From Antrihabitans stalactiti (GTDB taxonomy: Bacteria > Actinomycetota > Actinomycetes > Mycobacteriales > Mycobacteriaceae), in the NCBI RefSeq assembly GCF_012932915.1, contig NZ_VCQU01000015.1:1-64000 (forward strand): 64,000 nt of DNA, read 5' to 3'. The translations under genes and the position numbers were made by a program. Under the pieces are notes generated by a model, which made no database searches, was not told the origin of the DNA, and was given only the letters and a program-made list of their open reading frames with translations. Each line of letters begins with the position of its first letter. Position 1 is the stretch's first letter. This document shows positions 1-64,000 of the stretch, in pieces.

Positions 1-65
1 GCCGATCTGAGCATGGACTAATCCAAGCCCGGTCTCAGGTGCCATCACCTACCCATCCAACAACC

Positions 66-106
66 TGTCCCACATGTGGGTAGACATCAGATGTCCCACA
101 TGTGTC
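66..106. promoter_or_regulatory. Tandem palindromic motif near the left edge
   Basis: The block TGTCCCACATGTG occurs twice, at 66-78 and 92-104, 26 bases apart. The first copy extends into a perfect 12-bp palindrome, CCCACATGTGGG (69-80). Between them GACAT and ATGTC form another short inverted repeat around CAG. This looks like a double operator. It lies downstream of the FprB-type gene, so it would more naturally serve a gene beyond the left edge. The rest of 1-149 shows no gene. Confidence 0.4.
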
Positions 107-149
107 GAGACTGGACAGAGTCCATAGACTCCGAAAAGACTCACAGGGG

Positions 150-1787
150 TCAGGGTCGCGCTGCGGTTTCGAGATCGGTGCGGTCTACCAGTTTTACGCG
201 GCGCCGGCCGGCCATTCGGCCAGCGGCCTTCTCATGAGCGTCGATGCGGTCCCAGCCATCGCCGTCGATCGGGGTGCCGCCGCGTGCGACGACCAGTTCG
301 ACAATGTCGTCGCGGGAACGGATCGGGGATTCGAGTAGACCCGCCGCGTGGTCGGCGAGTATGCGACCCGCGGTCTCCTGCCCGCATAAGCGATTCATGC
401 CGATGCCGCCGCTGGGTCCTCGTTTGATCCAACCGGCGACGTAGACCCCGGGCTCATCGGTGACCGCGCCGCGATCGTTGGGAACGACGGCGCATTCGGC
501 ATCGAACGGGAGCGGTGGGATGGGTCTGCCGCGATAACCAATCGCACGAATGACGATTCCGGTCGTGACGGTGCTGCGCACTGGCGTGGCGACGACACCG
601 CCGGTGTGGGTGAATTCATTGCGTACACAGGTGATAGACGTGACCGCCGAACCTCCGGTGATCTCCGCAGGCGAGACCAAGTAGCGGAACGCAATTCGCC
701 GGCTGCCTGCCGTCGGTGTGCGGTCGGCGAAGTCTCGTGCGATGCGGATCTTAGCGGCGATCGTGCTGTCCAAGGTTCCTGCGGCGAGGGCGGCGGCGGT
801 GCTTGGGTCGAGCACCAACCCGTCCGGATCGATGATCACGTCCACACACGGGATCTGTCCCATGGCAACGAATTCGGCATTCGTGTAGGCGGCTTGGGCG
901 ACGCCACGACGGCCCAGCACAACGACCTCGGTGACGTTCGAGCGCTTCAGCGCATCGAGCGCATGGTCGGCAATGTCGGTGCGGGCGAGCCGGTCCGGAC
1001 CGCTAACGAGGATGCGGGCCACATCGAGTGCCACGTTGCCGTTTCCGACGATGACCGCAGTCGGCGTGGACAGGTCGAATTCGAGGCCGGCGTAGTCGGG
1101 ATGCCCGTTGTACCAGGCGACGAAATCGGTGGCTGCGATCGAACCGGGCACGTCTTCGCCCGGCACGTCGAGACGTCTGTCTGTGGATGCGCCCGACGCA
1201 TAGAGCACGGCGTGATAGCGCTCGCGCAGTTCGTCGTGCGTGACGTGCACGCCGACCTCGGTGTTGAGGAAGTACCGAAAGCCTGACCTGGCTGCCGTTG
1301 CGGCGAAGGCATTTTCGACTCGCTTGGTCGATTGGTGGTCGGGTGCGACACCGGCGCGGACCAGTCCGTATGGCGTTGGAAGGCGTTCGAACATGTCGAC
1401 ACGTACGCCGGGATTTCGTAGCAAATCGTCGGCTGCGTAGAACGCAGCAGGCCCGCCCCCGACAATCGCGACGTGAAGTTCGGTGGCCAGCGCCGGGTGC
1501 ATCGCTCTAACAGGCTTGCTCCGAACCGGGGTGTGGTCTGTGTAGTAGGCGGCGTTGAGCTGCAGGAAGATTCGGTTGTTTGCATCCAGTCGGTCGTCGG
1601 GCTGGATCGCTGAGACCGGGCACTCATCGACGCACGCCCCGCAGTCGATGCAGGTTGCCGGGTCGATATAGAGCATCTCCGCCGTCGCGAAGTCCGGTTC
1701 GTCCGGCGTTGGGTGAATGCAATTGACCGGGCAGACGCTGAGACAGCTGGCGTCGTTGCAGCACGACTGGGTGATGACATGTGCCAT
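150..1787 (-). CDS. fprB: Ferredoxin-fused ferredoxin--NADP reductase (FprB type)
   Basis: This flavoprotein transfers electrons between NADPH and ferredoxin. Residues 1-60 form a ferredoxin domain with cysteines at 9, 10, 15, 19 and 23 and a second cluster, CIDCGACVDECP, at 46-57. The remainder is an adrenodoxin-reductase-like FAD/NADP domain with an FAD fingerprint (GGGPAAFYAAD, near 110) and an NADP fingerprint (GNGNVALD, near 248). The 545-residue length suits mycobacterial FprB. GAAGGAG lies just upstream of the ATG. The gene starts 13 bases after the P450 stop and closes the catabolic operon, so it may feed electrons to that P450; this is inference from position. Confidence 0.9.
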   Translation of the reverse strand: MAHVITQSCCNDASCLSVCPVNCIHPTPDEPDFATAEMLYIDPATCIDCGACVDECPVSAIQPDDRLDANNRIFLQLNAAYYTDHTPVRSKPVRAMHPALATELHVAIVGGGPAAFYAADDLLRNPGVRVDMFERLPTPYGLVRAGVAPDHQSTKRVENAFAATAARSGFRYFLNTEVGVHVTHDELRERYHAVLYASGASTDRRLDVPGEDVPGSIAATDFVAWYNGHPDYAGLEFDLSTPTAVIVGNGNVALDVARILVSGPDRLARTDIADHALDALKRSNVTEVVVLGRRGVAQAAYTNAEFVAMGQIPCVDVIIDPDGLVLDPSTAAALAAGTLDSTIAAKIRIARDFADRTPTAGSRRIAFRYLVSPAEITGGSAVTSITCVRNEFTHTGGVVATPVRSTVTTGIVIRAIGYRGRPIPPLPFDAECAVVPNDRGAVTDEPGVYVAGWIKRGPSGGIGMNRLCGQETAGRILADHAAGLLESPIRSRDDIVELVVARGGTPIDGDGWDRIDAHEKAAGRMAGRRRVKLVDRTDLETAARP

Positions 1788-1800
1788 CGTGACTCCTTCG

Positions 1801-2967
1801 TCAGGTGAAGCGAGCTGTGAACGACGCGAAGCCCTGAAGGCAGTTGTTGGTCAACGGCTTTGGATCTGACACCGTGATGGTGTCGACGCGGGGGATCATT
1901 GCGTGTAGCAGGGTCTGCATTTCGAGCTTCGCCAGTTGCATTCCGACGCAGGTGTGGATGCCGTGGCCCCAGCCGAGATTACTGCCACGCCGGTACAGAG
2001 CGAAGCGTTCCGGCTGGTCGAAGTGGCGCTCGTCCATGTTGGCCGCCGCGTACAGCAATACGACCCGATCGCCTTTGCGCAGCGGGACACCGTGCAGAGT
2101 GGTGTCGTCCGCGACAGTCCGCGTGAATCCGCGGATAGGCGAGGCGATTCGGACCGCTTCGACGACGGCGGTGGGCACCAGCGACGGATCGTCCTTGAGC
2201 TGCTGCCAGACGTCGGGGTTGGTGCCCAAGCTCCAAAGCATTTGCGCGGTCGCGAGAATGGTGGTGTCGAGGCTCGGGGCGACGAAATCGACAACCATGT
2301 TCTTGGCTTCGAGCCAGCCGACGTCGCCGCGGTCGGCAGCATCGAATACTGACGCTGCCCAGCCTCCGGGGGTGACGCTGTTTCTGTTGAGCCGGAGCGT
2401 GTAGGCGAGCAAACCCAGCGAGCTGCGTGCGGTCGTAATCGTTCGCTGGTTCGCGGGTCCGAGTCCGTCGAACGTGGCGGCGGCCCAAGTCAGCATCTGA
2501 GTCGGCGGCACAGTCAGGCCGACCAGTTCGGCGACCGCCTGGACCGGAAGCCGCGACGAAAAGTCTGCGACGGCTTCGAACGACTCTAATTCCAGCAGCC
2601 GCTCGACAGTCGCTACGGCTTCGTGCTCGAAGGTCTCGACTGAAGGAGCGAGCGCGCGAGAGGTCAACGAATGCATAAGGATCCGGCGGCGAGTCAGATG
2701 TGTCTGGTCGTCGCTCGACAACGTTGTGTAGCGGCCGAGCATATTGGCGATCGGGTTGGCGGCGACGCCGCGGCCGCTGCGGAAGGTGGTGTCGTCGCGC
2801 AATGCCTCACGTACATCGTCGAACCGACCCATCGCCCACAGCCGCTGTTTCGGCAACCACACCAGCGGTCCGGCGTCGCGAATGGTCCGGTAGATCGGCT
2901 GCGGATCGCGAATGACGTTGCCGCTGTACAGGTCGAGGTCGACGACCGGCGCGCCGCGCGACTTCAT
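1801..2967 (-). CDS. Cytochrome P450
   Basis: A soluble bacterial class I P450 that would hydroxylate a small hydrophobic substrate. The haem-ligand loop GWGHGIHTCVG puts the thiolate Cys near residue 340. The I-helix oxygen-activation motif appears as APSLDTT, and a candidate K-helix ExxR is EAVR. At 388 residues it is slightly short for the family but complete. Its ATG overlaps the CoA-ligase stop by four bases (ATGA), so the two are translationally coupled. The gene after it encodes a ferredoxin-reductase fusion, a plausible redox partner. Substrate and CYP family cannot be read from the sequence. Confidence 0.92.
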   Translation of the reverse strand: MKSRGAPVVDLDLYSGNVIRDPQPIYRTIRDAGPLVWLPKQRLWAMGRFDDVREALRDDTTFRSGRGVAANPIANMLGRYTTLSSDDQTHLTRRRILMHSLTSRALAPSVETFEHEAVATVERLLELESFEAVADFSSRLPVQAVAELVGLTVPPTQMLTWAAATFDGLGPANQRTITTARSSLGLLAYTLRLNRNSVTPGGWAASVFDAADRGDVGWLEAKNMVVDFVAPSLDTTILATAQMLWSLGTNPDVWQQLKDDPSLVPTAVVEAVRIASPIRGFTRTVADDTTLHGVPLRKGDRVVLLYAAANMDERHFDQPERFALYRRGSNLGWGHGIHTCVGMQLAKLEMQTLLHAMIPRVDTITVSDPKPLTNNCLQGFASFTARFT

Positions 2968-4721
2968 CGCCGCGATCCCTTTGCGGTGTAGATGGATTCG
3001 ATGAGGTCGGCGTGATTGCGGGCGACGACTGCGCGTTTGATTTTGAGACTGGGCGTGAGCTCACCGGATTCGATGCTCAGTTCGCGCGGCAGGATGCGGA
3101 ACTGCTTGATCGTTTCCCAGCGGTTGAGGCGAGTGTTGACCTGATCGATCGCGCGCTGGACCACATCGGTGACGGGATGGCCCGCTGCCGCGTCCGGGTC
3201 GAGGGTGAGCAGCACGCTCGCGAAGTTACGGCCGTCGGCGATGACGATCGCATGAGAGACGAGTGGGCATGCCGCTTTGATGGCCGACTCGATCGCCGTG
3301 GGGGCAATGTATTTGCCGCCACTGGTTTTGACGAGGTCCTTCTTGCGATCGGTGATGTTCAGGAAGCCATCGCTGTCCAGGGTGCCGATGTCGCCCGTCG
3401 CGAACCAGCCGCCGGCGTCGATCACCTCGGCGGTCTGCGTGGGGAGACCGTGGTACCCGCGCATGATCCCCGGCCCACGGAGCAGGATCTCGCCGTCGTC
3501 GGCGATCTTGACCTCCGTGCCGGGGAAGGCGCGGCCGACGGTGCCGATTCTGATGTCGTCGGGTCGGTTGACGAAGGATGCGCCTGTGGTTTCGGTCAGG
3601 CCGTAGCCCTCCAGGATCGGCAGTCCAGCGGCGGCAAACCATTCCGCGATCTGCGGGGACAGTGCGGCGCTCCCGGAGACGAGGTATTCGATATTGCCGC
3701 CGAGGCGGGCGCGGATTCGTGCGAAGACGAGGCGATCGGCAACTGCGAGTTGTGCTGTGCGCCAACGTGATATCGGCTGTCCCGCGGAGCGGCTGCGGAC
3801 CGCGTCGACGCCGATGTCGAACGCCCACCCGAACAGCGCTCTCTGCGCGCCGCCACCCGATTCAGCCGTGGTGACGACACGGCTGTAGATCTTTTCGAAG
3901 ATGCGTGGAGCGGCGGCCATGAAGCTGGGTTGGGTGATCGCGAGGTTGTCGACGATGCGGTCGATGCGTCCGTCGATGGCGGTGACAAAACCGATTTCGT
4001 ACTGCGCGGCGAGGAGCAGTTTGCCGAACACGTGCGAGAGCGGCAGCCAGAGAAACTGCAGGTGGTCGGGGCGGATCACGCCTTCGGAGGCGATCGCGGC
4101 ACCGAGGTAGAGCCAGTTGCCATGGGTGAGTTCCACGCCTTTGGGTCGCCCCGTCGTTCCAGAGGTGTAGACGATGGTGGCCAGGTGGTCCGTCGTCAGC
4201 GCGGCGAGCGCAACCTCGACGGCGGCGGGATTCGCACTCGTATGCGATCGGCCGATGTCGGTGAGTTGCTCGAGCGTCAGCACACCGTCGTCACCGCGTT
4301 CGCCGTCGAACATCACGACATATCGCACGCTGCCGACGAAACCGTCCGCGGTGCGCAGTTTGTCGAGTTGGTCCTCGTTTTCGGCGAAGACGACGGTGGC
4401 GCCGCAATCGGTGAGGATGTAGGCGACATAGTCGGCGTTGGTGCTGGGGTAGACAGTGGTGGTGGCGCCACCGGCCAGGGCGATCGCGAGATCGGCAAGC
4501 ACCCATTCCAGGCGCGTGGAGCTGGCGATTGCGACGCGACTTTCTGCGGTGATCCCGAGCGCAATCAAGCCTGCGGCGAGTTCGCGGGAGCGCGACGCGG
4601 TATCGGACCAGGTCAGCGATTGCCAGCCACCGTCGACCGTCGGGGCGCGAAAGGCTTCGGCTGAAGCGGACTGCTCGCACTGGGCAAGGAAGCGGGCTCC
4701 GACAGAAGAGTAGGCGGTCAT
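2964..4721 (-). CDS. Long-chain acyl-CoA ligase (FadD15-like AMP-binding protein)
   Basis: An adenylate-forming enzyme that activates a carboxylic acid to its CoA thioester. The P-loop motif YTSGTTGRPKG, the motif LEGYGLTETTG and the C-terminal hinge DRKKDLVKTSGGK are all present, so it should be active. The chosen ATG at 4721 overlaps the stop of the flavin hydroxylase as ATGA. An open frame runs 45 codons further upstream but lies inside the neighbour and looks non-native. The protein has 585 residues, normal for FadD15-like ligases. In this operon it probably activates a ring-cleavage product or the side chain of the aromatic substrate. Confidence 0.9.
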   Translation of the reverse strand: MTAYSSVGARFLAQCEQSASAEAFRAPTVDGGWQSLTWSDTASRSRELAAGLIALGITAESRVAIASSTRLEWVLADLAIALAGGATTTVYPSTNADYVAYILTDCGATVVFAENEDQLDKLRTADGFVGSVRYVVMFDGERGDDGVLTLEQLTDIGRSHTSANPAAVEVALAALTTDHLATIVYTSGTTGRPKGVELTHGNWLYLGAAIASEGVIRPDHLQFLWLPLSHVFGKLLLAAQYEIGFVTAIDGRIDRIVDNLAITQPSFMAAAPRIFEKIYSRVVTTAESGGGAQRALFGWAFDIGVDAVRSRSAGQPISRWRTAQLAVADRLVFARIRARLGGNIEYLVSGSAALSPQIAEWFAAAGLPILEGYGLTETTGASFVNRPDDIRIGTVGRAFPGTEVKIADDGEILLRGPGIMRGYHGLPTQTAEVIDAGGWFATGDIGTLDSDGFLNITDRKKDLVKTSGGKYIAPTAIESAIKAACPLVSHAIVIADGRNFASVLLTLDPDAAAGHPVTDVVQRAIDQVNTRLNRWETIKQFRILPRELSIESGELTPSLKIKRAVVARNHADLIESIYTAKGSRR

Positions 4722-6250
4722 CGGGTCGTCTTTCGCTGCGGGTGAGTAAGTGTCAGGTGGGGGAGCAGTGCGACCGCGGTGAGGTCGCGTCCGGCGTGCA
4801 TGACTGTGCGGTCCGGTCGCACGATCGCGACCGTGGCGCGCCGACCGTGCAGCCAACGACCGAGTTCGGAATCGGCGGGGGTGGTGATGACCACCGCTCC
4901 GCGCGCTTCGATGGTGCGGACCTGGGAAGCGCTCGGCGTATTCGTCGTGACGACTGTGAACCCGCCGCCGACGATGTCGTCGAACCGCTCACCGTCGAGC
5001 ACGGGGTTCGGGCACAGTGTCCCGGTCAACTGGCGTGGTCGCAGCGATTTCAGGACGAGTTCGCTGCGGGACAACGGGGGAGTTGCACCATGCGAGATGG
5101 TGGCGCGAAGACCCGGAATATGGTGCAGGCGTGGGGCGATGGTACGACGCAACACATCGCCGAACCTGCCGCCTTCGGTCATGGCTTTCCCCATGCCGAG
5201 AGCCAGCAGAATCATGGTGCGGGCGTGGGGTCTGCGCTCCTGTTCGTAGGTGTCGAGGATCGACTCCGGCAGCGCGCCGTCGATGACGCCTGCGAGTTTC
5301 CAGGCGAGGTTCATCGCGTCGCGCAGCCCGGCGCCCATGCCCTGCCCGATGAACGGCGGCGTGAGGTGCGCTGCGTCGCCGAGTAGAAAGACATTGCCGA
5401 CCCGCCATCGGTCTGCGAGCTTGGCGCGGAAGGTGTATTCGGCGACGCGGACCAGCTCGAGCTGTGCGGCGTCGGTATTGCCGATCCACGGTTCGAGGAG
5501 TGGCTGCACTGCGCTCAGGTCGTTGAAATCGGCAGCTGATTCGCCTGGTAGCAACCGGAATTCCCAGCGGTAGCGGGTCGGACCGATGCGCATGTAGGTG
5601 GCGGCGCGCACCGGATCGCATACCTGGTGCACCCCGTCCCACTGGGCCAGGTCGGCCGCGGTGGCGACATCGATGACGAGCCAACGCTGCTCGAGCTTCA
5701 GGTCCTTCATGGTGGAGCCGATCGCGGCGCGGACCATGCTGTTGGCCCCGTCGCAGCCGAGCAAGTAGCGCGCTGTGACGGTGTGCTGCTCGCCGGTTGG
5801 CCGGTCGGTGTAGGAGATCAGCACCGTGTCGTCGTCCTGGTGAATCTCGGTGACCTCGGAGTTGGGGCGCAACGTGACCGTCGGATAGTGGGAAAGGTTC
5901 TCCCGCAGTACAGCTTCCAGGTCAGGTTGGTCGAACATGTTGGCTTTCGGATAGCCGTGTATGCCGTCGGTCGTCTCCCGGCGAAATTCGGCGAGGACCC
6001 GCATGGTGTTGTCGCGCAGCTGAAGTCCCAGTGACGGGCGCGATATTGCAGCGAACTCGTCCGCTACTCCGAGGTGCCCGAGGATGCGATAGATCTCGTC
6101 GTCGAGATGGACGGCGCGCGGTTGCGGGTAGACGCCGGACCAGCGGTCCAGGACCAGGCACTCGATTGCGTACTGACCGAGCAGGGTCGCGGCGGTCACT
6201 CCGGCCGGTCCAGCGCCGACGATGACGACGGGAAAAGTGTTGGTGGTCAT
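4718..6250 (-). CDS. FAD-dependent aromatic hydroxylase (MhpA-like)
   Basis: A single-component flavoprotein hydroxylase of the PHBH fold, 510 residues. The N-terminal dinucleotide motif is GAGPAG, the central DG motif is GCDGANS, and the FAD-ribityl motif is GDAAHLTPPFIGQG. A C-terminal thioredoxin-like extension from about residue 410 is typical of the MhpA and phenol-hydroxylase subgroup. It most likely hydroxylates a phenol to a catechol, making the substrate for the extradiol dioxygenase in the same operon. Its ATG overlaps the preceding acyltransferase-like gene by four bases. The exact phenol is unknown. Confidence 0.88.
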   Translation of the reverse strand: MTTNTFPVVIVGAGPAGVTAATLLGQYAIECLVLDRWSGVYPQPRAVHLDDEIYRILGHLGVADEFAAISRPSLGLQLRDNTMRVLAEFRRETTDGIHGYPKANMFDQPDLEAVLRENLSHYPTVTLRPNSEVTEIHQDDDTVLISYTDRPTGEQHTVTARYLLGCDGANSMVRAAIGSTMKDLKLEQRWLVIDVATAADLAQWDGVHQVCDPVRAATYMRIGPTRYRWEFRLLPGESAADFNDLSAVQPLLEPWIGNTDAAQLELVRVAEYTFRAKLADRWRVGNVFLLGDAAHLTPPFIGQGMGAGLRDAMNLAWKLAGVIDGALPESILDTYEQERRPHARTMILLALGMGKAMTEGGRFGDVLRRTIAPRLHHIPGLRATISHGATPPLSRSELVLKSLRPRQLTGTLCPNPVLDGERFDDIVGGGFTVVTTNTPSASQVRTIEARGAVVITTPADSELGRWLHGRRATVAIVRPDRTVMHAGRDLTAVALLPHLTLTHPQRKTTR

Positions 6251-6993
6251 ACTCTCTCACTGACCATCTGGTCGAGCCTCGACTGCATCGCACCGGCAAC
6301 GCGGTCGGCGAAAGACGCTGCGCTTTCGCCGGACTCGGGCGTCATGGCCGGAAGGATCGCGGTGTCGAGTTTGGTGGGCAATGGGACGTAGGGGAGCATG
6401 CCAGCGACGCCGATGGACAGACCCCAGGGAATCGAGATGCTGATCGGAAGTGTCTTGACTCGCAGTAACTTCGGCAGTCGCAGCGCAGTAGCAAGCCCGC
6501 GGCCGTCGTGCAGGGCGAACAACGATTCTCCGGCGCCGGCCGTCACGATGGGAACGATCGGCACACCGTGTTCGATGGCGATCCGGGCGAAACCGGTTCG
6601 CCCGTCGAAACATATCGTGTTTCGTTCGCGCCAAGACTTTCCGGCGTCCACATCGCCACCCGGGAAGACGAGGATGTTGCGGTCGGCGGCGAATGCGTCG
6701 CCTACCGCGTGAGCGCTGGCCTTGGTGCCGCCGAATGCTTCGACGATTCTGCCGACCCCCATCGTCCAGGCGAGTTGGTGGACGAGCGCTGTTGTCGGGC
6801 GCGTCACCCCGGCGACGTCGAGCGAAACGAATGCGGCGGCGACGTTGAGGTCCACAAGTCCGCCGAACCCGTGGTTCGACACGAACAAAACCTTTGTGTC
6901 CGAAACGGTTTCGTCGACGACGACGCTGTGGCGGTGATAGCGCCGCAAGTAGCTGCCAACCGCCGCGCGGGTGAGCGCAACGACGTCGGTCAT
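6247..6993 (-). CDS. PlsC/LPLAT-like acyltransferase
   Basis: A 248-residue protein resembling lysophospholipid acyltransferases. Visible blocks are FVSNHGFGGLVDLN (acyltransferase motif I region), FPGGDVDAG (motif III-like) and GVPIVPIVTAGAGES. The spacing between His and Asp in motif I is six residues, not the usual four, so activity cannot be assumed. The ATG at 6993 overlaps the FAH-family stop as ATGA; a longer frame upstream lies inside that neighbour. Its role in an aromatic operon is unclear: it could acylate a pathway intermediate or a lipid. Confidence 0.7.
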   Translation of the reverse strand: MTDVVALTRAAVGSYLRRYHRHSVVVDETVSDTKVLFVSNHGFGGLVDLNVAAAFVSLDVAGVTRPTTALVHQLAWTMGVGRIVEAFGGTKASAHAVGDAFAADRNILVFPGGDVDAGKSWRERNTICFDGRTGFARIAIEHGVPIVPIVTAGAGESLFALHDGRGLATALRLPKLLRVKTLPISISIPWGLSIGVAGMLPYVPLPTKLDTAILPAMTPESGESAASFADRVAGAMQSRLDQMVSERV

Positions 6994-7925
6994 CGGGCGT
7001 ACCGAACGACCGTGCGCTGGGTGCCGAGATCGATAGCGCCGTCGTCGGTAGCAACGGACAGTTCGACAACATCGCCGTCGTGCAGGTACTTCGGATTGTT
7101 GGCCTGGCGCTTGAAGAAGAGCTTCCACTTGGTCGCAGGCGGGAGCAGTGAGCCGATGATTTCCACGGGCTTCGCCGGTGCGCTGAGCGCGGTTCCGACC
7201 GGAGTTCCCGTCAGCAGTAGGTCGCCGGCGTCCAACCGCTGGAATCCGGTGAGAGCGGAAAGTGCCTCGGTGGGACGGTAGATCATGTCGGTGCCGACCA
7301 GCATGTCCTGGCGCAGCTCACCGTTGACGCGCAACTGTAGGCGGAGATCGGTGAATCGCTTCAGCTCGTCGCCATCGAGCAGCACGAGTGCCGGGCCGAC
7401 CGGGGTGAAGGTCGGGTACGACTTCGCCTCGTAGAATTGGGTTTTCGGAAGCTGCAGATCGCGTGCAGAGACGTCGTTGGTGACGACGAGCCCGGCGACG
7501 TAGTCGGCGATGTTGGCGTCGGTAATCTTCGTGCCGACGGGAACCGCGCGCCCGAAGACGAGCCCGATCTCGACCTCGTAGTCGAGGAACTGAACGTGGC
7601 CGGGCTTGACGATGTCGTCGAACGGGCCGCTGATCGAGCCCGATGTCTTGCGAAAGAACGTCAACGGGATGGACTCGGGGTCCATTCCCGAATCCTTCAC
7701 GTGGGAGCGAAAATTCGTCATCTGCGCGACGACACGGCATGGAGCGGAGACAGGGGAGACGAGGTCCAAGCTTTCGATCGGGACGGTCCCTGCACCGGCG
7801 CGGTCGATTGCGGGGCGGTCGGCGAGTAGTTGAGCGGTAGTTGTTGCAGCCGTGTCGATTTTGGCAGCGCCGGTCGGGGTGGCGACCCACCAGGCGTCGG
7901 TGGTACGGAGGATGGAGATGGACAT
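6990..7925 (-). CDS. Fumarylacetoacetate hydrolase (FAH) family protein
   Basis: A metal-dependent hydrolase, hydratase or isomerase acting on meta-cleavage products, 311 residues. The metal-binding acidic residues are visible in FLDYEVEIGLVFGR (ExE) and TNDVSARDLQ (Asp), and the typical C-terminal motif LLTGTPVGTA is present. Family members cleave C-C bonds in acylpyruvates or hydrate 2-oxopent-4-enoates. It lies just after the extradiol dioxygenase, so it most likely processes the ring-opened product. It is separated from the dioxygenase by 24 bases and overlaps the acyltransferase-like gene by four. Confidence 0.88.
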   Translation of the reverse strand: MSISILRTTDAWWVATPTGAAKIDTAATTTAQLLADRPAIDRAGAGTVPIESLDLVSPVSAPCRVVAQMTNFRSHVKDSGMDPESIPLTFFRKTSGSISGPFDDIVKPGHVQFLDYEVEIGLVFGRAVPVGTKITDANIADYVAGLVVTNDVSARDLQLPKTQFYEAKSYPTFTPVGPALVLLDGDELKRFTDLRLQLRVNGELRQDMLVGTDMIYRPTEALSALTGFQRLDAGDLLLTGTPVGTALSAPAKPVEIIGSLLPPATKWKLFFKRQANNPKYLHDGDVVELSVATDDGAIDLGTQRTVVRYAR

Positions 7926-7949
7926 GCAAGTGACCTTTCGAGAGGAGAG

Positions 7950-9068
7950 TTAGGAAGTAGCGACTTTCAGCAGACCGCGCAGCCTCGCGAGGTCGAATTC
8001 GTTGTCGTCACGGAGAGCGGAGACCACTGAAACGGCCTCGTGTCGAGCGGATCTCGGGTTCGTGCCGAGGAAGTCCTTGGTGACCGGCGGTCCCCATTGG
8101 GCAAGCCCAGAGGCGGTCATCTGGGCCCACCCTGGTTCGAGCGTGTTGTCGAACATGTCGCCGTCGCTGAAGTGTTCGACCAGGAAGCCGTCCGGATCAC
8201 GCCAGTAATCGAAAATCTGGCTGCCCTGAATATGGCGACCGATTCCCCAAGAACGTTGGTAGCCCCGCTCGCGTAGATACTCGCCGCCAGCGGCCATGGC
8301 GTCGAGGTCGGCGACCTGAAAAGCGGAGTGCACATACCGATTCGACGGACCGAGCGTGAGGGCAAGGGTGTGGTGGTCGGTGGGCGTGGTGCCCCGATCG
8401 CAACGGATGAAGCTCATCACCGGGCCGCGTTCGCGCTGGCCGGCGTAGTAGAGGAAGTCGCTGACGATCAGACCGAGGTGCTCGAGGTACCAGTCCAGCG
8501 TTTCGCGGTATTTCGTCGATTGCAGCACGACGTGCCCGAGCCGCTGCACCAATGCCGGCTCGCGTGATGGTCGCTGGGTGGCGTTCACCCGGTTCAGGTC
8601 GTGTCCGAAGTTGAAGGTGTGCGGGCGCTGTGAGGGCAACGTTGCGAGTTGATGTTGGTCGGCGACGACGCGCACGGTAGCGCCGCTGGGATCGGTGAGG
8701 TCGACCGAGACGCCGCCGAGTGGGTCCGGGAGCGCGCGTACGGTCCGGCCGGTCGCCTCGGCGAGCCGCAGCACGTCCGCTGTCTCGGCAGCCTGAAACG
8801 CTGCGCCCACGTACCGCGTTCGTTCACCTTTCCGGACCACCACGCATGGCGCGCCGACATCGGTGCCACGCAGGTGCAGTTCGTCGGGAGTGCGCAGTGT
8901 TGGCGTGAATCCGAAAGCACGACCGAAGATTTCGGCACGATTGAGGTTGGGCTTCTCGAACTCCAGCCACGCGATGTCATGCACCTTCACGATCGGGTTG
9001 CGCGCCCGTCCGAGGTGTTCGCCGGCCAATGCACCCAGTTCGCTGTGCAGGTTGTGATGGTCTGACAT
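7950..9068 (-). CDS. Extradiol ring-cleavage dioxygenase (VOC family)
   Basis: A type I extradiol dioxygenase that would open a catechol ring by meta-cleavage with Fe(II). Two VOC modules are visible. The C-terminal one carries the likely metal ligands: His in GHVVLQST, His in the HHTLAL to YVHSAF stretch, and Glu in DGFLVEHFSDGD. The start at 9068 is chosen because AAGGAGCGG precedes it; an upstream ATG in frame lacks a binding site and would cover an operator. The 372-residue form is a little longer than BphC-type enzymes. It is the first gene of the leftward operon. Confidence 0.88.
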   Translation of the reverse strand: MSDHHNLHSELGALAGEHLGRARNPIVKVHDIAWLEFEKPNLNRAEIFGRAFGFTPTLRTPDELHLRGTDVGAPCVVVRKGERTRYVGAAFQAAETADVLRLAEATGRTVRALPDPLGGVSVDLTDPSGATVRVVADQHQLATLPSQRPHTFNFGHDLNRVNATQRPSREPALVQRLGHVVLQSTKYRETLDWYLEHLGLIVSDFLYYAGQRERGPVMSFIRCDRGTTPTDHHTLALTLGPSNRYVHSAFQVADLDAMAAGGEYLRERGYQRSWGIGRHIQGSQIFDYWRDPDGFLVEHFSDGDMFDNTLEPGWAQMTASGLAQWGPPVTKDFLGTNPRSARHEAVSVVSALRDDNEFDLARLRGLLKVATS

Positions 9069-9088
9069 GAACCGCTCCTTGTGTTTGT

Positions 9089-9102
9089 TGACGATATCGT
9101 CA
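9089..9102. promoter_or_regulatory. TetR operator, copy 1
   Basis: A perfect 14-bp palindrome, TGACGATATCGTCA, about 20 bases upstream of the dioxygenase start. An identical copy lies 44 bases away, roughly four helical turns. The position between divergent tetR and operon promoters makes it the obvious binding site of the adjacent TetR protein. Confidence 0.8.
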
Positions 9103-9132
9103 CATGCGACGGATGCGTCAGTCAAGAGTTTC

Positions 9133-9146
9133 TGACGATATCGTCA
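9133..9146. promoter_or_regulatory. TetR operator, copy 2
   Basis: The second perfect TGACGATATCGTCA palindrome. It ends three bases before the ATG assigned to tetR, so bound repressor would also block tetR expression. This points to autoregulation. Confidence 0.8.
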
Positions 9147-9149
9147 AAA

Positions 9150-9818
9150 ATGAGGATTCCTGCTAAAGTGCGATCTGTGACAGTCGACGCCAGCCCGCCG
9201 GAAAACCGCCTCGATCGACGCAAGACGCGCACTCGTGCGGCACTTGTCAAAGCAGCCCAAACGCTCATCGCCGCAGGTCAGACCAATGTGCCGGTGCTCG
9301 AGATAACCCAAGCGGCCGACGTGGGGATGGGGTCGTTCTACAACCATTTCCAGAGCAAAGAGGACCTGTTCCAGGCCGCCGTGGACGAGGCGCTCGACGC
9401 GCACGGTGCCATGCTCGACGCGCTGACTGCACCGCTGACCGATCCGGCGGAAGTGTTCGCCGAGGCCTTCAGATTGACGGGGCGACTTCATCGGCTGGTG
9501 CCCGAGCTGAGCTTGGTCTTGATCAAGTCCGGGACCGCACTCGTCTCGTCCGACCGCGGTCTCGCTCCGCGCGCGTTACGTGACATCGAAGCGGGGATCG
9601 AGGCTGGCAGATTCACCATCCGTGACCCACAACTGGCGCTCGTTGCCGCAGCCGGCGCGATCCTGTGTCTTGGCCAGTTTCTGCACGACAATCCGGACCG
9701 CGACGACGCCGCCGCTAGCGATCAGCTCGCCGAAGACTTGTTGCGTATGTTCGGAATTCCCGCCGACGAAGCACATGAAATCTGCTCTCGGCCACTGCCG
9801 GACGCGAACCCGAAATAG
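9150..9818 (+). CDS. TetR-family transcriptional regulator of the aromatic operon
   Basis: A one-component repressor. The N-terminal TetR helix-turn-helix is visible as RTRAALVKAAQTLI, then ITQAADVGMGSFYNHFQSKE, followed by a helical ligand-binding domain. The ATG at 9150 directly follows an operator; GTG codons at 9168 and 9177 are possible alternatives. No Shine-Dalgarno sequence is evident, so the message may be leaderless. It is divergent from the seven-gene catabolic operon and probably responds to the substrate or a CoA intermediate; the ligand is not deducible. Confidence 0.88.
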   Translation: MRIPAKVRSVTVDASPPENRLDRRKTRTRAALVKAAQTLIAAGQTNVPVLEITQAADVGMGSFYNHFQSKEDLFQAAVDEALDAHGAMLDALTAPLTDPAEVFAEAFRLTGRLHRLVPELSLVLIKSGTALVSSDRGLAPRALRDIEAGIEAGRFTIRDPQLALVAAAGAILCLGQFLHDNPDRDDAAASDQLAEDLLRMFGIPADEAHEICSRPLPDANPK

Positions 9819-9899
9819 GGAGTTCGCCCGATGATCGCCTGGCTCGCGTCGGACTAATTTCGACATGCACGCCAGGACATCATCGAAGGAGCACTTCCA

Positions 9900-10283
9900 A
9901 TGGATACAGCACTTGATTCCGACACCCGCGTCGTGATCGAAGATTTCTGCCAGGCATGGAATCGCGGCGATGCAGCGGCTGTCGCACAGACCTACGCTGC
10001 TGACGGCCGTCTCATCAACCCACTCGGCGACAGCTACGACGGGCGAGAAGCAGTGCGCGATGGGTACGCCGAATACTTCAGTGGCATGCTCGCCGGATCG
10101 ACCACCGAAATCTCGATCGACGAAATTCGTCGTCTCGCCGACGGACTGTTCGTCGTCGACGGTACGCAATTGGTCAGCGGTGCACCCTTACCGCCACTGC
10201 ACATCACCGTGGTCGTTCGTGAGTCGAACGGCAAGGCCGAAATTGTCGAGTTCCGCCCGTATGCATTCCTCGTCGTGCCTTGA
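9900..10283 (+). CDS. NTF2-like (SnoaL/SgcJ-type) protein
   Basis: A 127-residue single-domain protein with the NTF2-like pattern: an N-terminal helix with FCQAWNRGDAAAVAQTYAADG, the GREAVRDGYAEYF helix, then a beta-sheet with conserved polar positions. Such proteins are small isomerases, hydrolases or ligand binders. GAAGGAG precedes the ATG. It lies downstream of tetR in the same direction and upstream of the nitrilase, so it may be co-expressed with either. No catalytic assignment is possible. Confidence 0.75.
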   Translation: MDTALDSDTRVVIEDFCQAWNRGDAAAVAQTYAADGRLINPLGDSYDGREAVRDGYAEYFSGMLAGSTTEISIDEIRRLADGLFVVDGTQLVSGAPLPPLHITVVVRESNGKAEIVEFRPYAFLVVP

Positions 10284-10378
10284 AATCTCGTGCGATTTCA
10301 CATTCCCGATCCTGCTCGCATGGGAGGCTGATAGGCACCGACGCTATTCCCTGTCGCCCGTGCGTGGAGGAGTGCGAT

Positions 10379-11347
10379 ATGAAGCAAGTCATCCGTGGTG
10401 CGGCCGTGCAGGCTGCGTCGATCACCCTTGATACGGCGGCGACCACCGACAAAGCGTGTGAGCTGATTCGGGAAGCGGGGCGCAATTCCGCGGACGTTGT
10501 CGTTTTTCCCGAGTGCTTCATTTCCGCTTATCCAGCTTGGTTCGAATTCTTGCCTGCGATGTCTCCGGCGTTGAGCGACCTCAATGTGCGGTTGTTGAAG
10601 AGCGCCGTCGACGTGCCCGGGCCGGAGACGGCAAAACTCGGCGAGGCGTGTCGAGAGGCAGGCTGCTACGCGGTGGTCGGCGTGGTCGAGCGTTGGCAGG
10701 CGAATTCCGGTTCGATGTTCAATACCCAGTTGTTCTTCGGGCCCGACGGCCAGCTTCTTGGTAAGCACCAAAAGCTGACGCCCACCGGTTACGAACGGAT
10801 GGTCCACTGGGGTGGTTCAGGTGAAACGTTGACCGTGGTCGATACGCCATGGGGCCCCCTCAGTGCACTGGCTTGCTCGGAAAACTCCAACCCACTCGCG
10901 GGTTTCGACGTGGTGTCTCGTGGTCCACGTGTGCATGCGATGAGTTGGCCCCCGCAATTCATCATGTCTGGCAGCGGACCCGACTTGCCTGACGTTTCGT
11001 CACTCACCGCACGCCATTTCTCGATCTTGTCGAAAGCGTTCGTCATAAGCGCCCCTGGTGTGATCGATCGGGCGTTCTACAAGGAGATGGCGGAAATGGC
11101 CGGCACTCCGGACGTCGACCTGGCAGCCGGCATCAGGGACGGCGGAGCGGTGATTGTTTCGCCGGGATCGGAAATAATCGCGGGCCCGGTCGCGCCGGGC
11201 GTCGAGCAAATCATCTACGCGGATATGGACCTCGACATCTGGGTCAAAATGAAGCTGTTGCAAGATTTCGCCGGCCACTACAACCGTCCCGATGTGTTCA
11301 CACTCGAAGTCAATCGCACCCCGAGTCACTACGAGACGGCCAAATAA
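10379..11347 (+). CDS. Nitrilase (carbon-nitrogen hydrolase)
   Basis: It would hydrolyse an organic nitrile to a carboxylic acid and ammonia. The Glu-Lys-Cys triad is visible: Glu in VVFPECF, Lys in GKHQKLTPT, Cys in LACSENSNPL. The motif after the nucleophile has Ser-Glu-Asn where CWEN or CWEH is usual. The ATG at 10379 is preceded by GGAGGAG; an upstream in-frame extension has no ribosome site. The product has 322 residues, typical for nitrilases. The substrate class, aliphatic or aryl, cannot be fixed. It converges with the mscS-like gene. Confidence 0.88.
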   Translation: MKQVIRGAAVQAASITLDTAATTDKACELIREAGRNSADVVVFPECFISAYPAWFEFLPAMSPALSDLNVRLLKSAVDVPGPETAKLGEACREAGCYAVVGVVERWQANSGSMFNTQLFFGPDGQLLGKHQKLTPTGYERMVHWGGSGETLTVVDTPWGPLSALACSENSNPLAGFDVVSRGPRVHAMSWPPQFIMSGSGPDLPDVSSLTARHFSILSKAFVISAPGVIDRAFYKEMAEMAGTPDVDLAAGIRDGGAVIVSPGSEIIAGPVAPGVEQIIYADMDLDIWVKMKLLQDFAGHYNRPDVFTLEVNRTPSHYETAK

Positions 11348-11353
11348 GCGCTC

Positions 11354-12265
11354 CTAATTTTCGTAGGTATAGGACCGACCGGTCGGGTAGGGCGCTGAGA
11401 TGTCTTCCTTTGTGTAGGCATCGAGCACCGCGCGCTGCAATTCTCGCTGCACCGCCCATTGCCGACCTGGTTTGACCTTCACCGTCAATCGGATATCGAC
11501 GGCGTCGGGTCGCACCGCTTGCACGCCCCACAACTCCGGGGGCTCCAGTACGTCTTGGGCCAGGTCGTCGGCACCCGCACGCTCGACGACGACGCGGTTG
11601 GCGACCTCGCAGGCGTGGTCGACATCGGCGGTGCGTGCGATCGGTAGGTCCAGCACGGCGACCGCGTGTCCCTGCGACATGTTGCCGACTCGGACGATTT
11701 CACCGTTGCGGCAGTACCACAAAGTGCCACTGACATCGCGCAGGGTGGTTACGCGCAACCCGACCGATTCGATGGTGCCCGTCGCTTCGCCGAGGTCGAC
11801 GACGTCACCGACGCCGTATTGGTCTTCGAGCAACATGAAGATGCCGGAGAGGAAGTCGCGCACCAGATTTTGCGCGCCGAATCCGATCGCGAGTCCGATG
11901 ATTCCGGCACTCGCGAGGAAGGGTCTCACGTCGAGGCCGACGGTCGCCAGGATCGCGAGCACGCACCACACCAGAACGATGAAGGAAACGGCCGATTTCA
12001 GGACCGAACCGATCGTGTTGGCGCGCTGCGCCCGGCGCTGGTTCTGCAAGACGCTGCGCCCTCGCGTTGGAGCGTGCGCTCGCAGCGGCCGCAACAGCGC
12101 GGCACCCGGGCCACCGGCGCGCGGCGTCGTGAGGCGGTCGATCGCGCGATGGCCGACAAAGCGGAAGGCGACCGCCAAAGCCACGTACACCCCGATTTCG
12201 ATCGGCCGGTTGATCAGCCACTCGCTATGGTTCGCGGTCAGGTCGAAGGCGAGTTGGTCAAACAT
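11354..12265 (-). CDS. MscS-family mechanosensitive ion channel
   Basis: A small-conductance mechanosensitive channel homologue in the plasma membrane that vents solutes on hypo-osmotic shock. The pore-lining helix and the following MscS motif are clear: SAGIIGLAIGFGAQNLVRDF, then GIFMLLEDQYGVGDVVDLG. The N-terminus has two further predicted membrane segments, and the C-terminal alpha/beta domain extends to residue 303. No linked regulator is seen. It stands alone between the nitrilase and the LysR gene. Confidence 0.9.
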   Translation of the reverse strand: MFDQLAFDLTANHSEWLINRPIEIGVYVALAVAFRFVGHRAIDRLTTPRAGGPGAALLRPLRAHAPTRGRSVLQNQRRAQRANTIGSVLKSAVSFIVLVWCVLAILATVGLDVRPFLASAGIIGLAIGFGAQNLVRDFLSGIFMLLEDQYGVGDVVDLGEATGTIESVGLRVTTLRDVSGTLWYCRNGEIVRVGNMSQGHAVAVLDLPIARTADVDHACEVANRVVVERAGADDLAQDVLEPPELWGVQAVRPDAVDIRLTVKVKPGRQWAVQRELQRAVLDAYTKEDISAPYPTGRSYTYEN

Positions 12266-12377
12266 GACCTCGACTGTAGGGACGATCCGCGGAATGTCGA
12301 GCCCCTGTCGACCTGCGGTTTTCTGCTGTTTGTGCAGGTGAGGGTCTCCCGTTTGCGCTGACGAACTGTGCGTCGAT

Positions 12378-13271
12378 TCACCATCTCAGGGTGATGTCGC
12401 TCTCGGCCGACGTGAGCTGATCGAGCAGGAGCCTGAGCGGTGACCAAGTCGACCGTCCGCGCCTGGTCACCGCGTACGCGCGGAGGACGAGGGTCCGTCC
12501 GGCGAGCGGGACCACCTTGACGCCCTCGCGCGTCGGGCGCTGTGCGGGTAGCAGTCCGACGCCGTAGCCCGCTGTGATCAGGTCCTCGACGAGGTCCAGG
12601 CTGTCGATCGCGTGTGCGATTCGCGGCGTGAAGCCAGCGAGCGAGGCCAGGGTGCGCACCGCGATCTCGTCGGCGGTGTTGCGGGAGTTCACGATCCACG
12701 GCGTCTCGGCATACATCGCGATGTCTATCGGACCGTCCGGTGCGTCGTCCGGTACGCCGAGTGCCCACGGTGTCGACCACAGCGGGACAGTTTCGAGGAG
12801 TGCGCCCGGGGCTGCCGGCACGAGGTCGTAATCGTAGGTGAGCGCGAGGTCGAGTTCGTCGTCGTTCAGCAGCGCGAAGGCCTCGGACGGCTCGTACTCG
12901 CTGAGCACGACATCGATCCCTGGATGGGTGCGATTCAGATCGGCCAATAATGGCAATAGTGAGGTCCGGATTCCTGTGGCGAAACCGCCGACGCGCAGCG
13001 TGCCGCTCGGCTCGGCATCCGGGTCGAGATCGAGCCGGGCGCCGTCGACGGCAGCAAGGATCGTGACGGCATGGTCGGCGAGTCGGCGACCCGCAGGTGT
13101 CAGTCGCACGCGGCGGCCATCGGGTTCGATCAGTTGTGCGCCTGTTTCTTTCGACAGCGCGGCGATTTGCTGCGACACGGTCGACGTCGTCAAACCATGG
13201 GTGTCGGCGACCGCGCCCATCGAGCCCAGACGGGACAGTTCCAGCAGCAAATGCAGGCGTCGGGTCTCCAC
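12378..13271 (-). CDS. LysR-family transcriptional regulator
   Basis: An N-terminal winged helix (METRRLHLLLELSRLGSMGA to GRRVRLTPAGRRLADHA) is followed by a periplasmic-binding-like effector domain, 297 residues in total. The start codon is GTG. It is divergent from an EamA-type exporter gene 75 bases away, the classic layout of an exporter controlled by its LysR activator, as in the ArgP or LysG systems. The effector may be an amino acid, but that is inference. Confidence 0.9.
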   Translation of the reverse strand: METRRLHLLLELSRLGSMGAVADTHGLTTSTVSQQIAALSKETGAQLIEPDGRRVRLTPAGRRLADHAVTILAAVDGARLDLDPDAEPSGTLRVGGFATGIRTSLLPLLADLNRTHPGIDVVLSEYEPSEAFALLNDDELDLALTYDYDLVPAAPGALLETVPLWSTPWALGVPDDAPDGPIDIAMYAETPWIVNSRNTADEIAVRTLASLAGFTPRIAHAIDSLDLVEDLITAGYGVGLLPAQRPTREGVKVVPLAGRTLVLRAYAVTRRGRSTWSPLRLLLDQLTSAESDITLRW

Positions 13272-13279
13272 TCGTCAAT

Positions 13280-13292
13280 TGTTCGCAGAACA
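13280..13292. promoter_or_regulatory. Putative LysR box
   Basis: TGTTC-GCA-GAACA is a perfect inverted repeat fitting the T-N11-A rule for LysR regulators. It lies in the divergent lysR/eamA intergenic region, nine bases upstream of the lysR start, so it probably mediates autoregulation and exporter control. Confidence 0.5.
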
Positions 13293-13346
13293 TGAACGGT
13301 TTGTCCAGGAAAGTCACGTGGACGCGAACGGTTACGGCCACGTTCA

Positions 13347-14240
13347 ATGGTCTTCATGACCAGGAACACCGCCAACACCGGCGCAATGATGGCGTTGACC
13401 GCCATGCTCTGCGTCCAATTGGGGCTCGGCATCTCCGTCGGCCTGATCGACCGGCTAGGGCCCGACGGCGTTGCCTGCCTTCGACTCGTGTGGGCCGGCG
13501 TGCTCCTGCTGATAATCGTCCGTCCTCGTCCGAGCGCTTTCACCCGCTCGACGTTCATCGCCTGCATCGGTCTCGGCGTCGTCACCGCGGCCGTGACGTT
13601 GCTGTTCATGGCCGCCGTCGATCGGATCCCGCTGGGCACAGCCAGCGCAATCGAGTTTCTCGGTCCGCTCGGTGTCGCGGTCGTACACGGCAGGGGCCGG
13701 GGGCGACTTGCCTGGCCGGGTCTGGCCGCGGTCGGTGTAGTGCTGCTGACCCAGCCGTGGGCCGGAGCTGTCGATCCGCTCGGGGTTGCGTTCGCGCTCG
13801 CCGCCGCCGGTTGCTGGGCGGCCTACATTCTGCTGACGCAACGCGTCGGCGACGCCGTCACAGGGATTACCGGACTCGCTGTATCGATGCCGGTGGCCGG
13901 TCTGACCGCGGCCCTCGTCGCCGGTCCGTCGATATTCGGGCGATTGACGCCTGAGGTGCTGATCATCGGAGTGGGTCTGGCACTGCTACTACCGGTCGTG
14001 CCGTTCGCGCTGGAAATGCTCGCGCTACGCCGCCTCACGACAGCCGCGTTCGGCACCTTGATGAGCCTCGAGCCCGCTTTCGCCCTTCTCATCGGACTAG
14101 TGATCCTGCATCAGGTGCCGGGTCCGGCCGCGGTTGTCGGCATCGGTCTCGTCGTGGCCGCCGGAATCGGAGCCGCCCGGACGGGCGCTCGAGCAATCAC
14201 GCCGATCGCAACTCGGGTGGAACAACCGGACTACGCATAG
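13347..14240 (+). CDS. EamA/DMT-family exporter (RhtA-like)
   Basis: An integral membrane protein with about ten hydrophobic segments and two EamA repeats, typical of RhtA-like metabolite or amino-acid exporters. The second repeat is seen in [24 protein letters not shown]. The 297-residue length is normal. The first ATG is used; another three codons later is equally possible and neither has a clear ribosome site. It is divergent from a LysR gene and just upstream of an amino-acid-type importer. The substrate is unknown. Confidence 0.85.
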
Positions 14241-14249
14241 TCTCTGGTG

Positions 14250-16061
14250 ATGCTCCGCTCATTTTCCGTTAGAGTGCGCACGCTGTTCCTCGTTGCACTG
14301 ACTGCCCTGCTAGCGATGACGCTCGCAGCGTGCGGGGGCGGTGGCGACTCCGGTTCATCGACGACGGACCTGTGCGCGCCGCCCGGCGTCGGCGCATCGT
14401 CCGCAGTACCGACGAACCTCGATTCTGCTGCAGCGCAAGCGGGGGAGGATCGCTACACGACGCCGACTACCAAACCCCTCGATCAGATCGACGTGACGAA
14501 GCTCGGCTTGATCACTCCCGGAAAGATCAGTGTCGGAACCCTTTCCGATGCGCCGCCGAGCATTTGCGTCAACTCGTCGGGGACGTTCACCGGGTATGAC
14601 AACGAGCTGTTGAAGGCCATGGCCGCAAAGCTGGGACTCCAAATCGAGTTCTCCGGAACAGAATTCGCCGGTTTGCTGTCCCAGGTTGCGACGCGTCGAT
14701 TCGACGTCGGCTCGTCGTCGATCACCACCACCGACGAGCGGCGCAAGACCGTCGGCTTCACCAACGGATACGATTTCGGCTACTTCTCACTGGTGGCGCC
14801 CACCGGTAGCCCGATCAAGGGGTTCGCAGATCTGAAGGCGGGCACCAGAATCGGCGTCGTTCAGGGGACGGTGCAGGACGATTACGTCGTCAACACGCTC
14901 AAGCTGGATCCAGTGAAATTCCCGGACTACAACACGGCTTACGCGAACTTGAAGACCGGCCAGATCGACGCGTGGGTTGCGCCCTCACAGCAAGCCGAAG
15001 GGGCTATCCAGGCCGGCGATCCCGCGTCGATCGTGCAGAACACGTTCAGCCTGAACAACTTTGTCGGATGGGCGGTCGCGAAAGACAATCCGGCGCTCGT
15101 CGATGCGTTGAACTCCGCGCTCGACGCCGTCATCGCGGACGGTACTTGGGCGAAGTTGTACGCAGATTGGGTCCCGCGCGAGCTGCCCGAAGGCTGGAAG
15201 CCCGGCAGCAAGGCAACCAAGCTTCCCGAGCTGCCCGATTTCGCGGCGCTTGCTGCCGAGAAGCAAAACGGTGCCGAGTCCGCAGCGCCCGCCGCGCGGA
15301 AGGGCACGTTCGAGCAGTTGGGCGACACGTTCTTCGATTGGGAGCTCTATCGCAAGGCGATTCCCGACCTGTTCAAGACTGGACTTCCGAACACGCTGAT
15401 TCTGGCCTTGGTGTCTGGCGTCTTGGGAACAGTGCTCGGGTTGGCCCTTGCGGTGGCGGGGATTTCGCGGACGCGCTGGCTGCGCTGGCCGGCGCGGATC
15501 TACACCGACATCTTCCGAGGACTGCCTGCTGTGGTGATCATCTTGATCATCGGGCTCGGCTTCGGCCCTGTCGTCGGTGGGCTCACGAACAACAATCCCT
15601 ACTGGCTCGGGGCGGTAGCCCTGGCGCTACTTGCCGCCGCGTACATCGGCGAGATCTTCCGGTCGGGCATTCAAAGCGTCGAGCCCGGCCAACAGGAAGC
15701 GGCGCGCGCACTCGGCTTCAGTTACCGGCAGTCGATGAGTCTGGTCGTCATCCCGCAAGGTATCCGGCGCGTATTGCCAGCGTTGATGAACCAGTTCATC
15801 TCGCTGATCAAGGATTCCTCGCTCATCTACTTCCTCGGACTTCTTGCGTCGCAACGCGAACTGTTCGCGGTCGGCCGTGACCTCAACGCCCAGACAGGCA
15901 ACCTCTCGCCACTCGTTGCGGCGGGGCTGTTCTATCTAGCGCTGACGATCCCGTTGACGCACCTGGTGAACTACATCGACAAGCGGTTGCGAACCGGGAA
16001 GAAGGACACCTCGGGAACGCTCGATCCGCTCGACCAGGCCATCGTCGTGGAGAGGGGATAA
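14250..16061 (+). CDS. Fused amino-acid ABC transporter substrate-binding protein and permease
   Basis: One chain joins two modules. Residues 1-29 are a lipoprotein signal ending in the lipobox LAAC. Residues 90-300 form a family 3 solute-binding domain with the block FTGYDNELLKAMAAKLGL. From about residue 370 there is a HisM/GlnP-type permease with the EAA loop QQEAARALGFSYRQSM. At 603 residues the fusion is complete. A GTG one codon earlier is an alternative start. It precedes its ATPase gene by three bases. Substrate is probably a polar amino acid; the fold does not say which. Confidence 0.88.
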   Translation: MLRSFSVRVRTLFLVALTALLAMTLAACGGGGDSGSSTTDLCAPPGVGASSAVPTNLDSAAAQAGEDRYTTPTTKPLDQIDVTKLGLITPGKISVGTLSDAPPSICVNSSGTFTGYDNELLKAMAAKLGLQIEFSGTEFAGLLSQVATRRFDVGSSSITTTDERRKTVGFTNGYDFGYFSLVAPTGSPIKGFADLKAGTRIGVVQGTVQDDYVVNTLKLDPVKFPDYNTAYANLKTGQIDAWVAPSQQAEGAIQAGDPASIVQNTFSLNNFVGWAVAKDNPALVDALNSALDAVIADGTWAKLYADWVPRELPEGWKPGSKATKLPELPDFAALAAEKQNGAESAAPAARKGTFEQLGDTFFDWELYRKAIPDLFKTGLPNTLILALVSGVLGTVLGLALAVAGISRTRWLRWPARIYTDIFRGLPAVVIILIIGLGFGPVVGGLTNNNPYWLGAVALALLAAAYIGEIFRSGIQSVEPGQQEAARALGFSYRQSMSLVVIPQGIRRVLPALMNQFISLIKDSSLIYFLGLLASQRELFAVGRDLNAQTGNLSPLVAAGLFYLALTIPLTHLVNYIDKRLRTGKKDTSGTLDPLDQAIVVERG

Positions 16062-16064
16062 GCC

Positions 16065-16805
16065 ATGACCACTCAAAATACTCCGGTGTCGTTGACCGGT
16101 GAGAACATTCACCTCTCGTTCGGCACGAACAAGGTGTTGCGAGGCGTCGACATTCACGTCGACGCGGGCAAAACGACGACGGTGATCGGTCCGTCGGGGT
16201 CGGGCAAGTCGACACTGCTGCGAGCGCTCAATCGGCTACACGAGCCAGAGCAAGGCGACATCCTGATCGATGGAAAGTCCGTGCTGAAGGACAACCCCGA
16301 CAAGCTTCGGCAACGGATCGGAATGGTGTTCCAGCACTTCAATCTTTTCCCGCACAAGACAGTCGCCGACAACGTCGCACTCGGTCCGCGCAAGTTGCAG
16401 GGCCTCAGCAAAGACGCCGCGCGCGCACTTGCCGTCGAGCAGCTCGAAGCCGTCGGGCTCGGGGCGAAAGCAGATTCGCGGCCCGGAAATCTGTCCGGCG
16501 GCCAGCAGCAGCGCGTTGCCATTGCGCGCGCCCTCGCGATGAAGCCCGAGATCATGTTCTTCGACGAGGCAACCTCTGCGCTCGACCCCGAACTTGTGAA
16601 GGGCGTGCTGTCGTTGATGGCGGACCTCGCATCAGGCGGTATGTCGATGATCGTCGTGACCCATGAGATGGGCTTCGCACGCTCGGTATCGGACACTGTG
16701 GTTTTCATGGACCACGGCCAGGTCGTCGAAACCGGTCCGCCGTCAGCGCTTTTCGAGAACGCCGAGACGGACCGCTTACGCCAGTTCCTTGCACAGGTGC
16801 TCTGA
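16065..16805 (+). CDS. Amino-acid ABC transporter ATP-binding protein (GlnQ-like)
   Basis: The ATPase of the fused importer encoded just upstream. Walker A is GPSGSGKST, the Q-loop is MVFQHFNLFPHKTV, the signature is LSGGQQQR and Walker B is IMFFDEATSALDPE. The H-loop is VVTHEMGFA. At 246 residues it matches GlnQ and HisP proteins. It lies three bases downstream of the permease gene, so the two form a complete importer operon. Confidence 0.93.
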   Translation: MTTQNTPVSLTGENIHLSFGTNKVLRGVDIHVDAGKTTTVIGPSGSGKSTLLRALNRLHEPEQGDILIDGKSVLKDNPDKLRQRIGMVFQHFNLFPHKTVADNVALGPRKLQGLSKDAARALAVEQLEAVGLGAKADSRPGNLSGGQQQRVAIARALAMKPEIMFFDEATSALDPELVKGVLSLMADLASGGMSMIVVTHEMGFARSVSDTVVFMDHGQVVETGPPSALFENAETDRLRQFLAQVL

Positions 16806-16916
16806 TACGGCGAGCGACGTACACACGAACCCGTCGACGTACGGATGCGACGAGCACCCCGATATTGCGAAGGTTGAAGGCACAACCAACCACGCGATCG
16901 GAAGGCTCGGCCCGCC

Positions 16917-17123
16917 ATGAACGTCTTGATCGAAATGACCGCCCTGTCGCTCAGCCGTTCCGCCAGCTGCGCCGACTCCGCCCACCTTGCCGCATGGTTC
17001 GAGGCGAAGGCGCGGCTGCACGGACACTTGGCTGTCGAAAACGGCGCCGACCGCGCCCGCGAGCGCGCACTGGCCGTCCAAGCACGCGAACACTCGTTGC
17101 GCCTGCTTCGCGCTGTCGCCTGA
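16917..17123 (+). CDS. Small hypothetical protein
   Basis: A 68-residue, Ala/Arg-rich, probably helical protein. I recognise no family. The codons have the high third-position GC expected of real genes here, and GGAAGG lies about 11 bases upstream. It sits between the ABC operon and a strong intrinsic terminator, in the same direction as both neighbours. The long opposite-strand frames over this stretch look like shadows. Confidence 0.45.
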   Translation: MNVLIEMTALSLSRSASCADSAHLAAWFEAKARLHGHLAVENGADRARERALAVQAREHSLRLLRAVA

Positions 17124-17243
17124 GGTCCCGCATCCCGTCTCGGAGTCAGCGCCCGAACCTGAGAAGAGCCTTGGAATGTTGTGTTCTCCCAGCGCCGTGC
17201 GGACCGCAGCGCTATCGTTCCGGGTGGACTTGGATCGCAAGGA

Positions 17244-17283
17244 AAGAAGCCCCGCACCTACTGGTGTGGGGTTTCTTGTTTTG
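17244..17283 (+). terminator. Rho-independent terminator
   Basis: A 15-bp stem (17244-17258 with 17263-17277, two G-T pairs) closes a TACT loop and is followed by GTTTTG. It would end transcripts coming from the ABC operon or the small gene before the MFS promoter. Confidence 0.8.
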
Positions 17284-17295
17284 TGGCGCACCCAC

Positions 17296-17324
17296 TTGCA
17301 TTGTCGACAGTTGTAGTTTAACAA
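17296..17324 (+). promoter_or_regulatory. Promoter of the MFS/marR operon
   Basis: A TTGCAT -35 element (17296-17301) and a TAACAA -10 element (17319-17324) are 17 bases apart. The expected transcription start, near 17331, coincides with the ATG at 17332, so the message is probably leaderless. Confidence 0.6.
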
Positions 17325-17347
17325 TAGTTGTATGAATACAACCATTG
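17322..17347. promoter_or_regulatory. MarR-type operator over the MFS start codon
   Basis: A 26-bp near-perfect palindrome. The inner arms are GTTGTAT (17327) and ATACAAC (17336); the outer arms are CAAT and ATTG, with one mismatch. It overlaps the -10 element, the predicted start site and the ATG of the exporter, ideal for repression by the MarR protein encoded downstream. Confidence 0.7.
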
Positions 17348-18789
17348 ATGATCTGACGCCTAGGCGCAAGGCGATCATCCTGGTGTCCTGTTGCCTGAGC
17401 CTGCTGATCGTGTCGATGGACGCGACGATCGTCAATGTGGCAATTCCGAGCATTCGCTCCGACCTGCATGCGACTCCGTCACAGCTGCAGTGGGTCGTGG
17501 ACGTCTACACGTTGGTGTTGGCGTCGCTGCTGATGCTCTCGGGTGCGACGGGGGACCGGTTCGGCCGTCGCCGGGTCTTCCAGATCGGGCTCGTCGTGTT
17601 CGCGTTCGGCTCGTTGTTGTGCAGTCTCGCGCCCAATATCGAGACGCTGATCGCCGCGCGCCTGCTGCAGGCCATCGGCGGGTCGATGCTGAATCCTGTT
17701 GCACTGTCGATTATCTCGCAAGTGTTCACCGGTCGGGTGGAACGCGCACGGGCGTTGGGCTTCTGGGGCGCCGTCGTCGGCATCTCGATGGCGCTCGGTC
17801 CGGTCGTGGGTGGCTTTCTGATCGAACTCGTCAGCTGGCGGGCCGTGTTCTGGATCAACCTGCCGATCTGCGCGGCTGCCATTGCGTTGACGGCGATCTT
17901 CGTCCCGGAGACCAAGTCGAAGACGATGCGCAACATCGATCCGATCGGCCAGGGGCTGGCGGTGGTCTTCCTGTTCGGTGTCGTCTTCACACTCATCGAG
18001 GGCCCGGGCTACGGCTGGAGCAACCCCCAAGTGGTTGCCGTAGCGATCGTCGCGGCGGTCGCGTTCGTGGCCTTCGTGCGCTACGAGCTCCGACGCCACG
18101 ACCCGTTCATCGATCTGCGCTTCTTCCGCAGCATTCCGTTCGCCGGCGCGACCTTGACCGCAATCACCGCGTTCTCGGCATGGGGTGCGTTCTTGTTCAT
18201 GATGTCGCTCTACCTGCAATCCGAACGCGGGTACTCCGCCATGCACACCGGCCTGATCTACGCACCGATTGCCATTGGCGCACTGGTGTTCTCGCCGATC
18301 TCGGGACGCCTGGTCGGGCGCTTCGGTGCTCGCCCGTCGCTGCTGGCAGCAGGTGTGCTGATCACCGCCGCCTCCGGCCTGCTGACCTTCCTGACCACGT
18401 CCACTCCGGTCTGGGGACTGCTGGTGATCTTCGCCGTGTTCGGGATCGGCTTCTCGATGGTCAACGCCCCGATCACCAACGCGGCTGTCTCTGGAATGCC
18501 GCTCGATCGGGCGGGCGCCGCGTCCGCGGTCACGTCGACCAGCCGTCAGATCGGGGTGAGCATCGGTGTCGCGCTGTGTGGTTCGGTCGCCGGATCGGCG
18601 CTCGCACACAGCGGCGCGGACTTCGCCGCGTCAGCGCGACCGCTGTGGTTCGTGTGCGTCGGAGCCGGAGTCGTCATCACGGTCCTGGGATACTTCACGA
18701 CGACGCCGCGCGCCTTCCAGTCGGCGGAGCGCCTCGCTCCGTTGATCGCCGGCACTCCCACACCCAAGGAGGCTGTCCATGTCGGCTGA
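17332..18789 (+). CDS. MFS drug exporter, DHA2 (EmrB/QacA) family
   Basis: A proton-driven multidrug efflux pump in the cytoplasmic membrane, 485 residues with about 14 predicted membrane segments. Family marks are SMDATIVNVAIPSI in TM1, the loop GATGDRFGRRR (motif A), and the TM5 motif GPVVGGFLIELVSWRAVFWIN (positions about 160-180). The coding end overlaps the marR start by 11 bases, so the pair is one operon. Expression is probably leaderless and controlled by the palindrome on its start codon. The drug substrate is unknown. Confidence 0.92.
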   Translation: MNTTIDDLTPRRKAIILVSCCLSLLIVSMDATIVNVAIPSIRSDLHATPSQLQWVVDVYTLVLASLLMLSGATGDRFGRRRVFQIGLVVFAFGSLLCSLAPNIETLIAARLLQAIGGSMLNPVALSIISQVFTGRVERARALGFWGAVVGISMALGPVVGGFLIELVSWRAVFWINLPICAAAIALTAIFVPETKSKTMRNIDPIGQGLAVVFLFGVVFTLIEGPGYGWSNPQVVAVAIVAAVAFVAFVRYELRRHDPFIDLRFFRSIPFAGATLTAITAFSAWGAFLFMMSLYLQSERGYSAMHTGLIYAPIAIGALVFSPISGRLVGRFGARPSLLAAGVLITAASGLLTFLTTSTPVWGLLVIFAVFGIGFSMVNAPITNAAVSGMPLDRAGAASAVTSTSRQIGVSIGVALCGSVAGSALAHSGADFAASARPLWFVCVGAGVVITVLGYFTTTPRAFQSAERLAPLIAGTPTPKEAVHVG

Positions 18790-19198
18790 CTCGAGCGCCG
18801 ACGAGGTATGGCGTGCGATGGCGGCGGTGGTCTTCGACAACCGGGACGCCTGGCGGCGTGGCGTCGTCGAGCACACCGGGCTGCCGTTCAGCAGGATTCG
18901 GGTGCTCCGCAGACTGGCGAAGCGGGACATGACGGCCAAGGAGATCGCCGATGCTGCGACGATGGACGCGCCCGCCACGAGCGTCGCCATCAACGATCTC
19001 GAGGAGCGCGGACTCGTCGTGCGGGAAGCGCATCCGACCAATCGCAGGTTCAAAGTGGTCTCACTGACCGACGAAGGGCGGCGAATTGTCGCGAGTATCG
19101 ACGGCCTCGACGATCCCGCCCCTGCGGTGTTCGCCGCGTTGAATCACAGCGAACTGAACACGCTGCAGTCGATTCTCGCCAAGCTCGCCTCTGATTGA
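18779..19198 (+). CDS. MarR-family repressor
   Basis: A 139-residue winged-helix regulator. The recognition region is KRDMTAKEIADAATMDAPATS followed by the wing LEERGLVVREAHPTNRRFK (split around residues 60-95). It is translationally linked to the preceding MFS gene and very likely represses it via the 26-bp palindrome. The ligand is presumably a substrate of the pump. Confidence 0.9.
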   Translation: MSADSSADEVWRAMAAVVFDNRDAWRRGVVEHTGLPFSRIRVLRRLAKRDMTAKEIADAATMDAPATSVAINDLEERGLVVREAHPTNRRFKVVSLTDEGRRIVASIDGLDDPAPAVFAALNHSELNTLQSILAKLASD

Positions 19199-19219
19199 GG
19201 CAATCGAGCCATCGGCCGG

Positions 19220-20182
19220 TTACCTGCGCTGACGTTCACGTTTGCGCTCGTACATCGCGGCGTCGGCGCACGTCCATGCACCGGGTAAGCCTCCCGCCAT
19301 CATCGAGTACTGCGCATGGCCGATCGATGCGGCGACTCCGGCTTCGTCGAGTGCAGTCGACAGGCGATCGACCAGCTGCTCAGCGCCTCCTGGATCCGTA
19401 TGTGGCGCAATGACTCCGAACTCGTCACCACCTACCCGCGCGAGAATGTCGGTGTCTCGCAATTGCTCACCGAGCACCTTGGCTGCCAGACGCAGATAGT
19501 CGTCCCCGGCGGGGTGCCCATGGGTGTCGTTCACCGACTTGAGGCCGTCCAGATCGATGCAGATCACGGCACAGGAATCGCCGAACCGGTGGTAGCGCGC
19601 CTCTTCCTTCTCGAGGAGTAGATCCCACGCGGTGCGGTTCATCAGCCCGGTCAAGCCGTCCGTTGCTGCCCGGCGCTCGGCCTGTTCGAGTTCGCGCTGC
19701 AAAGCGGTGCGCTCGAGGTCGGCGTCGAGAATCGTCGACAACAACCGGGCCAACAGTTCGACGAGCGGTCCATGCCTGTGGAACTCCTCAGGCATCACAG
19801 TGGGTGCGAAGGCGCACAGGGTGCCGAACAGTCGTCCGTCCGAGGTGACCACTGGATACCCGATGTAGCCCGCGACCCGGCCACCATCGGCCTCGGTGAT
19901 GGCGAAATAGTCTGGAACCTGGCGAACGTCCAGAGCAATATGTGGCTGACCTTCGATCATGTATTTGCACAACGCCCCCGACCAGGGCACCGACACACCC
20001 GCGGGGATTCCGCCGAATGCGTTATCCACCACGGACAGATAGATCTGCTGATCATCGACAACGCGAGTGACCGTCCACAGTCCCATCGGGACGGCCTCAC
20101 GCAGGAATGCCAGGATCGCCTCGCTCGCGAGGTCGAACCGAGCCGGGAGCGGCGGCGGATGGCCCACCAGTGCGGCGTCCAC
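19220..20182 (-). CDS. GAF-GGDEF diguanylate cyclase
   Basis: Makes cyclic di-GMP. An N-terminal GAF-like sensor (about residues 15-150) precedes a GGDEF domain with the intact active-site motif ARVGGDEFGV. RDTD lies five residues before GGDEF and fits the RxxD inhibitory site, so product inhibition is likely. No membrane segment is seen. I chose GTG at 20182 because GAGAGGA lies seven bases upstream; an ATG at 20254 would add 24 residues. The protein has 320 residues. The sensory ligand is unknown. Confidence 0.85.
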   Translation of the reverse strand: MDAALVGHPPPLPARFDLASEAILAFLREAVPMGLWTVTRVVDDQQIYLSVVDNAFGGIPAGVSVPWSGALCKYMIEGQPHIALDVRQVPDYFAITEADGGRVAGYIGYPVVTSDGRLFGTLCAFAPTVMPEEFHRHGPLVELLARLLSTILDADLERTALQRELEQAERRAATDGLTGLMNRTAWDLLLEKEEARYHRFGDSCAVICIDLDGLKSVNDTHGHPAGDDYLRLAAKVLGEQLRDTDILARVGGDEFGVIAPHTDPGGAEQLVDRLSTALDEAGVAASIGHAQYSMMAGGLPGAWTCADAAMYERKRERQRR

Positions 20183-20318
20183 TGCAGATCCTCTCGAATT
20201 AGGCGACTTGAACGTCCACGCTAGCTGGGATCGGCCGAATTGACGATTGAGCATTCAACAGTTGTACCTCCGCTGTGCATTGTTTATGCATCGATTGGGT
20301 GGGTATCTCTCATGTGTT

Positions 20319-20341
20319 GTGGGCGCGCCAACGCGACCCAC
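20319..20341 (+). other. Leader hairpin before the secreted-protein gene
   Basis: GTGGGCGCG and CGCGACCCAC pair with one bulged A around a CCAA loop, ending 12 bases before the ribosome site of the gene at 20363. It could stabilise the mRNA or act as a weak terminator. Confidence 0.35.
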
Positions 20342-20362
20342 GCGTTCTCGAATGGAGCCCAA

Positions 20363-20860
20363 ATGTCCAGTCAGCATCGCAGGATGTCAGCGTTGATCTT
20401 CTCCGGCGTCGTTGCGGGTATCGGTGGTGCGATCGTGGTCGCGGCGCCGATTGCCACCGCGACGCCAGTCGAGTGCCGCGCGCCCGGTGCGAGTACGGCC
20501 GGGAACGTCACCGACACCAGTGAATGTTCGGCGACCAGCACGAACGGCAGCGCGGCAGCCGCGTTCGGCGTCGATGGATCGGCAACCTCGGCTGCCGGGC
20601 CGCAAGCGTTGGCGCTCGCGATCGCCATGTCGGGCGGCACTGCGATGTCACAGGCTCAAAATCTCTCCGGACCGGCTGCAATCGCGATAGGCCCCGGCGC
20701 CACAGTCGACCTCACCGGGGTTCGCCCCGGACTCACTTTGGGCATCGCCACGAATGGCGCCACGGTGACGGTCGACGGAGTCGGCACGCCGACCTGCACA
20801 GGCGGACCGGCCTTCGCCGGTGACTTCCAAACTTTGCAGGGTTGCTTGTCGCTTCGGTGA
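20363..20860 (+). CDS. Secreted Ala/Gly/Ser-rich protein of unknown function
   Basis: A 165-residue exported protein. An N-terminal signal peptide with hydrophobic core (ALIFSGVVAGIGGAIVVAA) ends near ATATPVEC. The mature part is rich in Ala, Gly, Ser and Thr, with four Cys that could pair (VECRAPG, SECSAT, PTCTGG, QGCLSL). The ATG at 20363 has GGAG upstream; the frame extends further up without a ribosome site. I recall similar small secreted proteins in related actinobacteria but cannot assign a function. It converges with the CinA-like gene seven bases later. Confidence 0.7.
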   Translation: MSSQHRRMSALIFSGVVAGIGGAIVVAAPIATATPVECRAPGASTAGNVTDTSECSATSTNGSAAAAFGVDGSATSAAGPQALALAIAMSGGTAMSQAQNLSGPAAIAIGPGATVDLTGVRPGLTLGIATNGATVTVDGVGTPTCTGGPAFAGDFQTLQGCLSLR

Positions 20861-20867
20861 TCGCGGA

Positions 20868-21398
20868 TTAGTTGCGCGCAGTGTCCCCGTCGCGAGCCCG
20901 CGTCAACAGCAGTTCGACGGCCTTTTCGACGGTCGCGTCGACGATCTCGCCCGGATCGCCGTCGAACTGATGTCGTTCGGTCGTGACGACGCCGCGGTCG
21001 CAGATGGCGAACCATACCGTCCCGACCGGCGCGTCTTCTTGCGGATCGGGTCCGGCCTCGCCGGTCACCGCGACCGTGAGGGTGGCACCCATCATCGTCG
21101 CCACGGCGTTGACCATCGACCTGGCGGCCTCTTCGCACACGACTGGCCCTGGCGGCACCTGCAGGACCGATTGCTTGACGGACTTGCTGTATGCGACGAC
21201 ACCGCCGCAAAACCATTGGCCAGAATTGGAGGCACTCCCGAGCCGCGACGCGATGCTTCCCGCTGTCAGCGATTCCGCTGTCGCGATCGTCAGACCTTTT
21301 TTCCGCGCAGTGTGTGACAGCTCCTCGCACGGGTCGACGCCGGCGGGATCAGCCAGCGCTGCCTCCGCGCCGACGATGAGGCCCAGGCTGGTAGTCAT
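20868..21398 (-). CDS. CinA C-terminal-type nicotinamide-nucleotide amidohydrolase
   Basis: A PncC/CinA-C protein that would deamidate NMN to nicotinate mononucleotide. Core motifs are ATAESLTAGSIASRLG, GGVVAYSKSVKQSVLQV and AVTGEAGPDP, where TGxAGP is the family signature. The ATG at 21398 overlaps the stop of a possible small upstream gene as ATGA. The protein has 176 residues, a stand-alone version lacking the N-terminal MoaB-like domain of full CinA. Confidence 0.85.
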   Translation of the reverse strand: MTTSLGLIVGAEAALADPAGVDPCEELSHTARKKGLTIATAESLTAGSIASRLGSASNSGQWFCGGVVAYSKSVKQSVLQVPPGPVVCEEAARSMVNAVATMMGATLTVAVTGEAGPDPQEDAPVGTVWFAICDRGVVTTERHQFDGDPGEIVDATVEKAVELLLTRARDGDTARN

Positions 21399-21559
21399 CG
21401 AGCACCCACCGCAGTAGCGAGGACGAATTCGACTGCCCCGTCGGACTTCTCTTGAAACTTCTTGCACGCCTTCGGTGCGGACACCATTGTGTCACCGAGC
21501 ACGTCGATCACCTCCGTGTGTGACGAGTGCCCGTCCGTCGCACGTTCGAAACACCCCAC
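21395..21559 (-). CDS. Possible small protein upstream of the CinA-like gene
   Basis: A 54-codon frame from GTG at 21559, ending DGAVEFVLATAVGAR, whose TGA overlaps the CinA ATG as ATGA. The composition is protein-like, with a central SHTEVIDVLGDTMVSAPKAC. I recognise no family and see no strong ribosome site; an internal ATG would leave only 30 residues. The coupling overlap is the main support. Confidence 0.4.
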   Translation of the reverse strand: MGCFERATDGHSSHTEVIDVLGDTMVSAPKACKKFQEKSDGAVEFVLATAVGAR

Positions 21560-21619
21560 GTCGGCACGGCTGGTTCACCTGTGTTCGATCGACGCTTGCG
21601 CCGAACTCGTCGTCGGGTC

Positions 21620-23584
21620 CTACTGCGCCTCCTCGTTTCGTCGCGCGAGCACTGGAATCCGCCCGCCCGCGAGCACTGCTTCGACCTGCCGTTCGGAAAG
21701 TCGATGCGAGACGGCGTATCTCTCGTCCTTCGTGGTGTTGCCGATTTCGAGGCGGGGGCCGCCGGGGAGCAGGTCCCGGATGCCATCGAGCAGGAGTGTG
21801 TCGTTCTCGTCGATCCGGTCGTAGTCTTCGGGGTCGTCGAACTCCAACGCTAGGACCCCGAAGTTGGCGAGATTCTGCCAATGAATGCGAGCGAACGACT
21901 TCGCGATCACCGCATGCAGCCCGAGGTAGCGCGGAGTGATCGCAGCGTGCTCACGAGACGACCCTTGCCCATAATTGTCGCCGGCAACGATCATGTGCCC
22001 GGTCGAATCCGCGATCTTGCGAGCATCGTCGGGGTAGGAATCGCGGACCTGAGTGAACGTGAAATCTGCGAGCTTCTGAATGTTCGAGCGGAACGGCAGC
22101 GCACGCGCACCCGCCGGTGAGATTTCGTCCGTGGAGATGTCGTCGCCCACCTTCAGTAGCACCGGCGCCTCGATCTTCTCGGGCAGCGGCGGAAAGTCTG
22201 GCAGCGCCGAGATATTCGAGCCCCTGATCAGCTCGACAGTGCTTGCTTCGTCAGGCTCCAGTGGCGGGACGAGCATGTCGGTGTTGATCGTGGATTTCTC
22301 AGGTAGGTCGACAACGGGGTAGTCCACACCGAGTCTGTTGGGAAGGTCGCGGGGGTCGGTGATCTCGCCTGTAAGTGCTGCTGCGGCGGCAGTTTCCGGC
22401 GAGCATAGCCACACCGAATCCTCTTTTGTGCCAGACCGGCCTGGGAAGTTGCGTGGAAATGTGCGCAACGAATTGGTGCCGGAGGCTGGCGCCTGTCCCA
22501 TTCCGATGCAACCCATGCATCCGGCCTGGTGGATGCGCGCACCGGCTTGGATGAGATCGAGTGTCGCGCCCATCTTCGTGAGGTCGGCGAGTATTTCACG
22601 GGAGGTCGGGTTGACGTCAAAGCTGACGGCGTCGTCGGTTTGTCTGCCTGCGACGATTGCCGCGGCGATCGCAAAATCACGTAATCCAGGATTGGCCGAC
22701 GAACCGATGACGACTTGGTTGACCTCTGTGCCCGCGACCTCCCGCACCGGCACGACGTTGCCTGGCGACGATGGCTTCGCGATGAGCGGCTCCAATTCCG
22801 ACAGATCTATGTCGTCTTCGACGTCGTAGTCCGCGTCCTCGACCACGTTTTCGCAGAAGTCGTCATCGCGCCCTTCTGCGCGGAGGAAGTCGCGGACCGC
22901 GTCGTCGGCCGGAAAGACCGTCGCCGTTGCTCCGAGTTCGGCTCCCATATTGGCGATCACATGTCGGTCCATCGCAGTCAGCCCAGCTAACCCCGGGCCG
23001 TGATATTCGATGATCCGGTTCAGGCCACCTTTGACGCCGTGCCTGCGCAACATCTCGAGGATGACATCCTTGGCTGAAAGCCATTGTGGCAGTTCGCCAT
23101 GCAACCGTATGCCCCAGATCTCGGGCATTCGAAGGTAGAGCGGCTCGCCGGCGATCCCAGAGGCGACTTCCAGCCCGCCCACGCCGATTGCGAGCATCCC
23201 TAGCGACCCTGCTGCGCACGTGTGCGAATCGGATCCGATCAGGGTCTTACCCGGCTTCCCGAACCGCTTCATGTGCGTCGGGTGGGAGACGCCATTGCCG
23301 GGCTTGGAGAACCAGAGCCCATAGCGACGGCATGCCGATCGCAGGAAGGCATGGTCTTCCGCGTTCTTTTCGTCGGCTTGCAACAGATTGTGATCGATGT
23401 ATTGGACGCTGACCTCGGTCCGCGCCCGATCGAGGTTCATCGCCTCCAATTCCTGCATGACCAGCGTCCCTGTCGCGTCCTGCGTCAGGGTCTGATCGAC
23501 CTTGATGGCGATCTCTTCGCCGGCGACCATTTCACCCGAAACCAGATGTTCGGATATGAGCTTCTTGGCCACTGCGTCTTTCAT
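21620..23584 (-). CDS. Aconitate hydratase, Aquifex type
   Basis: An iron-sulfur hydro-lyase interconverting citrate and isocitrate, or a closely related acid. Cluster cysteines are in DSHTCAAG and CMGCIG; the swivel domain contains GDNYGQGSSREHAA. At 654 residues it matches the shorter Aquifex-type aconitase branch, not the roughly 900-residue AcnA usual in actinobacteria. The ATG at 23584 gives the natural MKDAVAKK start; the frame upstream is non-family. A second, housekeeping aconitase elsewhere is likely, so the physiological role is open. Confidence 0.88.
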   Translation of the reverse strand: MKDAVAKKLISEHLVSGEMVAGEEIAIKVDQTLTQDATGTLVMQELEAMNLDRARTEVSVQYIDHNLLQADEKNAEDHAFLRSACRRYGLWFSKPGNGVSHPTHMKRFGKPGKTLIGSDSHTCAAGSLGMLAIGVGGLEVASGIAGEPLYLRMPEIWGIRLHGELPQWLSAKDVILEMLRRHGVKGGLNRIIEYHGPGLAGLTAMDRHVIANMGAELGATATVFPADDAVRDFLRAEGRDDDFCENVVEDADYDVEDDIDLSELEPLIAKPSSPGNVVPVREVAGTEVNQVVIGSSANPGLRDFAIAAAIVAGRQTDDAVSFDVNPTSREILADLTKMGATLDLIQAGARIHQAGCMGCIGMGQAPASGTNSLRTFPRNFPGRSGTKEDSVWLCSPETAAAAALTGEITDPRDLPNRLGVDYPVVDLPEKSTINTDMLVPPLEPDEASTVELIRGSNISALPDFPPLPEKIEAPVLLKVGDDISTDEISPAGARALPFRSNIQKLADFTFTQVRDSYPDDARKIADSTGHMIVAGDNYGQGSSREHAAITPRYLGLHAVIAKSFARIHWQNLANFGVLALEFDDPEDYDRIDENDTLLLDGIRDLLPGGPRLEIGNTTKDERYAVSHRLSERQVEAVLAGGRIPVLARRNEEAQ

Positions 23585-23706
23585 ACATCGGGCATGCCCG
23601 CCAGCGTGTGGTCCTAATCGTGCAGTCCCACCGGGGCCGTGTTTAGGGTCGCGGGAGACGCGGTAACCGACGCAAGAGAGCGTGTCTGGACGGAAGGATC
23701 GCAGCG

Positions 23707-23982
23707 ATGGCACCGCCTACTCGAACAACCACGACAGACCACGAAGCCATCAGGCGATGGGTGGAGGCACGTGGTGGAACACCGACCGCTCGTCGCGGAG
23801 TGGGCACCGCCGACGCGTCCACCGAATTGGGGATCGACTTTTCCCAGCATGGTCGCGACGACGACATCAAGCACATCAGCTGGACGGACTGGTTTGCCCA
23901 GTTCGAGCATGCCGACCTCGCGTTCAGCACCAACGGAAGCGAGACCGACGATACGTTTTTCGAATTCGTATCGCGGAATTGA
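23707..23982 (+). CDS. Small conserved hypothetical protein
   Basis: A 91-residue acidic protein starting with Thr-rich MAPPTRTTTTDHEAIRRW, with a central HISWTDWFAQFEHADLAF block. I recall actinobacterial proteins of this type (EIRRWAEERGG to ISWDEWFEKFD), sometimes misannotated as branching enzymes. No function is known to me. It is divergent from the aconitase gene and converges with the CYTH-CHAD gene ten bases later. Confidence 0.7.
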   Translation: MAPPTRTTTTDHEAIRRWVEARGGTPTARRGVGTADASTELGIDFSQHGRDDDIKHISWTDWFAQFEHADLAFSTNGSETDDTFFEFVSRN

Positions 23983-23991
23983 ACTGGTCGA

Positions 23992-25464
23992 TCAATTCTT
24001 CGTCGACCACCGTGCGATTCGTCGGCGCGCTTCGGCGGCTGCCGCTCGTTCGTGGGCGTACAGCACTCCGTATGTAAAACCCTGCTCCGCGGCGTGCGCG
24101 GTTCCGGCGCCGGCGCCGAGCTCTCGAAGCGACTGGGCCGCAACCACACTGTCCTGATGGTCGCCGAGAATCTTCTGCACCTTCTTGTGTTGCTTGATCT
24201 GTTTCTTCGCAGACTTGCGCCCGAGAACCGGCGCCGCGAGTTCGGCGGCATACCGTGCGCGCTTGGCAGCCTTGCGTGCTCGGTGAAACGCTTGTTCGTC
24301 GACGCCGTTGTCGACGGCTTTGCGTAGTCGCTTGCGAGCCTTGCGGTCGGCCCGCCGGACGTCTGGTTTCAGCTTCGGATGCTGGCGCGTGTCGGGCGAG
24401 AACGCTGGCCGCCGTTGCCATTTCGCCAGTGCTTCCATCAGTTCCGCGTACCGATCGCCGGCCAGAGCGGCGTCGACGAGCACTCGAGCCTCCGAATAGC
24501 GCCTGCCCATGTGATGCTCCAGCCATGCGGTCACATCGCCCACGACCAGCGTGGGATCGAGCCCGTCGACTGCTTTCGTCAGCCGTTTCCGCTGCACGGT
24601 TGCGTCGCGCATGTCCCCGAGAAGTCCCGCGTACCAAGACAATTCTTCGCGCAGCGCGTGTGCCTGGTCGGCGTCGAACACGTTCGCGAAGGTCCGCAAC
24701 GAGCTACGCAATCGGCGAATTGCGACGCGTGTGTCGTGTACGGGGTCGAGACCACGCCGAAGCGCGACGTCACCGGCAACAATCGCGCGGATCTGCTGGG
24801 CGAGATAGTCGCTCACGGCGTCGAGTGTGTCGGGGTCGTCGACCGACACGGATTCCGCGGCGGTGACGGGCGCAAGTGCGCGTTCGATCTTCGATGCGGA
24901 CGTCGACGGTCGGGCACCGGCGTCGCGCAGCCATCCACCGATTTCAGCCAGCATGTCCTCATCACAATTGCCGGCCTCGACTTCGACTTCACGCCAGCTC
25001 GTGAGTGTCGCCTCGTCTCCACCGGGCACGCTCGCCCGAACGGTGTCGTCGTCGACCTCGGCGATCAGCGCATCGACGTTGTCCAAGATGCGGTGCGATT
25101 GCCGGTTCGTCTTTATGTACGCAACCGGATGCATGGGCGTGCGGTGGGTAACGCCGGAGACGATGTCAGCCAGCTCGGTGGGGATCGAATCGGAATCCTC
25201 GCCGAGTGGCGCGCGAATCTCGGTCCGTGCGTTGGCGTCGGGGACCTTCAGCTGCCACCCGTTGTCTGCGTCGCCCACCCTGCGCCGCAACAGCATTCGA
25301 TTGTGCAGCAGGTCGAGATCAGGGGTGTCGAAATATGTGCTGTTCAGCCGGATCGTGGCGACGTCGAGTCGCCCACCTTCCGGCACTGCCGCTGCCAATC
25401 GGGGAAGCTCGAAGTCGGCTGCCACGTCGAACTTGTCTTCACGTTCGCGGTGCGTGTGAGCCAT
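23992..25464 (-). CDS. CYTH and CHAD domain protein
   Basis: The N-terminal CYTH domain (about 1-200) starts with the EREDK motif (ExExK), which binds triphosphate and metal in inorganic triphosphatases and adenylate cyclases. The C-terminal CHAD domain (about 220-490) is helical with many conserved His and basic residues, for example DPVHDTRVAIRRLRSSLRTF; CHAD domains bind polyphosphate. The ATG at 25464 is where homology begins; 154 upstream codons are spurious. A role in polyphosphate or triphosphate metabolism is inferred from family knowledge. Confidence 0.88.
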   Translation of the reverse strand: MAHTHREREDKFDVAADFELPRLAAAVPEGGRLDVATIRLNSTYFDTPDLDLLHNRMLLRRRVGDADNGWQLKVPDANARTEIRAPLGEDSDSIPTELADIVSGVTHRTPMHPVAYIKTNRQSHRILDNVDALIAEVDDDTVRASVPGGDEATLTSWREVEVEAGNCDEDMLAEIGGWLRDAGARPSTSASKIERALAPVTAAESVSVDDPDTLDAVSDYLAQQIRAIVAGDVALRRGLDPVHDTRVAIRRLRSSLRTFANVFDADQAHALREELSWYAGLLGDMRDATVQRKRLTKAVDGLDPTLVVGDVTAWLEHHMGRRYSEARVLVDAALAGDRYAELMEALAKWQRRPAFSPDTRQHPKLKPDVRRADRKARKRLRKAVDNGVDEQAFHRARKAAKRARYAAELAAPVLGRKSAKKQIKQHKKVQKILGDHQDSVVAAQSLRELGAGAGTAHAAEQGFTYGVLYAHERAAAAEARRRIARWSTKN

Positions 25465-25696
25465 ACCATCGAGTACCCAAGTGGACCCCGACCAATCTTC
25501 GGTCTCCGGGGCGTGTGATACGCGAAGCTGCCGTGCTGGTTTCACGCCGGGGTCGCCGGGGAATCCAGGGCTTAGGAGGATGGTGATGACCCGATTCGGA
25601 TTCACCCGCATGGCAGCAGCACAACGCGGACCCACGCATTCAGAGACGCTGCTCGCAGCGGCGGCTTGATCGAGACTCGGGCGGGTCATCGGGCGT

Positions 25697-26704
25697 ATGC
25701 GACTTCGACACAGCAATCCTGACGGTCCGGGGATCCATCGCACTCGCCGCGGCCGCGGCTTCTCGTATGCCGATGAGCATGGCAAACGGACTACCGATGA
25801 GGCCGCCCTCGAACGAATCCGGGCCCTGGTCATCCCACCTGCCTGGCAGGACGTGTGGATCTGTCCGTACCCGAACGGGCACATCCAGGCTGTCGGTGTC
25901 GACGTTGCAGGTCGGCGCCAATACATCTACCACGAGCAGTGGCGCAGCGAGCGTGACGAGGAGAAGCATGATCGGGTCCTGCTGATGGCTCGTCGACTTG
26001 GTGCGCTGCGAGAACAAGTGGAGGCAGACCTTCGGACGCGCGGCATCACCAAGCGGCGGGTAGAGGCTGTTGCGCTGCGAATACTCGATCGGGGCGTCTT
26101 CCGCGTCGGCGGCGAGGAGTATGTCGACGAGAACGGTACGCACGGAGTGGCGACGTTGCTGCGAAGTCAGGTCAGGCTCAGCGGTGACCGCGTGAGCTTC
26201 GACTACCCGGCGAAAGGTGGCATTCGGCGTCAGGTGGTGATCACCGATCACCTTATGGCGGTTGCGATTCGCGCGCTCCGTCGAGCAAGTAAGCCGGGCT
26301 CGGATCGATTACTGATCTACCGTGCTGGCAGCGAGTATCGCGAATTGCATGCCGACGACGTCAACGTCAGATTCAAAGAACTCGCAGGCGACGACTGCTC
26401 TGCGAAGGATCTTCGAACCTGGCACGCGACGGTACTCGCTGCGGCGGGCCTCGGCACCGCAGATGTCCCGGATTCCGAACGGCAGCGGCGCAAGGTCGTT
26501 ACGCAAGTGATGAAAGACGTCGCCGTAGCGCTGGGAAACACACCGGCAGTGGCTCGGAGCTCGTACGTTGACCCGAGAGTGATCTCGGCGTACGAAGACG
26601 GCTCCACGATTCGCCCGGCTTTGCGACGAGCTAAAAAGAGTGCGCCGGATGAGCAACAAGATGTGATCGAGCGGGCGGTACTGCGCCTGGTCCGGTCGAC
26701 GTGA
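25697..26704 (+). CDS. DNA topoisomerase IB
   Basis: A poxvirus-type bacterial topoisomerase IB that relaxes supercoils through a 3'-phosphotyrosine. The catalytic domain is visible: the Arg-Lys region RRVEAVALRILDRGVFRVG, then DLRTWHATVLAA with the His, and the nucleophile Tyr in NTPAVARSSYVDP. The 335-residue length is typical. It is divergent from the CYTH-CHAD gene across 232 bases and ends four bases from the convergent Rho-N gene. Confidence 0.92.
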   Translation: MRLRHSNPDGPGIHRTRRGRGFSYADEHGKRTTDEAALERIRALVIPPAWQDVWICPYPNGHIQAVGVDVAGRRQYIYHEQWRSERDEEKHDRVLLMARRLGALREQVEADLRTRGITKRRVEAVALRILDRGVFRVGGEEYVDENGTHGVATLLRSQVRLSGDRVSFDYPAKGGIRRQVVITDHLMAVAIRALRRASKPGSDRLLIYRAGSEYRELHADDVNVRFKELAGDDCSAKDLRTWHATVLAAAGLGTADVPDSERQRRKVVTQVMKDVAVALGNTPAVARSSYVDPRVISAYEDGSTIRPALRRAKKSAPDEQQDVIERAVLRLVRST

Positions 26705-26708
26705 CGGG

Positions 26709-26978
26709 TCAGTGATTGCGGAGGGCGTCGATCAGTTCACTCTTGCGCATGCCCGAATAGCCCTTCAGGCCAATATCCTTTGCGCGCTTCTTCAGTTCGT
26801 CCACCGTACGGTCCTCGTACCGACCTGACTTACCCCCTTTGCGTCCTACGCTCGAGCGCCCCTCGTTCGCCGCAGCGTTGGAAATGCGAGCGGACTTCTC
26901 CTTCGAGTTCCCCTCCTTGCGCAAGTCCTCGTAGAGCTTCTGGTCCTTGAGTTGTGGTTGCGAATTTCTAGGTGCCAT
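26709..26978 (-). CDS. Rho-N domain small basic protein
   Basis: An 89-residue charged protein. The N-terminal half is rich in Lys, Gly and Ser; the C-terminal half is a Rho termination factor N-terminal (SAP-like) helix pair, [20 protein letters not shown] followed by SELIDALR. Such proteins bind nucleic acid and often occur next to stress genes. The start MAPRNSQ at 26978 is preferred over a longer frame covering the divergent neighbour. Confidence 0.8.
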
Positions 26979-27055
26979 GGTTGTAGATTTCCCGAGCGTT
27001 CGAGATGGAAACATCGATCGGTTTCGGTGGCACAGGTGACGGGTACGTGGTGCAC

Positions 27056-27679
27056 ATGCCGAGTGACACACCGTTACGCGTACTCGCACTCGTATGCAGC
27101 CTCAAGCCTTCTCCGGCTCCGTCGAGCAGCAGCCTGCTCGCCGAACAAGTCCTGCGGGAGCTGAAGCGCCACGACATAGAAGGCGCCGTTGTCCGGGTGG
27201 TCGACCACAACCTCGCCCCCGGCGTCGAGAAGGATATGGGCGGAGAGGACCAATGGCCGGATATCCGGGCGCAACTTCTCGAGGCGGACATCTTGCTGAT
27301 CGCGACACCGATCTGGCTCGGCCACATGAGCAGCGTTGCCCAGCGAGTGTTGGAAAGAATCGACGCCGAACTGGCAGAAACAGACCATCATGGCCGACCG
27401 AGCATGTGGGACAAAGTAGCGATTGCGGCCATCGTCGGCAACGAAGACGGTGCGCACAAAGTCACTGCCGACTTGTTCCAGGCTCTCAGTGATACCGGCT
27501 TCACCATTCCAGCTCAGGGTGCCACCTACTGGGTTGGCGAAGCGATGTCGCCGACCGACTACAACGACCTCCCCGAAACCCCCGACGCGGTCTCATCAGC
27601 GATCAAAGACCTTGCATCATGCGCGGCACATCTCGCAAAAACGCTGCGCCACAATCCCTATCCCGCCGATCGAAGTTGA
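27056..27679 (+). CDS. NADPH-dependent FMN reductase/flavodoxin-like protein
   Basis: A flavodoxin-fold oxidoreductase with FMN-binding loops: [17 protein letters not shown] for phosphate, [11 protein letters not shown] around the isoalloxazine ring, and [10 protein letters not shown]. It would reduce flavin or quinones with NAD(P)H. I use the ATG at 27056, right before the first strand; an upstream ATG at 27005 would leave only 26 bases to the divergent Rho-N gene. The length is about 207 residues. Confidence 0.8.
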
Positions 27680-27720
27680 CGCTCTTGTCGAGGTCGTTGC
27701 ACCGGAATCCAGTCGACGTC

Positions 27721-28557
27721 TCAATTGGCAACCCGTTCGATGAGACCGAGCGCGCGCGTATAGGTTCCGGGCGCGAGTCGCTTCAGCTGCCAAGCAACTT
27801 TGGCGTCCAGTTGTGGCATGACATGGAGTTGTCCGCGATCGTGTGCATCGAGTGTGGTCCGCACGATGGATTCCGGCGACGATCCGATCAATTTCATAAG
27901 CGTGGTGGCGAGGTGGGCGGCAGATTCCGTGATCGCTGCGTTGTCGTTGATGTTGGTTTTGACGAGTGTGGGGCATAGGACGGTGACGGCGACGCCGGCG
28001 CCGCTGAGTTCCGCTGCGAGCGTCTCCGAAAGCGCCAGAACGCCGGCTTTGCTGACGTTGTACGCGGCCATACGCGGGGCTGCGCCGAAGCTGGCAGCCG
28101 ATGCCACGTTGATGATGCCTCCGCTGCCGTATGCGCGAAGGCGAGGCGTGAATACATGACAGCCGTGGATGACACCCAACAGATTTATGTCGATGGTGCG
28201 CTGCCAGTCGATGAGCGGGGTTTCGCCGATTACGTTGCCCCCGGTGCCGATTCCGGCGTTGTTGATCACGAGACTGACCGGGCTCTCCAGCCACTGTTCG
28301 GACGCGTCTGCGAGGTTGAGTACCTGACTCGCATCGGCGACATCGCACTCGATGTCGAGTGCCTCACCACCTTCGCTTCTGATCAGCGTGCTGGTCTCTC
28401 GCGCGCTCGTCGCGTCGATGTCGGCGCAGACGACGCGACCTCCGCGTCGGCTTAGTTCGACGGCGAAGGCGCGACCGATTCCGCTTCCCGCGCCGGTGAC
28501 GACTGCGTCGGCGCCGTAAGTACGTCGATCGGGCCGGGGGAATGGCCACACATGCAT
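27721..28557 (-). CDS. Short-chain dehydrogenase/reductase of the mce operon
   Basis: A classical SDR with the cofactor motif TGAGSGIG, the structural motif NNAG and the catalytic YNVSK, 278 residues. The acidic residue after the second strand (CADID) suggests NAD preference. The C-terminal extension (LHVMPQLDAKVAWQLKRLAP) is typical of a group of actinobacterial SDRs acting on hydrophobic substrates. It lies 67 bases downstream of the Mce-associated gene on the same strand and is probably the last gene of the operon. Its substrate may be the imported compound. Confidence 0.88.
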   Translation of the reverse strand: MHVWPFPRPDRRTYGADAVVTGAGSGIGRAFAVELSRRGGRVVCADIDATSARETSTLIRSEGGEALDIECDVADASQVLNLADASEQWLESPVSLVINNAGIGTGGNVIGETPLIDWQRTIDINLLGVIHGCHVFTPRLRAYGSGGIINVASAASFGAAPRMAAYNVSKAGVLALSETLAAELSGAGVAVTVLCPTLVKTNINDNAAITESAAHLATTLMKLIGSSPESIVRTTLDAHDRGQLHVMPQLDAKVAWQLKRLAPGTYTRALGLIERVAN

Positions 28558-28624
28558 GAGAGCCCCTCTAGGAGTGTTGGTTTCGAGTCAGATGATGATT
28601 GATGTGGGCGAACTGTCAGCGCCG

Positions 28625-29236
28625 CTACTTCCCGGGGAGCGCGCCGTCCATGCCGCCGACGTCGGAGATCTTCCAGTCGTTGTTCGTATCGACCGTGACG
28701 TTGTAGGTCACGGTGGTTTGGGCACCGTTGGGGGTTTGGGCACTTGTCGACGTGACGTTGAGGAACACCTTCACCGAGTAGATTCCGCCGGTTTCGGAGG
28801 CGATGGTCGCATCGATCGGTGCCGCGCTCGAAGTCCATTGCAGCGGTACGAGCAGTTCCTGCAGTTTCGGTGCAGTGGCATCGAACTTGTTCGCCAGTTC
28901 CGGAGTGGTATGCGCTTTGAGCCGTGCGAACCAAGCGTTGGCGTCTTTGAAATCGATGTTCGACGCACCGAGGGCATAGTCGGTGGCCACCTGTCGGGCG
29001 TGCTCGTCGTCCGCAGCTTTGGCATCGCGGTCGCGGAGCTCGCCCTTGGCCGACAACAACATTCCACCCGTCACAGCGACGGCCGCGACGAGGGCAGCGA
29101 TGACGACGCTGAAGACCGCGGTCGACCTGCGGATCGATACTGTCTTGGGTGCCTTGGGTTCGGTGGTGCCGGGACGTTTTTCGTCGCCATCGCTGTTCGA
29201 CTTGTCTTTGATCGTGTCGGCGGGTGTGGTTGTCAT
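28625..29236 (-). CDS. Mce-associated membrane protein
   Basis: A protein with a charged N-terminal tail (about 40 residues), one membrane helix (STAVFSVVIAALVAAVAVTG) and an extracytoplasmic NTF2-like domain ending ISDVGGMDGALPGK, typical of Mas/OmamA-like proteins that stabilise Mce complexes. The ATG at 29236 has GGAG five bases upstream; a GTG two codons earlier is an alternative. It follows mceF by 39 bases. Confidence 0.88.
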   Translation of the reverse strand: MTTTPADTIKDKSNSDGDEKRPGTTEPKAPKTVSIRRSTAVFSVVIAALVAAVAVTGGMLLSAKGELRDRDAKAADDEHARQVATDYALGASNIDFKDANAWFARLKAHTTPELANKFDATAPKLQELLVPLQWTSSAAPIDATIASETGGIYSVKVFLNVTSTSAQTPNGAQTTVTYNVTVDTNNDWKISDVGGMDGALPGK

Positions 29237-29275
29237 GGTCACTCCAACTATCGGTGGTATCGAAACGTTTGTGCG

Positions 29276-30241
29276 CTATTTGACGTTGATCTGGAGGTGG
29301 ATCGCGCCGTCGTCCGCGGTCGCGTTGAGTGCCTGCGAGATCAGGCTGCTGATATCGATTGCGGGTATCGCGGCGGTGGCGGTCGCGGCGAGGGGAGCAA
29401 GGATCGGTACCAAAGGCTGCAGATCCGGTCCGATAGTCTCCAAGTAGGCAGTCAGTTTCGGCAGGAACGGGATGATGCCGTTGCCGGTGATATAGGTGTC
29501 GGGCACGCCGGGAATCCGAACGAATTTGGCGAGAGATTCGACCACCATCTCCACCTTGGTCCCGAAGTCGGCCCACAGTGGTCCAGCGGACGCCATCGCA
29601 GGTCCTGTCCATTCCATGTCGGACCCGATGGTCTGCAGGTCGGTCAGCAGGCTCCGTATTTCGGGGGTGCGACTGAGGATGGTGGCTGCAAGCAAACTTG
29701 TCGACCTCGACAGGTTGGGAATGACTTTCTCGAGCCCGGAGAATCCTTGGCTGACGGTGTTGACGATTGCGCTGATGGCCTCCGGGTCGAGTTGGATCAT
29801 CAGGTTTGTGACCGTGCGGGCGACGTCGGGTATCGAAAGCGGCATTTCGATCGAGCGGGTGTCGATCTGCTGCCCGCTCTGCAGGTACGGTCCGTCCGCG
29901 GTGCTCGGCGTGAATTGCACGTACGGTTCGCCGAGGGCCGAGAGGTTCTCGATCCTGACCGTGCTCGAAGTGGGGATGTGAAATTTGTCCTCGACACGGA
30001 ATTTCACTTCGACACCACCGGAGACGTGGTTGACCGACGTCACGTCGCCGACCTTGACACCGCGCAGCAGAATCGGCGATTCGGGGCCCAGACTGCCCGA
30101 GTTCGTCAACACCATCGTCGCCGTTGTGTATTGCGTGAACCACTTCACTCGGACGATCCCGAACGTGAGGTAGCCGACGCCGATCACCAATACCAGTGCG
30201 ATCGCGGTCAGCGAGAGGATCGAACTGAGTTTGGTCTTCAT
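29276..30241 (-). CDS. mceF: Mce family protein MceF
   Basis: The sixth Mce subunit: N-terminal membrane anchor (SILSLTAIALVLVIGVGYLT), MCE/MlaD domain about residues 35-115 (LLRGVKVGDVTSVN), and a helical domain that builds the lipid tunnel. It has 321 residues, lacking the long C-terminal tail of some MceF proteins. The ATG overlaps the mceE stop (ATGA). Confidence 0.9.
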   Translation of the reverse strand: MKTKLSSILSLTAIALVLVIGVGYLTFGIVRVKWFTQYTTATMVLTNSGSLGPESPILLRGVKVGDVTSVNHVSGGVEVKFRVEDKFHIPTSSTVRIENLSALGEPYVQFTPSTADGPYLQSGQQIDTRSIEMPLSIPDVARTVTNLMIQLDPEAISAIVNTVSQGFSGLEKVIPNLSRSTSLLAATILSRTPEIRSLLTDLQTIGSDMEWTGPAMASAGPLWADFGTKVEMVVESLAKFVRIPGVPDTYITGNGIIPFLPKLTAYLETIGPDLQPLVPILAPLAATATAAIPAIDISSLISQALNATADDGAIHLQINVK

Positions 30242-31296
30242 CTGACCGCTCCGATCATTCGCAATGTCGCGAGGATGCGATCGACTTGATCGTCGGAGGA
30301 GACTGCGGGCATCGATGTTGCGGGTGCGGTGTTCACGTCGACGATGTTGACCTTGGGGCCGTATTCGACGAACGGAATGAGCTTGTCGCGAATGAGGGCC
30401 ACGAGTTTGTTGAGGTTCGATGGCGCGGTCAGGTTCAACGGCCGACTGGTAAAGGCCAGCGGTACAAACGCTTTTGCTGCCGCATCGGCTGAGGTGAACA
30501 GCGGCGTCAACCATTCCAGCGAGTGCGCGACGCCTCCCAGTGCACCGAACAAACCGAGTGTCGCGACGAGGGAGTTCATCGAATCGACCGCCTGAGTTGC
30601 TCCGGCGTCAGTGAGTAGCGCGCTGAGCGCGGGGCCGTTGTCTTGCACGACTGCGACGTCTGCGGTCAGTCCGTCCAGCAGCGCGTCGATTTGATGCAGG
30701 TTTTCCGACACATCGATGAAGTTCGTCCCGAGGACGCCGGAGATTCGGGCGGTCTCCTTCGGGTCTTGCGGGAGAACCGAATTCATTCGGTTGATGATGT
30801 CTTGAGCCTGTTCGATGGCGCCACCGCCGACGAAGGTTGCGATCCCGGACATGGCGTCCTCGATCTGCAGGGCGGGTTGGGACTGTGCCAGCCCGATCGT
30901 GCCGTTGGGTGGGATCGTGGTGTCGTGGTTGGCCGGAGGGGTGACCAGGGCGATGTAGATGTCGCCGAGCACGGTGGCCTGTCGCAGTTGCGCCGATGTG
31001 CTGGTCGGAAGTTTCACCGATTCGGTGATGTCGACATCGGCAACGACATATCCCTCCCGACTCGCGGACGGGTCGACGAGCCGCACCGAGCGTAGGGATC
31101 CGATCTGGATTCCGTTGGAGGCTACTTTCGCGCGTGCCGGAAGGTTGAGCGCATTCGCAAATTCGATGTGAATCCGATAAGTCTGCCCCGACACGGTGGT
31201 GCCGGGCAGTGGGACCGAAGACGGATCGAACGAGCAACCCGCGGCTGCGAGGGCGATCGCAACCACGACGACCGGCACGGCGTGTCTCCACCTCAT
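30238..31296 (-). CDS. mceE: Mce family lipoprotein MceE
   Basis: The lipoprotein subunit of the complex. A signal peptide ends in AIALAAAGCSFD with a lipobox Cys, followed by the MCE domain (KVASNGIQIGSLRSVRLVD) and a helical tunnel region. It has 352 residues from the ATG at 31296, which overlaps mceD by ATGA. Like LprK/LprN of mycobacteria it probably caps the hexamer. Confidence 0.9.
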   Translation of the reverse strand: MRWRHAVPVVVVAIALAAAGCSFDPSSVPLPGTTVSGQTYRIHIEFANALNLPARAKVASNGIQIGSLRSVRLVDPSASREGYVVADVDITESVKLPTSTSAQLRQATVLGDIYIALVTPPANHDTTIPPNGTIGLAQSQPALQIEDAMSGIATFVGGGAIEQAQDIINRMNSVLPQDPKETARISGVLGTNFIDVSENLHQIDALLDGLTADVAVVQDNGPALSALLTDAGATQAVDSMNSLVATLGLFGALGGVAHSLEWLTPLFTSADAAAKAFVPLAFTSRPLNLTAPSNLNKLVALIRDKLIPFVEYGPKVNIVDVNTAPATSMPAVSSDDQVDRILATLRMIGAVR

Positions 31297-32393
31297 GGCG
31301 TGCCAACCGATCCGAGTACCACGGGAAGCAGATCGAGGGTCATCAATCCGTCGGTCGCCGTCGCGCACCTGCCGGGCGAAAGCGCGTTCACGGCTGTGCA
31401 GACCTGATCTGCATTCGACTGGGGGATGGCAACTTTGGGTGGGGAGTAGGTCAATGCCGGTGCGCCGGTTCGTGGATCGATCGACCGGGTGAACGCGCCC
31501 ACAAGCGGCGGGATCATGGTGATGATCTCCTGGAGGGTTCCGACGTTGGCGCCGATGAAATGGACGATCGGGACTGTGGCATCGAGAACCTGGAGGATGG
31601 GTTCACCGAACATGGTGGTGATGTCGTTCACCATTGGGATGAGTACGCGCAAGGAGTCGATGATGCCGGCGATGGGCAACCACACCTGCTCGTTGACGTA
31701 GTCGAGAACGCCCGCGAACGGGACCAGCATGTCCTTGATGTCGCCCCAGCCGGTCGACACACTCGCCGACAGCTCGTTGAGCACATCGATCAGCTCACCG
31801 ATGTGTCCAATCGCTGCATCCGGCGAATTCAGCGCAACACCAATCTTTTTTATCAGTTCGTTGATTCGTGGGCCGGTGCCCGCGACAGCGTTGTCGATGG
31901 CTTTGATACCGGTGTTGATGCGTCCGGTGGCGGTCGGGTCGTCGCCGCCGTTGAGTTCGTTGGCGAGGTTGCCGAGCGCGTTGAGTGTTTGAGTCATGCT
32001 TTTCGGTGTGAGCGTGCGGGTGATGCACGTACTCGGATCCCACTCGGTGGATTCGCCGTCACCGAGAACGGCCAGATTGCGGTCCGCGACAAGAGTGTCG
32101 GACAGAGTGGTCGCGGATACGGCGCCACGGAGCCTGTGGTCGGCGTCGACGTCGAAATCGACGCGCACGGTCTCACCTTGCGGCCAGATGTCGGTAACGG
32201 TGCCGACTGGGACGCCGAGCATGGTGACGTTGTTGCCGGTGTAGAGGCCGACGGCGTCGGGCATCAGCGCGCAGTAGCTCTGGGTCTTCTTCGCGGGATC
32301 GTAGGCGATGACGTAGGCCACGAAGACCAACGTGCACGCGACGAGCACGCCGGCGACCGACATGAATCCGCGAGAGGCAAGTATCCGGTTCAT
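31293..32393 (-). CDS. mceD: Mce family protein MceD
   Basis: Membrane-anchored Mce subunit: TM near residues 10-30 (SVAGVLVACTLVFVAYVIAY), then the MCE domain with TMLGVPVGTVTDIWPQGE. It has 366 residues from the ATG at 32393; the stop of mceC and this ATG share one base (TGATG). The C-terminal tail with paired Cys (DQVCTAVNALSPGRCATATD) is typical of MceD. Confidence 0.9.
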   Translation of the reverse strand: MNRILASRGFMSVAGVLVACTLVFVAYVIAYDPAKKTQSYCALMPDAVGLYTGNNVTMLGVPVGTVTDIWPQGETVRVDFDVDADHRLRGAVSATTLSDTLVADRNLAVLGDGESTEWDPSTCITRTLTPKSMTQTLNALGNLANELNGGDDPTATGRINTGIKAIDNAVAGTGPRINELIKKIGVALNSPDAAIGHIGELIDVLNELSASVSTGWGDIKDMLVPFAGVLDYVNEQVWLPIAGIIDSLRVLIPMVNDITTMFGEPILQVLDATVPIVHFIGANVGTLQEIITMIPPLVGAFTRSIDPRTGAPALTYSPPKVAIPQSNADQVCTAVNALSPGRCATATDGLMTLDLLPVVLGSVGTP

Positions 32394-33433
32394 CAGCACG
32401 CCTTGCCAGGGACTGGAATGCACAGGGCGGGTGCGGTAATGGTCGCCGAGGACTGGTCGAGGACGACGCCGTTGGGAGTGGCAAGCGGTTGCAGCCGGCC
32501 GAGCAGGTTCCGCACGGATTCCACTGCACCGCCGAGCTTGCCGCCCAAGCGCTGCAGTTCCGGGACGGCGTCAGCGAGCTTTTGTGCCATCGGCTTCAAG
32601 GTGGTCTCCCAGTGCGGCCCCAGTACCGCCAGTCGCGACAAGGCCTGGTCGGTGACGCGCAGGGCTTCCTGGATTTCGGCCTGTTTGTCGATCACGATCG
32701 TTTCCAAGAGGCTGATTCGATGGATCAGCTCGCCGAGGAGTGATTTGGAACCGTTGATCGCGGTGAGGTATTCGTCGGCGATCGCGAGGCTGCGTGAGAC
32801 GTCGTCGTTTTGTTTTACGAGGATGTCGACGAGCGATTCGATCGCGGTGCCCGCGCGGCGCAGGCCGTCGGGAGTGCCGTCGAGCGATGTCTGCAGGGCC
32901 GCGAAGTTCTGGCGCAAGGTCTTGCCGTCGATCTCGCGGATCGGTTGGGCTGCGTCCTGGAACGCTTTGGCCAGGTTGTAGGGGAGTCGTACCCGATCGG
33001 GCGGAATCACGGTGTCACCGAGCGGCGTGGTGCCCGCGGGAAAGACGGCCACGTAGTGGCCGCCGACGATGGTGAGCATTCGGATGTCGAGCGTCGTTTG
33101 GTCACCGATGAATACATCGTCTTTCACGGTGAACGTCATCGTGACACTGTTCGTGTGGAGGTCGATGGATTTCACCGTGCCGACAGGGATACCGGCGATC
33201 CGCACGTCGTCGCCAATTTTGACGGAGCCTGCCTCAGCCAGTTCGGCGGTGTACGTCGCTCTGCCAAGCGGCAGGACGTAGAGCACTCCGGTCGCGATCA
33301 ACGCGAGCACCACAACGACAGTACCCACTATCCCCAGTCGCAGCTGCGAGGTTGCTGCCTCTCTGTCGGTCGGTATCGGCCGACTGGCGGAGAACTGAAA
33401 GAGTCTGCGCGCCTTGAGTTTCAACGATTGCAT
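32393..33433 (-). CDS. mceC: Mce family protein MceC
   Basis: Mce subunit with a cytoplasmic N-terminal stretch of about 30 residues, one TM helix (LGIVGTVVVVLALIATGVLY) and the MCE domain (DVRIAGIPVGTVKSIDLH). The helical tunnel region follows, ending in a Cys-containing tail. It has 346 residues and overlaps the end of mceB by 13 bases. Confidence 0.9.
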   Translation of the reverse strand: MQSLKLKARRLFQFSASRPIPTDREAATSQLRLGIVGTVVVVLALIATGVLYVLPLGRATYTAELAEAGSVKIGDDVRIAGIPVGTVKSIDLHTNSVTMTFTVKDDVFIGDQTTLDIRMLTIVGGHYVAVFPAGTTPLGDTVIPPDRVRLPYNLAKAFQDAAQPIREIDGKTLRQNFAALQTSLDGTPDGLRRAGTAIESLVDILVKQNDDVSRSLAIADEYLTAINGSKSLLGELIHRISLLETIVIDKQAEIQEALRVTDQALSRLAVLGPHWETTLKPMAQKLADAVPELQRLGGKLGGAVESVRNLLGRLQPLATPNGVVLDQSSATITAPALCIPVPGKAC

Positions 33434-34428
33434 ATCGAGATCCTCTGCCCGGCGATGAGAACCTGCAGCGGCCCGGGTGCGGTCGCGTTTCCGTTCGAGC
33501 AGGTGAGGTTCACTCCGGGACCGGTGTCGGGGATCAGCGCGTTCAGTGACTGCAGCAGGGCGGGTAACCGGCCGAGAACCTCGACCGCCTGGCCTGGATC
33601 GGGGAACAGCAGCCCGACGATGTTGTCGAGATCGGGATTGGAGTCTGGGGTGAGCCCTATGGTGGCGAGCAGGCTGTTCAGCGGGGTCAGCACCGGTGGT
33701 GCGGTCATCGCGAAATCGACAACGCCGTCGAAATTCTCCTGCAGTGTGACGAACACCTGGGTGATTCCGTTTATCAGGGTGATGAGTTGGGGTGAGCGCC
33801 CGCCGATTTGGTCGGAGATCTGCTTCAGGTTGGCCACCAACGCCGAGATGACGGTTTGGCGATCACTCACGTAGCTGCTCAGCGTTTCGATCGCGTCCAG
33901 GGCGGGCCCTATCCCAGTGCCGTTGCCTTCGATCACCGCCAGCAGGCTCTCCGCAAACTGATTCAGTGCGCTGGGTGAGAAGTCTGCGAGCACTGGTTCG
34001 AGGCCGTTGAACAACCCGGTGATGTCGAAGGACGGAATGGTCGCATCGGTGCCGATGGTGGTACCGGGGACGAGTTCGGTCCCGGGGTGTGGTGGTTGCT
34101 GGATGTCGACGTAGCGCTGCCCGGTCAGATTCTGGTAGCGGATCGCGAGTCTGCTCGTGTCGAACATCGACCTACCGTCTTGCACGGTCAACCCGACCCG
34201 TGCGTGATTGTCGTCGAGGCTGATGGACTGCACCTTTCCGACCTGGACCCCGTACATGCGCACGTCGTCCCCGGTCTTGAGCCCGTTCGCATCCGTGAAA
34301 ACCGCTGTGTAACTCCGGGTGTCGCCGGGCACTGGCCGCTTGATCGCCTGGATGATGAAAGTGAGCAGCACCGCGATCAATGCGACGAACAGAGTCAGCT
34401 TCCAGGACACGGAGACGAGTGACTTCAT
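33421..34428 (-). CDS. mceB: Mce family protein MceB
   Basis: Mce subunit with TM (LTLFVALIAVLLTFIIQAI), MCE domain (DVRMYGVQVGKVQSISLD) and a shorter helical domain. It has 335 residues with the usual C-terminal cysteines (NLTCSNGNAT, RISICNR). The ATG overlaps the mceA stop by four bases. Confidence 0.9.
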   Translation of the reverse strand: MKSLVSVSWKLTLFVALIAVLLTFIIQAIKRPVPGDTRSYTAVFTDANGLKTGDDVRMYGVQVGKVQSISLDDNHARVGLTVQDGRSMFDTSRLAIRYQNLTGQRYVDIQQPPHPGTELVPGTTIGTDATIPSFDITGLFNGLEPVLADFSPSALNQFAESLLAVIEGNGTGIGPALDAIETLSSYVSDRQTVISALVANLKQISDQIGGRSPQLITLINGITQVFVTLQENFDGVVDFAMTAPPVLTPLNSLLATIGLTPDSNPDLDNIVGLLFPDPGQAVEVLGRLPALLQSLNALIPDTGPGVNLTCSNGNATAPGPLQVLIAGQRISICNR

Positions 34429-35477
34429 CGGTCCGCTCCCTGCAACGACGGGGGAGAGGTTCCGAGCAGCGGTACCGACAGTGCCGGCACGCCCCGCAAC
34501 GTCACGGCGAACTTCAGCATCGGACCGTCGGGGGTGTCGGTGAACGAGGAATCTAGCCGGTCGAGGAGTTCGCGGAGTTGTGCACTCGACAGTTGTGGTG
34601 TCGGCACCATCCGCGCTGCCGCGTCCAGGGCTGGCGGAAGCATGTCGGCGTAACCGGTGAAGTGCCGCTCGGCGGTGAAGAGCAGGTCGGAAATTCCTGG
34701 AAAGAGTTGGTGGATGGAAATTTGCAGTACTTGATCGAACTTTGCCCGGTCGGTTTTCAGGATCTCGAGATTGGTGAGCGTATCTAGCAACTGGACGGTT
34801 CCGCCGACCATCGGCGCCGCGCCCGACAGGGTGGACCCGAACTGCCCCAACAGGAACGAGGCCGCGTAGCGCTGAGTGTCGGCGATGTTGCGTCCGGTGG
34901 TGACGATGGCCTCGAGCAGCGGGGTGAACGCCTCCAGATCTCCGGCCAGTGTGGTCAACGTTGCGCTGAGTTGCGGGGTCAACACATCGGTGGCGGTACG
35001 CGTGACCGCCCGGAGCAAATTCCCCATCGTGACGTCCTGTACCCGGTCGGCATGTCTGCCGGTCAAATCGATGACGTCGTCGTTTGCCAGAGCGTTCCCG
35101 CCCTGGCCTCGTCGCAGTGCGATTTCGCTGATGCCGAAAAGGTTCGAGGGTGCGTAGTCGACGTCGAGGGTGTCTGTCACTCCGAACAACTGGGATCGGT
35201 CGAGTCGCAACGTGATCAGTTGTTGGCCGTCGTGCGCGTTTTCGATCTTCTCGATCTGGCCGACGGCGACTCCGTCGAGACGGACCTGCGTTCCGTCGAC
35301 GATGCCGTCACCGATCTGTTCGGTCCGCAAAACGACCAGTAGGCGGTCATCGCCGCGGACTCGGTCGACGATGATCCACGCGACCGCCAGGACCGCGACG
35401 ACTCCGACAGCGACAAGGCCGACGAGGACAGACCCGCGCCTGTCGATCGTCACTCCAGGCAATCCGTATTTCGGCAT
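34425..35477 (-). CDS. mceA: Mce family protein MceA
   Basis: The first Mce subunit: TM (VLVGLVAVGVVAVLAVAWII) and MCE domain (QVRLDGVAVGQIEKIENA), 350 residues. It starts three bases after yrbEB. Six Mce proteins A-F form a heterohexameric channel across the periplasm that delivers lipids or sterol-like compounds to the YrbE permease. Which compound this system carries is not shown by the sequence. Confidence 0.9.
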   Translation of the reverse strand: MPKYGLPGVTIDRRGSVLVGLVAVGVVAVLAVAWIIVDRVRGDDRLLVVLRTEQIGDGIVDGTQVRLDGVAVGQIEKIENAHDGQQLITLRLDRSQLFGVTDTLDVDYAPSNLFGISEIALRRGQGGNALANDDVIDLTGRHADRVQDVTMGNLLRAVTRTATDVLTPQLSATLTTLAGDLEAFTPLLEAIVTTGRNIADTQRYAASFLLGQFGSTLSGAAPMVGGTVQLLDTLTNLEILKTDRAKFDQVLQISIHQLFPGISDLLFTAERHFTGYADMLPPALDAAARMVPTPQLSSAQLRELLDRLDSSFTDTPDGPMLKFAVTLRGVPALSVPLLGTSPPSLQGADR

Positions 35478-35480
35478 CGT

Positions 35481-36347
35481 CTATCCCGTGAAACTGATCG
35501 ACGAATTGAAACCCCACAGCGCGATGCTCAACACCATGTCGAGAGCGATGATGGCGACAAAGCTGGCGCGGACCGCGCGGCCCGACGCGATTCCCACGCC
35601 CTCCGGTCCACCAGTGGCGACAAAGCCTTGGTAGCAGTGAATCAAGATGACCGCAATGCCGAAGATGAGGATCTTTATTACTGCAGCGGTCACGTCCCAG
35701 CCGCTCACGAACTGGAAGAAGTAGTGGTCGTAGACACCGCTGGCTTGACCGTGCAAAACGACGATGACAGCGCTGCAAGACATGTAGCTCAAGATCAACG
35801 CGATCAGGAATGTCGGCACGATTGCGACCGCGCCGGCGATCACCTTGGTGGTGACAACGTAGGGGATCGACCGCAAACCCAATGCTTCCAGGGCATCGAT
35901 CTCCTCTGATATGCGCATAGACCCGATTTGCGCGGTCATGCGGCAGCCCGCTTGGGCGGCGAAACCGATTCCAGCGGCGATCGGGGCGAGTTCGCGCGTG
36001 TTGGCAAACGCGGAGACGACGCCGGTGACCGGCCCAAGGCCGATCATGTCGAGCGTGGCGAAGGATTCGATGCCGACGGAGGCGCCCATCACCATGCCGA
36101 GGACGATCAGCATCGGCACCGTCCCGCCGCCGACTATGAGTGAGCCGCGACCCCAGGTCATATCGGTGATCGTGCGCATCGTTTCTGCGCGGTACTTCTT
36201 GAGCGTCAACGGGATTGCGGACAGCGCCTGCCACGCGAAGCTCAGGGCGAAACCGATGGTTTCGAACGGGCGGGTGATTCGAGACGGTGACGCGGCGATG
36301 CGGTAAGCCCAGCCAAGACCCTTCGAGGCGTAGGTCGACGGCGCCAT
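35481..36347 (-). CDS. yrbEB: YrbE/MlaE-family permease B
   Basis: An integral membrane permease of the MlaE family with the EQ-loop-like coupling segment RMTAQIGSMRISEEIDALEALG. It pairs with YrbEA. It has 288 residues from the ATG at 36347, which shares a base with the yrbEA stop (TGATG). An upstream in-frame extension lies inside yrbEA. The cognate ATPase (MceG) is not in the window, as usual, because one MceG serves all mce loci. Confidence 0.9.
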   Translation of the reverse strand: MAPSTYASKGLGWAYRIAASPSRITRPFETIGFALSFAWQALSAIPLTLKKYRAETMRTITDMTWGRGSLIVGGGTVPMLIVLGMVMGASVGIESFATLDMIGLGPVTGVVSAFANTRELAPIAAGIGFAAQAGCRMTAQIGSMRISEEIDALEALGLRSIPYVVTTKVIAGAVAIVPTFLIALILSYMSCSAVIVVLHGQASGVYDHYFFQFVSGWDVTAAVIKILIFGIAVILIHCYQGFVATGGPEGVGIASGRAVRASFVAIIALDMVLSIALWGFNSSISFTG

Positions 36348-37201
36348 CACGCGAGCCTCGTCGGCAGGAACATGGTCGAGACCTGGGTGATCACGAGGTT
36401 CACGACGACGATCGATACCACCGACAGGACAACCGCGGCGTTGACGCTGTCGGCCACTCCGCGGGGCCCTCCTTTGGCCTCGAGTCCCCGCTGGCAGGCG
36501 ACTACGACGACCAAGAAGCCGAAGATGATCGATTTGATCAATGACAGCCATACGTCAGTGGCCGTGGTGAACGAACCGAAGGTCTGCCAGTAGCTACCCG
36601 CGGTCACGCCTTGCGCACCGATGGCTACCGCATACCCGGCCACGACCCCGACGAAGATGATCAGAACGTTCAGCAATGGTGCGACGATCACCATCGCGAC
36701 CATCCGCGGAATGACGAGCCGGTGCACGGGGCTGATGCCCATCGTCTTCATCGCGTCGATTTCCTCGCGAATCGTCCGCGCACCCAGGTCAGCCGCGATT
36801 GCTGCCGCGCCGGCCCCACCCAGCAACAACCCGGTCGCCATCGGCGCACCTTGCTTGATGACCCCGAGTCCGCCGGCTGCGCCGAGCAGCGAGTCGGCGC
36901 CCAGCTGGTGGATCAGATTCCCGACCTGCAAGGACACGATCACCCCAAAGGGAATCGCCATCAGGATCGCGGGGATGGCAGTGACGGTGATCAGGTACCA
37001 GCATTGGTACACCATTTCCCGCCACTGAAACCGTAGCCGGACGATGTCGGAGGCCGCCCCGGTCACCGATTCGAGACCGACACCCACCGCCCGACCGAAT
37101 GTCCGCAGGCTCGAGATAAAGGTTTCGGAGAAGTTGTTTCGAACGATCCCGAGCGCGGACGACGATTTCTCATCTGCGACCGGCGGTGCGGTGAACACCA
37201 T
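36347..37201 (-). CDS. yrbEA: YrbE/MlaE-family permease A
   Basis: The partner permease: five to six membrane segments and the MlaE coupling helix AADLGARTIREEIDAMKTMG, 284 residues. GAAGAAGG precedes the ATG. It begins 39 bases after the SRPBCC gene, consistent with co-transcription from the promoter upstream of that gene. Confidence 0.9.
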   Translation of the reverse strand: MVFTAPPVADEKSSSALGIVRNNFSETFISSLRTFGRAVGVGLESVTGAASDIVRLRFQWREMVYQCWYLITVTAIPAILMAIPFGVIVSLQVGNLIHQLGADSLLGAAGGLGVIKQGAPMATGLLLGGAGAAAIAADLGARTIREEIDAMKTMGISPVHRLVIPRMVAMVIVAPLLNVLIIFVGVVAGYAVAIGAQGVTAGSYWQTFGSFTTATDVWLSLIKSIIFGFLVVVVACQRGLEAKGGPRGVADSVNAAVVLSVVSIVVVNLVITQVSTMFLPTRLA

Positions 37202-37240
37202 GGTTGACCTTCTTCTTCGAATGCTCTCGGACAGTGCGGG

Positions 37241-37720
37241 TTACGGAGTTGCCGAGTGCGGCGGAGTTTCGTCGGCTTGTGCCGCCTCCAGGCACGCGTC
37301 GCACAATTTAGATGTCGTGACACGGGCGGCAAGGGCGAGAAGCGGTTCGATGGTTCGGGCGAATGCCTTCACAGCGGCCCCGCCTGACGTGGCGTAGAGA
37401 AGCACGAAGTCGAGCGCGGTTCTATCGGGTGTTACTGGTTCGAGTTGCATCGTCGCGGTGAACTCGAATCCGGATAGCGAATCCAAGCCGATGCGGCGGT
37501 CCTGTTCCCAATCGCTGATGCGGGCTGTGGAGCTGAGAGTCTTTGGACCTAGGTCGACCGAGCCTTCGAAGACGGCATCGGGGCCGTAGTCGGAGTCGCC
37601 GACTGGTTCGACGGTGGTTATGCCGAACACCCACTCGTGCATGCGGCGATAGTCGGCAATGTAAGCGAAAACGTCTGCCGCCGATCGCTCGATGATCCCG
37701 GTTGTCCGAATCTCTACCAT
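37241..37720 (-). CDS. SRPBCC/START-like protein heading the mce operon
   Basis: A polyketide-cyclase-like helix-grip protein that binds hydrophobic ligands: VEIRTTGIIERSAADVFAYI, then DYRRMHEWVFGITTVEP. The ATG at 37720 has GAGAGAA upstream; an ATG at 37765 would add 15 residues with no ribosome site. It has 159 residues. As first gene of the yrbE/mce operon it could bind the imported compound inside the cell; this is inference. Confidence 0.8.
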   Translation of the reverse strand: MVEIRTTGIIERSAADVFAYIADYRRMHEWVFGITTVEPVGDSDYGPDAVFEGSVDLGPKTLSSTARISDWEQDRRIGLDSLSGFEFTATMQLEPVTPDRTALDFVLLYATSGGAAVKAFARTIEPLLALAARVTTSKLCDACLEAAQADETPPHSATP

Positions 37721-37870
37721 CTGTCGTTCTCTCTGCTCGACCCCGTGAGAATTCTGGGTTGTCATGTGTGCCGACGGACTTGGCCACGATCATTGAATTG
37801 ACGAAGAAACTGATTGGCCTTCAATGACTGGCCTGCGGTATTCAGTCAACCTAAGCTCCGAGCGCCGACA

Positions 37871-37913
37871 TGTCAACACCGAGACATATTTGTCCAAACG
37901 TCTCGGACTGACA
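37871..37913. promoter_or_regulatory. Regulon operator, site 1 (mce operon)
   Basis: CCGAGAC (37879-37885) and GTCTCGG (37900-37906) form a 7-bp inverted repeat with a 14-base spacer containing ATTTGTC. TGTCA and TGACA flank it. The same arrangement recurs at 39852 and 41307. It lies about 150 bases upstream of the SRPBCC start. The rest of the 374-base gap 37721-38094 shows no gene. Confidence 0.7.
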
Positions 37914-38094
37914 GCGGCGAATTTCACCGGATGAATCGAAGGGGATCGCAAGGGGTCGCCGGAACTTCGGTGGCTGGCGAGTAAAACCTAGTTCGCGCAC
38001 GTTGAAGAGGCAGATTACCGTCGACGGAAAGATTCGCCCGAATCTGTTGCTATGCAAAGAATGTCACGCGCATATTAGCCGCGCGATCATGACT

Positions 38095-38739
38095 TCAGCC
38101 GGCCGGGCGAGCTCCTCCAACGACGATGGGTACGAAGTATCGCCGCGCGAACTCGGCGACAGCCGCGTCGTCGCGGAAAGGGATCAGTCCGTCCGGGATG
38201 AGCAGTTGGGTCGCCGCAAGTCGGATCATGATCTCGGCTGCCACGGATAGGTCGGCTTCTGGCAGGAGAAGATTGCGATCGTGGAGAGATTGCAGGTATT
38301 GCACGAGGAACATCCGGCCAACGGCCAGTGAGGCGCCGCCGCCGGTCGCGGCGTAGTTGTAGAGCTCCTCAGGCTCTGTCTCCATCAGCTTGCCGAGGAG
38401 CGGGTTCGCGCGCAGCTCGCGGGCGCTGGCGACGGCGAGCTGCACCACCGTGCCTGCGGCATCGGGCGCGGCAGCAACTGCGGCCGCGACTCTTGCCAGC
38501 ACCGCCAACATCTCGCGCCCCGCGACCGCCTGGACCAGGGAGTCTTTGCCCGGGTATCGGCGATATACCGCTGCTCGAGAGATGCCTGCCCGCCTAGCGA
38601 CGTCGCTCATGCTGCTGCGGCGAATCCCGACGAGCTCGAACTCTTGTTGCGCGGCGGCGAGAATTCGCGCGGTGACTTCTTCCGAGCTGTCCTGAGTCGA
38701 GGTTGCCGCGGACTTGTCGACGGAGCGTGACTCGGCCAC
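38095..38739 (-). CDS. TetR-family regulator, probable controller of the mce/oxidation regulon
   Basis: The N-terminal TetR helix-turn-helix is clear: ARILAAAQQEFELVGIRRSS, then DVARRAGISRAAVYRRYPGK. A helical effector domain completes 214 residues. The GTG at 38739 is chosen because a G-rich ribosome site lies seven bases upstream; TTG at 38760 is possible. It lies between the mce operon and the MpaB/esterase genes, whose promoters share one inverted repeat, so it is the best candidate to bind all three sites. Its own 147-base upstream region contains no full copy of the motif, so it may not autoregulate. Confidence 0.85.
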   Translation of the reverse strand: MAESRSVDKSAATSTQDSSEEVTARILAAAQQEFELVGIRRSSMSDVARRAGISRAAVYRRYPGKDSLVQAVAGREMLAVLARVAAAVAAAPDAAGTVVQLAVASARELRANPLLGKLMETEPEELYNYAATGGGASLAVGRMFLVQYLQSLHDRNLLLPEADLSVAAEIMIRLAATQLLIPDGLIPFRDDAAVAEFARRYFVPIVVGGARPAG

Positions 38740-38886
38740 GGCTGCACCCCCCGTTCGCAATTGGACGTATTCGAAACTACGCAGGACTGATCTGTGACCG
38801 ACCCGTCCCGATGCTGGGACAATACCGTATCTTTGTCACGCACTGCGAGTTTGCGTGCCTTTCGCGAAGCCGGATCGCGACTACCG

Positions 38887-39822
38887 TCAAAGCGCGACTC
38901 GCTCGGCCTCCACTGTCGGTGCTGAGCGATCGATGGGCGCCGCGTCGTAGAGTCCGGTCCGTGCGGCGACCCGGGCTCGCCGCACGAGAGTGCGAACCGG
39001 CGGGCTCACGGACAGTGGAATGGCGTCACGCACCCCCGGTGTGGCTGCGAGTGCGGCGAAGAGCGGACGATGTGTCATCCTGATCGCGGCTTTGACTGCT
39101 GTTGGGTAGGGCACCATTCCATACAGTCTCACTAGGTAGTTCGGCGTGATTGCGAGGCCGGTCGAGAGCGCGATCCGCATCGGCAATGCCATCAGCGCGG
39201 GCAGTAGGCCAGTTGTCGGTCGCGGTGCGAATACGTTGTTGACATAGAGGCCGGCTTCGGTCAATGCCAGATTTGCGCGCTCGGCCTCCAGGTACTCGTC
39301 AACTTCGGCTTGGCTCTTCGGCATCATTTCACGCGGGATCCTGTTGAGGTCGCCGACGATTGTCGACTCCTCGCGCCAGTAACGGTCCCGTTCTTCGGGG
39401 GTTAGGCGCCGCGGCCCGTATGCGTCGTAGGCGTCCAGTGCGGCTTGGCCATAGGGAATGAGCAGCCACATCAAATTGCGAGGCTCGGACGCGCAGTGGA
39501 CGCGATCGCCGGTTGGGCCCCATGTCCCGGTTACGTGGTCGTGCATCGTGTTGACGAGATCGGCCGCGTGTTGGGCGGTCGCACGGTCGCCGAAGTAGAT
39601 GGCGAACATGTACTCCGCAGTCAACACGATGCGCTTCCACGGGTCGGTTGCGCCCGTTGAATTCGAGACTCCGATGTTCGCAAGCCAGGGATTCAAGAAG
39701 AAGTATGCGCCAGTGCCCACGACGCCCGGAAAGATCGTCGGGCCGCTGATGCGCCAGGAGATGGAATCGGGGCCGAAGAATCCTTCGTCCTCGCAACGGA
39801 TTGGTTCTCTGATCATTGGCAT
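38887..39822 (-). CDS. Oxygenase MpaB-like (DUF2236) protein
   Basis: A 311-residue helical protein resembling the ER-bound oxygenase MpaB and rubber-oxygenase catalytic domain family, seen in DRVHCASEPRNLMWLLIPYG followed by GPRRLTPEERDRYWREEST. Family members use a haem-type site to cleave C-C double bonds in terpenoid chains. The block normally ending WVHA, with the presumed ligand His, reads WLLI here, so activity is uncertain; the nearby His in VHCASE might substitute. It is divergent from the esterase gene, with the shared operator between them. Confidence 0.7.
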   Translation of the reverse strand: MPMIREPIRCEDEGFFGPDSISWRISGPTIFPGVVGTGAYFFLNPWLANIGVSNSTGATDPWKRIVLTAEYMFAIYFGDRATAQHAADLVNTMHDHVTGTWGPTGDRVHCASEPRNLMWLLIPYGQAALDAYDAYGPRRLTPEERDRYWREESTIVGDLNRIPREMMPKSQAEVDEYLEAERANLALTEAGLYVNNVFAPRPTTGLLPALMALPMRIALSTGLAITPNYLVRLYGMVPYPTAVKAAIRMTHRPLFAALAATPGVRDAIPLSVSPPVRTLVRRARVAARTGLYDAAPIDRSAPTVEAERVAL

Positions 39823-39851
39823 GCCGTGAACTTAGGCCTGAAGACGGTGCA

Positions 39852-39883
39852 TGTCAACGAGACGAATATGTCGATTAGTCTCG
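39852..39883. promoter_or_regulatory. Regulon operator, site 2 (MpaB/esterase divergent promoters)
   Basis: CGAGAC (39858-39863) and GTCTCG (39878-39883), 14 bases apart, with ATATGTCGA in the spacer and TGTCAA in front. It lies in the 86-base gap between two divergent genes and would control both. Confidence 0.75.
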
Positions 39884-39908
39884 ATGTCATGAGAGAGGGT
39901 GGTTTAGC

Positions 39909-40856
39909 GTGAATGCGCCAAGTTTGCAATCGCAAGTGGTCTACGGAATCTTCCGCGGTGTGATTCGGCCTGTGCTGCAACGAATCCCAGTGACCGGATG
40001 GCCTGTCGTTCTCGCGACCGTCGTCGAGGCAACGGCTAAGGTGCTGCCGCCCCCTTCCGGAGTAACCGTCGAAAACGTGCGCCTTCCTGGTTTCGACGCC
40101 GAAGTAGTTCGGGCCGCGACCGCGAAATCGGACCTGACGTCTGGGGCAGTGCTGTACTTCCATGGCGGCGCGTTCCTCACCGGAGGACTCAACTCGCACC
40201 GCCGGGTCGTCGCGGCGCTCGCTCGTCGGACCGGGTTGCCAGTCATGCACATCGCCTACCGTCAGCTGCCGAAGACAAATATCAAGGGTTCGATCGACGA
40301 CTGCGTCACGGCGTATCGCTGGCTGCTCGACCGAGGAACTGATCCGGCGTCCGTGGTGTTTGCCGGTGATTCGGCCGGGGGATTCCTCGTGTTCGCCGCG
40401 GCACTCGCGGCCCGCGAAGTCGGGTTGGCCGGGCCGGCGGGGTTGATCGGATTCTCTCCATGGCTCGACCTCGATTGTGCGACGAAACTCGCACATCCGA
40501 ACCGGGCCACAGACGCCTACCTGCCGGCGAAATTGCTTGCCGCCGTGAGCGGGATCGGTGGGTACGAACCTCGCGTGCATGATCGAGTGCTGGCTCCGAC
40601 GACTGGCGATCTGTCCGCATTGCCGCCGGTCCTGCTGGTTGCCGTCGACTCGGAGGTCCTCTTCGTCGATGCCGAAGTCATGGCCGCGAATCTCGCAGCC
40701 GCGGGAGTATCGTGCACGCTTCGCGTCTGGACACGGCAGATCCATGCTTTCACGGCGCTGTTTCCCGAAATGCCAGAAAGTCGCGCGGCGTTGGATGACG
40801 CCGCCGGGTTCATCGCCTCGAGAAGCGACACGCAGAACTCGCCCTTGTGCCGATAG
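39909..40856 (+). CDS. Alpha/beta hydrolase, HSL-type esterase
   Basis: A hormone-sensitive-lipase family carboxylesterase. The oxyanion motif is YFHGGAF, the nucleophile is in FAGDSAGGF, and the general base is His in RQIHAF; Asp in AVDSEV is the likely acid. It has 315 residues from a GTG preceded by GAGAGGG. No signal peptide, so it is cytoplasmic. In this regulon it could cleave the ester or lactone made by the Baeyer-Villiger-like enzyme encoded nearby; this is inference. Confidence 0.88.
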   Translation: MNAPSLQSQVVYGIFRGVIRPVLQRIPVTGWPVVLATVVEATAKVLPPPSGVTVENVRLPGFDAEVVRAATAKSDLTSGAVLYFHGGAFLTGGLNSHRRVVAALARRTGLPVMHIAYRQLPKTNIKGSIDDCVTAYRWLLDRGTDPASVVFAGDSAGGFLVFAAALAAREVGLAGPAGLIGFSPWLDLDCATKLAHPNRATDAYLPAKLLAAVSGIGGYEPRVHDRVLAPTTGDLSALPPVLLVAVDSEVLFVDAEVMAANLAAAGVSCTLRVWTRQIHAFTALFPEMPESRAALDDAAGFIASRSDTQNSPLCR

Positions 40857-40876
40857 CTGGCGTCCGGTCGACGGCC

Positions 40877-41248
40877 CTACCCCGCGGAGGGCCTAGGAGA
40901 CCGCGTCTCGCGTAATTGCTCGGGTATGGCGGTCACTGTCAGGGGAATTCTGGCGGGGCCCGAGAGCACTGCACCGTCGGTCGCGAACCTAGCTCCGTGG
41001 CGGGGGCAGGCCCAGGCTTGCGATCCCGGATCGAATTCGAGCTCCCAGTCCAAGTGTGTGCATATTGCAGTAACAGCGTGCAATCTGCCGCCGGCATCGC
41101 AGAACACTCCGACGGGCTTCTTGTTCTTGCCAATCACGATTGTTGCTTCGCCTGGCTGCAGTCCTCGTTCGGACTGGTGCCGGCCTGTCAGCCCGCGAAG
41201 GAGCCGCGCGGAGTCGAGGACACGGGTGGCCAGCCTCCAGATTGTCAT
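40877..41248 (-). CDS. Rieske [2Fe-2S] protein
   Basis: A small 123-residue Rieske ferredoxin-like protein. The cluster ligands are visible as CTHLDW and CPRHGARF. Such proteins serve as electron carriers for oxygenases or as domains of Rieske oxygenases. It lacks any catalytic non-haem iron domain. It ends 20 bases from the convergent esterase gene and is divergent from the monooxygenase gene, with site 3 between. No clear ribosome site is seen. Confidence 0.85.
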   Translation of the reverse strand: MTIWRLATRVLDSARLLRGLTGRHQSERGLQPGEATIVIGKNKKPVGVFCDAGGRLHAVTAICTHLDWELEFDPGSQAWACPRHGARFATDGAVLSGPARIPLTVTAIPEQLRETRSPRPSAG

Positions 41249-41306
41249 TGGAACGTGCCGGATCTGGCGAGCTTCATGGTGCGAATCTAAGGAATCCAGG
41301 GTGTGG

Positions 41307-41338
41307 TGTCAACGAGACTGATTTGTCGATCTGTATCG
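41307..41338. promoter_or_regulatory. Regulon operator, site 3 (Rieske/monooxygenase divergent promoters)
   Basis: TGTCAA, CGAGAC (41313-41318), a 14-base spacer with ATTTGTCGA, and GTATCG (41333-41338), one mismatch from the other sites. It lies between the divergent Rieske and monooxygenase genes. Confidence 0.7.
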
Positions 41339-41394
41339 ACAAACTTGATTCGTCGGCCTACTGTCGTCCCGAACGACCCCAGGACGGAGAGCGC

Positions 41395-42990
41395 GTGACT
41401 GCGACAAGCACAACCGATCAACCCGAGCAGCCCGACTACGAAGTGGCGATCATCGGTGCCGGAATCAGCGGCATCGGCGCCGCAATCGCACTGCGGCGCG
41501 CCGGAATTCGCGACATCGCTCTGTTCGAGCGCGCATCCGACATCGGCGGAACTTGGCGCGACAACACCTATCCCGGTGTCGGAGTCGACGTCCCCGCGCA
41601 GGGGTATCAGTTCTCCTACGCGTTGAAGCCGGACTGGTCACGTGTGTTCGCCAAGGGCGCCGAGGTGAAGTCCTATGTGGACGATTGTGCCGACCGCTAC
41701 GACATCCGGCGGCTTGTGAAATTGAACAGCGAGGTCACCGCTCGTGTTTGGGACGACGATCAGAGCCTGTGGCGCCTGACAATCGCGGACCGACCCGTGA
41801 CGGCCCGGTTCGTGATCAGCGCCATCGGACCGTTCATCGAGCCGAAACCACCTGCCATCGACGGGCTCGGCGACTTCGAGGGCACGATTCTGTATTCGAC
41901 ATCTTGGGACCATCGTGTCGGACTCGCAGGCAAGAAGGTCGCGATCATCGGCACGGGTGCCAGCGCTGTGCAGATCATCCCTGAGATTGCCCACGAGGTC
42001 GCGCGCCTGGATGTCTATCAGCGCACGCCGATTTGGGTGACGCCCAAGCCTGACATCGGCACACCGGAATTAGCGTCGGTTTTGTTCAAAGCTGTTCCGC
42101 CCGTACAAAAGCTGGTCCGCAATGCTGCTGCGCGAATGATGGAGGTTCTCCTGATCGGCGTCGCCGTGAATCACGAAACGCTGGCGGCGGTCAATCACGG
42201 TACGACCCGCGCGCTTCGCGACATCTGGTACCGCCTGCAGGTTCGTGACGCGGTGACCCGCCGAAAGCTCACGCCTGACTACGACTTTGGCTGCAAGAGG
42301 CCCGCGACGTCGAACACCTATCTACAGACATTCAACCGGCCGAACGTGGAACTGGTCACGGATCCGATCGGTCGCATTACACGCGGCGGTGTCGAGACAG
42401 TCGTCGGCATCGAGCGAGACGTCGATGTGCTCATCCTCGCAACAGGTTTCCGGACAGCGACCGACCCCGAGGCATATCGACGAACTCCTGTGCGCGGCCG
42501 CGCCGGTTTCGACCTCGCCACCTTCTACTCCGAGCATCGTGCGCGGTCCTACGAAAGCGTCTCGATGCCCGGATTGCCCAACTATTTCACGATATTCGGG
42601 CCCTACGGCTGGGTCGGCGGAACCTGGCACGACTTGGTCGAGACGGCGTCAAATCACATAGTTCGGGTGATCAAGGAGGGCCACCGCCGGAACGCAACGG
42701 TCGTAGAGGTACGCGAGGACGCCGCTGATCGGTGGACCGAGTTCGCAAGAGAACGCATGTCGCACTCAGTTTGGGCGATCGGCAATTGCGCAACCGCGAA
42801 CAGCTATTACTACGATCACCACGGCGATACCACCTACATTCGGCCCACCTCCGCCCGTGAAGCCTGGCACGCGTCACGCACATTCGCGTTGGAAGACTAC
42901 GAGTTTCGATTCGGTCCGCCGATCGACATCGCTTTCGACGGCATCGAGGTTGCTCAGCCGATTGCTTCGCTGTCCCCAGCCGACCGCTGA
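41395..42990 (+). CDS. Baeyer-Villiger-like flavin monooxygenase
   Basis: A class B FAD/NADPH monooxygenase, 531 residues. The FAD Rossmann motif GAGISGIG is near residue 20 and the NADPH one, GTGASA, near 185. The family fingerprint FxGxxxHxxxW is present as FEGTILYSTSW, with Tyr where His is usual. Such enzymes insert oxygen next to a ketone or oxidise heteroatoms. The GTG at 41395 follows GGACGGAGA; the longer frame upstream overlaps the divergent gene. It is the first gene of a three-gene operon. Confidence 0.85.
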   Translation: MTATSTTDQPEQPDYEVAIIGAGISGIGAAIALRRAGIRDIALFERASDIGGTWRDNTYPGVGVDVPAQGYQFSYALKPDWSRVFAKGAEVKSYVDDCADRYDIRRLVKLNSEVTARVWDDDQSLWRLTIADRPVTARFVISAIGPFIEPKPPAIDGLGDFEGTILYSTSWDHRVGLAGKKVAIIGTGASAVQIIPEIAHEVARLDVYQRTPIWVTPKPDIGTPELASVLFKAVPPVQKLVRNAAARMMEVLLIGVAVNHETLAAVNHGTTRALRDIWYRLQVRDAVTRRKLTPDYDFGCKRPATSNTYLQTFNRPNVELVTDPIGRITRGGVETVVGIERDVDVLILATGFRTATDPEAYRRTPVRGRAGFDLATFYSEHRARSYESVSMPGLPNYFTIFGPYGWVGGTWHDLVETASNHIVRVIKEGHRRNATVVEVREDAADRWTEFARERMSHSVWAIGNCATANSYYYDHHGDTTYIRPTSAREAWHASRTFALEDYEFRFGPPIDIAFDGIEVAQPIASLSPADR

Positions 42991-43053
42991 GCGGCTCAGC
43001 GTAAATCCGCATACGCCACATCAATTCGTTTCGAGTACTCGAGGGAGCTCCGA

Positions 43054-44682
43054 ATGTCCAGAAATTACGACTACATCGTGATCGGCGCAGGCTCAGGTGG
43101 GTGTGCGGTCGCTGCGCGTCTGAGTGAAGACCGATCGGCCCGCGTGTTGCTGATTGAGGCTGGCGGGTCCAACCGCAAGCTTGAAGTGAAAGCCCCCTTG
43201 GCTTTTGCGAAACAGTTTCACAGCAAGCTTGATTGGGACTACTGGTCCGAGCCCGAACCTCATCTCAACGGACGCCGCATCTTCTCCCCACGCGGCAAAA
43301 TGCTCGGCGGCTGCAGCTCGATGAACGCGATGATCTACATCCGCGGTAACCGCCTCGACTACGACACGTGGGCTGCGAACGGTGCCGACGGCTGGTCTTA
43401 CAACGACGTCCTGCCCTATTTCGTGCGGGCCGAACGCAACGAGCACATTCACGACCAATTCCACGGCAAAACAGGTCCTTTGAACGTGACCCGCGTCCGC
43501 GATGTCGATCCGGTCAGCGTTGCCCTCGTCGATGCCGCGGCCGACGCCTTGAATATTCCCGAAAACAACGACTTCAACGGCGCCAGCCAAGACGGTGTCG
43601 GGCAGTTTCAGGTCACTCAACGTAGGGGTATTCGGTTCAGTGCGCGCGAGGCCTACCTGCGGGCGCGGCGTCGGAACCTGACGATCCGCACAAACACGCT
43701 CGTACACAAGATTCTCCTCGACAATGGCCGAGCGACCGGTGTCGAAGTCGCCGACGACAAAGGCAACGTCGAACGAATCACCGCGAGTCGGGAGGTCATT
43801 CTTGCAGCTGGTGCTTTCAATACCCCTGCGTTGCTGCAGCATTCGGGCATCGGTCCGGCCGAGCACCTTCGTTCGGTCGGGGTGGAACCTATCGTGGATC
43901 TGCCTGCCGTCGGCGAGCACCTTATGGAACACCCGTTGGTCTATTTGACCTACGAACTCAGCAACGGACATGTCGGACTCTTCGACGCCGAAGACCCCCG
44001 GCACCTGAAGAACTGGCTGCTGCATCGTCGCGGCAAACTCGCGAGCAATGTCGCAGAAACTGGGGGACACATCCGCTCAGACTCCGCACTGGCCGCACCC
44101 AACTTTCAAATCCTGTTCGCCCCAGCGTTCTTCTACAACCACGGGGCCATGGCCTGGGATACCCCGGCCGCGACCATCGCCATGTCCTACATCGCCCCGA
44201 GTAGTCGCGGACGAGTACGCATCCGCACCAGCGACCCGACCCGCAAACCCGCCGTCACCTACAACATGCTCGGCCGAGACTCGGAAATGGAGGAAATGAT
44301 CGACGCCGTCGAACTCGCCCGCCGCATCGCCGCAAGCGCCCCCGCCCGCGGAGTCCTGGGTGCCGAGATCACCCCCGGAGCGGCGGTGCAGTCCCGTGCC
44401 GACATCGCCGCCTGGATTCGCAGTACCGTCCAGCACACCTACCATCCGTCGTGCACGGCCCGAATCGGCAGTCCCACAGACGGTGTCGTCGATCCGCAGT
44501 TGCGCGTGCACGGCGTCCCGAACCTTCGAATCGCCGACGCCTCGGTTATGCCGACGATCATCCGAGGCAATACCAACGCGACCGCAATCATGATCGGTGA
44601 GCGATGCGCCGACTTCGTCCGCGCGGACCTCGCCACGGCACCCGTCAAGGCTGGACGCGTGTCGGAGGTCGGCGCACGATGA
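43054..44682 (+). CDS. GMC-family oxidoreductase (choline dehydrogenase-like)
   Basis: An FAD-dependent alcohol dehydrogenase or oxidase, 542 residues. The FAD motif GAGSGGCAVA is at the N-terminus, the GMC signature lies around GKMLGGCSSMNAMIYIRGN, and the catalytic His is in HTYHPSCTARIG. It would oxidise an alcohol, probably one released by the esterase. The stop overlaps the aldehyde dehydrogenase start (ATGA), so the aldehyde product likely passes to that enzyme. Confidence 0.9.
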   Translation: MSRNYDYIVIGAGSGGCAVAARLSEDRSARVLLIEAGGSNRKLEVKAPLAFAKQFHSKLDWDYWSEPEPHLNGRRIFSPRGKMLGGCSSMNAMIYIRGNRLDYDTWAANGADGWSYNDVLPYFVRAERNEHIHDQFHGKTGPLNVTRVRDVDPVSVALVDAAADALNIPENNDFNGASQDGVGQFQVTQRRGIRFSAREAYLRARRRNLTIRTNTLVHKILLDNGRATGVEVADDKGNVERITASREVILAAGAFNTPALLQHSGIGPAEHLRSVGVEPIVDLPAVGEHLMEHPLVYLTYELSNGHVGLFDAEDPRHLKNWLLHRRGKLASNVAETGGHIRSDSALAAPNFQILFAPAFFYNHGAMAWDTPAATIAMSYIAPSSRGRVRIRTSDPTRKPAVTYNMLGRDSEMEEMIDAVELARRIAASAPARGVLGAEITPGAAVQSRADIAAWIRSTVQHTYHPSCTARIGSPTDGVVDPQLRVHGVPNLRIADASVMPTIIRGNTNATAIMIGERCADFVRADLATAPVKAGRVSEVGAR

Positions 44683-46196
44683 CCGCCGCCTCCGACACAA
44701 GCGTCGCTCGCATCCAGACGATCCAAGTAGACAACCCGGCAACCGGCGCGATCATTGGGACCGTCGCCAACATGACCGCCGAACAAGTTGCGCACCTTGT
44801 CGATCGTGCGCGCGCCGCTCAACCCCTTTGGGAAGCAATCGGGTTCGCCGAACGCGCCAAACTCGTTCGCGCGCTCCGCAAGTGGTTCGTAGCCGAACGT
44901 GAGCGCATAGTCGACATTGTCGTCGCGGAGAACGGCAAAACCCGCGAGGACGCACTCCTTGCCGAGTTGTTCTATCTCGCCGACTCGATGGGCTTCTGGG
45001 CGAAGAACGCCAGCAATTACCTCCGCGACGTATCTCCGCGCACCCACTCGCCGCTCGTGCTCGGCAAGAAGGTCGTCGTACGACACCGCCCCCTCGGTGT
45101 CGTCGGTGTCATCGCACCGTGGAACTATCCGCTGACCTTGAGCATCGGCGACGCGCTGCCAGCTCTGATGGCCGGTAACTCAGTCGTGATCAAGCCAAGC
45201 GAAATCGCTCCGCTAGCAGTAGAATTCGTGATCCATGGCGCGCTGAAGGTGGGGTTTCCCGAAGATGTTCTGCTCGTGGCGACCGGGGCAGGGGAGACCG
45301 GAGCGGCGCTCGTCGACAACGCGGACATGATCCAGTTCACCGGGTCCACACGGACCGGGCGCCGAATAGCAGCGAAATGCGGCGAACGGCTGATCCCGTG
45401 TTCGGTCGAGCTAGGCGGTAAGGACCCGATGATCGTTCTTGCCGATGCCAACGTCGAACGCGCTGCCAATGTGGCCGTCGAATGGTCGATGCGCAATGCA
45501 GGTCAAATCTGCATGGCAATCGAGCGTGTATACGTCGAAGAACCGGTCTACGACGAGTTCGTCGCTAAGGTCATCGACAAAGTCACCGCTCTACGCCAAG
45601 GCGTGCCAGCTGACTACGGGTCGGTAGACGTCGGCGCGATCACCTTCCCACCCCAGCTCGACATCATCGAGGCTCACGTCAGCGACGCCGTGTCCAAAGG
45701 CGCGCAGATAGTTGTCGGAGGTCGTCGCTTGCCAGGTCCAGGCCGCTTTTTCGAACCAACCGTTCTGGTCGATGTGGATCACACCATGGACTGCATGACC
45801 GAGGAGACGTTCGGACCGTTGCTGCCGATCATGAAGGTGCACAACGACGAAGAGGCCATCCGGCTCGCGAACGATAGCCCCTACGGCCTCGGCTCGAGCA
45901 TCTTCACCCGCGACATCGGCAAAGGGAAACGCCTCGCTCGCCGGCTCGCAGCGGGCAACACCTGGATCAACGACGCGATCATGAGCTACCTCGCCCAGGA
46001 GGCTCCTTTCGCCGGCGCACGTGAATCCGGGCTTGGCGGACGGCACGGCAAGCAGGGCATCCGAAAATATTGCGACACACACACGATCCTCACGACTCGG
46101 TTCGCATTGACTCGTGAACCGACCATGTTCCCCAATTCCGCGAAACGGTCCCAATTCTTCGAAAGACTCATGGTGCTCATGTTCGGCCGAAACTGA
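44679..46196 (+). CDS. Aldehyde dehydrogenase (NAD(P)+)
   Basis: A classical ALDH, 505 residues: the Asn of PWNYPL, the Glu in ELGGKDPM and the nucleophile Cys in NAGQICMAIERV are present, with the cofactor motif FTGSTRTGR. The ATG at 44679 overlaps the GMC stop; a longer frame upstream lies inside the GMC gene. It should oxidise the aldehyde to a carboxylic acid. A C-terminal extension of about 30 residues ending MVLMFGRN may touch the membrane. Confidence 0.92.
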   Translation: MTAASDTSVARIQTIQVDNPATGAIIGTVANMTAEQVAHLVDRARAAQPLWEAIGFAERAKLVRALRKWFVAERERIVDIVVAENGKTREDALLAELFYLADSMGFWAKNASNYLRDVSPRTHSPLVLGKKVVVRHRPLGVVGVIAPWNYPLTLSIGDALPALMAGNSVVIKPSEIAPLAVEFVIHGALKVGFPEDVLLVATGAGETGAALVDNADMIQFTGSTRTGRRIAAKCGERLIPCSVELGGKDPMIVLADANVERAANVAVEWSMRNAGQICMAIERVYVEEPVYDEFVAKVIDKVTALRQGVPADYGSVDVGAITFPPQLDIIEAHVSDAVSKGAQIVVGGRRLPGPGRFFEPTVLVDVDHTMDCMTEETFGPLLPIMKVHNDEEAIRLANDSPYGLGSSIFTRDIGKGKRLARRLAAGNTWINDAIMSYLAQEAPFAGARESGLGGRHGKQGIRKYCDTHTILTTRFALTREPTMFPNSAKRSQFFERLMVLMFGRN

Positions 46197-46679
46197 CGGT
46201 GGAGGGAGTATCGGCCCAGCCCATGTGCGGTCGTCCCATCCCCCACAATCCAAGGCGGGGGCAATCCCATCTCTGGGTGCTGGATGTGCGAGTCGGCGTC
46301 CACCAGTTGTCACGTCGTGCTCGCAACGCGAATAGGCGGGCCGACTTCACTCACTTGCCCCGAACACCCTGACGGGTACGCAAGCAACCTGACGTCCGAC
46401 CGCGCATGCGGGAAGGTCGTGGAGCGAACTAACAATGAAATATCCACTCGCATATAAAAATTCGTAAGTCTCGAAGAGATGTCGTCTTGCGACTATCAGC
46501 CGCGGCATTAACAAGTATTGCGAGATTGGTGAGCCAGTGTTGTGACTGCTGCGAGACAACTATACGCGTGCGTCTACGCGTCTTCTACTGTGGCCTGTCG
46601 ACCCGGCGCGGTTCAAAATGAGACGGCTGTGCCTACGCGCAGGTGAACCGGCGACTGCGCCGAGATGGAGTGCAAAGCG
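46197..46679. other. 483-base intergenic region
   Basis: No convincing gene. The centre is AT-rich around 46435-46475. At 46552-46577 CGAGAC and GTCTAC lie 14 bases apart, a degenerate match to the regulon operator but without its TGTC core. The region presumably holds the promoter of the secreted hydrolase. Confidence 0.4.
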
Positions 46680-48827
46680 ATGCAACTCGCGTCAGTCAAG
46701 CGAAGACAACGATCTTCTGGTCTCATGAGGATCGAGCGGAAGCGTTCGTTCGTCACCCGCGCAAGGCGTGCTCGCCGGTCGCTTGTGCTCGCCACCGTCG
46801 TTGCCTTGGCTGTTGCGCCGGGTCCGGTATCCGCGTTACCGGGCTACACGGTGTCCGACTCGGTTGTTCCCGCCGACGTAATGGCGGCTAGTGCTGCACC
46901 CGGTCATTCTTGGGAACCCGAGACCGCCTCCTATGGTGTCGGAGCGAATGCAGACGCTTCGATCACCATGAGCGATGGGACGGTGCTTCGCGCAGACGTG
47001 TACTACCCGACCGACGTGACCGGTCAGCAGGCACCAGGCCAGTTCCCGGTCGTCTTGATGCAAACTCCCTACGGAAAGTCCAATCTCGATCTCGTCAACA
47101 GGATCTCCGGCGCGCTGGGACTGTCCTCGGACGACGGCACTCCGGAACCGTTAGGTAACGCCAACACCTTGTCGCTCGGGGCAATCGGGCCGAACGACTA
47201 CATGGTCCAGCGTGGCTACATCAGTGTCGTCGCAGACGTTCGCGGGACAGGTCATTCGCAAGGCGTCTACGGCATGTTCGACCCCGTTCAAGCGACAGAC
47301 GGGATGGCACTCGTCGACTGGGCATCGACGCTCCCCGGCTCGAATGGGAAGGTCGGGCTCTACGGAGCGTCGGCGATGGGCATCATCCAGCTGATCACCG
47401 CGGGCGCGGCACCAAAAGACAGCCCGCTCAAAGCCATCTTCCCAGTCCTACCCGCCCACGATCTGTACAAAGACACGGTCACCATGGGTGGGCTCATCGA
47501 CCTCGAGTTCGACCTGATATTCGCCGGGGCGACCGGCGCACTGAATATCGCGGGCCCGGTTCTCGGTGCGCTACTCAACCCGACAAATTTGCCGGCCGAT
47601 TTCGACCTCTGGACGAAACGCCTCGGGAATGTCGCTGACTTTCAGGTCGACTCTATTCGACGAGGATTGCAAGGCGATCCGAATGTCGTGTACAACGACG
47701 ACTTCTGGCAGGCCCGCAACCCGCGCAACGTACTGGCCAACATCGTCTCTAGCGATATCCCTGCCTACATCGTCGGCAGCCAGTACGACCTCTTTCAGCG
47801 TGGCCAGCCGCTGCTGTATACCGGACTGCAGAACGCCTACTCCGGGCGACCAGTCGACGCACCCATGACACCGGCTCAGCGCGTAACTGGGCGTTACCAA
47901 CTACTGATGGGCCCGTACGCCCATGCGGCAACGGCCACCCTGCAGGACTTCGATCCTCTTATGCTCCGATGGTTCGACACCTGGCTCAAAGGCAAGGACA
48001 CCGGAATGGCGGACACGCCAACACCATTGCACTACTCCGATATTGGTACATCGTCCTACGGCCAACACGCCATCTACCCGTTCCCGGACGCCAAGCCGAC
48101 TCGGTACTACTTCAACAACGCTCGCGCCGAACGCGGAACCCAGTTCGGGAACAGCGGATCTCTGACGACCACTCCCGCCGAGGTCGGCGACGACACGCTG
48201 GCATGGACGCCCGTGAGCAATCCCTGCACACCGAGCACCGATCAGTGGAGCGGTGGCATCCCGAGTTGGTTGACGGGATTCTTCGCCTCCAGCGTGCCGT
48301 GCGTGAACACGGACATCGTCGGCCAAGCAGGTCTCGACCGGCTGACGTACACGACTGCCCCGCTGACACAGGCGCAAACCATTGCCGGCCCGATCGCGGC
48401 CACAGTCTTCGCCAAGGCCACCACTACCGAAACAGCGTGGATCGGCCGAGTCGACGACGTCGCGCCAGACGGAACTATCACCCCGTTGACCCAAGGCGCG
48501 CTGTTGGGGTCGCTGCGCGCGATCGATCCCGCGACAACGTGGACCGACAGTGACGGGCAGATATTCAAATCAGGCCACACGTACAGCCGCAGCGTTGCCA
48601 CGCCCGTCATTCCTGGTGAAAGCACTCGCTACGACATCGACATCTTTCCGACCTATGCGACGATCGCGCCCGGACACAGCATCCGCGTCACGCTTTCGAC
48701 CGCCGACACCCCGCACCTCCTGCCCACCTTCCCTGACCAGGCCAAGCTCGCTACGGGCGTCTACACCATCGAGCTAGGCGGTCCCACCGGCTCTGCAATT
48801 GAATTGCCGCTGATCCCCGCGTCCTGA
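46680..48827 (+). CDS. Secreted CocE/NonD-type hydrolase (X-Pro dipeptidyl-peptidase fold)
   Basis: An exported alpha/beta hydrolase of the S15/CocE family. A long Arg-rich signal region (RRARRSLVLATVVALAVAPG) ends near PVSA. The nucleophile is in YGASAMG, the acid probably Asp in IVGSQYD, and the base His in MGPYAHAAT. The C-terminal part is the jelly-roll domain of this family. GGAG precedes the ATG at 46680; an ATG at 46665 lacks a site. It has 715 residues. Relatives cleave esters, amides or polyesters; here it may release the compound imported by the Mce system. Confidence 0.8.
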   Translation: MQLASVKRRQRSSGLMRIERKRSFVTRARRARRSLVLATVVALAVAPGPVSALPGYTVSDSVVPADVMAASAAPGHSWEPETASYGVGANADASITMSDGTVLRADVYYPTDVTGQQAPGQFPVVLMQTPYGKSNLDLVNRISGALGLSSDDGTPEPLGNANTLSLGAIGPNDYMVQRGYISVVADVRGTGHSQGVYGMFDPVQATDGMALVDWASTLPGSNGKVGLYGASAMGIIQLITAGAAPKDSPLKAIFPVLPAHDLYKDTVTMGGLIDLEFDLIFAGATGALNIAGPVLGALLNPTNLPADFDLWTKRLGNVADFQVDSIRRGLQGDPNVVYNDDFWQARNPRNVLANIVSSDIPAYIVGSQYDLFQRGQPLLYTGLQNAYSGRPVDAPMTPAQRVTGRYQLLMGPYAHAATATLQDFDPLMLRWFDTWLKGKDTGMADTPTPLHYSDIGTSSYGQHAIYPFPDAKPTRYYFNNARAERGTQFGNSGSLTTTPAEVGDDTLAWTPVSNPCTPSTDQWSGGIPSWLTGFFASSVPCVNTDIVGQAGLDRLTYTTAPLTQAQTIAGPIAATVFAKATTTETAWIGRVDDVAPDGTITPLTQGALLGSLRAIDPATTWTDSDGQIFKSGHTYSRSVATPVIPGESTRYDIDIFPTYATIAPGHSIRVTLSTADTPHLLPTFPDQAKLATGVYTIELGGPTGSAIELPLIPAS

Positions 48828-48840
48828 CGGTGATAGGAGC

Positions 48841-48861
48841 GGCGGGCATATGTAGCCCGCC
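48841..48861. terminator. Hairpin between convergent genes
   Basis: GGCGGGC and GCCCGCC form a perfect 7-bp stem around ATATGTA. It sits between the converging hydrolase and MMPL genes. The U-tract is weak, as is common in actinobacteria. Confidence 0.6.
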
Positions 48862-48867
48862 AAGGCT

Positions 48868-50940
48868 TTAACGGTCGATGCGGTTCGGCCACCAGATGCG
48901 CGGGCCGACGAGGGTGAAGAGGGCGGGGATCACCAGTGTGCGGACGACGAAGGTGTCGAGCAAAATACCGAGGCCCACAACAATTCCCAGCTGGGTGAGG
49001 GTGATCAGTGGCAGGATGCCGAGGACGCAGAACACGGCGGCCAGGACGATGCCGGCACTGGTGATCACGCCGCCCGTTGCCGCGACGGCGCGGACAATGC
49101 CGGAGCGAGTTCCGTGCTCGGGCGTCTCCTCGCGGGCACGGGTCACGAGGAAGATCGTGTAGTCGACCCCGAGCGCGACGAGGAAGAGGAACGCGAAGAG
49201 CGGGACGTTGGTGTCGAGCGCGGGAAATCCGAAGACGTGCAGACTCACCCAGCTGCCGATGCCGAGCGCGGCGAGCGCGCTGAGGACCGTCGTCCCGATC
49301 AGTACGAGCGGCGCGGCGACCGCACGAAGCAGGAGCACGAGGACAGCGAGGACAACCATGAGTATCAACGGAATCAACAGAATTCGATCCCGCCCGGCGG
49401 CGTCCTGTGTGTCGAGAGCTTTTGCGTCACTGCCACCGACGAGGGTGTCCGGAATCGGCGACAAGCCAGACCGGATCGTGTCGATGACGCCGAATGCGTC
49501 TGCTGATCCTGGTGCGGAGTCGGTGACGACGGACCAACGGGTGAGGCCGGTGTCGGATTTGCCACTCGGAGAAGCGGTTACGACTCCGTCGGTGTTGTTC
49601 AGCACCTGCTGTACGGCGTCGGTCGCAGACGTCGGGGCGATGACGATCGTCGGATCCGACTGACCCGCTGGGAAATGCGCTGCGAGCGCGTCGAAGCCAT
49701 CAACCGATTCGGCGGCGACGCGGAATTGTTCGGTCTGGGAGAGGCCGACGTCGGTGCCGATCAGCCCGGCCGCACATACCGCCAGGCCGACCAGGGCGGT
49801 CACGGCGACACGCGCTGGATGTCGCGACACGGCAGAAGCGACTCGAAACCACGCACCGTCGGTCGCTGCGTCGCGATCACCGACGCGAGGAATGAACGGC
49901 CAGAACAACTTTTTGCCGCATAGGGAGAGTGCGGGAGGAAGTCCGACGAGGACGAAGACGACGGCGACGATCAAGCCCGCGGCCGCAAACGCACCGAGGC
50001 TCCGAGTGCTCGGAAGTGTGCCGAGCAACAGGATGAGCAGGGCGAGAACGACGGTCGCGTTACTCGCCAGGATCGCGGGGCCGGCCTGCCTGACGGCGCG
50101 TCGCAGCGCGACTCGGTGGTCCTCTTCGCGCCCGAGTTCTTCGCGGTACCTCGACACAAGCAGGAGCGCATAGTTCGTGCCCGCGCCGAAGACGAGAACG
50201 CTGGTTATTCCGGAGGTCGAACCGTCGAAGCTGAGTCCGGTGAGTTCGGACAGTCCTGTCCCTACGGAGGTCGCGACCCGATCCGCGATGCCGACAACGG
50301 CAAGCGGTACCAGCCAGAGGACGGGGGAGCGGTAGGTGGCGATCAGCAGCAGCGCGACAACCAGTCCGGTGACGGCGAGCAACGTCGTGTTCGCACCCGA
50401 GAACGAGTTTGCAATGTCGGCGCCGAACGCAGGTCCGCCGGTCACCTGCACGAGCAGGTCCGCTGGCGCGTCGCGGGTGGCCGCCTGCCTCAGCTCCGTC
50501 ACCAGATCGTTGAGGGTGAATCCGGACAAGGTCGAATCGACGGCCACGATACCGATGGCCGCCTTCTTGTCCGGTGCGATGGTCAACGGAATCGGCGGGT
50601 CTGCGGCGGGGGACACCGAGCGGTTGACGGCACGCATGTTGTCGCGTGCAGCTGTTGCTGCCGCCGTATCGGTATCGGTGAGCTCGCCGCCGTCGTGCCT
50701 GGTCACGACAAGAATTGCCTGTGTGACATCGGAATTGGGAAACTCGGCCGCAAGGTCTTCGACTCGGGACGCGTCGGCGGACGTGGGCAAGGATTTGGGG
50801 GATTGGCTTGCAGAGTCGTTCTCTCCGACAAAACCCATCAGTGCGCCGGACAGCAGGAGTAGGCCGACGAGCGCGAGCCAGGACCGACGGCCCGTCAGAG
50901 CGTTTGCGTAGACATCCCACGGCGAGGTGCGGCTGACCAT
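48868..50940 (-). CDS. MMPL-family RND transporter
   Basis: A 690-residue integral membrane exporter with two MMPL halves, each with an extracytoplasmic loop then a bundle of membrane helices; TM segments include VTGLVVALLLIATY and FAFLFLVALGVDYTIFLVTR. The GxxxDY motifs (GAGTNYALLLVSRYREE and GVDYTIFLVTRAREE) mark the proton path. It exports lipids or drugs. It is divergent from a MarR gene and probably repressed by it. Confidence 0.9.
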   Translation of the reverse strand: MVSRTSPWDVYANALTGRRSWLALVGLLLLSGALMGFVGENDSASQSPKSLPTSADASRVEDLAAEFPNSDVTQAILVVTRHDGGELTDTDTAAATAARDNMRAVNRSVSPAADPPIPLTIAPDKKAAIGIVAVDSTLSGFTLNDLVTELRQAATRDAPADLLVQVTGGPAFGADIANSFSGANTTLLAVTGLVVALLLIATYRSPVLWLVPLAVVGIADRVATSVGTGLSELTGLSFDGSTSGITSVLVFGAGTNYALLLVSRYREELGREEDHRVALRRAVRQAGPAILASNATVVLALLILLLGTLPSTRSLGAFAAAGLIVAVVFVLVGLPPALSLCGKKLFWPFIPRVGDRDAATDGAWFRVASAVSRHPARVAVTALVGLAVCAAGLIGTDVGLSQTEQFRVAAESVDGFDALAAHFPAGQSDPTIVIAPTSATDAVQQVLNNTDGVVTASPSGKSDTGLTRWSVVTDSAPGSADAFGVIDTIRSGLSPIPDTLVGGSDAKALDTQDAAGRDRILLIPLILMVVLAVLVLLLRAVAAPLVLIGTTVLSALAALGIGSWVSLHVFGFPALDTNVPLFAFLFLVALGVDYTIFLVTRAREETPEHGTRSGIVRAVAATGGVITSAGIVLAAVFCVLGILPLITLTQLGIVVGLGILLDTFVVRTLVIPALFTLVGPRIWWPNRIDR

Positions 50941-50959
50941 CCATAAACAATCTCATTAA

Positions 50960-50987
50960 CTTAATTATTAAGCAACTGAAATATAAT
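50960..50987 (+). promoter_or_regulatory. MarR operator and promoter between mmpL and marR
   Basis: CTTAAT-T-ATTAAG (50960-50972) is a perfect palindrome in an AT-rich stretch. A TATAAT -10 element (50982-50987) lies downstream in the marR direction, so bound MarR would cover the -35 region and the divergent mmpL promoter. Confidence 0.65.
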
Positions 50988-51035
50988 TCTAGAGTCGGCG
51001 ATACGCTCTAAGCCGGATCAGAAGGAGGCCCGGCT

Positions 51036-51515
51036 GTGCGCGAGAGGCTCGAATCAGAGATTTCGGCGGACGTTCGTGCGATGGCGGCTGTCTCCGATCA
51101 GATCGGACTGTTCTTTGCCGGGCAACATGAGTTACGTGCCAACGACTTTCGAGCCCTCATGCACATCATGGTCGCTGACGTGGAAGGCCGACCACTCACA
51201 GCGGGCGACCTGGCTCGGTTACTCGGCACGTCGTCGGCAGCCATCACGTACCTGGTGGAGCGGATGATCGTGTCCGGCCACATCCGCCGCGAGTCGGACC
51301 CCGCGGATCGTCGCAAGGTGATCCTCCGCTATGCCGAGCACGGCATGGAAGTGGCGCGAGGCTTCTTCGCTCCGCTCGGTGTGCGCACCCGTCAGGCGCT
51401 TGCGGATTTCTCCGACGACGATCTGGAGACAGCGCACAGCGTCTTCCTCGCCCTGATCGACGCGATGCGAGGCCACTTCGGCGAACTCGACAACGATGAG
51501 GTCAGTGGCACCTGA
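51036..51515 (+). CDS. MarR-family regulator of the MMPL transporter
   Basis: A 159-residue winged-helix protein; recognition helix GDLARLLGTSSAAITYLVER and wing RRESDPADRRKVIL. The start is GTG with AGAAGGAGG about ten bases upstream. It is divergent from mmpL with a shared AT-rich palindrome. Converges with the desaturase gene. Confidence 0.88.
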   Translation: MRERLESEISADVRAMAAVSDQIGLFFAGQHELRANDFRALMHIMVADVEGRPLTAGDLARLLGTSSAAITYLVERMIVSGHIRRESDPADRRKVILRYAEHGMEVARGFFAPLGVRTRQALADFSDDDLETAHSVFLALIDAMRGHFGELDNDEVSGT

Positions 51516-51535
51516 AGACGCTGTGCAAGCGGTCG

Positions 51536-52711
51536 TCAGGCTGCTGCCGACGGCTCATCGACGGTGGGTGAGCCGAAGATCAGCTGCGTGTACGTGCCCG
51601 GGTTGACGGCTGTCGTCGCCTTGCGCAGGAAACCATTGGGCAAGGAGAGTCGGAACACCTTCTTCCAGGCCGAACCGACCTGCTGGACAAGGGAACCGCT
51701 GGTGTAGGTGAGGTCGTTGCGCTCGAAGAGCTCACGCACCTTCGGCGCGATTTCCTGGTACCGATTGCTCGGCAGGTCCGGGAACAGGTGATGCTCGATC
51801 TGGAAGGACAGGTTGCCGGTCATGAAGTGCATCAGCCTACTGCCGTCGATGTTCGCCGAACCGAGCATCTGTCGTAAGTACCACTCGCCACGCGTTTCGC
51901 CGTCGATGGACTTCTTTTCGAACGTCTCGACGCCTTCGGGGAAGTGCCCGCACATGATGACGGAGTGCGTCCACAGGTTGCGGACCAGGTTGGCGGTCAT
52001 ATTCGCGAGCAGGGTGGTGGGAGCCGAAGGGCCCGACAGCAACGGGTGCAGCAGGTAGTCCTTCTTCATCTGCTTGCCGATCTTGCGGAGCACGTTCTTA
52101 CCTGCACTTCGGAACTCGGCCTTGTCCTTTCGGCCCGCAAGGTACTTGCCGATCTCGAGATCGTAGGCAGCGATGCCGTATTCGAAGAAGCATGCGTTGA
52201 TGAAGTTCCACAACGGCTGGGCGAGGTAGAACGGCATCCAGCGCTGGTCTTCGTCGACTCGCATGATGCCGTAGCCGAGGTCGTTGTCCTTGCCGATCAC
52301 GTTTGTGTACGTGTGGTGCAGTTCGTTGTGCGAGTGCTTCCACATGTCGGACGGTGACGCGTTGTCCCACTCCCAGGTGGTCGAGTGGATGGCCGGATCG
52401 CGCATCCAGTCCCACTGGCCGTGCATCACGTTGTGACCGATTTCCATGTTCTCGATGATCTTCGCGATCGACAGCCCCGCCGTGCCGAGCAGCCATGCGG
52501 GTGGGAACAGTGAGAACAGCAGGACGCCACGACTGCCGAGTTCGAGCTTGCGCTGGAACTCGATGACCGTGCGGATGTATTCGGCGTCGCGTTCACCGCG
52601 GCTCGAAATGATGTGCTGGCGAATCACATCCAGCTCGTTGCCGAGGTTCTCGATGTCTTCGTCGCTCAGGTGAGCGATGGGGCTGTTTTCTTTCTTCTGC
52701 AAAGTTGTCAT
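51536..52711 (-). CDS. Fatty-acid desaturase (DesA3-like acyl-CoA desaturase)
   Basis: A membrane di-iron desaturase that introduces a double bond into stearoyl- or palmitoyl-CoA. The histidine boxes are HNVMHGQ, HSHNELHHTY and FQIEHHLFPDLP; two hydrophobic segments lie between. The ATG at 52711 follows AAGGAAC; 18 upstream codons are spurious. It has 391 residues. It lies 11 bases downstream of the oxidoreductase gene, matching the mycobacterial DesA3/Rv3230c pair, so that protein is its electron donor. Confidence 0.9.
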   Translation of the reverse strand: MTTLQKKENSPIAHLSDEDIENLGNELDVIRQHIISSRGERDAEYIRTVIEFQRKLELGSRGVLLFSLFPPAWLLGTAGLSIAKIIENMEIGHNVMHGQWDWMRDPAIHSTTWEWDNASPSDMWKHSHNELHHTYTNVIGKDNDLGYGIMRVDEDQRWMPFYLAQPLWNFINACFFEYGIAAYDLEIGKYLAGRKDKAEFRSAGKNVLRKIGKQMKKDYLLHPLLSGPSAPTTLLANMTANLVRNLWTHSVIMCGHFPEGVETFEKKSIDGETRGEWYLRQMLGSANIDGSRLMHFMTGNLSFQIEHHLFPDLPSNRYQEIAPKVRELFERNDLTYTSGSLVQQVGSAWKKVFRLSLPNGFLRKATTAVNPGTYTQLIFGSPTVDEPSAAA

Positions 52712-52722
52712 GTTCGAGTTCC

Positions 52723-53814
52723 TTACAAGTCGATGTCGCATGAGCCCGCTGCTGCGGAGACACACGTTTGGATCAGCACGCCGTCACCTGGTGCGGCAGT
52801 GGTGATGTCGCCGTTGCGGAGATCGCGAACGGCGCCTTCTCGTAGTGGGGCAACGCATCCGAAACAGATGCCCATCCGGCAACCGGATGGCATCAAGACG
52901 CCGGCGGCTTCGCCTGCGTCGAGCAAGGTTTGAGAGCCCTCGGTGTCGAGGACGGTGTTGGATTTGGCGAAGGTGACCGTGCCGCCTTCGCCTGCTGTCA
53001 CGATGGTCGGCCGGAACCGTTCGGTGTGCAGCTTGTCGGCGATACCCGCGTCGGACCAATGCCGTTCGACAGCGTCGAGCAGGCCGGTCGGCCCGCACGC
53101 CCAGGTTTCGCGGTCGGCGAAGTCGCCGACGATACTTTCGAGGTCGGCGACTTCGAGTATGCCGTCGGTGTCGGTGTGTTTCTCTACCAACCGAATTCGG
53201 CCGTTGCGTGCGAGTAACCGCAGCTCGCCGGAAAAGATGACGTCCTTCGACGTCGGAGCCGAGTGCACGACGACGACGTCTGCAGGCTGGCCGACCATGT
53301 TGCGCAGCATGCCCATGACCGGGGTGATGCCGCTGCCCGCGGTGAGGAACAGGATCTTGCGCGGGGCGTCGGCGCCGAAGGTGAATTCACCTGCGGCGTG
53401 GTCGAGTTGGACGATGGTCCCGGGCGTTGCTCGCCGGACCAGATAGTTGCTGACCTTGCCGTCCGGTATCGCTTTGACGGTGATCGCGATGCAACGGTCG
53501 GCGCGGTCGGTCCTCGAGGTCAGGGAGTATGCCCGCCATTGGCGAACACCGTCGACATCGACGCCTACGCGAATGTATTGCCCGGGTACGTGGGTGCGCC
53601 AGTCGCGGCCCGGCTTTATCACGATGGTCACCGCGTCTGGGGTCTCCGGATGGATCGACACGATGCGGCCGCGCAAACCGGCGCCCGACCGCAGTGGGTC
53701 GATGATGTCGAGGTAGTCCGCAGGGACCAGCGGTGTGGTGACCGACTCGGCGAACTTGACGACGCGGTTACGCAGTGCGCCTAGTGCTGACGGCCTGTGC
53801 AGCGTTGTTGTCAT
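52723..53814 (-). CDS. Flavin/[2Fe-2S] reductase of the desaturase (Rv3230c-like)
   Basis: Transfers electrons from NAD(P)H to the desaturase. An FNR-type FAD domain (RAYSLTS motif) is followed by the nucleotide domain (LTAGSGITPVMGML) and a C-terminal plant-type ferredoxin with CRMGICFGC and a distal Cys in IQTC. It has 363 residues from the ATG at 53814, with GGGAGAGAG upstream. First gene of the two-gene operon. Confidence 0.92.
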   Translation of the reverse strand: MTTTLHRPSALGALRNRVVKFAESVTTPLVPADYLDIIDPLRSGAGLRGRIVSIHPETPDAVTIVIKPGRDWRTHVPGQYIRVGVDVDGVRQWRAYSLTSRTDRADRCIAITVKAIPDGKVSNYLVRRATPGTIVQLDHAAGEFTFGADAPRKILFLTAGSGITPVMGMLRNMVGQPADVVVVHSAPTSKDVIFSGELRLLARNGRIRLVEKHTDTDGILEVADLESIVGDFADRETWACGPTGLLDAVERHWSDAGIADKLHTERFRPTIVTAGEGGTVTFAKSNTVLDTEGSQTLLDAGEAAGVLMPSGCRMGICFGCVAPLREGAVRDLRNGDITTAAPGDGVLIQTCVSAAAGSCDIDL

Positions 53815-53880
53815 AGAGCAACTCTCTCCCGCCCTGAGGGATAAACTCTTGTCCATCAGGCGTGAAACACGTCGGTAATA

Positions 53881-53897
53881 TTGTTCGTTAGGAACAA
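53881..53897. promoter_or_regulatory. Inverted repeat upstream of the PucR-type gene
   Basis: TTGTTC-GTTAG-GAACAA, a 17-bp palindrome just before the regulator ATG and about 70 bases from the divergent reductase start. It could be the operator of the regulator, or control desaturase expression from another factor. Confidence 0.5.
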
Positions 53898-53901
53898 ACT
53901 A

Positions 53902-55116
53902 ATGCCAGAACAAGGGCCTGACCTGGGCTTCCGCCGAGTCGCCGAAATCGACCTCGACAGTGTGATCGTCGACGCATTGCGCGCGAGATTGCCCCATGTT
54001 GCCGAGCAAACGGTGGCCGCGGTCACAATCGAGGTGCCGAGCTATGCGGGCGCGTTCGCGGGGCGGATGGGTGAGACCATCCAGAATGCCGTCCGATTGG
54101 CGCTGGGCACGTTCCTGCATTGGGTCGCGCGCCCCGAGCATTCCGATTCCAATGCGACGCTTGCCCCTGCCGTCGAGGGCGCCTATCAACTAGGTCGCGG
54201 CGAAGCGCGCGATGGTCGGTCGATGGATGCACTGTTGTCGGCCTATCGCGTGGGCGCGCGAGTGTCGTGGCGAGAAATGTCTGCGACGGCTGTCGACGCT
54301 GACCTACCTGCCGCGACCATCGCCAAATTTGCGGAGTTGGTGTTCGCGTTCATCGACGAACTCTCTGCGGCGAGCTTGTCTGGCCACGCAGACGAACTTG
54401 CGACGTCGGGTCGCGTCCGCCAGCGCTATCTCGACAAGTTGAGTCAGAACATTCTCGCGGGCGAGACGTCCGAGGTCCTACAGGCGAGCGCCGAGCGCGC
54501 GGGCTGGCCACCGCCCACAACGCTGACGGCCATCCTGCTGCCTGCGGCTCAGGCTCGAAATGTGGCGTCACGGTTCGGTCCGGAGACGTTGCAGGTGGTC
54601 GAGGACCTGCCGGGCATCGACGCATCCGAAGCCGTCGCACTGCTACTCGTCCCGGATGTCGGCGCACACGATCGACCGGAGCTGATGCGGGTTGTTGCTG
54701 GGATGCGTGCAGTGGTCGGTCCAGCGCGGGACTGGATGCAGGCGGCGTCGTCCTACCGTCGGGTGCTGCGGGGCCGCGAGTTGCAACCAGACAACAACCA
54801 GGCCGTCGATACCGATTCTCACCTGGCCGAACTGGTTGTCCGCGCAGACTCAGAGGCACTCGCTGACCTTCGCAGCCAGGTCCTCGCGCCGCTCGCGGAG
54901 TTGCGTCCTGCCACCGCTGAGCGCCTCGTCGAAACGCTGCGGTCGTGGCTGCTGCATCAGGGGCAACGCGACAAAGTTGCTGCAGACCTGTTCGTGCACG
55001 CTCAGACCGTGCGGTACCGCATGACCCAAATACGCGAGCTGTACGGTGACCGACTCGAATCGCCACAAACGATCTTGGAATTGACTGTGGCTCTGGCTGT
55101 TCCCTCGACCGAGTGA
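53902..55116 (+). CDS. PucR/CdaR-type transcriptional regulator
   Basis: A 404-residue regulator with a long N-terminal helical sensor region, a GGDEF-like middle domain and the C-terminal PucR helix-turn-helix (VAADLFVHAQTVRYRMTQIR). The ATG at 53902 has AGGA eight bases upstream; TTG at 53881 is a weaker alternative. Being divergent from the desaturase operon it probably controls membrane-lipid unsaturation; this is inference. Confidence 0.85.
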   Translation: MPEQGPDLGFRRVAEIDLDSVIVDALRARLPHVAEQTVAAVTIEVPSYAGAFAGRMGETIQNAVRLALGTFLHWVARPEHSDSNATLAPAVEGAYQLGRGEARDGRSMDALLSAYRVGARVSWREMSATAVDADLPAATIAKFAELVFAFIDELSAASLSGHADELATSGRVRQRYLDKLSQNILAGETSEVLQASAERAGWPPPTTLTAILLPAAQARNVASRFGPETLQVVEDLPGIDASEAVALLLVPDVGAHDRPELMRVVAGMRAVVGPARDWMQAASSYRRVLRGRELQPDNNQAVDTDSHLAELVVRADSEALADLRSQVLAPLAELRPATAERLVETLRSWLLHQGQRDKVAADLFVHAQTVRYRMTQIRELYGDRLESPQTILELTVALAVPSTE

Positions 55117-55203
55117 GTAGGACAGCGGGAGAGCCCCAGCACGGCAGCGTCGATTGTGTGCCATTTTCAGCCAACGACGACTGCCCCGGGTCAGGATGGA
55201 GTT

Positions 55204-56169
55204 ATGGAGGACGTGCGGCCTACGATGCGTGCGAAGATTGCCTGCTTGACATGCGCGTGTGCGCTGCTTCTCGGACCCGTTGCGGCCAAAGCTGAACCAC
55301 AGGCTTCTCCCGTCGGTCCGGCGCAAAGCAACTGGTGGTCGGCGTACGCCTATTCGCTGTCGAATCCAACGGCAATTCCTATCGGACTCAATGATTTCGG
55401 ATGCGTGCCGAGTGCCGCCCATCCGCGGCCAGTGGTGCTGGTCAATGGGTTTCTCGAGAGCGTCTACGTCAACTGGTCGCTGTTCGGGCCACAGTTGAAG
55501 GCGGCGGGATACTGCGTGTTCGGATTGAACTACGGCGAGGTCGAGGGACTCCCGATTCATCAGATCGGACCGATGCGAGATTCCGCGGCAGAGATCGGTG
55601 CATTCGTGGATCACGTACTCGCAGCTACCGGAGCACAAGAGGTCGATATCGTCGGTCACTCGGAAGGCGGTCTTGTGTCGCTCTATTACCTGAACCGGTT
55701 GGATGGTTCCGATCGCGTGGGAACGTGGGTCGGAATCGCGCCGACCACGAACGGTGCGAGCGCCTACGGACTTCTGACGTGGATCGCTGCGAACCCGCCG
55801 ATTGCGCAGGGTATCGGCACGTTCGCCCCCTCGATGGGCGACGGCACGGCGGGCTCGAAGTTTGTCGAAGAAGCAAGTCTCGGGGGTTGGACGCGAACCG
55901 GCGTCGGATACACCACGATAGCGTCGCGGTACGACTTGGCCGTTCAGGTCGCCGAGTCGCAGTTGCCCGCTGGGCCGAACGTGTCGAACATCGTCCTCCA
56001 AGATGTATGTCCAACCGACCTGGCAGATCACACCACGATCGTCTACGACGAAAACGTTCTGCAATTAGTGCGCAACGCACTGGACCCGGCCAATTCGCTT
56101 CCAGTGAAATGCAATTCAGTTGTGCCCCTCATCCATCAAAGTCCCCTGGCAGCGGCGACTCCACGCTGA
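55204..56169 (+). CDS. Secreted lipase/esterase (alpha/beta hydrolase)
   Basis: An exported lipase. Signal peptide AKIACLTCACALLLGPVAAK ends near AEPQ. The nucleophile motif is VGHSEGGLVSLYYL; Asp and His of the triad are probably in CPTDLADHTTIV. It has 321 residues from the ATG at 55204; an ATG 7 codons later is another possibility. It resembles actinobacterial triacylglycerol lipases and has Cys pairs typical of secreted enzymes. It follows the PucR gene by 87 bases. Confidence 0.85.
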   Translation: MEDVRPTMRAKIACLTCACALLLGPVAAKAEPQASPVGPAQSNWWSAYAYSLSNPTAIPIGLNDFGCVPSAAHPRPVVLVNGFLESVYVNWSLFGPQLKAAGYCVFGLNYGEVEGLPIHQIGPMRDSAAEIGAFVDHVLAATGAQEVDIVGHSEGGLVSLYYLNRLDGSDRVGTWVGIAPTTNGASAYGLLTWIAANPPIAQGIGTFAPSMGDGTAGSKFVEEASLGGWTRTGVGYTTIASRYDLAVQVAESQLPAGPNVSNIVLQDVCPTDLADHTTIVYDENVLQLVRNALDPANSLPVKCNSVVPLIHQSPLAAATPR

Positions 56170-56410
56170 ATCTCCGCCAGTGTGGGATCGACTTGTTGGT
56201 CTTCGCCGGACTTTTGTCGCGTTTGCGAGGTGGCGGCGCGGGGCACTCTATCCATCGTGAAGCGAGAAACCGCGCAACGTTCCAAGGAGCCGCCGCGAGT
56301 GCTAGCGCTAGCGCGCTCGACATCGTGGGAACGTCGCCGAAACTCACTGATTGCGAACTGCTGCAACGAATCACGTGCCATAATCCCGCTATGGAAAGAG
56401 CAGTGATCAT

Positions 56411-56962
56411 ATGAATGTCGATGCGCACGACTGGAGTGAATTGCTCGGGTCTCTCATGTCGATCCGTCGGCAGGAGACGGACGTCGACGTGCTGTTGACG
56501 ACTCCACACCTGCCCGCCGACGAATCCGCCCTGTCGGGTGCCGAGGTGCGGCTCGGGAGGCTCTTGGATCCGCAGCATCGTCAACTGCTCGCCAGTGCGA
56601 ACGGCTGGCCGTCGATGACGTCGGACGTGACGCTGCTCGGCGCGGGCGACCTTGGGGACGGCGAGTTGTGGGATACCGCGTCAGCCGTCCTCGACGAGTT
56701 CTACGCTGCCGGTGCCCCCGATGAAATGCCGCCCAGAGAGGCTCTGATCCCCGTCGCCGTCGGCGTCGAGTCTGCGACCGTCGTTGTCGTGTGGACGAAT
56801 GGGCCAGTTACCGATGATGGCCACACAGTGCTGTGGCTGTTCGACGGTCGCGGCGAGGCCTTCGACAACACGTGGAAGTGGGTGGTCGCATTGGTGGCTC
56901 GTGAAGAACAGCGAAACGAGGCACTGCACCGACTCGACACGGGACTGGCCCAACCGATTTGA
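56411..56962 (+). CDS. SMI1/KNR4 (SUKH)-like protein
   Basis: A 183-residue acidic protein with the SUKH-1 pattern: AEVRLGRLLDPQHRQLLASA then NGWPSMTSDVTLLG, and a second strand block ending in WLFDGRGEAFDNTWKW. SUKH proteins are often immunity factors for polymorphic toxins, but no toxin gene is adjacent here, so it may have another housekeeping role. GTTATG context without a strong ribosome site. Confidence 0.6.
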   Translation: MNVDAHDWSELLGSLMSIRRQETDVDVLLTTPHLPADESALSGAEVRLGRLLDPQHRQLLASANGWPSMTSDVTLLGAGDLGDGELWDTASAVLDEFYAAGAPDEMPPREALIPVAVGVESATVVVVWTNGPVTDDGHTVLWLFDGRGEAFDNTWKWVVALVAREEQRNEALHRLDTGLAQPI

Positions 56963-57001
56963 TTAGCTGCCCGGCGCGGGCGATTCACGGCGATCCTCAG
57001 G

Positions 57002-57739
57002 TCATGCGCCGTAGCCGTCAGTGCCTGCTCGGGTCATGACGATGTTCGGGACGACGGCGCGCGAGGAGAGTTGCAGGATCGCTGCGACGATTTCGACGAT
57101 GTCGTTGACTTCGAGCATCTCGGTGGGCGGGATCGTGCCCTGGGTCCACTTGCTCATGTCGGTATCGACGTAGCCGGGCGCGATGGTGGTGGCGCTGATT
57201 CCGTTGCCGGATTCCTCGGCGTTGAGGGTCTGTGTAAGCGAGATCAATGCAGCTTTTGTTGCACCGTAGACGGCGAGTCCGCGTTCTGCGAAGACACCTG
57301 TAATCGACGCGAGGGAAACAACTTTCGCGCCGCGGTGAGGGTCTTCCGCAGCGCCCGCACGCAGCAGCGGCAGTGACTGCTGGAGCAATTGGAACGGCGC
57401 TCGGACATTCACCGCGAACGTCTTGTCGAATCGGCGCAGGGGATAGTCCGCGATGTTTCCAGCGGTTCCGACGCCGGCGTTGAGGATCAGCGCAGTCATC
57501 GATCCGAAGTTGGTTCGGTGTTCGGTCGTGAGGTGTTCGAGGTGCGCGGGGTCGGACAGGTCGCCTGCGACGGCCAGGACCTGGGGTGCCCCGTCGGCGG
57601 TGAGTTCCGCCGCGACCGCTGCGAGTCGCTCCGCATCGCGCGCGGTTACTGTGAGCGAATATCCCAGTTGGGCAAGTCGTTTCGCGACGCCGAGCCCGAT
57701 TCCTCGCGATGCGCCGGTGACGAGCGCGGACTTGGTCAT
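57002..57739 (-). CDS. Short-chain dehydrogenase of the acyl-CoA operon
   Basis: An SDR with TGASRGIG, LNAGVG and YGATK, 245 residues. The ATG at 57739 overlaps the kinase stop as ATGA; a longer frame upstream is inside the kinase. It probably oxidises or reduces a hydroxy- or ketoacyl-CoA. In the levulinate-type (lva) scheme the comparable enzyme reduces a 4-ketoacyl-CoA to the 4-hydroxyacyl-CoA; that role is inference. Confidence 0.88.
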   Translation of the reverse strand: MTKSALVTGASRGIGLGVAKRLAQLGYSLTVTARDAERLAAVAAELTADGAPQVLAVAGDLSDPAHLEHLTTEHRTNFGSMTALILNAGVGTAGNIADYPLRRFDKTFAVNVRAPFQLLQQSLPLLRAGAAEDPHRGAKVVSLASITGVFAERGLAVYGATKAALISLTQTLNAEESGNGISATTIAPGYVDTDMSKWTQGTIPPTEMLEVNDIVEIVAAILQLSSRAVVPNIVMTRAGTDGYGA

Positions 57740-58758
57740 GCGGATGCCTTTCCGAGAGCGCGCAAACCGGCGGCCATGAATTCGGGTGTGGCTTCGGCGG
57801 CGCGGGCGGCACCGCTGCCCGAGTCGGAGCCTTGCAGTGCGCGGTGGGTGATGCCTTCGCCGATGATGCCGAGTTTGAAATTGGCGAGCCCGAGATAGAA
57901 GTTCCATGCGCCGAGGTCGCGGCCGGATGCTGTGGCGTAGGCCTGGGCGAGGGTGTCGGCAGACGGTAGGCGAGGACTGGTCCAGGCCGCCTGTGTGCCG
58001 AGGACGAGGTCGAATATCGGTTCGCGGTAGACGCACATGAGCGCGACGTCGGTCAGTGGGTCGCCGAGCGTCGAGAGTTCCCAATCGACGACCGCGCGAA
58101 CGACGGTCGGATCGGTCTTGTCGAGGATGGTGTTGTCGATGCGGAAATCGCCGTGCACGATCGACGCGTCCGACGACTGGGGGAGCGCCTCGGTGAGCGC
58201 CGTGTGCAGGGCTGTGACGTCGGGAAGTTCGCGGGTTTTCACCCGATCCCATTGGCCTGCCCAGAGTTTCAGCTGACGGGTCAGGAAGCCTTCAGGGCGG
58301 CCGAAGGTGTCGAGGCCAACAGCGTGGTAGTCGACGGCGTGCAGGTCGGCGAGCACGCCGACGAGCGTCGAGGTTGTTGCCGAGACTTGCTCGTCGGACA
58401 GGCTGGCGAGGTCGGTTTGGTCGCGGATGACTTGACCGTCGACGAATTCGACAACGGTCATCGGTGCTCCCAAGGCCACACCGTCGGCGTCGAAGGCGAC
58501 TGTTTTCGCGACTGGCACCGGGGTGCCCTGCAATCCGCGTGCAACGGTGTATTCGCGCGCCATGTCGTGGGCGGACGGCGTCAGACCGCTGGTTGGTGGA
58601 CGACGGACAACCCAGGTGGACACATCGTCATAGGCCTTGAAGGTCAGGTTCGAGCGACCACCGCTGATCAACTCGACGCGCAGCTCACCCGATACCGCGA
58701 TTCCGGTGTCGAGGAGATAGCGGCGCAGCGCGGGAATGTCCATGCCGGGCAGACTCAT
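57736..58758 (-). CDS. Phosphotransferase (aminoglycoside/choline kinase-like)
   Basis: A kinase of the APH fold, 340 residues. The catalytic loop is HGDFRIDN and the metal Asp is in VVDWELSTLGDP; the nucleotide loop is ISGGRSNLTFKAYD. It is encoded between an acyl-CoA dehydrogenase and an SDR with four-base overlaps on both sides, matching LvaA of the levulinate pathway and the APH part of human ACAD10/11, which phosphorylate 4-hydroxyacyl-CoA. Antibiotic resistance is unlikely given this context. Confidence 0.88.
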   Translation of the reverse strand: MSLPGMDIPALRRYLLDTGIAVSGELRVELISGGRSNLTFKAYDDVSTWVVRRPPTSGLTPSAHDMAREYTVARGLQGTPVPVAKTVAFDADGVALGAPMTVVEFVDGQVIRDQTDLASLSDEQVSATTSTLVGVLADLHAVDYHAVGLDTFGRPEGFLTRQLKLWAGQWDRVKTRELPDVTALHTALTEALPQSSDASIVHGDFRIDNTILDKTDPTVVRAVVDWELSTLGDPLTDVALMCVYREPIFDLVLGTQAAWTSPRLPSADTLAQAYATASGRDLGAWNFYLGLANFKLGIIGEGITHRALQGSDSGSGAARAAEATPEFMAAGLRALGKASA

Positions 58759-59966
58759 TCGGCTGGCTCCCGCAGAGCCCGTTTGGCTGCGCCGACGACG
58801 CGTTTGGCGATCGCCCAGCGATGCACTTCCGACGGTCCGTCGTAGACGCGGAACGGCCGGACTTCACGGGAGAGCCGGGCGAGGGGGAGATCTTCGGAGA
58901 CGCCGAGTCCGCCGCACATCTGCACGCTGCGGTCGACGATGCGGAAGATCGCTTCGGCGCCATAGGTTTTGGCGATCGCGGTCGAATTCGACGCCGGTTG
59001 GCCCTGGTCGAGTTCCCAGCACGCCCGGACCAGCAGTGCTCGCGTTGCCGCGATGTCGATTTCGTTGTCGGCGACCATCTTCTGGATCATGCCGAGGTCG
59101 CCGAGGGTCGAGCCGAAGCCTTGACGTTGCGCAACGTGTGTGACGGCGACGTCGTGTGCGCGCCTGGCGGCACCGAGCCAGCGCATGACGTGGGTCATGC
59201 GAGCCGGTCCGAGGCGGACCTGGGCGTATTCGAAGCCGCGGTCGACTTCGCCGAGAACCGCGGATTCGGGGACGAACAGGTCGTCGAAGAACACCTCGCA
59301 GTGCCCGCCGATCATCGATTTGTCCAGGGTGCCGATGTGGCGGCCGACGCGCAGTCCCGGTGTGTCTGCGGGCGTGAGGAACATCGTGGCGCCACCGCGT
59401 AGGCCGGCGTCGCCGGACGTGCGGGCCATGATGATGAAGAACCCGGCACCGTCGGCGCCGGTGATGAACCATTTCTTGCCATTGATCACCCAGCCACCTG
59501 CTGTGGGCAAAGCACGAGTGGCCAGCGCCGCTGGGTCGGACCCTGCACCAGGCGCGGGCTCGGTCATGGCGAATGCCGACCGGACGTCACCGTGAGCCAA
59601 TGGTGCGAGAAATTGTTGCTTCTGCTCGGGGTTGGCGACGTGGGCAAGCATGTGAACGTTGCCTTCGTCGGGTGCGGCGATGTTGAGCGCCGTCGGTCCG
59701 AACAACGAGTAGCCGGCCTCTTCGAAGACGGGGGCGCGGTCGGACATGTTCAGGCCGTGGCCGCCGAGTTCGAGCGGCGCGTGTGGTGCGAACACACCGG
59801 CTTGTTTTGCCGCGGTTTGCAGCTCGATCCGCAGTGCGTCACCGCCTGCGGCGGAAATGTCGCCGCCGTGGCGATCTTCGATCGGCAGCACCACGCCGCG
59901 GGTGAACGCGCGGGTGCGTTCGATCAACGAACTCACCTCGGGCGCATAGGTCAGGTCGATCGGCAC
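58755..59966 (-). CDS. Acyl-CoA dehydrogenase
   Basis: A flavoprotein of the ACAD family, 403 residues: FAMTEPAPGAGSD flavin-binding block, NGKKWFITGADG, and the C-terminal VRPFRVYDGPSEVHR. In ACAD11/LvaC-type systems such an enzyme processes 4-phosphoacyl-CoA to an enoyl-CoA. The GTG at 59966 has GGAG eight bases upstream; 48 more codons are open but have no site. First gene of the operon; it is divergent from the XRE-TetR gene. Confidence 0.9.
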   Translation of the reverse strand: MPIDLTYAPEVSSLIERTRAFTRGVVLPIEDRHGGDISAAGGDALRIELQTAAKQAGVFAPHAPLELGGHGLNMSDRAPVFEEAGYSLFGPTALNIAAPDEGNVHMLAHVANPEQKQQFLAPLAHGDVRSAFAMTEPAPGAGSDPAALATRALPTAGGWVINGKKWFITGADGAGFFIIMARTSGDAGLRGGATMFLTPADTPGLRVGRHIGTLDKSMIGGHCEVFFDDLFVPESAVLGEVDRGFEYAQVRLGPARMTHVMRWLGAARRAHDVAVTHVAQRQGFGSTLGDLGMIQKMVADNEIDIAATRALLVRACWELDQGQPASNSTAIAKTYGAEAIFRIVDRSVQMCGGLGVSEDLPLARLSREVRPFRVYDGPSEVHRWAIAKRVVGAAKRALREPAE

Positions 59967-60111
59967 GGGCCACTCTCCATCATTGATCGGGGCAACTGGC
60001 TGAACAATTCCGGGCCGAACGATCACTCGGTACTGAACAGGCGTTCTGGCCAGTTTTGCATACGACTCTCCCTGAGTCAAAGGTAATAGAAGGTTTTGGA
60101 GATGATTCATC

Positions 60112-60161
60112 GAACCTCTGCTACTGTTTGTGTTCAGCTATTCCGAACACACAGAGGGTTC
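60112..60161. promoter_or_regulatory. Nested inverted repeat between the ACAD operon and the XRE-TetR gene
   Basis: Inner arms TGTGTTC (60129-60135) and GAACACA (60145-60151) with a 9-base spacer. Outer arms GAACCTCTG (60112-60120) and CAGAGGGTTC (60152-60161) match apart from one extra base. The whole ends three bases before the XRE-TetR ATG, so the regulator probably binds here and controls itself and the operon. Confidence 0.65.
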
Positions 60162-60164
60162 AGC

Positions 60165-60998
60165 ATGGGAACGCCGGTGCATGAAGCGATCAGGGCAGCG
60201 CGTCTTGCTGCGGGGTTGTCGCTGCGCGAATTGGCTCGTCGGATCGACGTCAGCCCGGCGACGTTGAGTGCGATCGAGAACGGCAAGACCGGTGTCTCGG
60301 TCGAGCGGCTTCAAATCCTGGCGCACGCACTGGAAACTACCGCCGCACAGCTGCTCGATCCTCGGTCCGTACCGCCTGCGAGAAATCACGAATTGCAGCC
60401 CAGCGCAACAGGATCGTGGCGAGAGTTTTTGCCGATGGCAGTCGACCCGGTGTTGTCCGCGGCGATCGAAGGATTCGTCGAGACGGGATATCACGGCGCC
60501 ACGATGCGATCTATCGCGACCAAGGCGCATATGAGTGTGCCTGGCATGTATCACCACTACCGCGACAAGCAGGACCTCCTGGTTCGCATCCTCGACCTCA
60601 CCATGGACGAGTTGCATTGGCGGGTCCGCGCTGCGCGCGACGAGGGCGCGTCGAGCATCGAGCGTGTTGCGTTGATCGTCGAGGCGCTCGCGTTGTATCA
60701 CACGCACCGGCGTGAGCTGGCCTTCATCGGAGCGAGTGAGATGCGCAGCCTGGAACCGGCGAACCGTGCACGAATTGCGAAGTCCCGCAACGAGTTACAG
60801 CACATGCTCGATCACGAGATCGCCAGCGCGATCGCCGCGGGTGCCCTGAGCACGCGCCATCCTCGTGATGCCGGCCGCGCAATCTCGACCATGTGCACAT
60901 CATTGCCGCAATGGTTTCGAATCGACGGACCGTCCACACCAGAACAGGTGGCTCGCGAGTACGCAGACTTTGCTCTGGACCTCCTGCGGAGGCACTGA
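60165..60998 (+). CDS. Fused XRE and TetR regulator
   Basis: A 277-residue protein with two DNA-binding modules. Residues 1-65 are an XRE/HTH_3 domain (SLRELARRIDVSPATLSAIE). Residues about 85-150 are a TetR HTH (VETGYHGATMRSIATKAHMS then YHHYRDKQDLLV), followed by a TetR ligand domain. AGAGGG precedes the ATG. It is divergent from the ACAD/kinase/SDR operon. Having two DNA-binding domains in one chain fits the nested operator; the ligand is probably an acyl-CoA. Confidence 0.9.
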   Translation: MGTPVHEAIRAARLAAGLSLRELARRIDVSPATLSAIENGKTGVSVERLQILAHALETTAAQLLDPRSVPPARNHELQPSATGSWREFLPMAVDPVLSAAIEGFVETGYHGATMRSIATKAHMSVPGMYHHYRDKQDLLVRILDLTMDELHWRVRAARDEGASSIERVALIVEALALYHTHRRELAFIGASEMRSLEPANRARIAKSRNELQHMLDHEIASAIAAGALSTRHPRDAGRAISTMCTSLPQWFRIDGPSTPEQVAREYADFALDLLRRH

Positions 60999-61350
60999 CG
61001 ATGTCGCAGGCTGGGTCTCATCGAGCGTGTAGTTGTGCAGGCAAAATCGGCCGAAACAGGCTGAACAAGCGCACTCTCGGCAGACGGCCACGTCGAGCGC
61101 ATAGAAATGGTGGCAAAACAGGCCCGCTCAACCACCAAAACTATGCACTCGGCGGAGGTCGCCGTGGCCGAGCGGATGCGGGCGACCAGCGCAGCGAATT
61201 GCTCGTCGTTGCGGACACAGCCCCCTACAAAGCGAAACTGCGGCCGGACGCAGAGCGGAGTGTGTGTCGGTCTGTAACGCAGCGATCGATTTCGGGCACT
61301 GCACAACAGATTTGATCCCCGTCGCACTGCAATGAATGAGGAGAACTCCT
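60999..61350. other. 352-base intergenic region
   Basis: No confident gene. A minus-strand frame here contains a protein-like stretch (NDEQFAALVARIRSATATS) but lacks a start, family match or context. The end (61336-61350) carries GAGGAGAACTCCT, the ribosome site for the next gene. Confidence 0.35.
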
Positions 61351-61725
61351 ATGACGAACGACCAGGTTGCACGTGCTTTCTCCGGCCACCGCTTCGACGA
61401 AGCCTTCGATCGCCTCGACGAGAACGTGGTGTGGAACCTTATCGGCTACACCCGCCTGGAGGGTCGCCCCGCCGTGGTGGCCGCGTGCAACGGGACGACA
61501 GCCGGGAACGTCGATGTGACAACGAGCTGGCTGCGATTCGTCTCCACGGGAGACGGCGACGTCGTGGCCGTCGACGCCATCGGTCGCTACGAGGGCCCCG
61601 ACAATGTCACCGCGGTGTCCTCTTGCGACATCTACGAATTCACCGACGGCGTCGTCCACACGATCACCTCGTACACCACCGAGGTGAACCCGGACGATTA
61701 CCCGCTCACCGGCACACGTGAATAG
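61351..61725 (+). CDS. NTF2-like (SnoaL) protein
   Basis: A 124-residue single-domain NTF2-like protein: FSGHRFDEAFDRLDENVVWN, then GRPAVVAACNGTT, and beta-strands ending SYTTEVNPDDYPLTGTRE. GAGGAGAA lies just upstream of the ATG at 61351; a start five codons earlier is possible but lacks a site. No catalytic role can be read. It is a second NTF2-type protein in the window, unrelated in sequence to the one at 9900. Confidence 0.75.
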   Translation: MTNDQVARAFSGHRFDEAFDRLDENVVWNLIGYTRLEGRPAVVAACNGTTAGNVDVTTSWLRFVSTGDGDVVAVDAIGRYEGPDNVTAVSSCDIYEFTDGVVHTITSYTTEVNPDDYPLTGTRE

Positions 61726-61989
61726 TGGTCGGGGGCCGAGTGGTGGGGCATTCGTCGAGACCCGTGAACCTATTGTCTGCCTTGGCATTTGGCGATTCGA
61801 AATTCTGAGGTTGTTCGCCGAACTCCATACCGATACGTGGCCTATGCTCAGTGGTGGTTTTGCGTCAGTGTCTGGGTACACCTTGCCTAGCTGTGGAAAT
61901 TCTTTTGGCGGATTCACTGTGACCCGATATTGCTGCGGCTGTGACCTCGCGCGGCCTACAGTGATCCGCGCATCCGACCAGGAGGACTC

Positions 61990-64000
61990 GTGGCCATCAA
62001 AGAGGCACCCAGCGGCAATCCCGCCGGTCACATCGAATACTTGCGAACCGACCCCGACCTACCCCCGGTCGGCATCATCGACCGAAGTCCAATAACACCG
62101 GCCAAGAAGGCGATCTTCGCGGTCATTGCGATCGTCGGCGCTATCGCGTGGGCGATGATCGCGATCGTTCGTGGTGAGCAGATCAGTGCTGTGTGGTTCG
62201 TGATCGCTGCGGCATGCACCTATGTATTCGCCTATCGGTTCTACGCCCGTCTCATCGAACTCAATATCGTGAAGCCGCGGGACGACCGCGCGACGCCGGC
62301 CGAGATCCTGGAGAACGGCAAGGACTACATGCCTATGGACCGGCGGGTCCTGTTCGGGCACCACTTCGCCGCCATCGCAGGCGCCGGGCCGCTGGTCGGC
62401 CCTGTGCTGGCCGCGCAGATGGGCTACCTGCCCGGGACGCTGTGGATCATCTTCGGGGTCGTGTTCGCCGGCGCCGTTCAGGATTTCCTGGTGCTGTGGG
62501 CGTCGTCGAAGCGCCGCGGCCGCAGCCTCGGACAGATGGCGCGCGAGGAACTGGGAGTTATCGGCGGTGCTGCGGCGCTCATCGGCGTCTTCGTCATCAT
62601 GATGATCCTCCTAGCGGTGCTCGCGCTCGTCGTGGTCAATGCTCTGGCCGAAAGCCCGTGGGGTGTGTTCTCCATCGGCATGACGATTCCGATCGCCCTG
62701 TTCATGGGCGTGTATCTGCGCTTCCTGCGCCCAGGCAAGGTTTCCGAGGTTTCCCTCATCGGTTTCGCCTTGCTGCTGTTTGCGATCATTTCGGGCGGCT
62801 GGGTTGCCGAAACAGGTTGGGGCGAAGACTGGTTCACACTATCGAAGGTCACCATCGCATGGCTGCTCATCGCGTACGGGTTCGCGGCCTCGGTGCTCCC
62901 GGTCTGGCTGCTGCTGGCTCCGCGTGACTACCTGTCGACGTTCATGAAGGTCGGCACCATCCTGCTGCTGGCCGTGGGCATCCTCATTGCACGCCCGAAC
63001 ATCCAAATGCCCGCTGTGTCCGAATTCGCCACTGCCGGAAACGGACCGGCGTTTGCGGGATCGTTGTTCCCGTTCTTGTTCATCACGATCGCCTGCGGTG
63101 CTCTGTCCGGATTCCATGCTCTGATCGCGTCAGGGACTACCCCGAAGTTGCTGGAGAAGGAATCGCACACTCGGCTGATCGGCTACGGCGGCATGCTGAC
63201 GGAGTCGTTCGTCGCGATCATGGCGCTGACCACCGCGTGCATTCTCGATCCGCACCTCTATTTCGCGATGAATGCGCCGGCGACGCTCACCGGTGGCGCG
63301 GCCGATTCTGCGGCAACCTACGTCAACGGGCTGCCGATCCCCAAAGGCGACGTCACCGGCGCATACCTCGCGCAGCAGGCAGCGGACGTCGGCGAGAAGT
63401 CGATCATCTCGCGTACAGGTGGCGCGCCGACGCTCGCCGTCGGTATCTCCGAAGTGCTCCACGGATTCCTGGGCGGCGCGAGTCTCAAACCGTTCTGGTA
63501 CCACTTCGCGATCATGTTCGAGGCTTTGTTCATCCTGACGACCGTCGATGCCGGCACTCGCGTGGCCCGGTTCATGCTGTCCGATACCCTCGGCAACTTC
63601 GGCGGACCGCTCCGTAAGTTCAAGGATCCGTCGTGGCGGGTCGGCGCATGGATCTGCACGCTCGCTGTCGTCTTGCTCTGGGGATCGATCCTGCTGATGG
63701 GTGTCACAGATCCCCTCGGTGGTATCAACACCTTGTTCCCGTTGTTCGGCATCGCCAACCAGCTGCTTGCGGCGATCGCGCTGACGGTCATTCTGACGAT
63801 CATCGTCAAGAAGGGTTTGTTCAAGTGGATTTGGATACCCGCAATTCCGCTCGTGGGTGATCTGGTCGTGACCATGACGGCCTCTTGGCAGAAGATTTTT
63901 TCCGGCGATCGCGCAGTCGGCTACTGGTCGCAGCACAGTGCGTTCGTCGACGCCAAGGAGGCAGGCAAGACGACTTTCGGGACTGCAAAGACACCGGACG
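61990..64000 (+). CDS. cstA: CstA-family carbon-starvation transporter, truncated by the window end
   Basis: The first 670 residues of a multi-spanning CstA-type transporter (pyruvate or peptide uptake). Family blocks are GHHFAAIAGAGPLVGPVLAA, FGVVFAGAVQDFLVLWAS and the later ACGALSGFHALIASGTTPK. The GTG at 61990 follows AGGAGGA. The frame is open to the right edge, so the C-terminus is missing. The 264 bases upstream hold the promoter region; I see no clear regulator site there. Confidence 0.9.
   Translation, partial: MAIKEAPSGNPAGHIEYLRTDPDLPPVGIIDRSPITPAKKAIFAVIAIVGAIAWAMIAIVRGEQISAVWFVIAAACTYVFAYRFYARLIELNIVKPRDDRATPAEILENGKDYMPMDRRVLFGHHFAAIAGAGPLVGPVLAAQMGYLPGTLWIIFGVVFAGAVQDFLVLWASSKRRGRSLGQMAREELGVIGGAAALIGVFVIMMILLAVLALVVVNALAESPWGVFSIGMTIPIALFMGVYLRFLRPGKVSEVSLIGFALLLFAIISGGWVAETGWGEDWFTLSKVTIAWLLIAYGFAASVLPVWLLLAPRDYLSTFMKVGTILLLAVGILIARPNIQMPAVSEFATAGNGPAFAGSLFPFLFITIACGALSGFHALIASGTTPKLLEKESHTRLIGYGGMLTESFVAIMALTTACILDPHLYFAMNAPATLTGGAADSAATYVNGLPIPKGDVTGAYLAQQAADVGEKSIISRTGGAPTLAVGISEVLHGFLGGASLKPFWYHFAIMFEALFILTTVDAGTRVARFMLSDTLGNFGGPLRKFKDPSWRVGAWICTLAVVLLWGSILLMGVTDPLGGINTLFPLFGIANQLLAAIALTVILTIIVKKGLFKWIWIPAIPLVGDLVVTMTASWQKIFSGDRAVGYWSQHSAFVDAKEAGKTTFGTAKTPD

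Follow-up and report, generated by a model that had tools for sequence, protein, structure and literature searches.

KstR (Rv3574) is described as a TetR repressor of the sterol mce4 operon, of catabolic genes and of its own gene, and its motif (TnnAACnnGTTnnA) is a 14 bp palindrome with dozens of sites (PMC1995591). Mce3R, the TetR-type repressor of the mce3 operon, is reported to be a double TetR polypeptide with a nonpalindromic operator of ~25 bp (PMC11667970). LcpR and LcpRB are described as TetR regulators of the latex-clearing protein adjoining a DUF2236/MPAB_Lcp oxygenase gene, with a reported LcpRB operator of TATGTTAAT-N2-AAAATCACA (PMC8235351), and QacR is reported to bind a 28 bp palindrome as a tetramer (PMC4482099).

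The locus described here lies in a window of 64,000 nucleotides, the whole stretch of DNA that was analysed from the soil actinobacterium Antrihabitans stalactiti. It resembles the KstR system as described in that a TetR regulator, an mce operon, catabolic genes and tetR itself are predicted to be under common control, whereas its palindrome is longer (24–26 bp with a 14 bp gap) and is found mostly at one locus. The KstR motif, being palindromic, was searched on the plus strand of the window and gave no match, which bears out the remark of a first-pass annotation that the repeats here do not fit the KstR consensus. The likeness to Mce3R consists of a TetR-type regulator and an mce operon with a predicted operator of similar length; however, the protein here is a single-domain polypeptide of 221 aa with one TetR_N stretch and a palindromic operator, which places it outside the Mce3R type as reported (in Mce3R, the profile matches the first TetR stretch only). 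As described for LcpR and LcpRB, the tetR gene lies beside an MPAB_Lcp oxygenase gene, but the operator is unlike that of LcpRB in a comparison made by eye with the published operator only. The operator length is also close to the 28 bp reported for QacR.

Gene content and operator sites of the cluster

The mce operon begins with an SRPBCC (Polyketide_cyc2) protein gene (37241..37765, minus strand), which is followed on the same strand by a yrbE pair of MlaE permeases (35481..37201, comprising 36347-37201 and 35481-~36236, with PF02405 in both) and six mce/MlaD genes (29276..35477), the canonical composition of two yrbE and six mce genes. Five mce genes (30238-35477) match TIGR00996 and the sixth was called from MlaD in the ORF 29276-30514. 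Upstream lie the tetR gene (38095..38760, minus strand) and genes for an MPAB/Lcp-type oxygenase domain protein (38887..39822, minus strand; PF09995, 1.1e-29), an esterase of the HSL-type alpha/beta hydrolases (39909..40856, plus strand; PF07859, 1.6e-42) and a Rieske [2Fe-2S] protein (40877..41248, minus strand; PF00355, 2e-9). These are followed on the plus strand by a Baeyer-Villiger type flavin monooxygenase (BVMO; 41395..42990), a GMC oxidoreductase (43054..44682) and an aldehyde dehydrogenase (ALDH; 44604..46196; PF00171, 3.1e-138).

The TetR gene noted earlier within the cluster is indeed present, and we propose its product as the cognate repressor. An N-terminal TetR helix-turn-helix (HTH) was found with PF00440 above the curated cut-off (1.5e-13), and the protein is 84% identical to its orthologue in Antrihabitans stalagmiti, with 45 of 47 identical residues in the HTH. 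The AlphaFold2 model was all-helical with a TetR-like fold (pLDDT 88.6) and its best Foldseek matches were TetR regulators (E 6.8e-6, probability 1.00); the structure comparison adds solely that the modelled protein is TetR-like.

The first-pass annotation had described one operator upstream of three gene sets, and CGAGAC-N14-GTMTCG was confirmed at 37880, 39858 and 41313. The sites, which carry no strand, are S1 (37880..37905; CGAGACATATTTGTCCAAACGTCTCG) upstream of the SRPBCC-yrbE-mce operon, S2 (39858..39883; CGAGACGAATATGTCGATTAGTCTCG) between the MPAB (minus) and esterase (plus) genes, and S3 (41313..41338; CGAGACTGATTTGTCGATCTGTATCG) between the Rieske gene (minus) and the BVMO operon (plus). 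Searching the 6.76 Mb genome for exact matches to GAGACNNNNNTGTCNNNNNGTNTCG returned S1–S3 alone, while up to two mismatches gave 76 matches versus 23 for the reversed control; exact CGAGACNNNNNTGTCNNNNNGTNTCG gave 3 matches in the genome and none for its reversed control. Within the window, the consensus with up to two mismatches gave 4 matches (3 exact) in comparison to 0.90 expected, a count reached by none of 100 shuffles.

Each site adjoins a leftward promoter on the minus strand: TTGACA-N17-TAGGTT (37848..37876) lies 3 bp from S1 in a layout that is the same in A. stalagmiti, TTGACA-N17-TAAGTT (39829..39857) abuts S2 and ends 6 nt from the MPAB ATG (a leaderless start), and TTGACA-N17-TAGATT (41284..41312) abuts S3. 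The pattern TTGACW-N17-TANNTT matched solely at S1–S3 in the window and solely at the three corresponding sites in 39.8 kb of the relative. A rightward promoter for the BVMO operon (TCGACA-N17-TACTGT; 41336..41364, plus strand) was predicted by eye; its -35 box shares bases with S3 at the right end of the operator, and its hexamers and spacing are the same in A. stalagmiti when the alignment is read by eye. These promoters revise the pattern first proposed, TGTCAA...CGAGAC-N14-GTCTCG, of which the palindromic arms stand while TGTCAA is the minus-strand -35 hexamer and not part of the operator. The spacing said to be identical at all three sites is so from arm to arm only, since TGTCAA lies 3, 0 and 0 bp from CGAGAC at S1, S2 and S3, respectively.

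S1–S3 recur at the orthologous promoters of A. stalagmiti, the sole available relative with the cluster, as the first-pass annotation would have it for a motif scan of related genomes. The operator core pooled over S1–S3 is identical at 68 of 78 bases (19/26 at S1, 26/26 at S2 and 23/26 at S3), in comparison to 191/363, 114/157 and 176/277 (53–73%) for the aligned stretches that hold the sites, coding ends included. The GTATCG right arm reported for the third site was found and is also kept in A. stalagmiti, but the proposed core ATnTGTC is not fixed, as the relative shows AGTC at two of the three sites. Two of the four genus genomes possess both the TetR and the operators, and the other two lack both.

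A fourth, weaker site that the first-pass annotation had missed, S4 (38815..38840, no strand; TGGGACAATACCGTATCTTTGTCACG), lies upstream of tetR and is a candidate for autoregulation. It is diverged yet conserved: a run of 27 bases is unchanged in A. stalagmiti, and 19 of 24 positions agree with the tetR/MPAB operator at locus L212.

Operator type in other genera and elsewhere in the genome

In other genera, genes for relatives of this TetR lie beside genes for an MPAB/Lcp-type oxygenase or a P450, and these neighbours carry sites of the form GAnACnAAT-N6-ATTnGTnTC. With up to one mismatch allowed, spacing 14 occurred at 9 sites in 84 kb of 10 sister loci, in comparison to 4 sites in the 68 remaining loci (353 kb). 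On a tree of 80 TetR sequences, the seven spacing-14 loci required one change versus a mean of 5.5 over 500 shuffles, none of which was as low, and the branch joining them was modestly supported (84/80); locus L110 was excluded from the spacing-14 label because its match falls within its own tetR gene.

The spacing-14 grouping had been picked post hoc, and a fresh set of 62 loci was therefore fetched, 22 of which had ~1.5 kb of flank only. This set contained 15 sites at spacing 14, coming from three genera, and none at spacings 10–13 or 17–22; 47 of the 62 loci had no exact spacing-14 site, some possessing spacing 8 or 15 instead. In the surroundings of the wider TetR family, spacing 15 was commoner than 14 (11 versus 6). 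A first spacing control, with 6 matches at spacing 14, was biased because its loci included ones chosen via the pattern, and was replaced by loci not picked in this way; the replacement gave 0 matches at spacing 14, 2 at spacing 15 and 5 at spacing 13, three of the latter in the mce copies of L097, L100 and L103.

A matrix built from 20 operators and no Antrihabitans DNA placed S2 (23.4), S3 (17.6), S4 (15.0) and S1 (13.5) as the top four scores of the window. In A. stalagmiti, the top four were likewise the orthologues of these sites, that of S1 scoring 20.4. In 40 simulated 64 kb sequences, 18 scores reached at least 13.4 with a largest value of 22.4, and the scores of S1 and S4, taken alone, are near chance level. 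By sequence comparison, this TetR clade is tied to this operator type, a link that had been assumed earlier and now has comparative evidence. MPAB relatives at E <= 1e-30 were found in the order in 1 of 348 genomes (its own), a negative that is weak because six candidates per genome were scored. The literature searched, mostly outside subscription journals, held no report of this operator or TetR clade.

The strict pattern had no site beyond S1–S3 in the 6.76 Mb genome. When the outside-genus matrix was applied to 17 further loci from the 76 genome matches, C1:9528 (21.0) and C21:279702 (15.0) stood out. The former sits between another TetR gene and a P450 gene; exclusivity to the cluster therefore holds for the strict pattern only, and either the same code is also read by that second TetR or the regulon extends beyond the cluster. 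The suggestion of a separate Mce regulon is upheld in part, as regards the shared operator, the TetR gene in its midst, the lack of a KstR palindrome in the window and the conservation in A. stalagmiti; the regulon is perhaps not purely local. Across the family, the pattern matched in 18 of 401 genomes. Sixteen of these lie outside the genus and have a single match apiece; these matches were read as chance, all six that were inspected lying inside long ORFs.

Proposed control of uptake and oxidation

We consider it likely, from the sequence evidence above, that the local TetR is a repressor acting through S1–S4 on mce import together with the MPAB, esterase, Rieske and BVMO-GMC-ALDH genes; its binding to these sites, the negative sign of control, the nature of the inducer and the course of the pathway are what we infer. 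In the absence of ligand, the ligand-responsive TetR would occupy a 24–26 bp palindrome of the GAnACnAAT-N6-ATTnGTnTC type at three promoters and, bound 0–3 bp from near-consensus -35 boxes, would exclude RNA polymerase. S1 would control the SRPBCC-yrbE-mce import operon, S2 the MPAB gene leftward and probably the esterase rightward, and S3 the Rieske gene leftward and BVMO-GMC-ALDH rightward, while the weaker S4 may confer autoregulation. Repression would be relieved by a hydrophobic substrate or a product of its metabolism, so that uptake and oxidation would be switched on together.

The same TetR, bound at the same sites immediately upstream of -35, could instead activate the leftward promoters, which we regard as unlikely. 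All three operators lie upstream of a leftward -35 box, a position that also suits an activator, and S1 serves a leftward promoter alone; yet near-consensus -35 boxes with an offset varying between 0 and 3 bp would hardly be tolerable for an activator making contacts and favour steric repression, and the rightward -35 box at S3 overlaps the operator. Less probable still is that a different regulator reads S1–S3: the genome has 39 TetR matches at E <= 0.001, and the TetR beside C1:9528 adjoins a similar site, but this operator type and this TetR clade co-occur both in other genera and within the genus, and the matrix without Antrihabitans DNA still finds S1–S4. It is very improbable that the repeats are chance, or promoter elements with no regulator, for although a strong promoter adjoins each site and some conservation is therefore expected, the arms lie outside the -35 and -10 boxes, are palindromic and conserved, and match operators elsewhere.

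Beyond the repression proposed for this cluster, we lean slightly towards a wider interpretation, in which several genera of the family share a distinct TetR clade that has MPAB/Lcp-type oxygenases and P450s as partners and recognizes a 24 bp operator of its own, GAnACnAAT-N6-ATTnGTnTC. The regulon of this clade in Antrihabitans would have been extended to an mce importer and an oxidation pathway, while a paralogous mce-BVMO-esterase module in the genome would have come under an unrelated TetR that uses a separate operator, so that a private switch would insulate each importer copy. Such an operator code would allow many promoters of MPAB and P450 genes to be predicted in related genera.

For most mce importers the substrate is, to our knowledge, not known. 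The shared operator points to enzymes that may work with this importer and offers a testable sensor for its substrate. In the pathway envisaged, the monooxygenase would convert a ketone to an ester, the esterase would cleave it, and GMC and ALDH would oxidize the alcohol to an acid. The BVMO gave a partial NCBIfam match to pentalenolactone D synthase, below the cut-off. The true start of the ALDH is probably downstream of 44604, its alignment with A. stalagmiti starting at residue 15.

Putative operators and promoters of the mce-ALDH cluster

Between 29 and 46 kb, the window (contig C7) encodes an SRPBCC protein, two YrbE and six Mce proteins, a TetR regulator (38095-38760, minus strand), an MPAB-domain protein, an esterase, a Rieske protein, a Baeyer-Villiger-type monooxygenase (BVMO), GMC and ALDH. 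Synteny from mce to ALDH is kept in the nearest named relative, Antrihabitans stalagmiti YC3-6, with 68–91% protein identity; CocE and the genes tested beyond it had no counterpart in the relative's 39.8 kb stretch. The first-pass annotation had claimed a shared motif at three intergenic regions, and CGAGAC-N14-GTMTCG indeed occurs in three copies in the window, at 37880 (S1, before the SRPBCC-yrbE-mce operon), 39858 (S2, between the MPAB and esterase genes) and 41313 (S3, between the Rieske gene and the BVMO operon). The strict pattern with a central TGTC matched three times in the 6.76 Mb genome, always in this cluster. Presence at orthologous promoters of related species, a check set beforehand, was confirmed at all three in A. 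stalagmiti, where cores were identical at 19/26 (S1), 26/26 (S2) and 23/26 (S3) positions and the S3 arm GTATCG was kept.

TGTCAA proved not to be part of the operator as proposed; its opposite strand, TTGACA, is the -35 box of TTGACW-N17-TANNTT, a promoter pattern confined in the window to the flanks of S1-S3 and in A. stalagmiti likewise to the flanks of its three sites. Allowing one mismatch, 0.82 matches were expected in the window and three were reached by 3/100 shuffles, so that co-location with S1-S3 carries the weight. The identical spacing reported earlier holds from arm to arm (N14) but not from arm to -35 box, which is 3 bp at S1 and 0 bp at S2 and S3 in both species. The MPAB start codon lies 6 nt past its -10 box, pointing to a probably leaderless transcript. 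A rightward promoter at S3 (TCGACA-N17-TACTGT, read by eye) overlaps the operator end, also in A. stalagmiti. A ten-codon leader ORF (41245-41277, minus strand) begins 6 nt past the -10 box, has equal length in A. stalagmiti, and its TGA overlaps the Rieske ATG (ATGA).

The region upstream of tetR is otherwise diverged from A. stalagmiti (113/190 identical over the aligned stretch), and 27 consecutive identical bases there contain GGGAC-N14-GTCAC, a fourth candidate (S4, 38815-38840) with 9/12 matching arm bases, equalled by 0.8% of random 32-mers from the window. A position matrix from 20 operators outside the genus (15 fresh spacing-14 sites, described below, and 5 earlier sites) ranked S2 (23.4), S3 (17.6), S4 (15.0) and S1 (13.5) highest in the window, followed by 11.9 and 11.8, and gave 23.4, 21.9, 20.4 and 15.0 in A. 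stalagmiti, followed by 11.1. In 64 kb of random sequence, about 0.45 scores of 13.4 or more are expected, and S1 and S4 therefore rest on place and conservation besides score. An operator-like sequence upstream of a CocE-type hydrolase (46553-46576, score 11.9) is at background level.

Two further regulators lie in the window, one of PucR type (53881-55116) and one TetR that additionally has an HTH_3 domain (60096-60998). A long ORF at 28556-30289 (plus strand), antisense to the sixth mce gene, lacks a Pfam match, is conserved in relatives and is probably a shadow ORF.

Spacing of putative operators among TetR relatives

The surroundings of TetR homologues (78 loci, a subset of all homologues) were searched for GAnAC-Nk-GTnTC in which the gap was AT-rich. 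Spacings 14 and 15 gave 6 and 11 sites and the remaining spacings from 6 to 30 gave 0–5 each, with five each at 7 and 23, which differ from 15 by 8 bp either way. The 17 sites compare with a mean of 1.45 in local shuffles (maximum 4 in 40); unbiased control loci (344 kb) had none at 14 and two at 15. Restricting the scan to the 24 kb immediately before the 78 TetR genes left 8 sites at spacing 14 or 15, in comparison to 0.55 in shuffles (largest 4, 500 shuffles). When 80 TetRs were placed in a tree, the spacing-14 loci and the window fell in one set of 12 rows (support 84/80) containing 10 sister rows (98/92), with spacing-15 loci placed elsewhere. With up to one mismatch allowed, eight of these 10 sister loci had a spacing-14 site and spacing 15 was absent from all ten; a P450 gene adjoins TetR in 7/10 in comparison to 2/68 others, and an MPAB gene in 4/10 in comparison to 12/68. 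Four homologues (L013, L020, L232, L233) have half-sites repeated in tandem every 8 bp, GAnAC-N3-GAnAC-N7-GTnTC-N3-GTnTC, arranged as for two overlapping dimers.

A profile of the spacing-14 clade matched in 265/401 genomes (E up to 1e-30). The fresh set comprised 70 loci (30 from the profile search, 40 picked across genera) minus 8 in already-used genomes, leaving 62 (300 kb). Spacing 14 gave 15 sites, one in each of 15 loci, which stem from three genera and are thus not 15 independent events. Spacings 6/7/8/9 gave 8/3/7/1 sites, seven of the spacing-6 sites being nested in spacing-14 sites; spacings 15/16/23/24/26 gave 5/2/3/1/1, and spacings 10-13 and 17-22 gave zero in these loci. The frame beside TetR encoded MPAB in nine and P450 in six of the 15 spacing-14 loci (15/15). 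Eleven sites lay at the 5' end of the MPAB/P450 gene, eight of these between divergent tetR and MPAB; the other four, all from one genus, lay 0.7–1 kb further upstream. Seven loci from a single genus (L200-L206, near 4461 or 1080-1103) share a conserved GATAC-N8-GTATC upstream of P450-tetR.

Known systems and further candidate switches in the same genome

KstR (PMC1995591) and Mce3R (PMC11667970) are TetR repressors of mce operons whose motif or architecture is unlike the window's predicted TetR-operator pair. LcpR-type TetRs adjoin Lcp genes and have a different reported operator (PMC8235351), and long palindromes are also found with QacR (PMC4482099). The window cluster is classed as a predicted new TetR-operator pair and a putative new mce regulon.

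On another contig, the divergent TetR/P450 promoter at C1:9528 (centre of locus L046) contains GAGAC-N14-GTATC with a matrix score of 21.0; either its TetR may share the operator code or the window's putative regulon may be wider. A paralogous mce-esterase-BVMO module (L096, G000:C5:60000-79900; identity 87–92% for yrbE, 67% for esterase, 61% for BVMO) has a TetR unrelated to the window's, and its MPAB-domain protein differs too. The module has a 32-33 bp motif of its own, CTCTACCA-N4-ATGT-N5/6-AGGCTCTACCA; across the four genus genomes there are two copies, C5:72201 and C5:73008, located at the module's mce promoter and its tetR/MPAB promoter.
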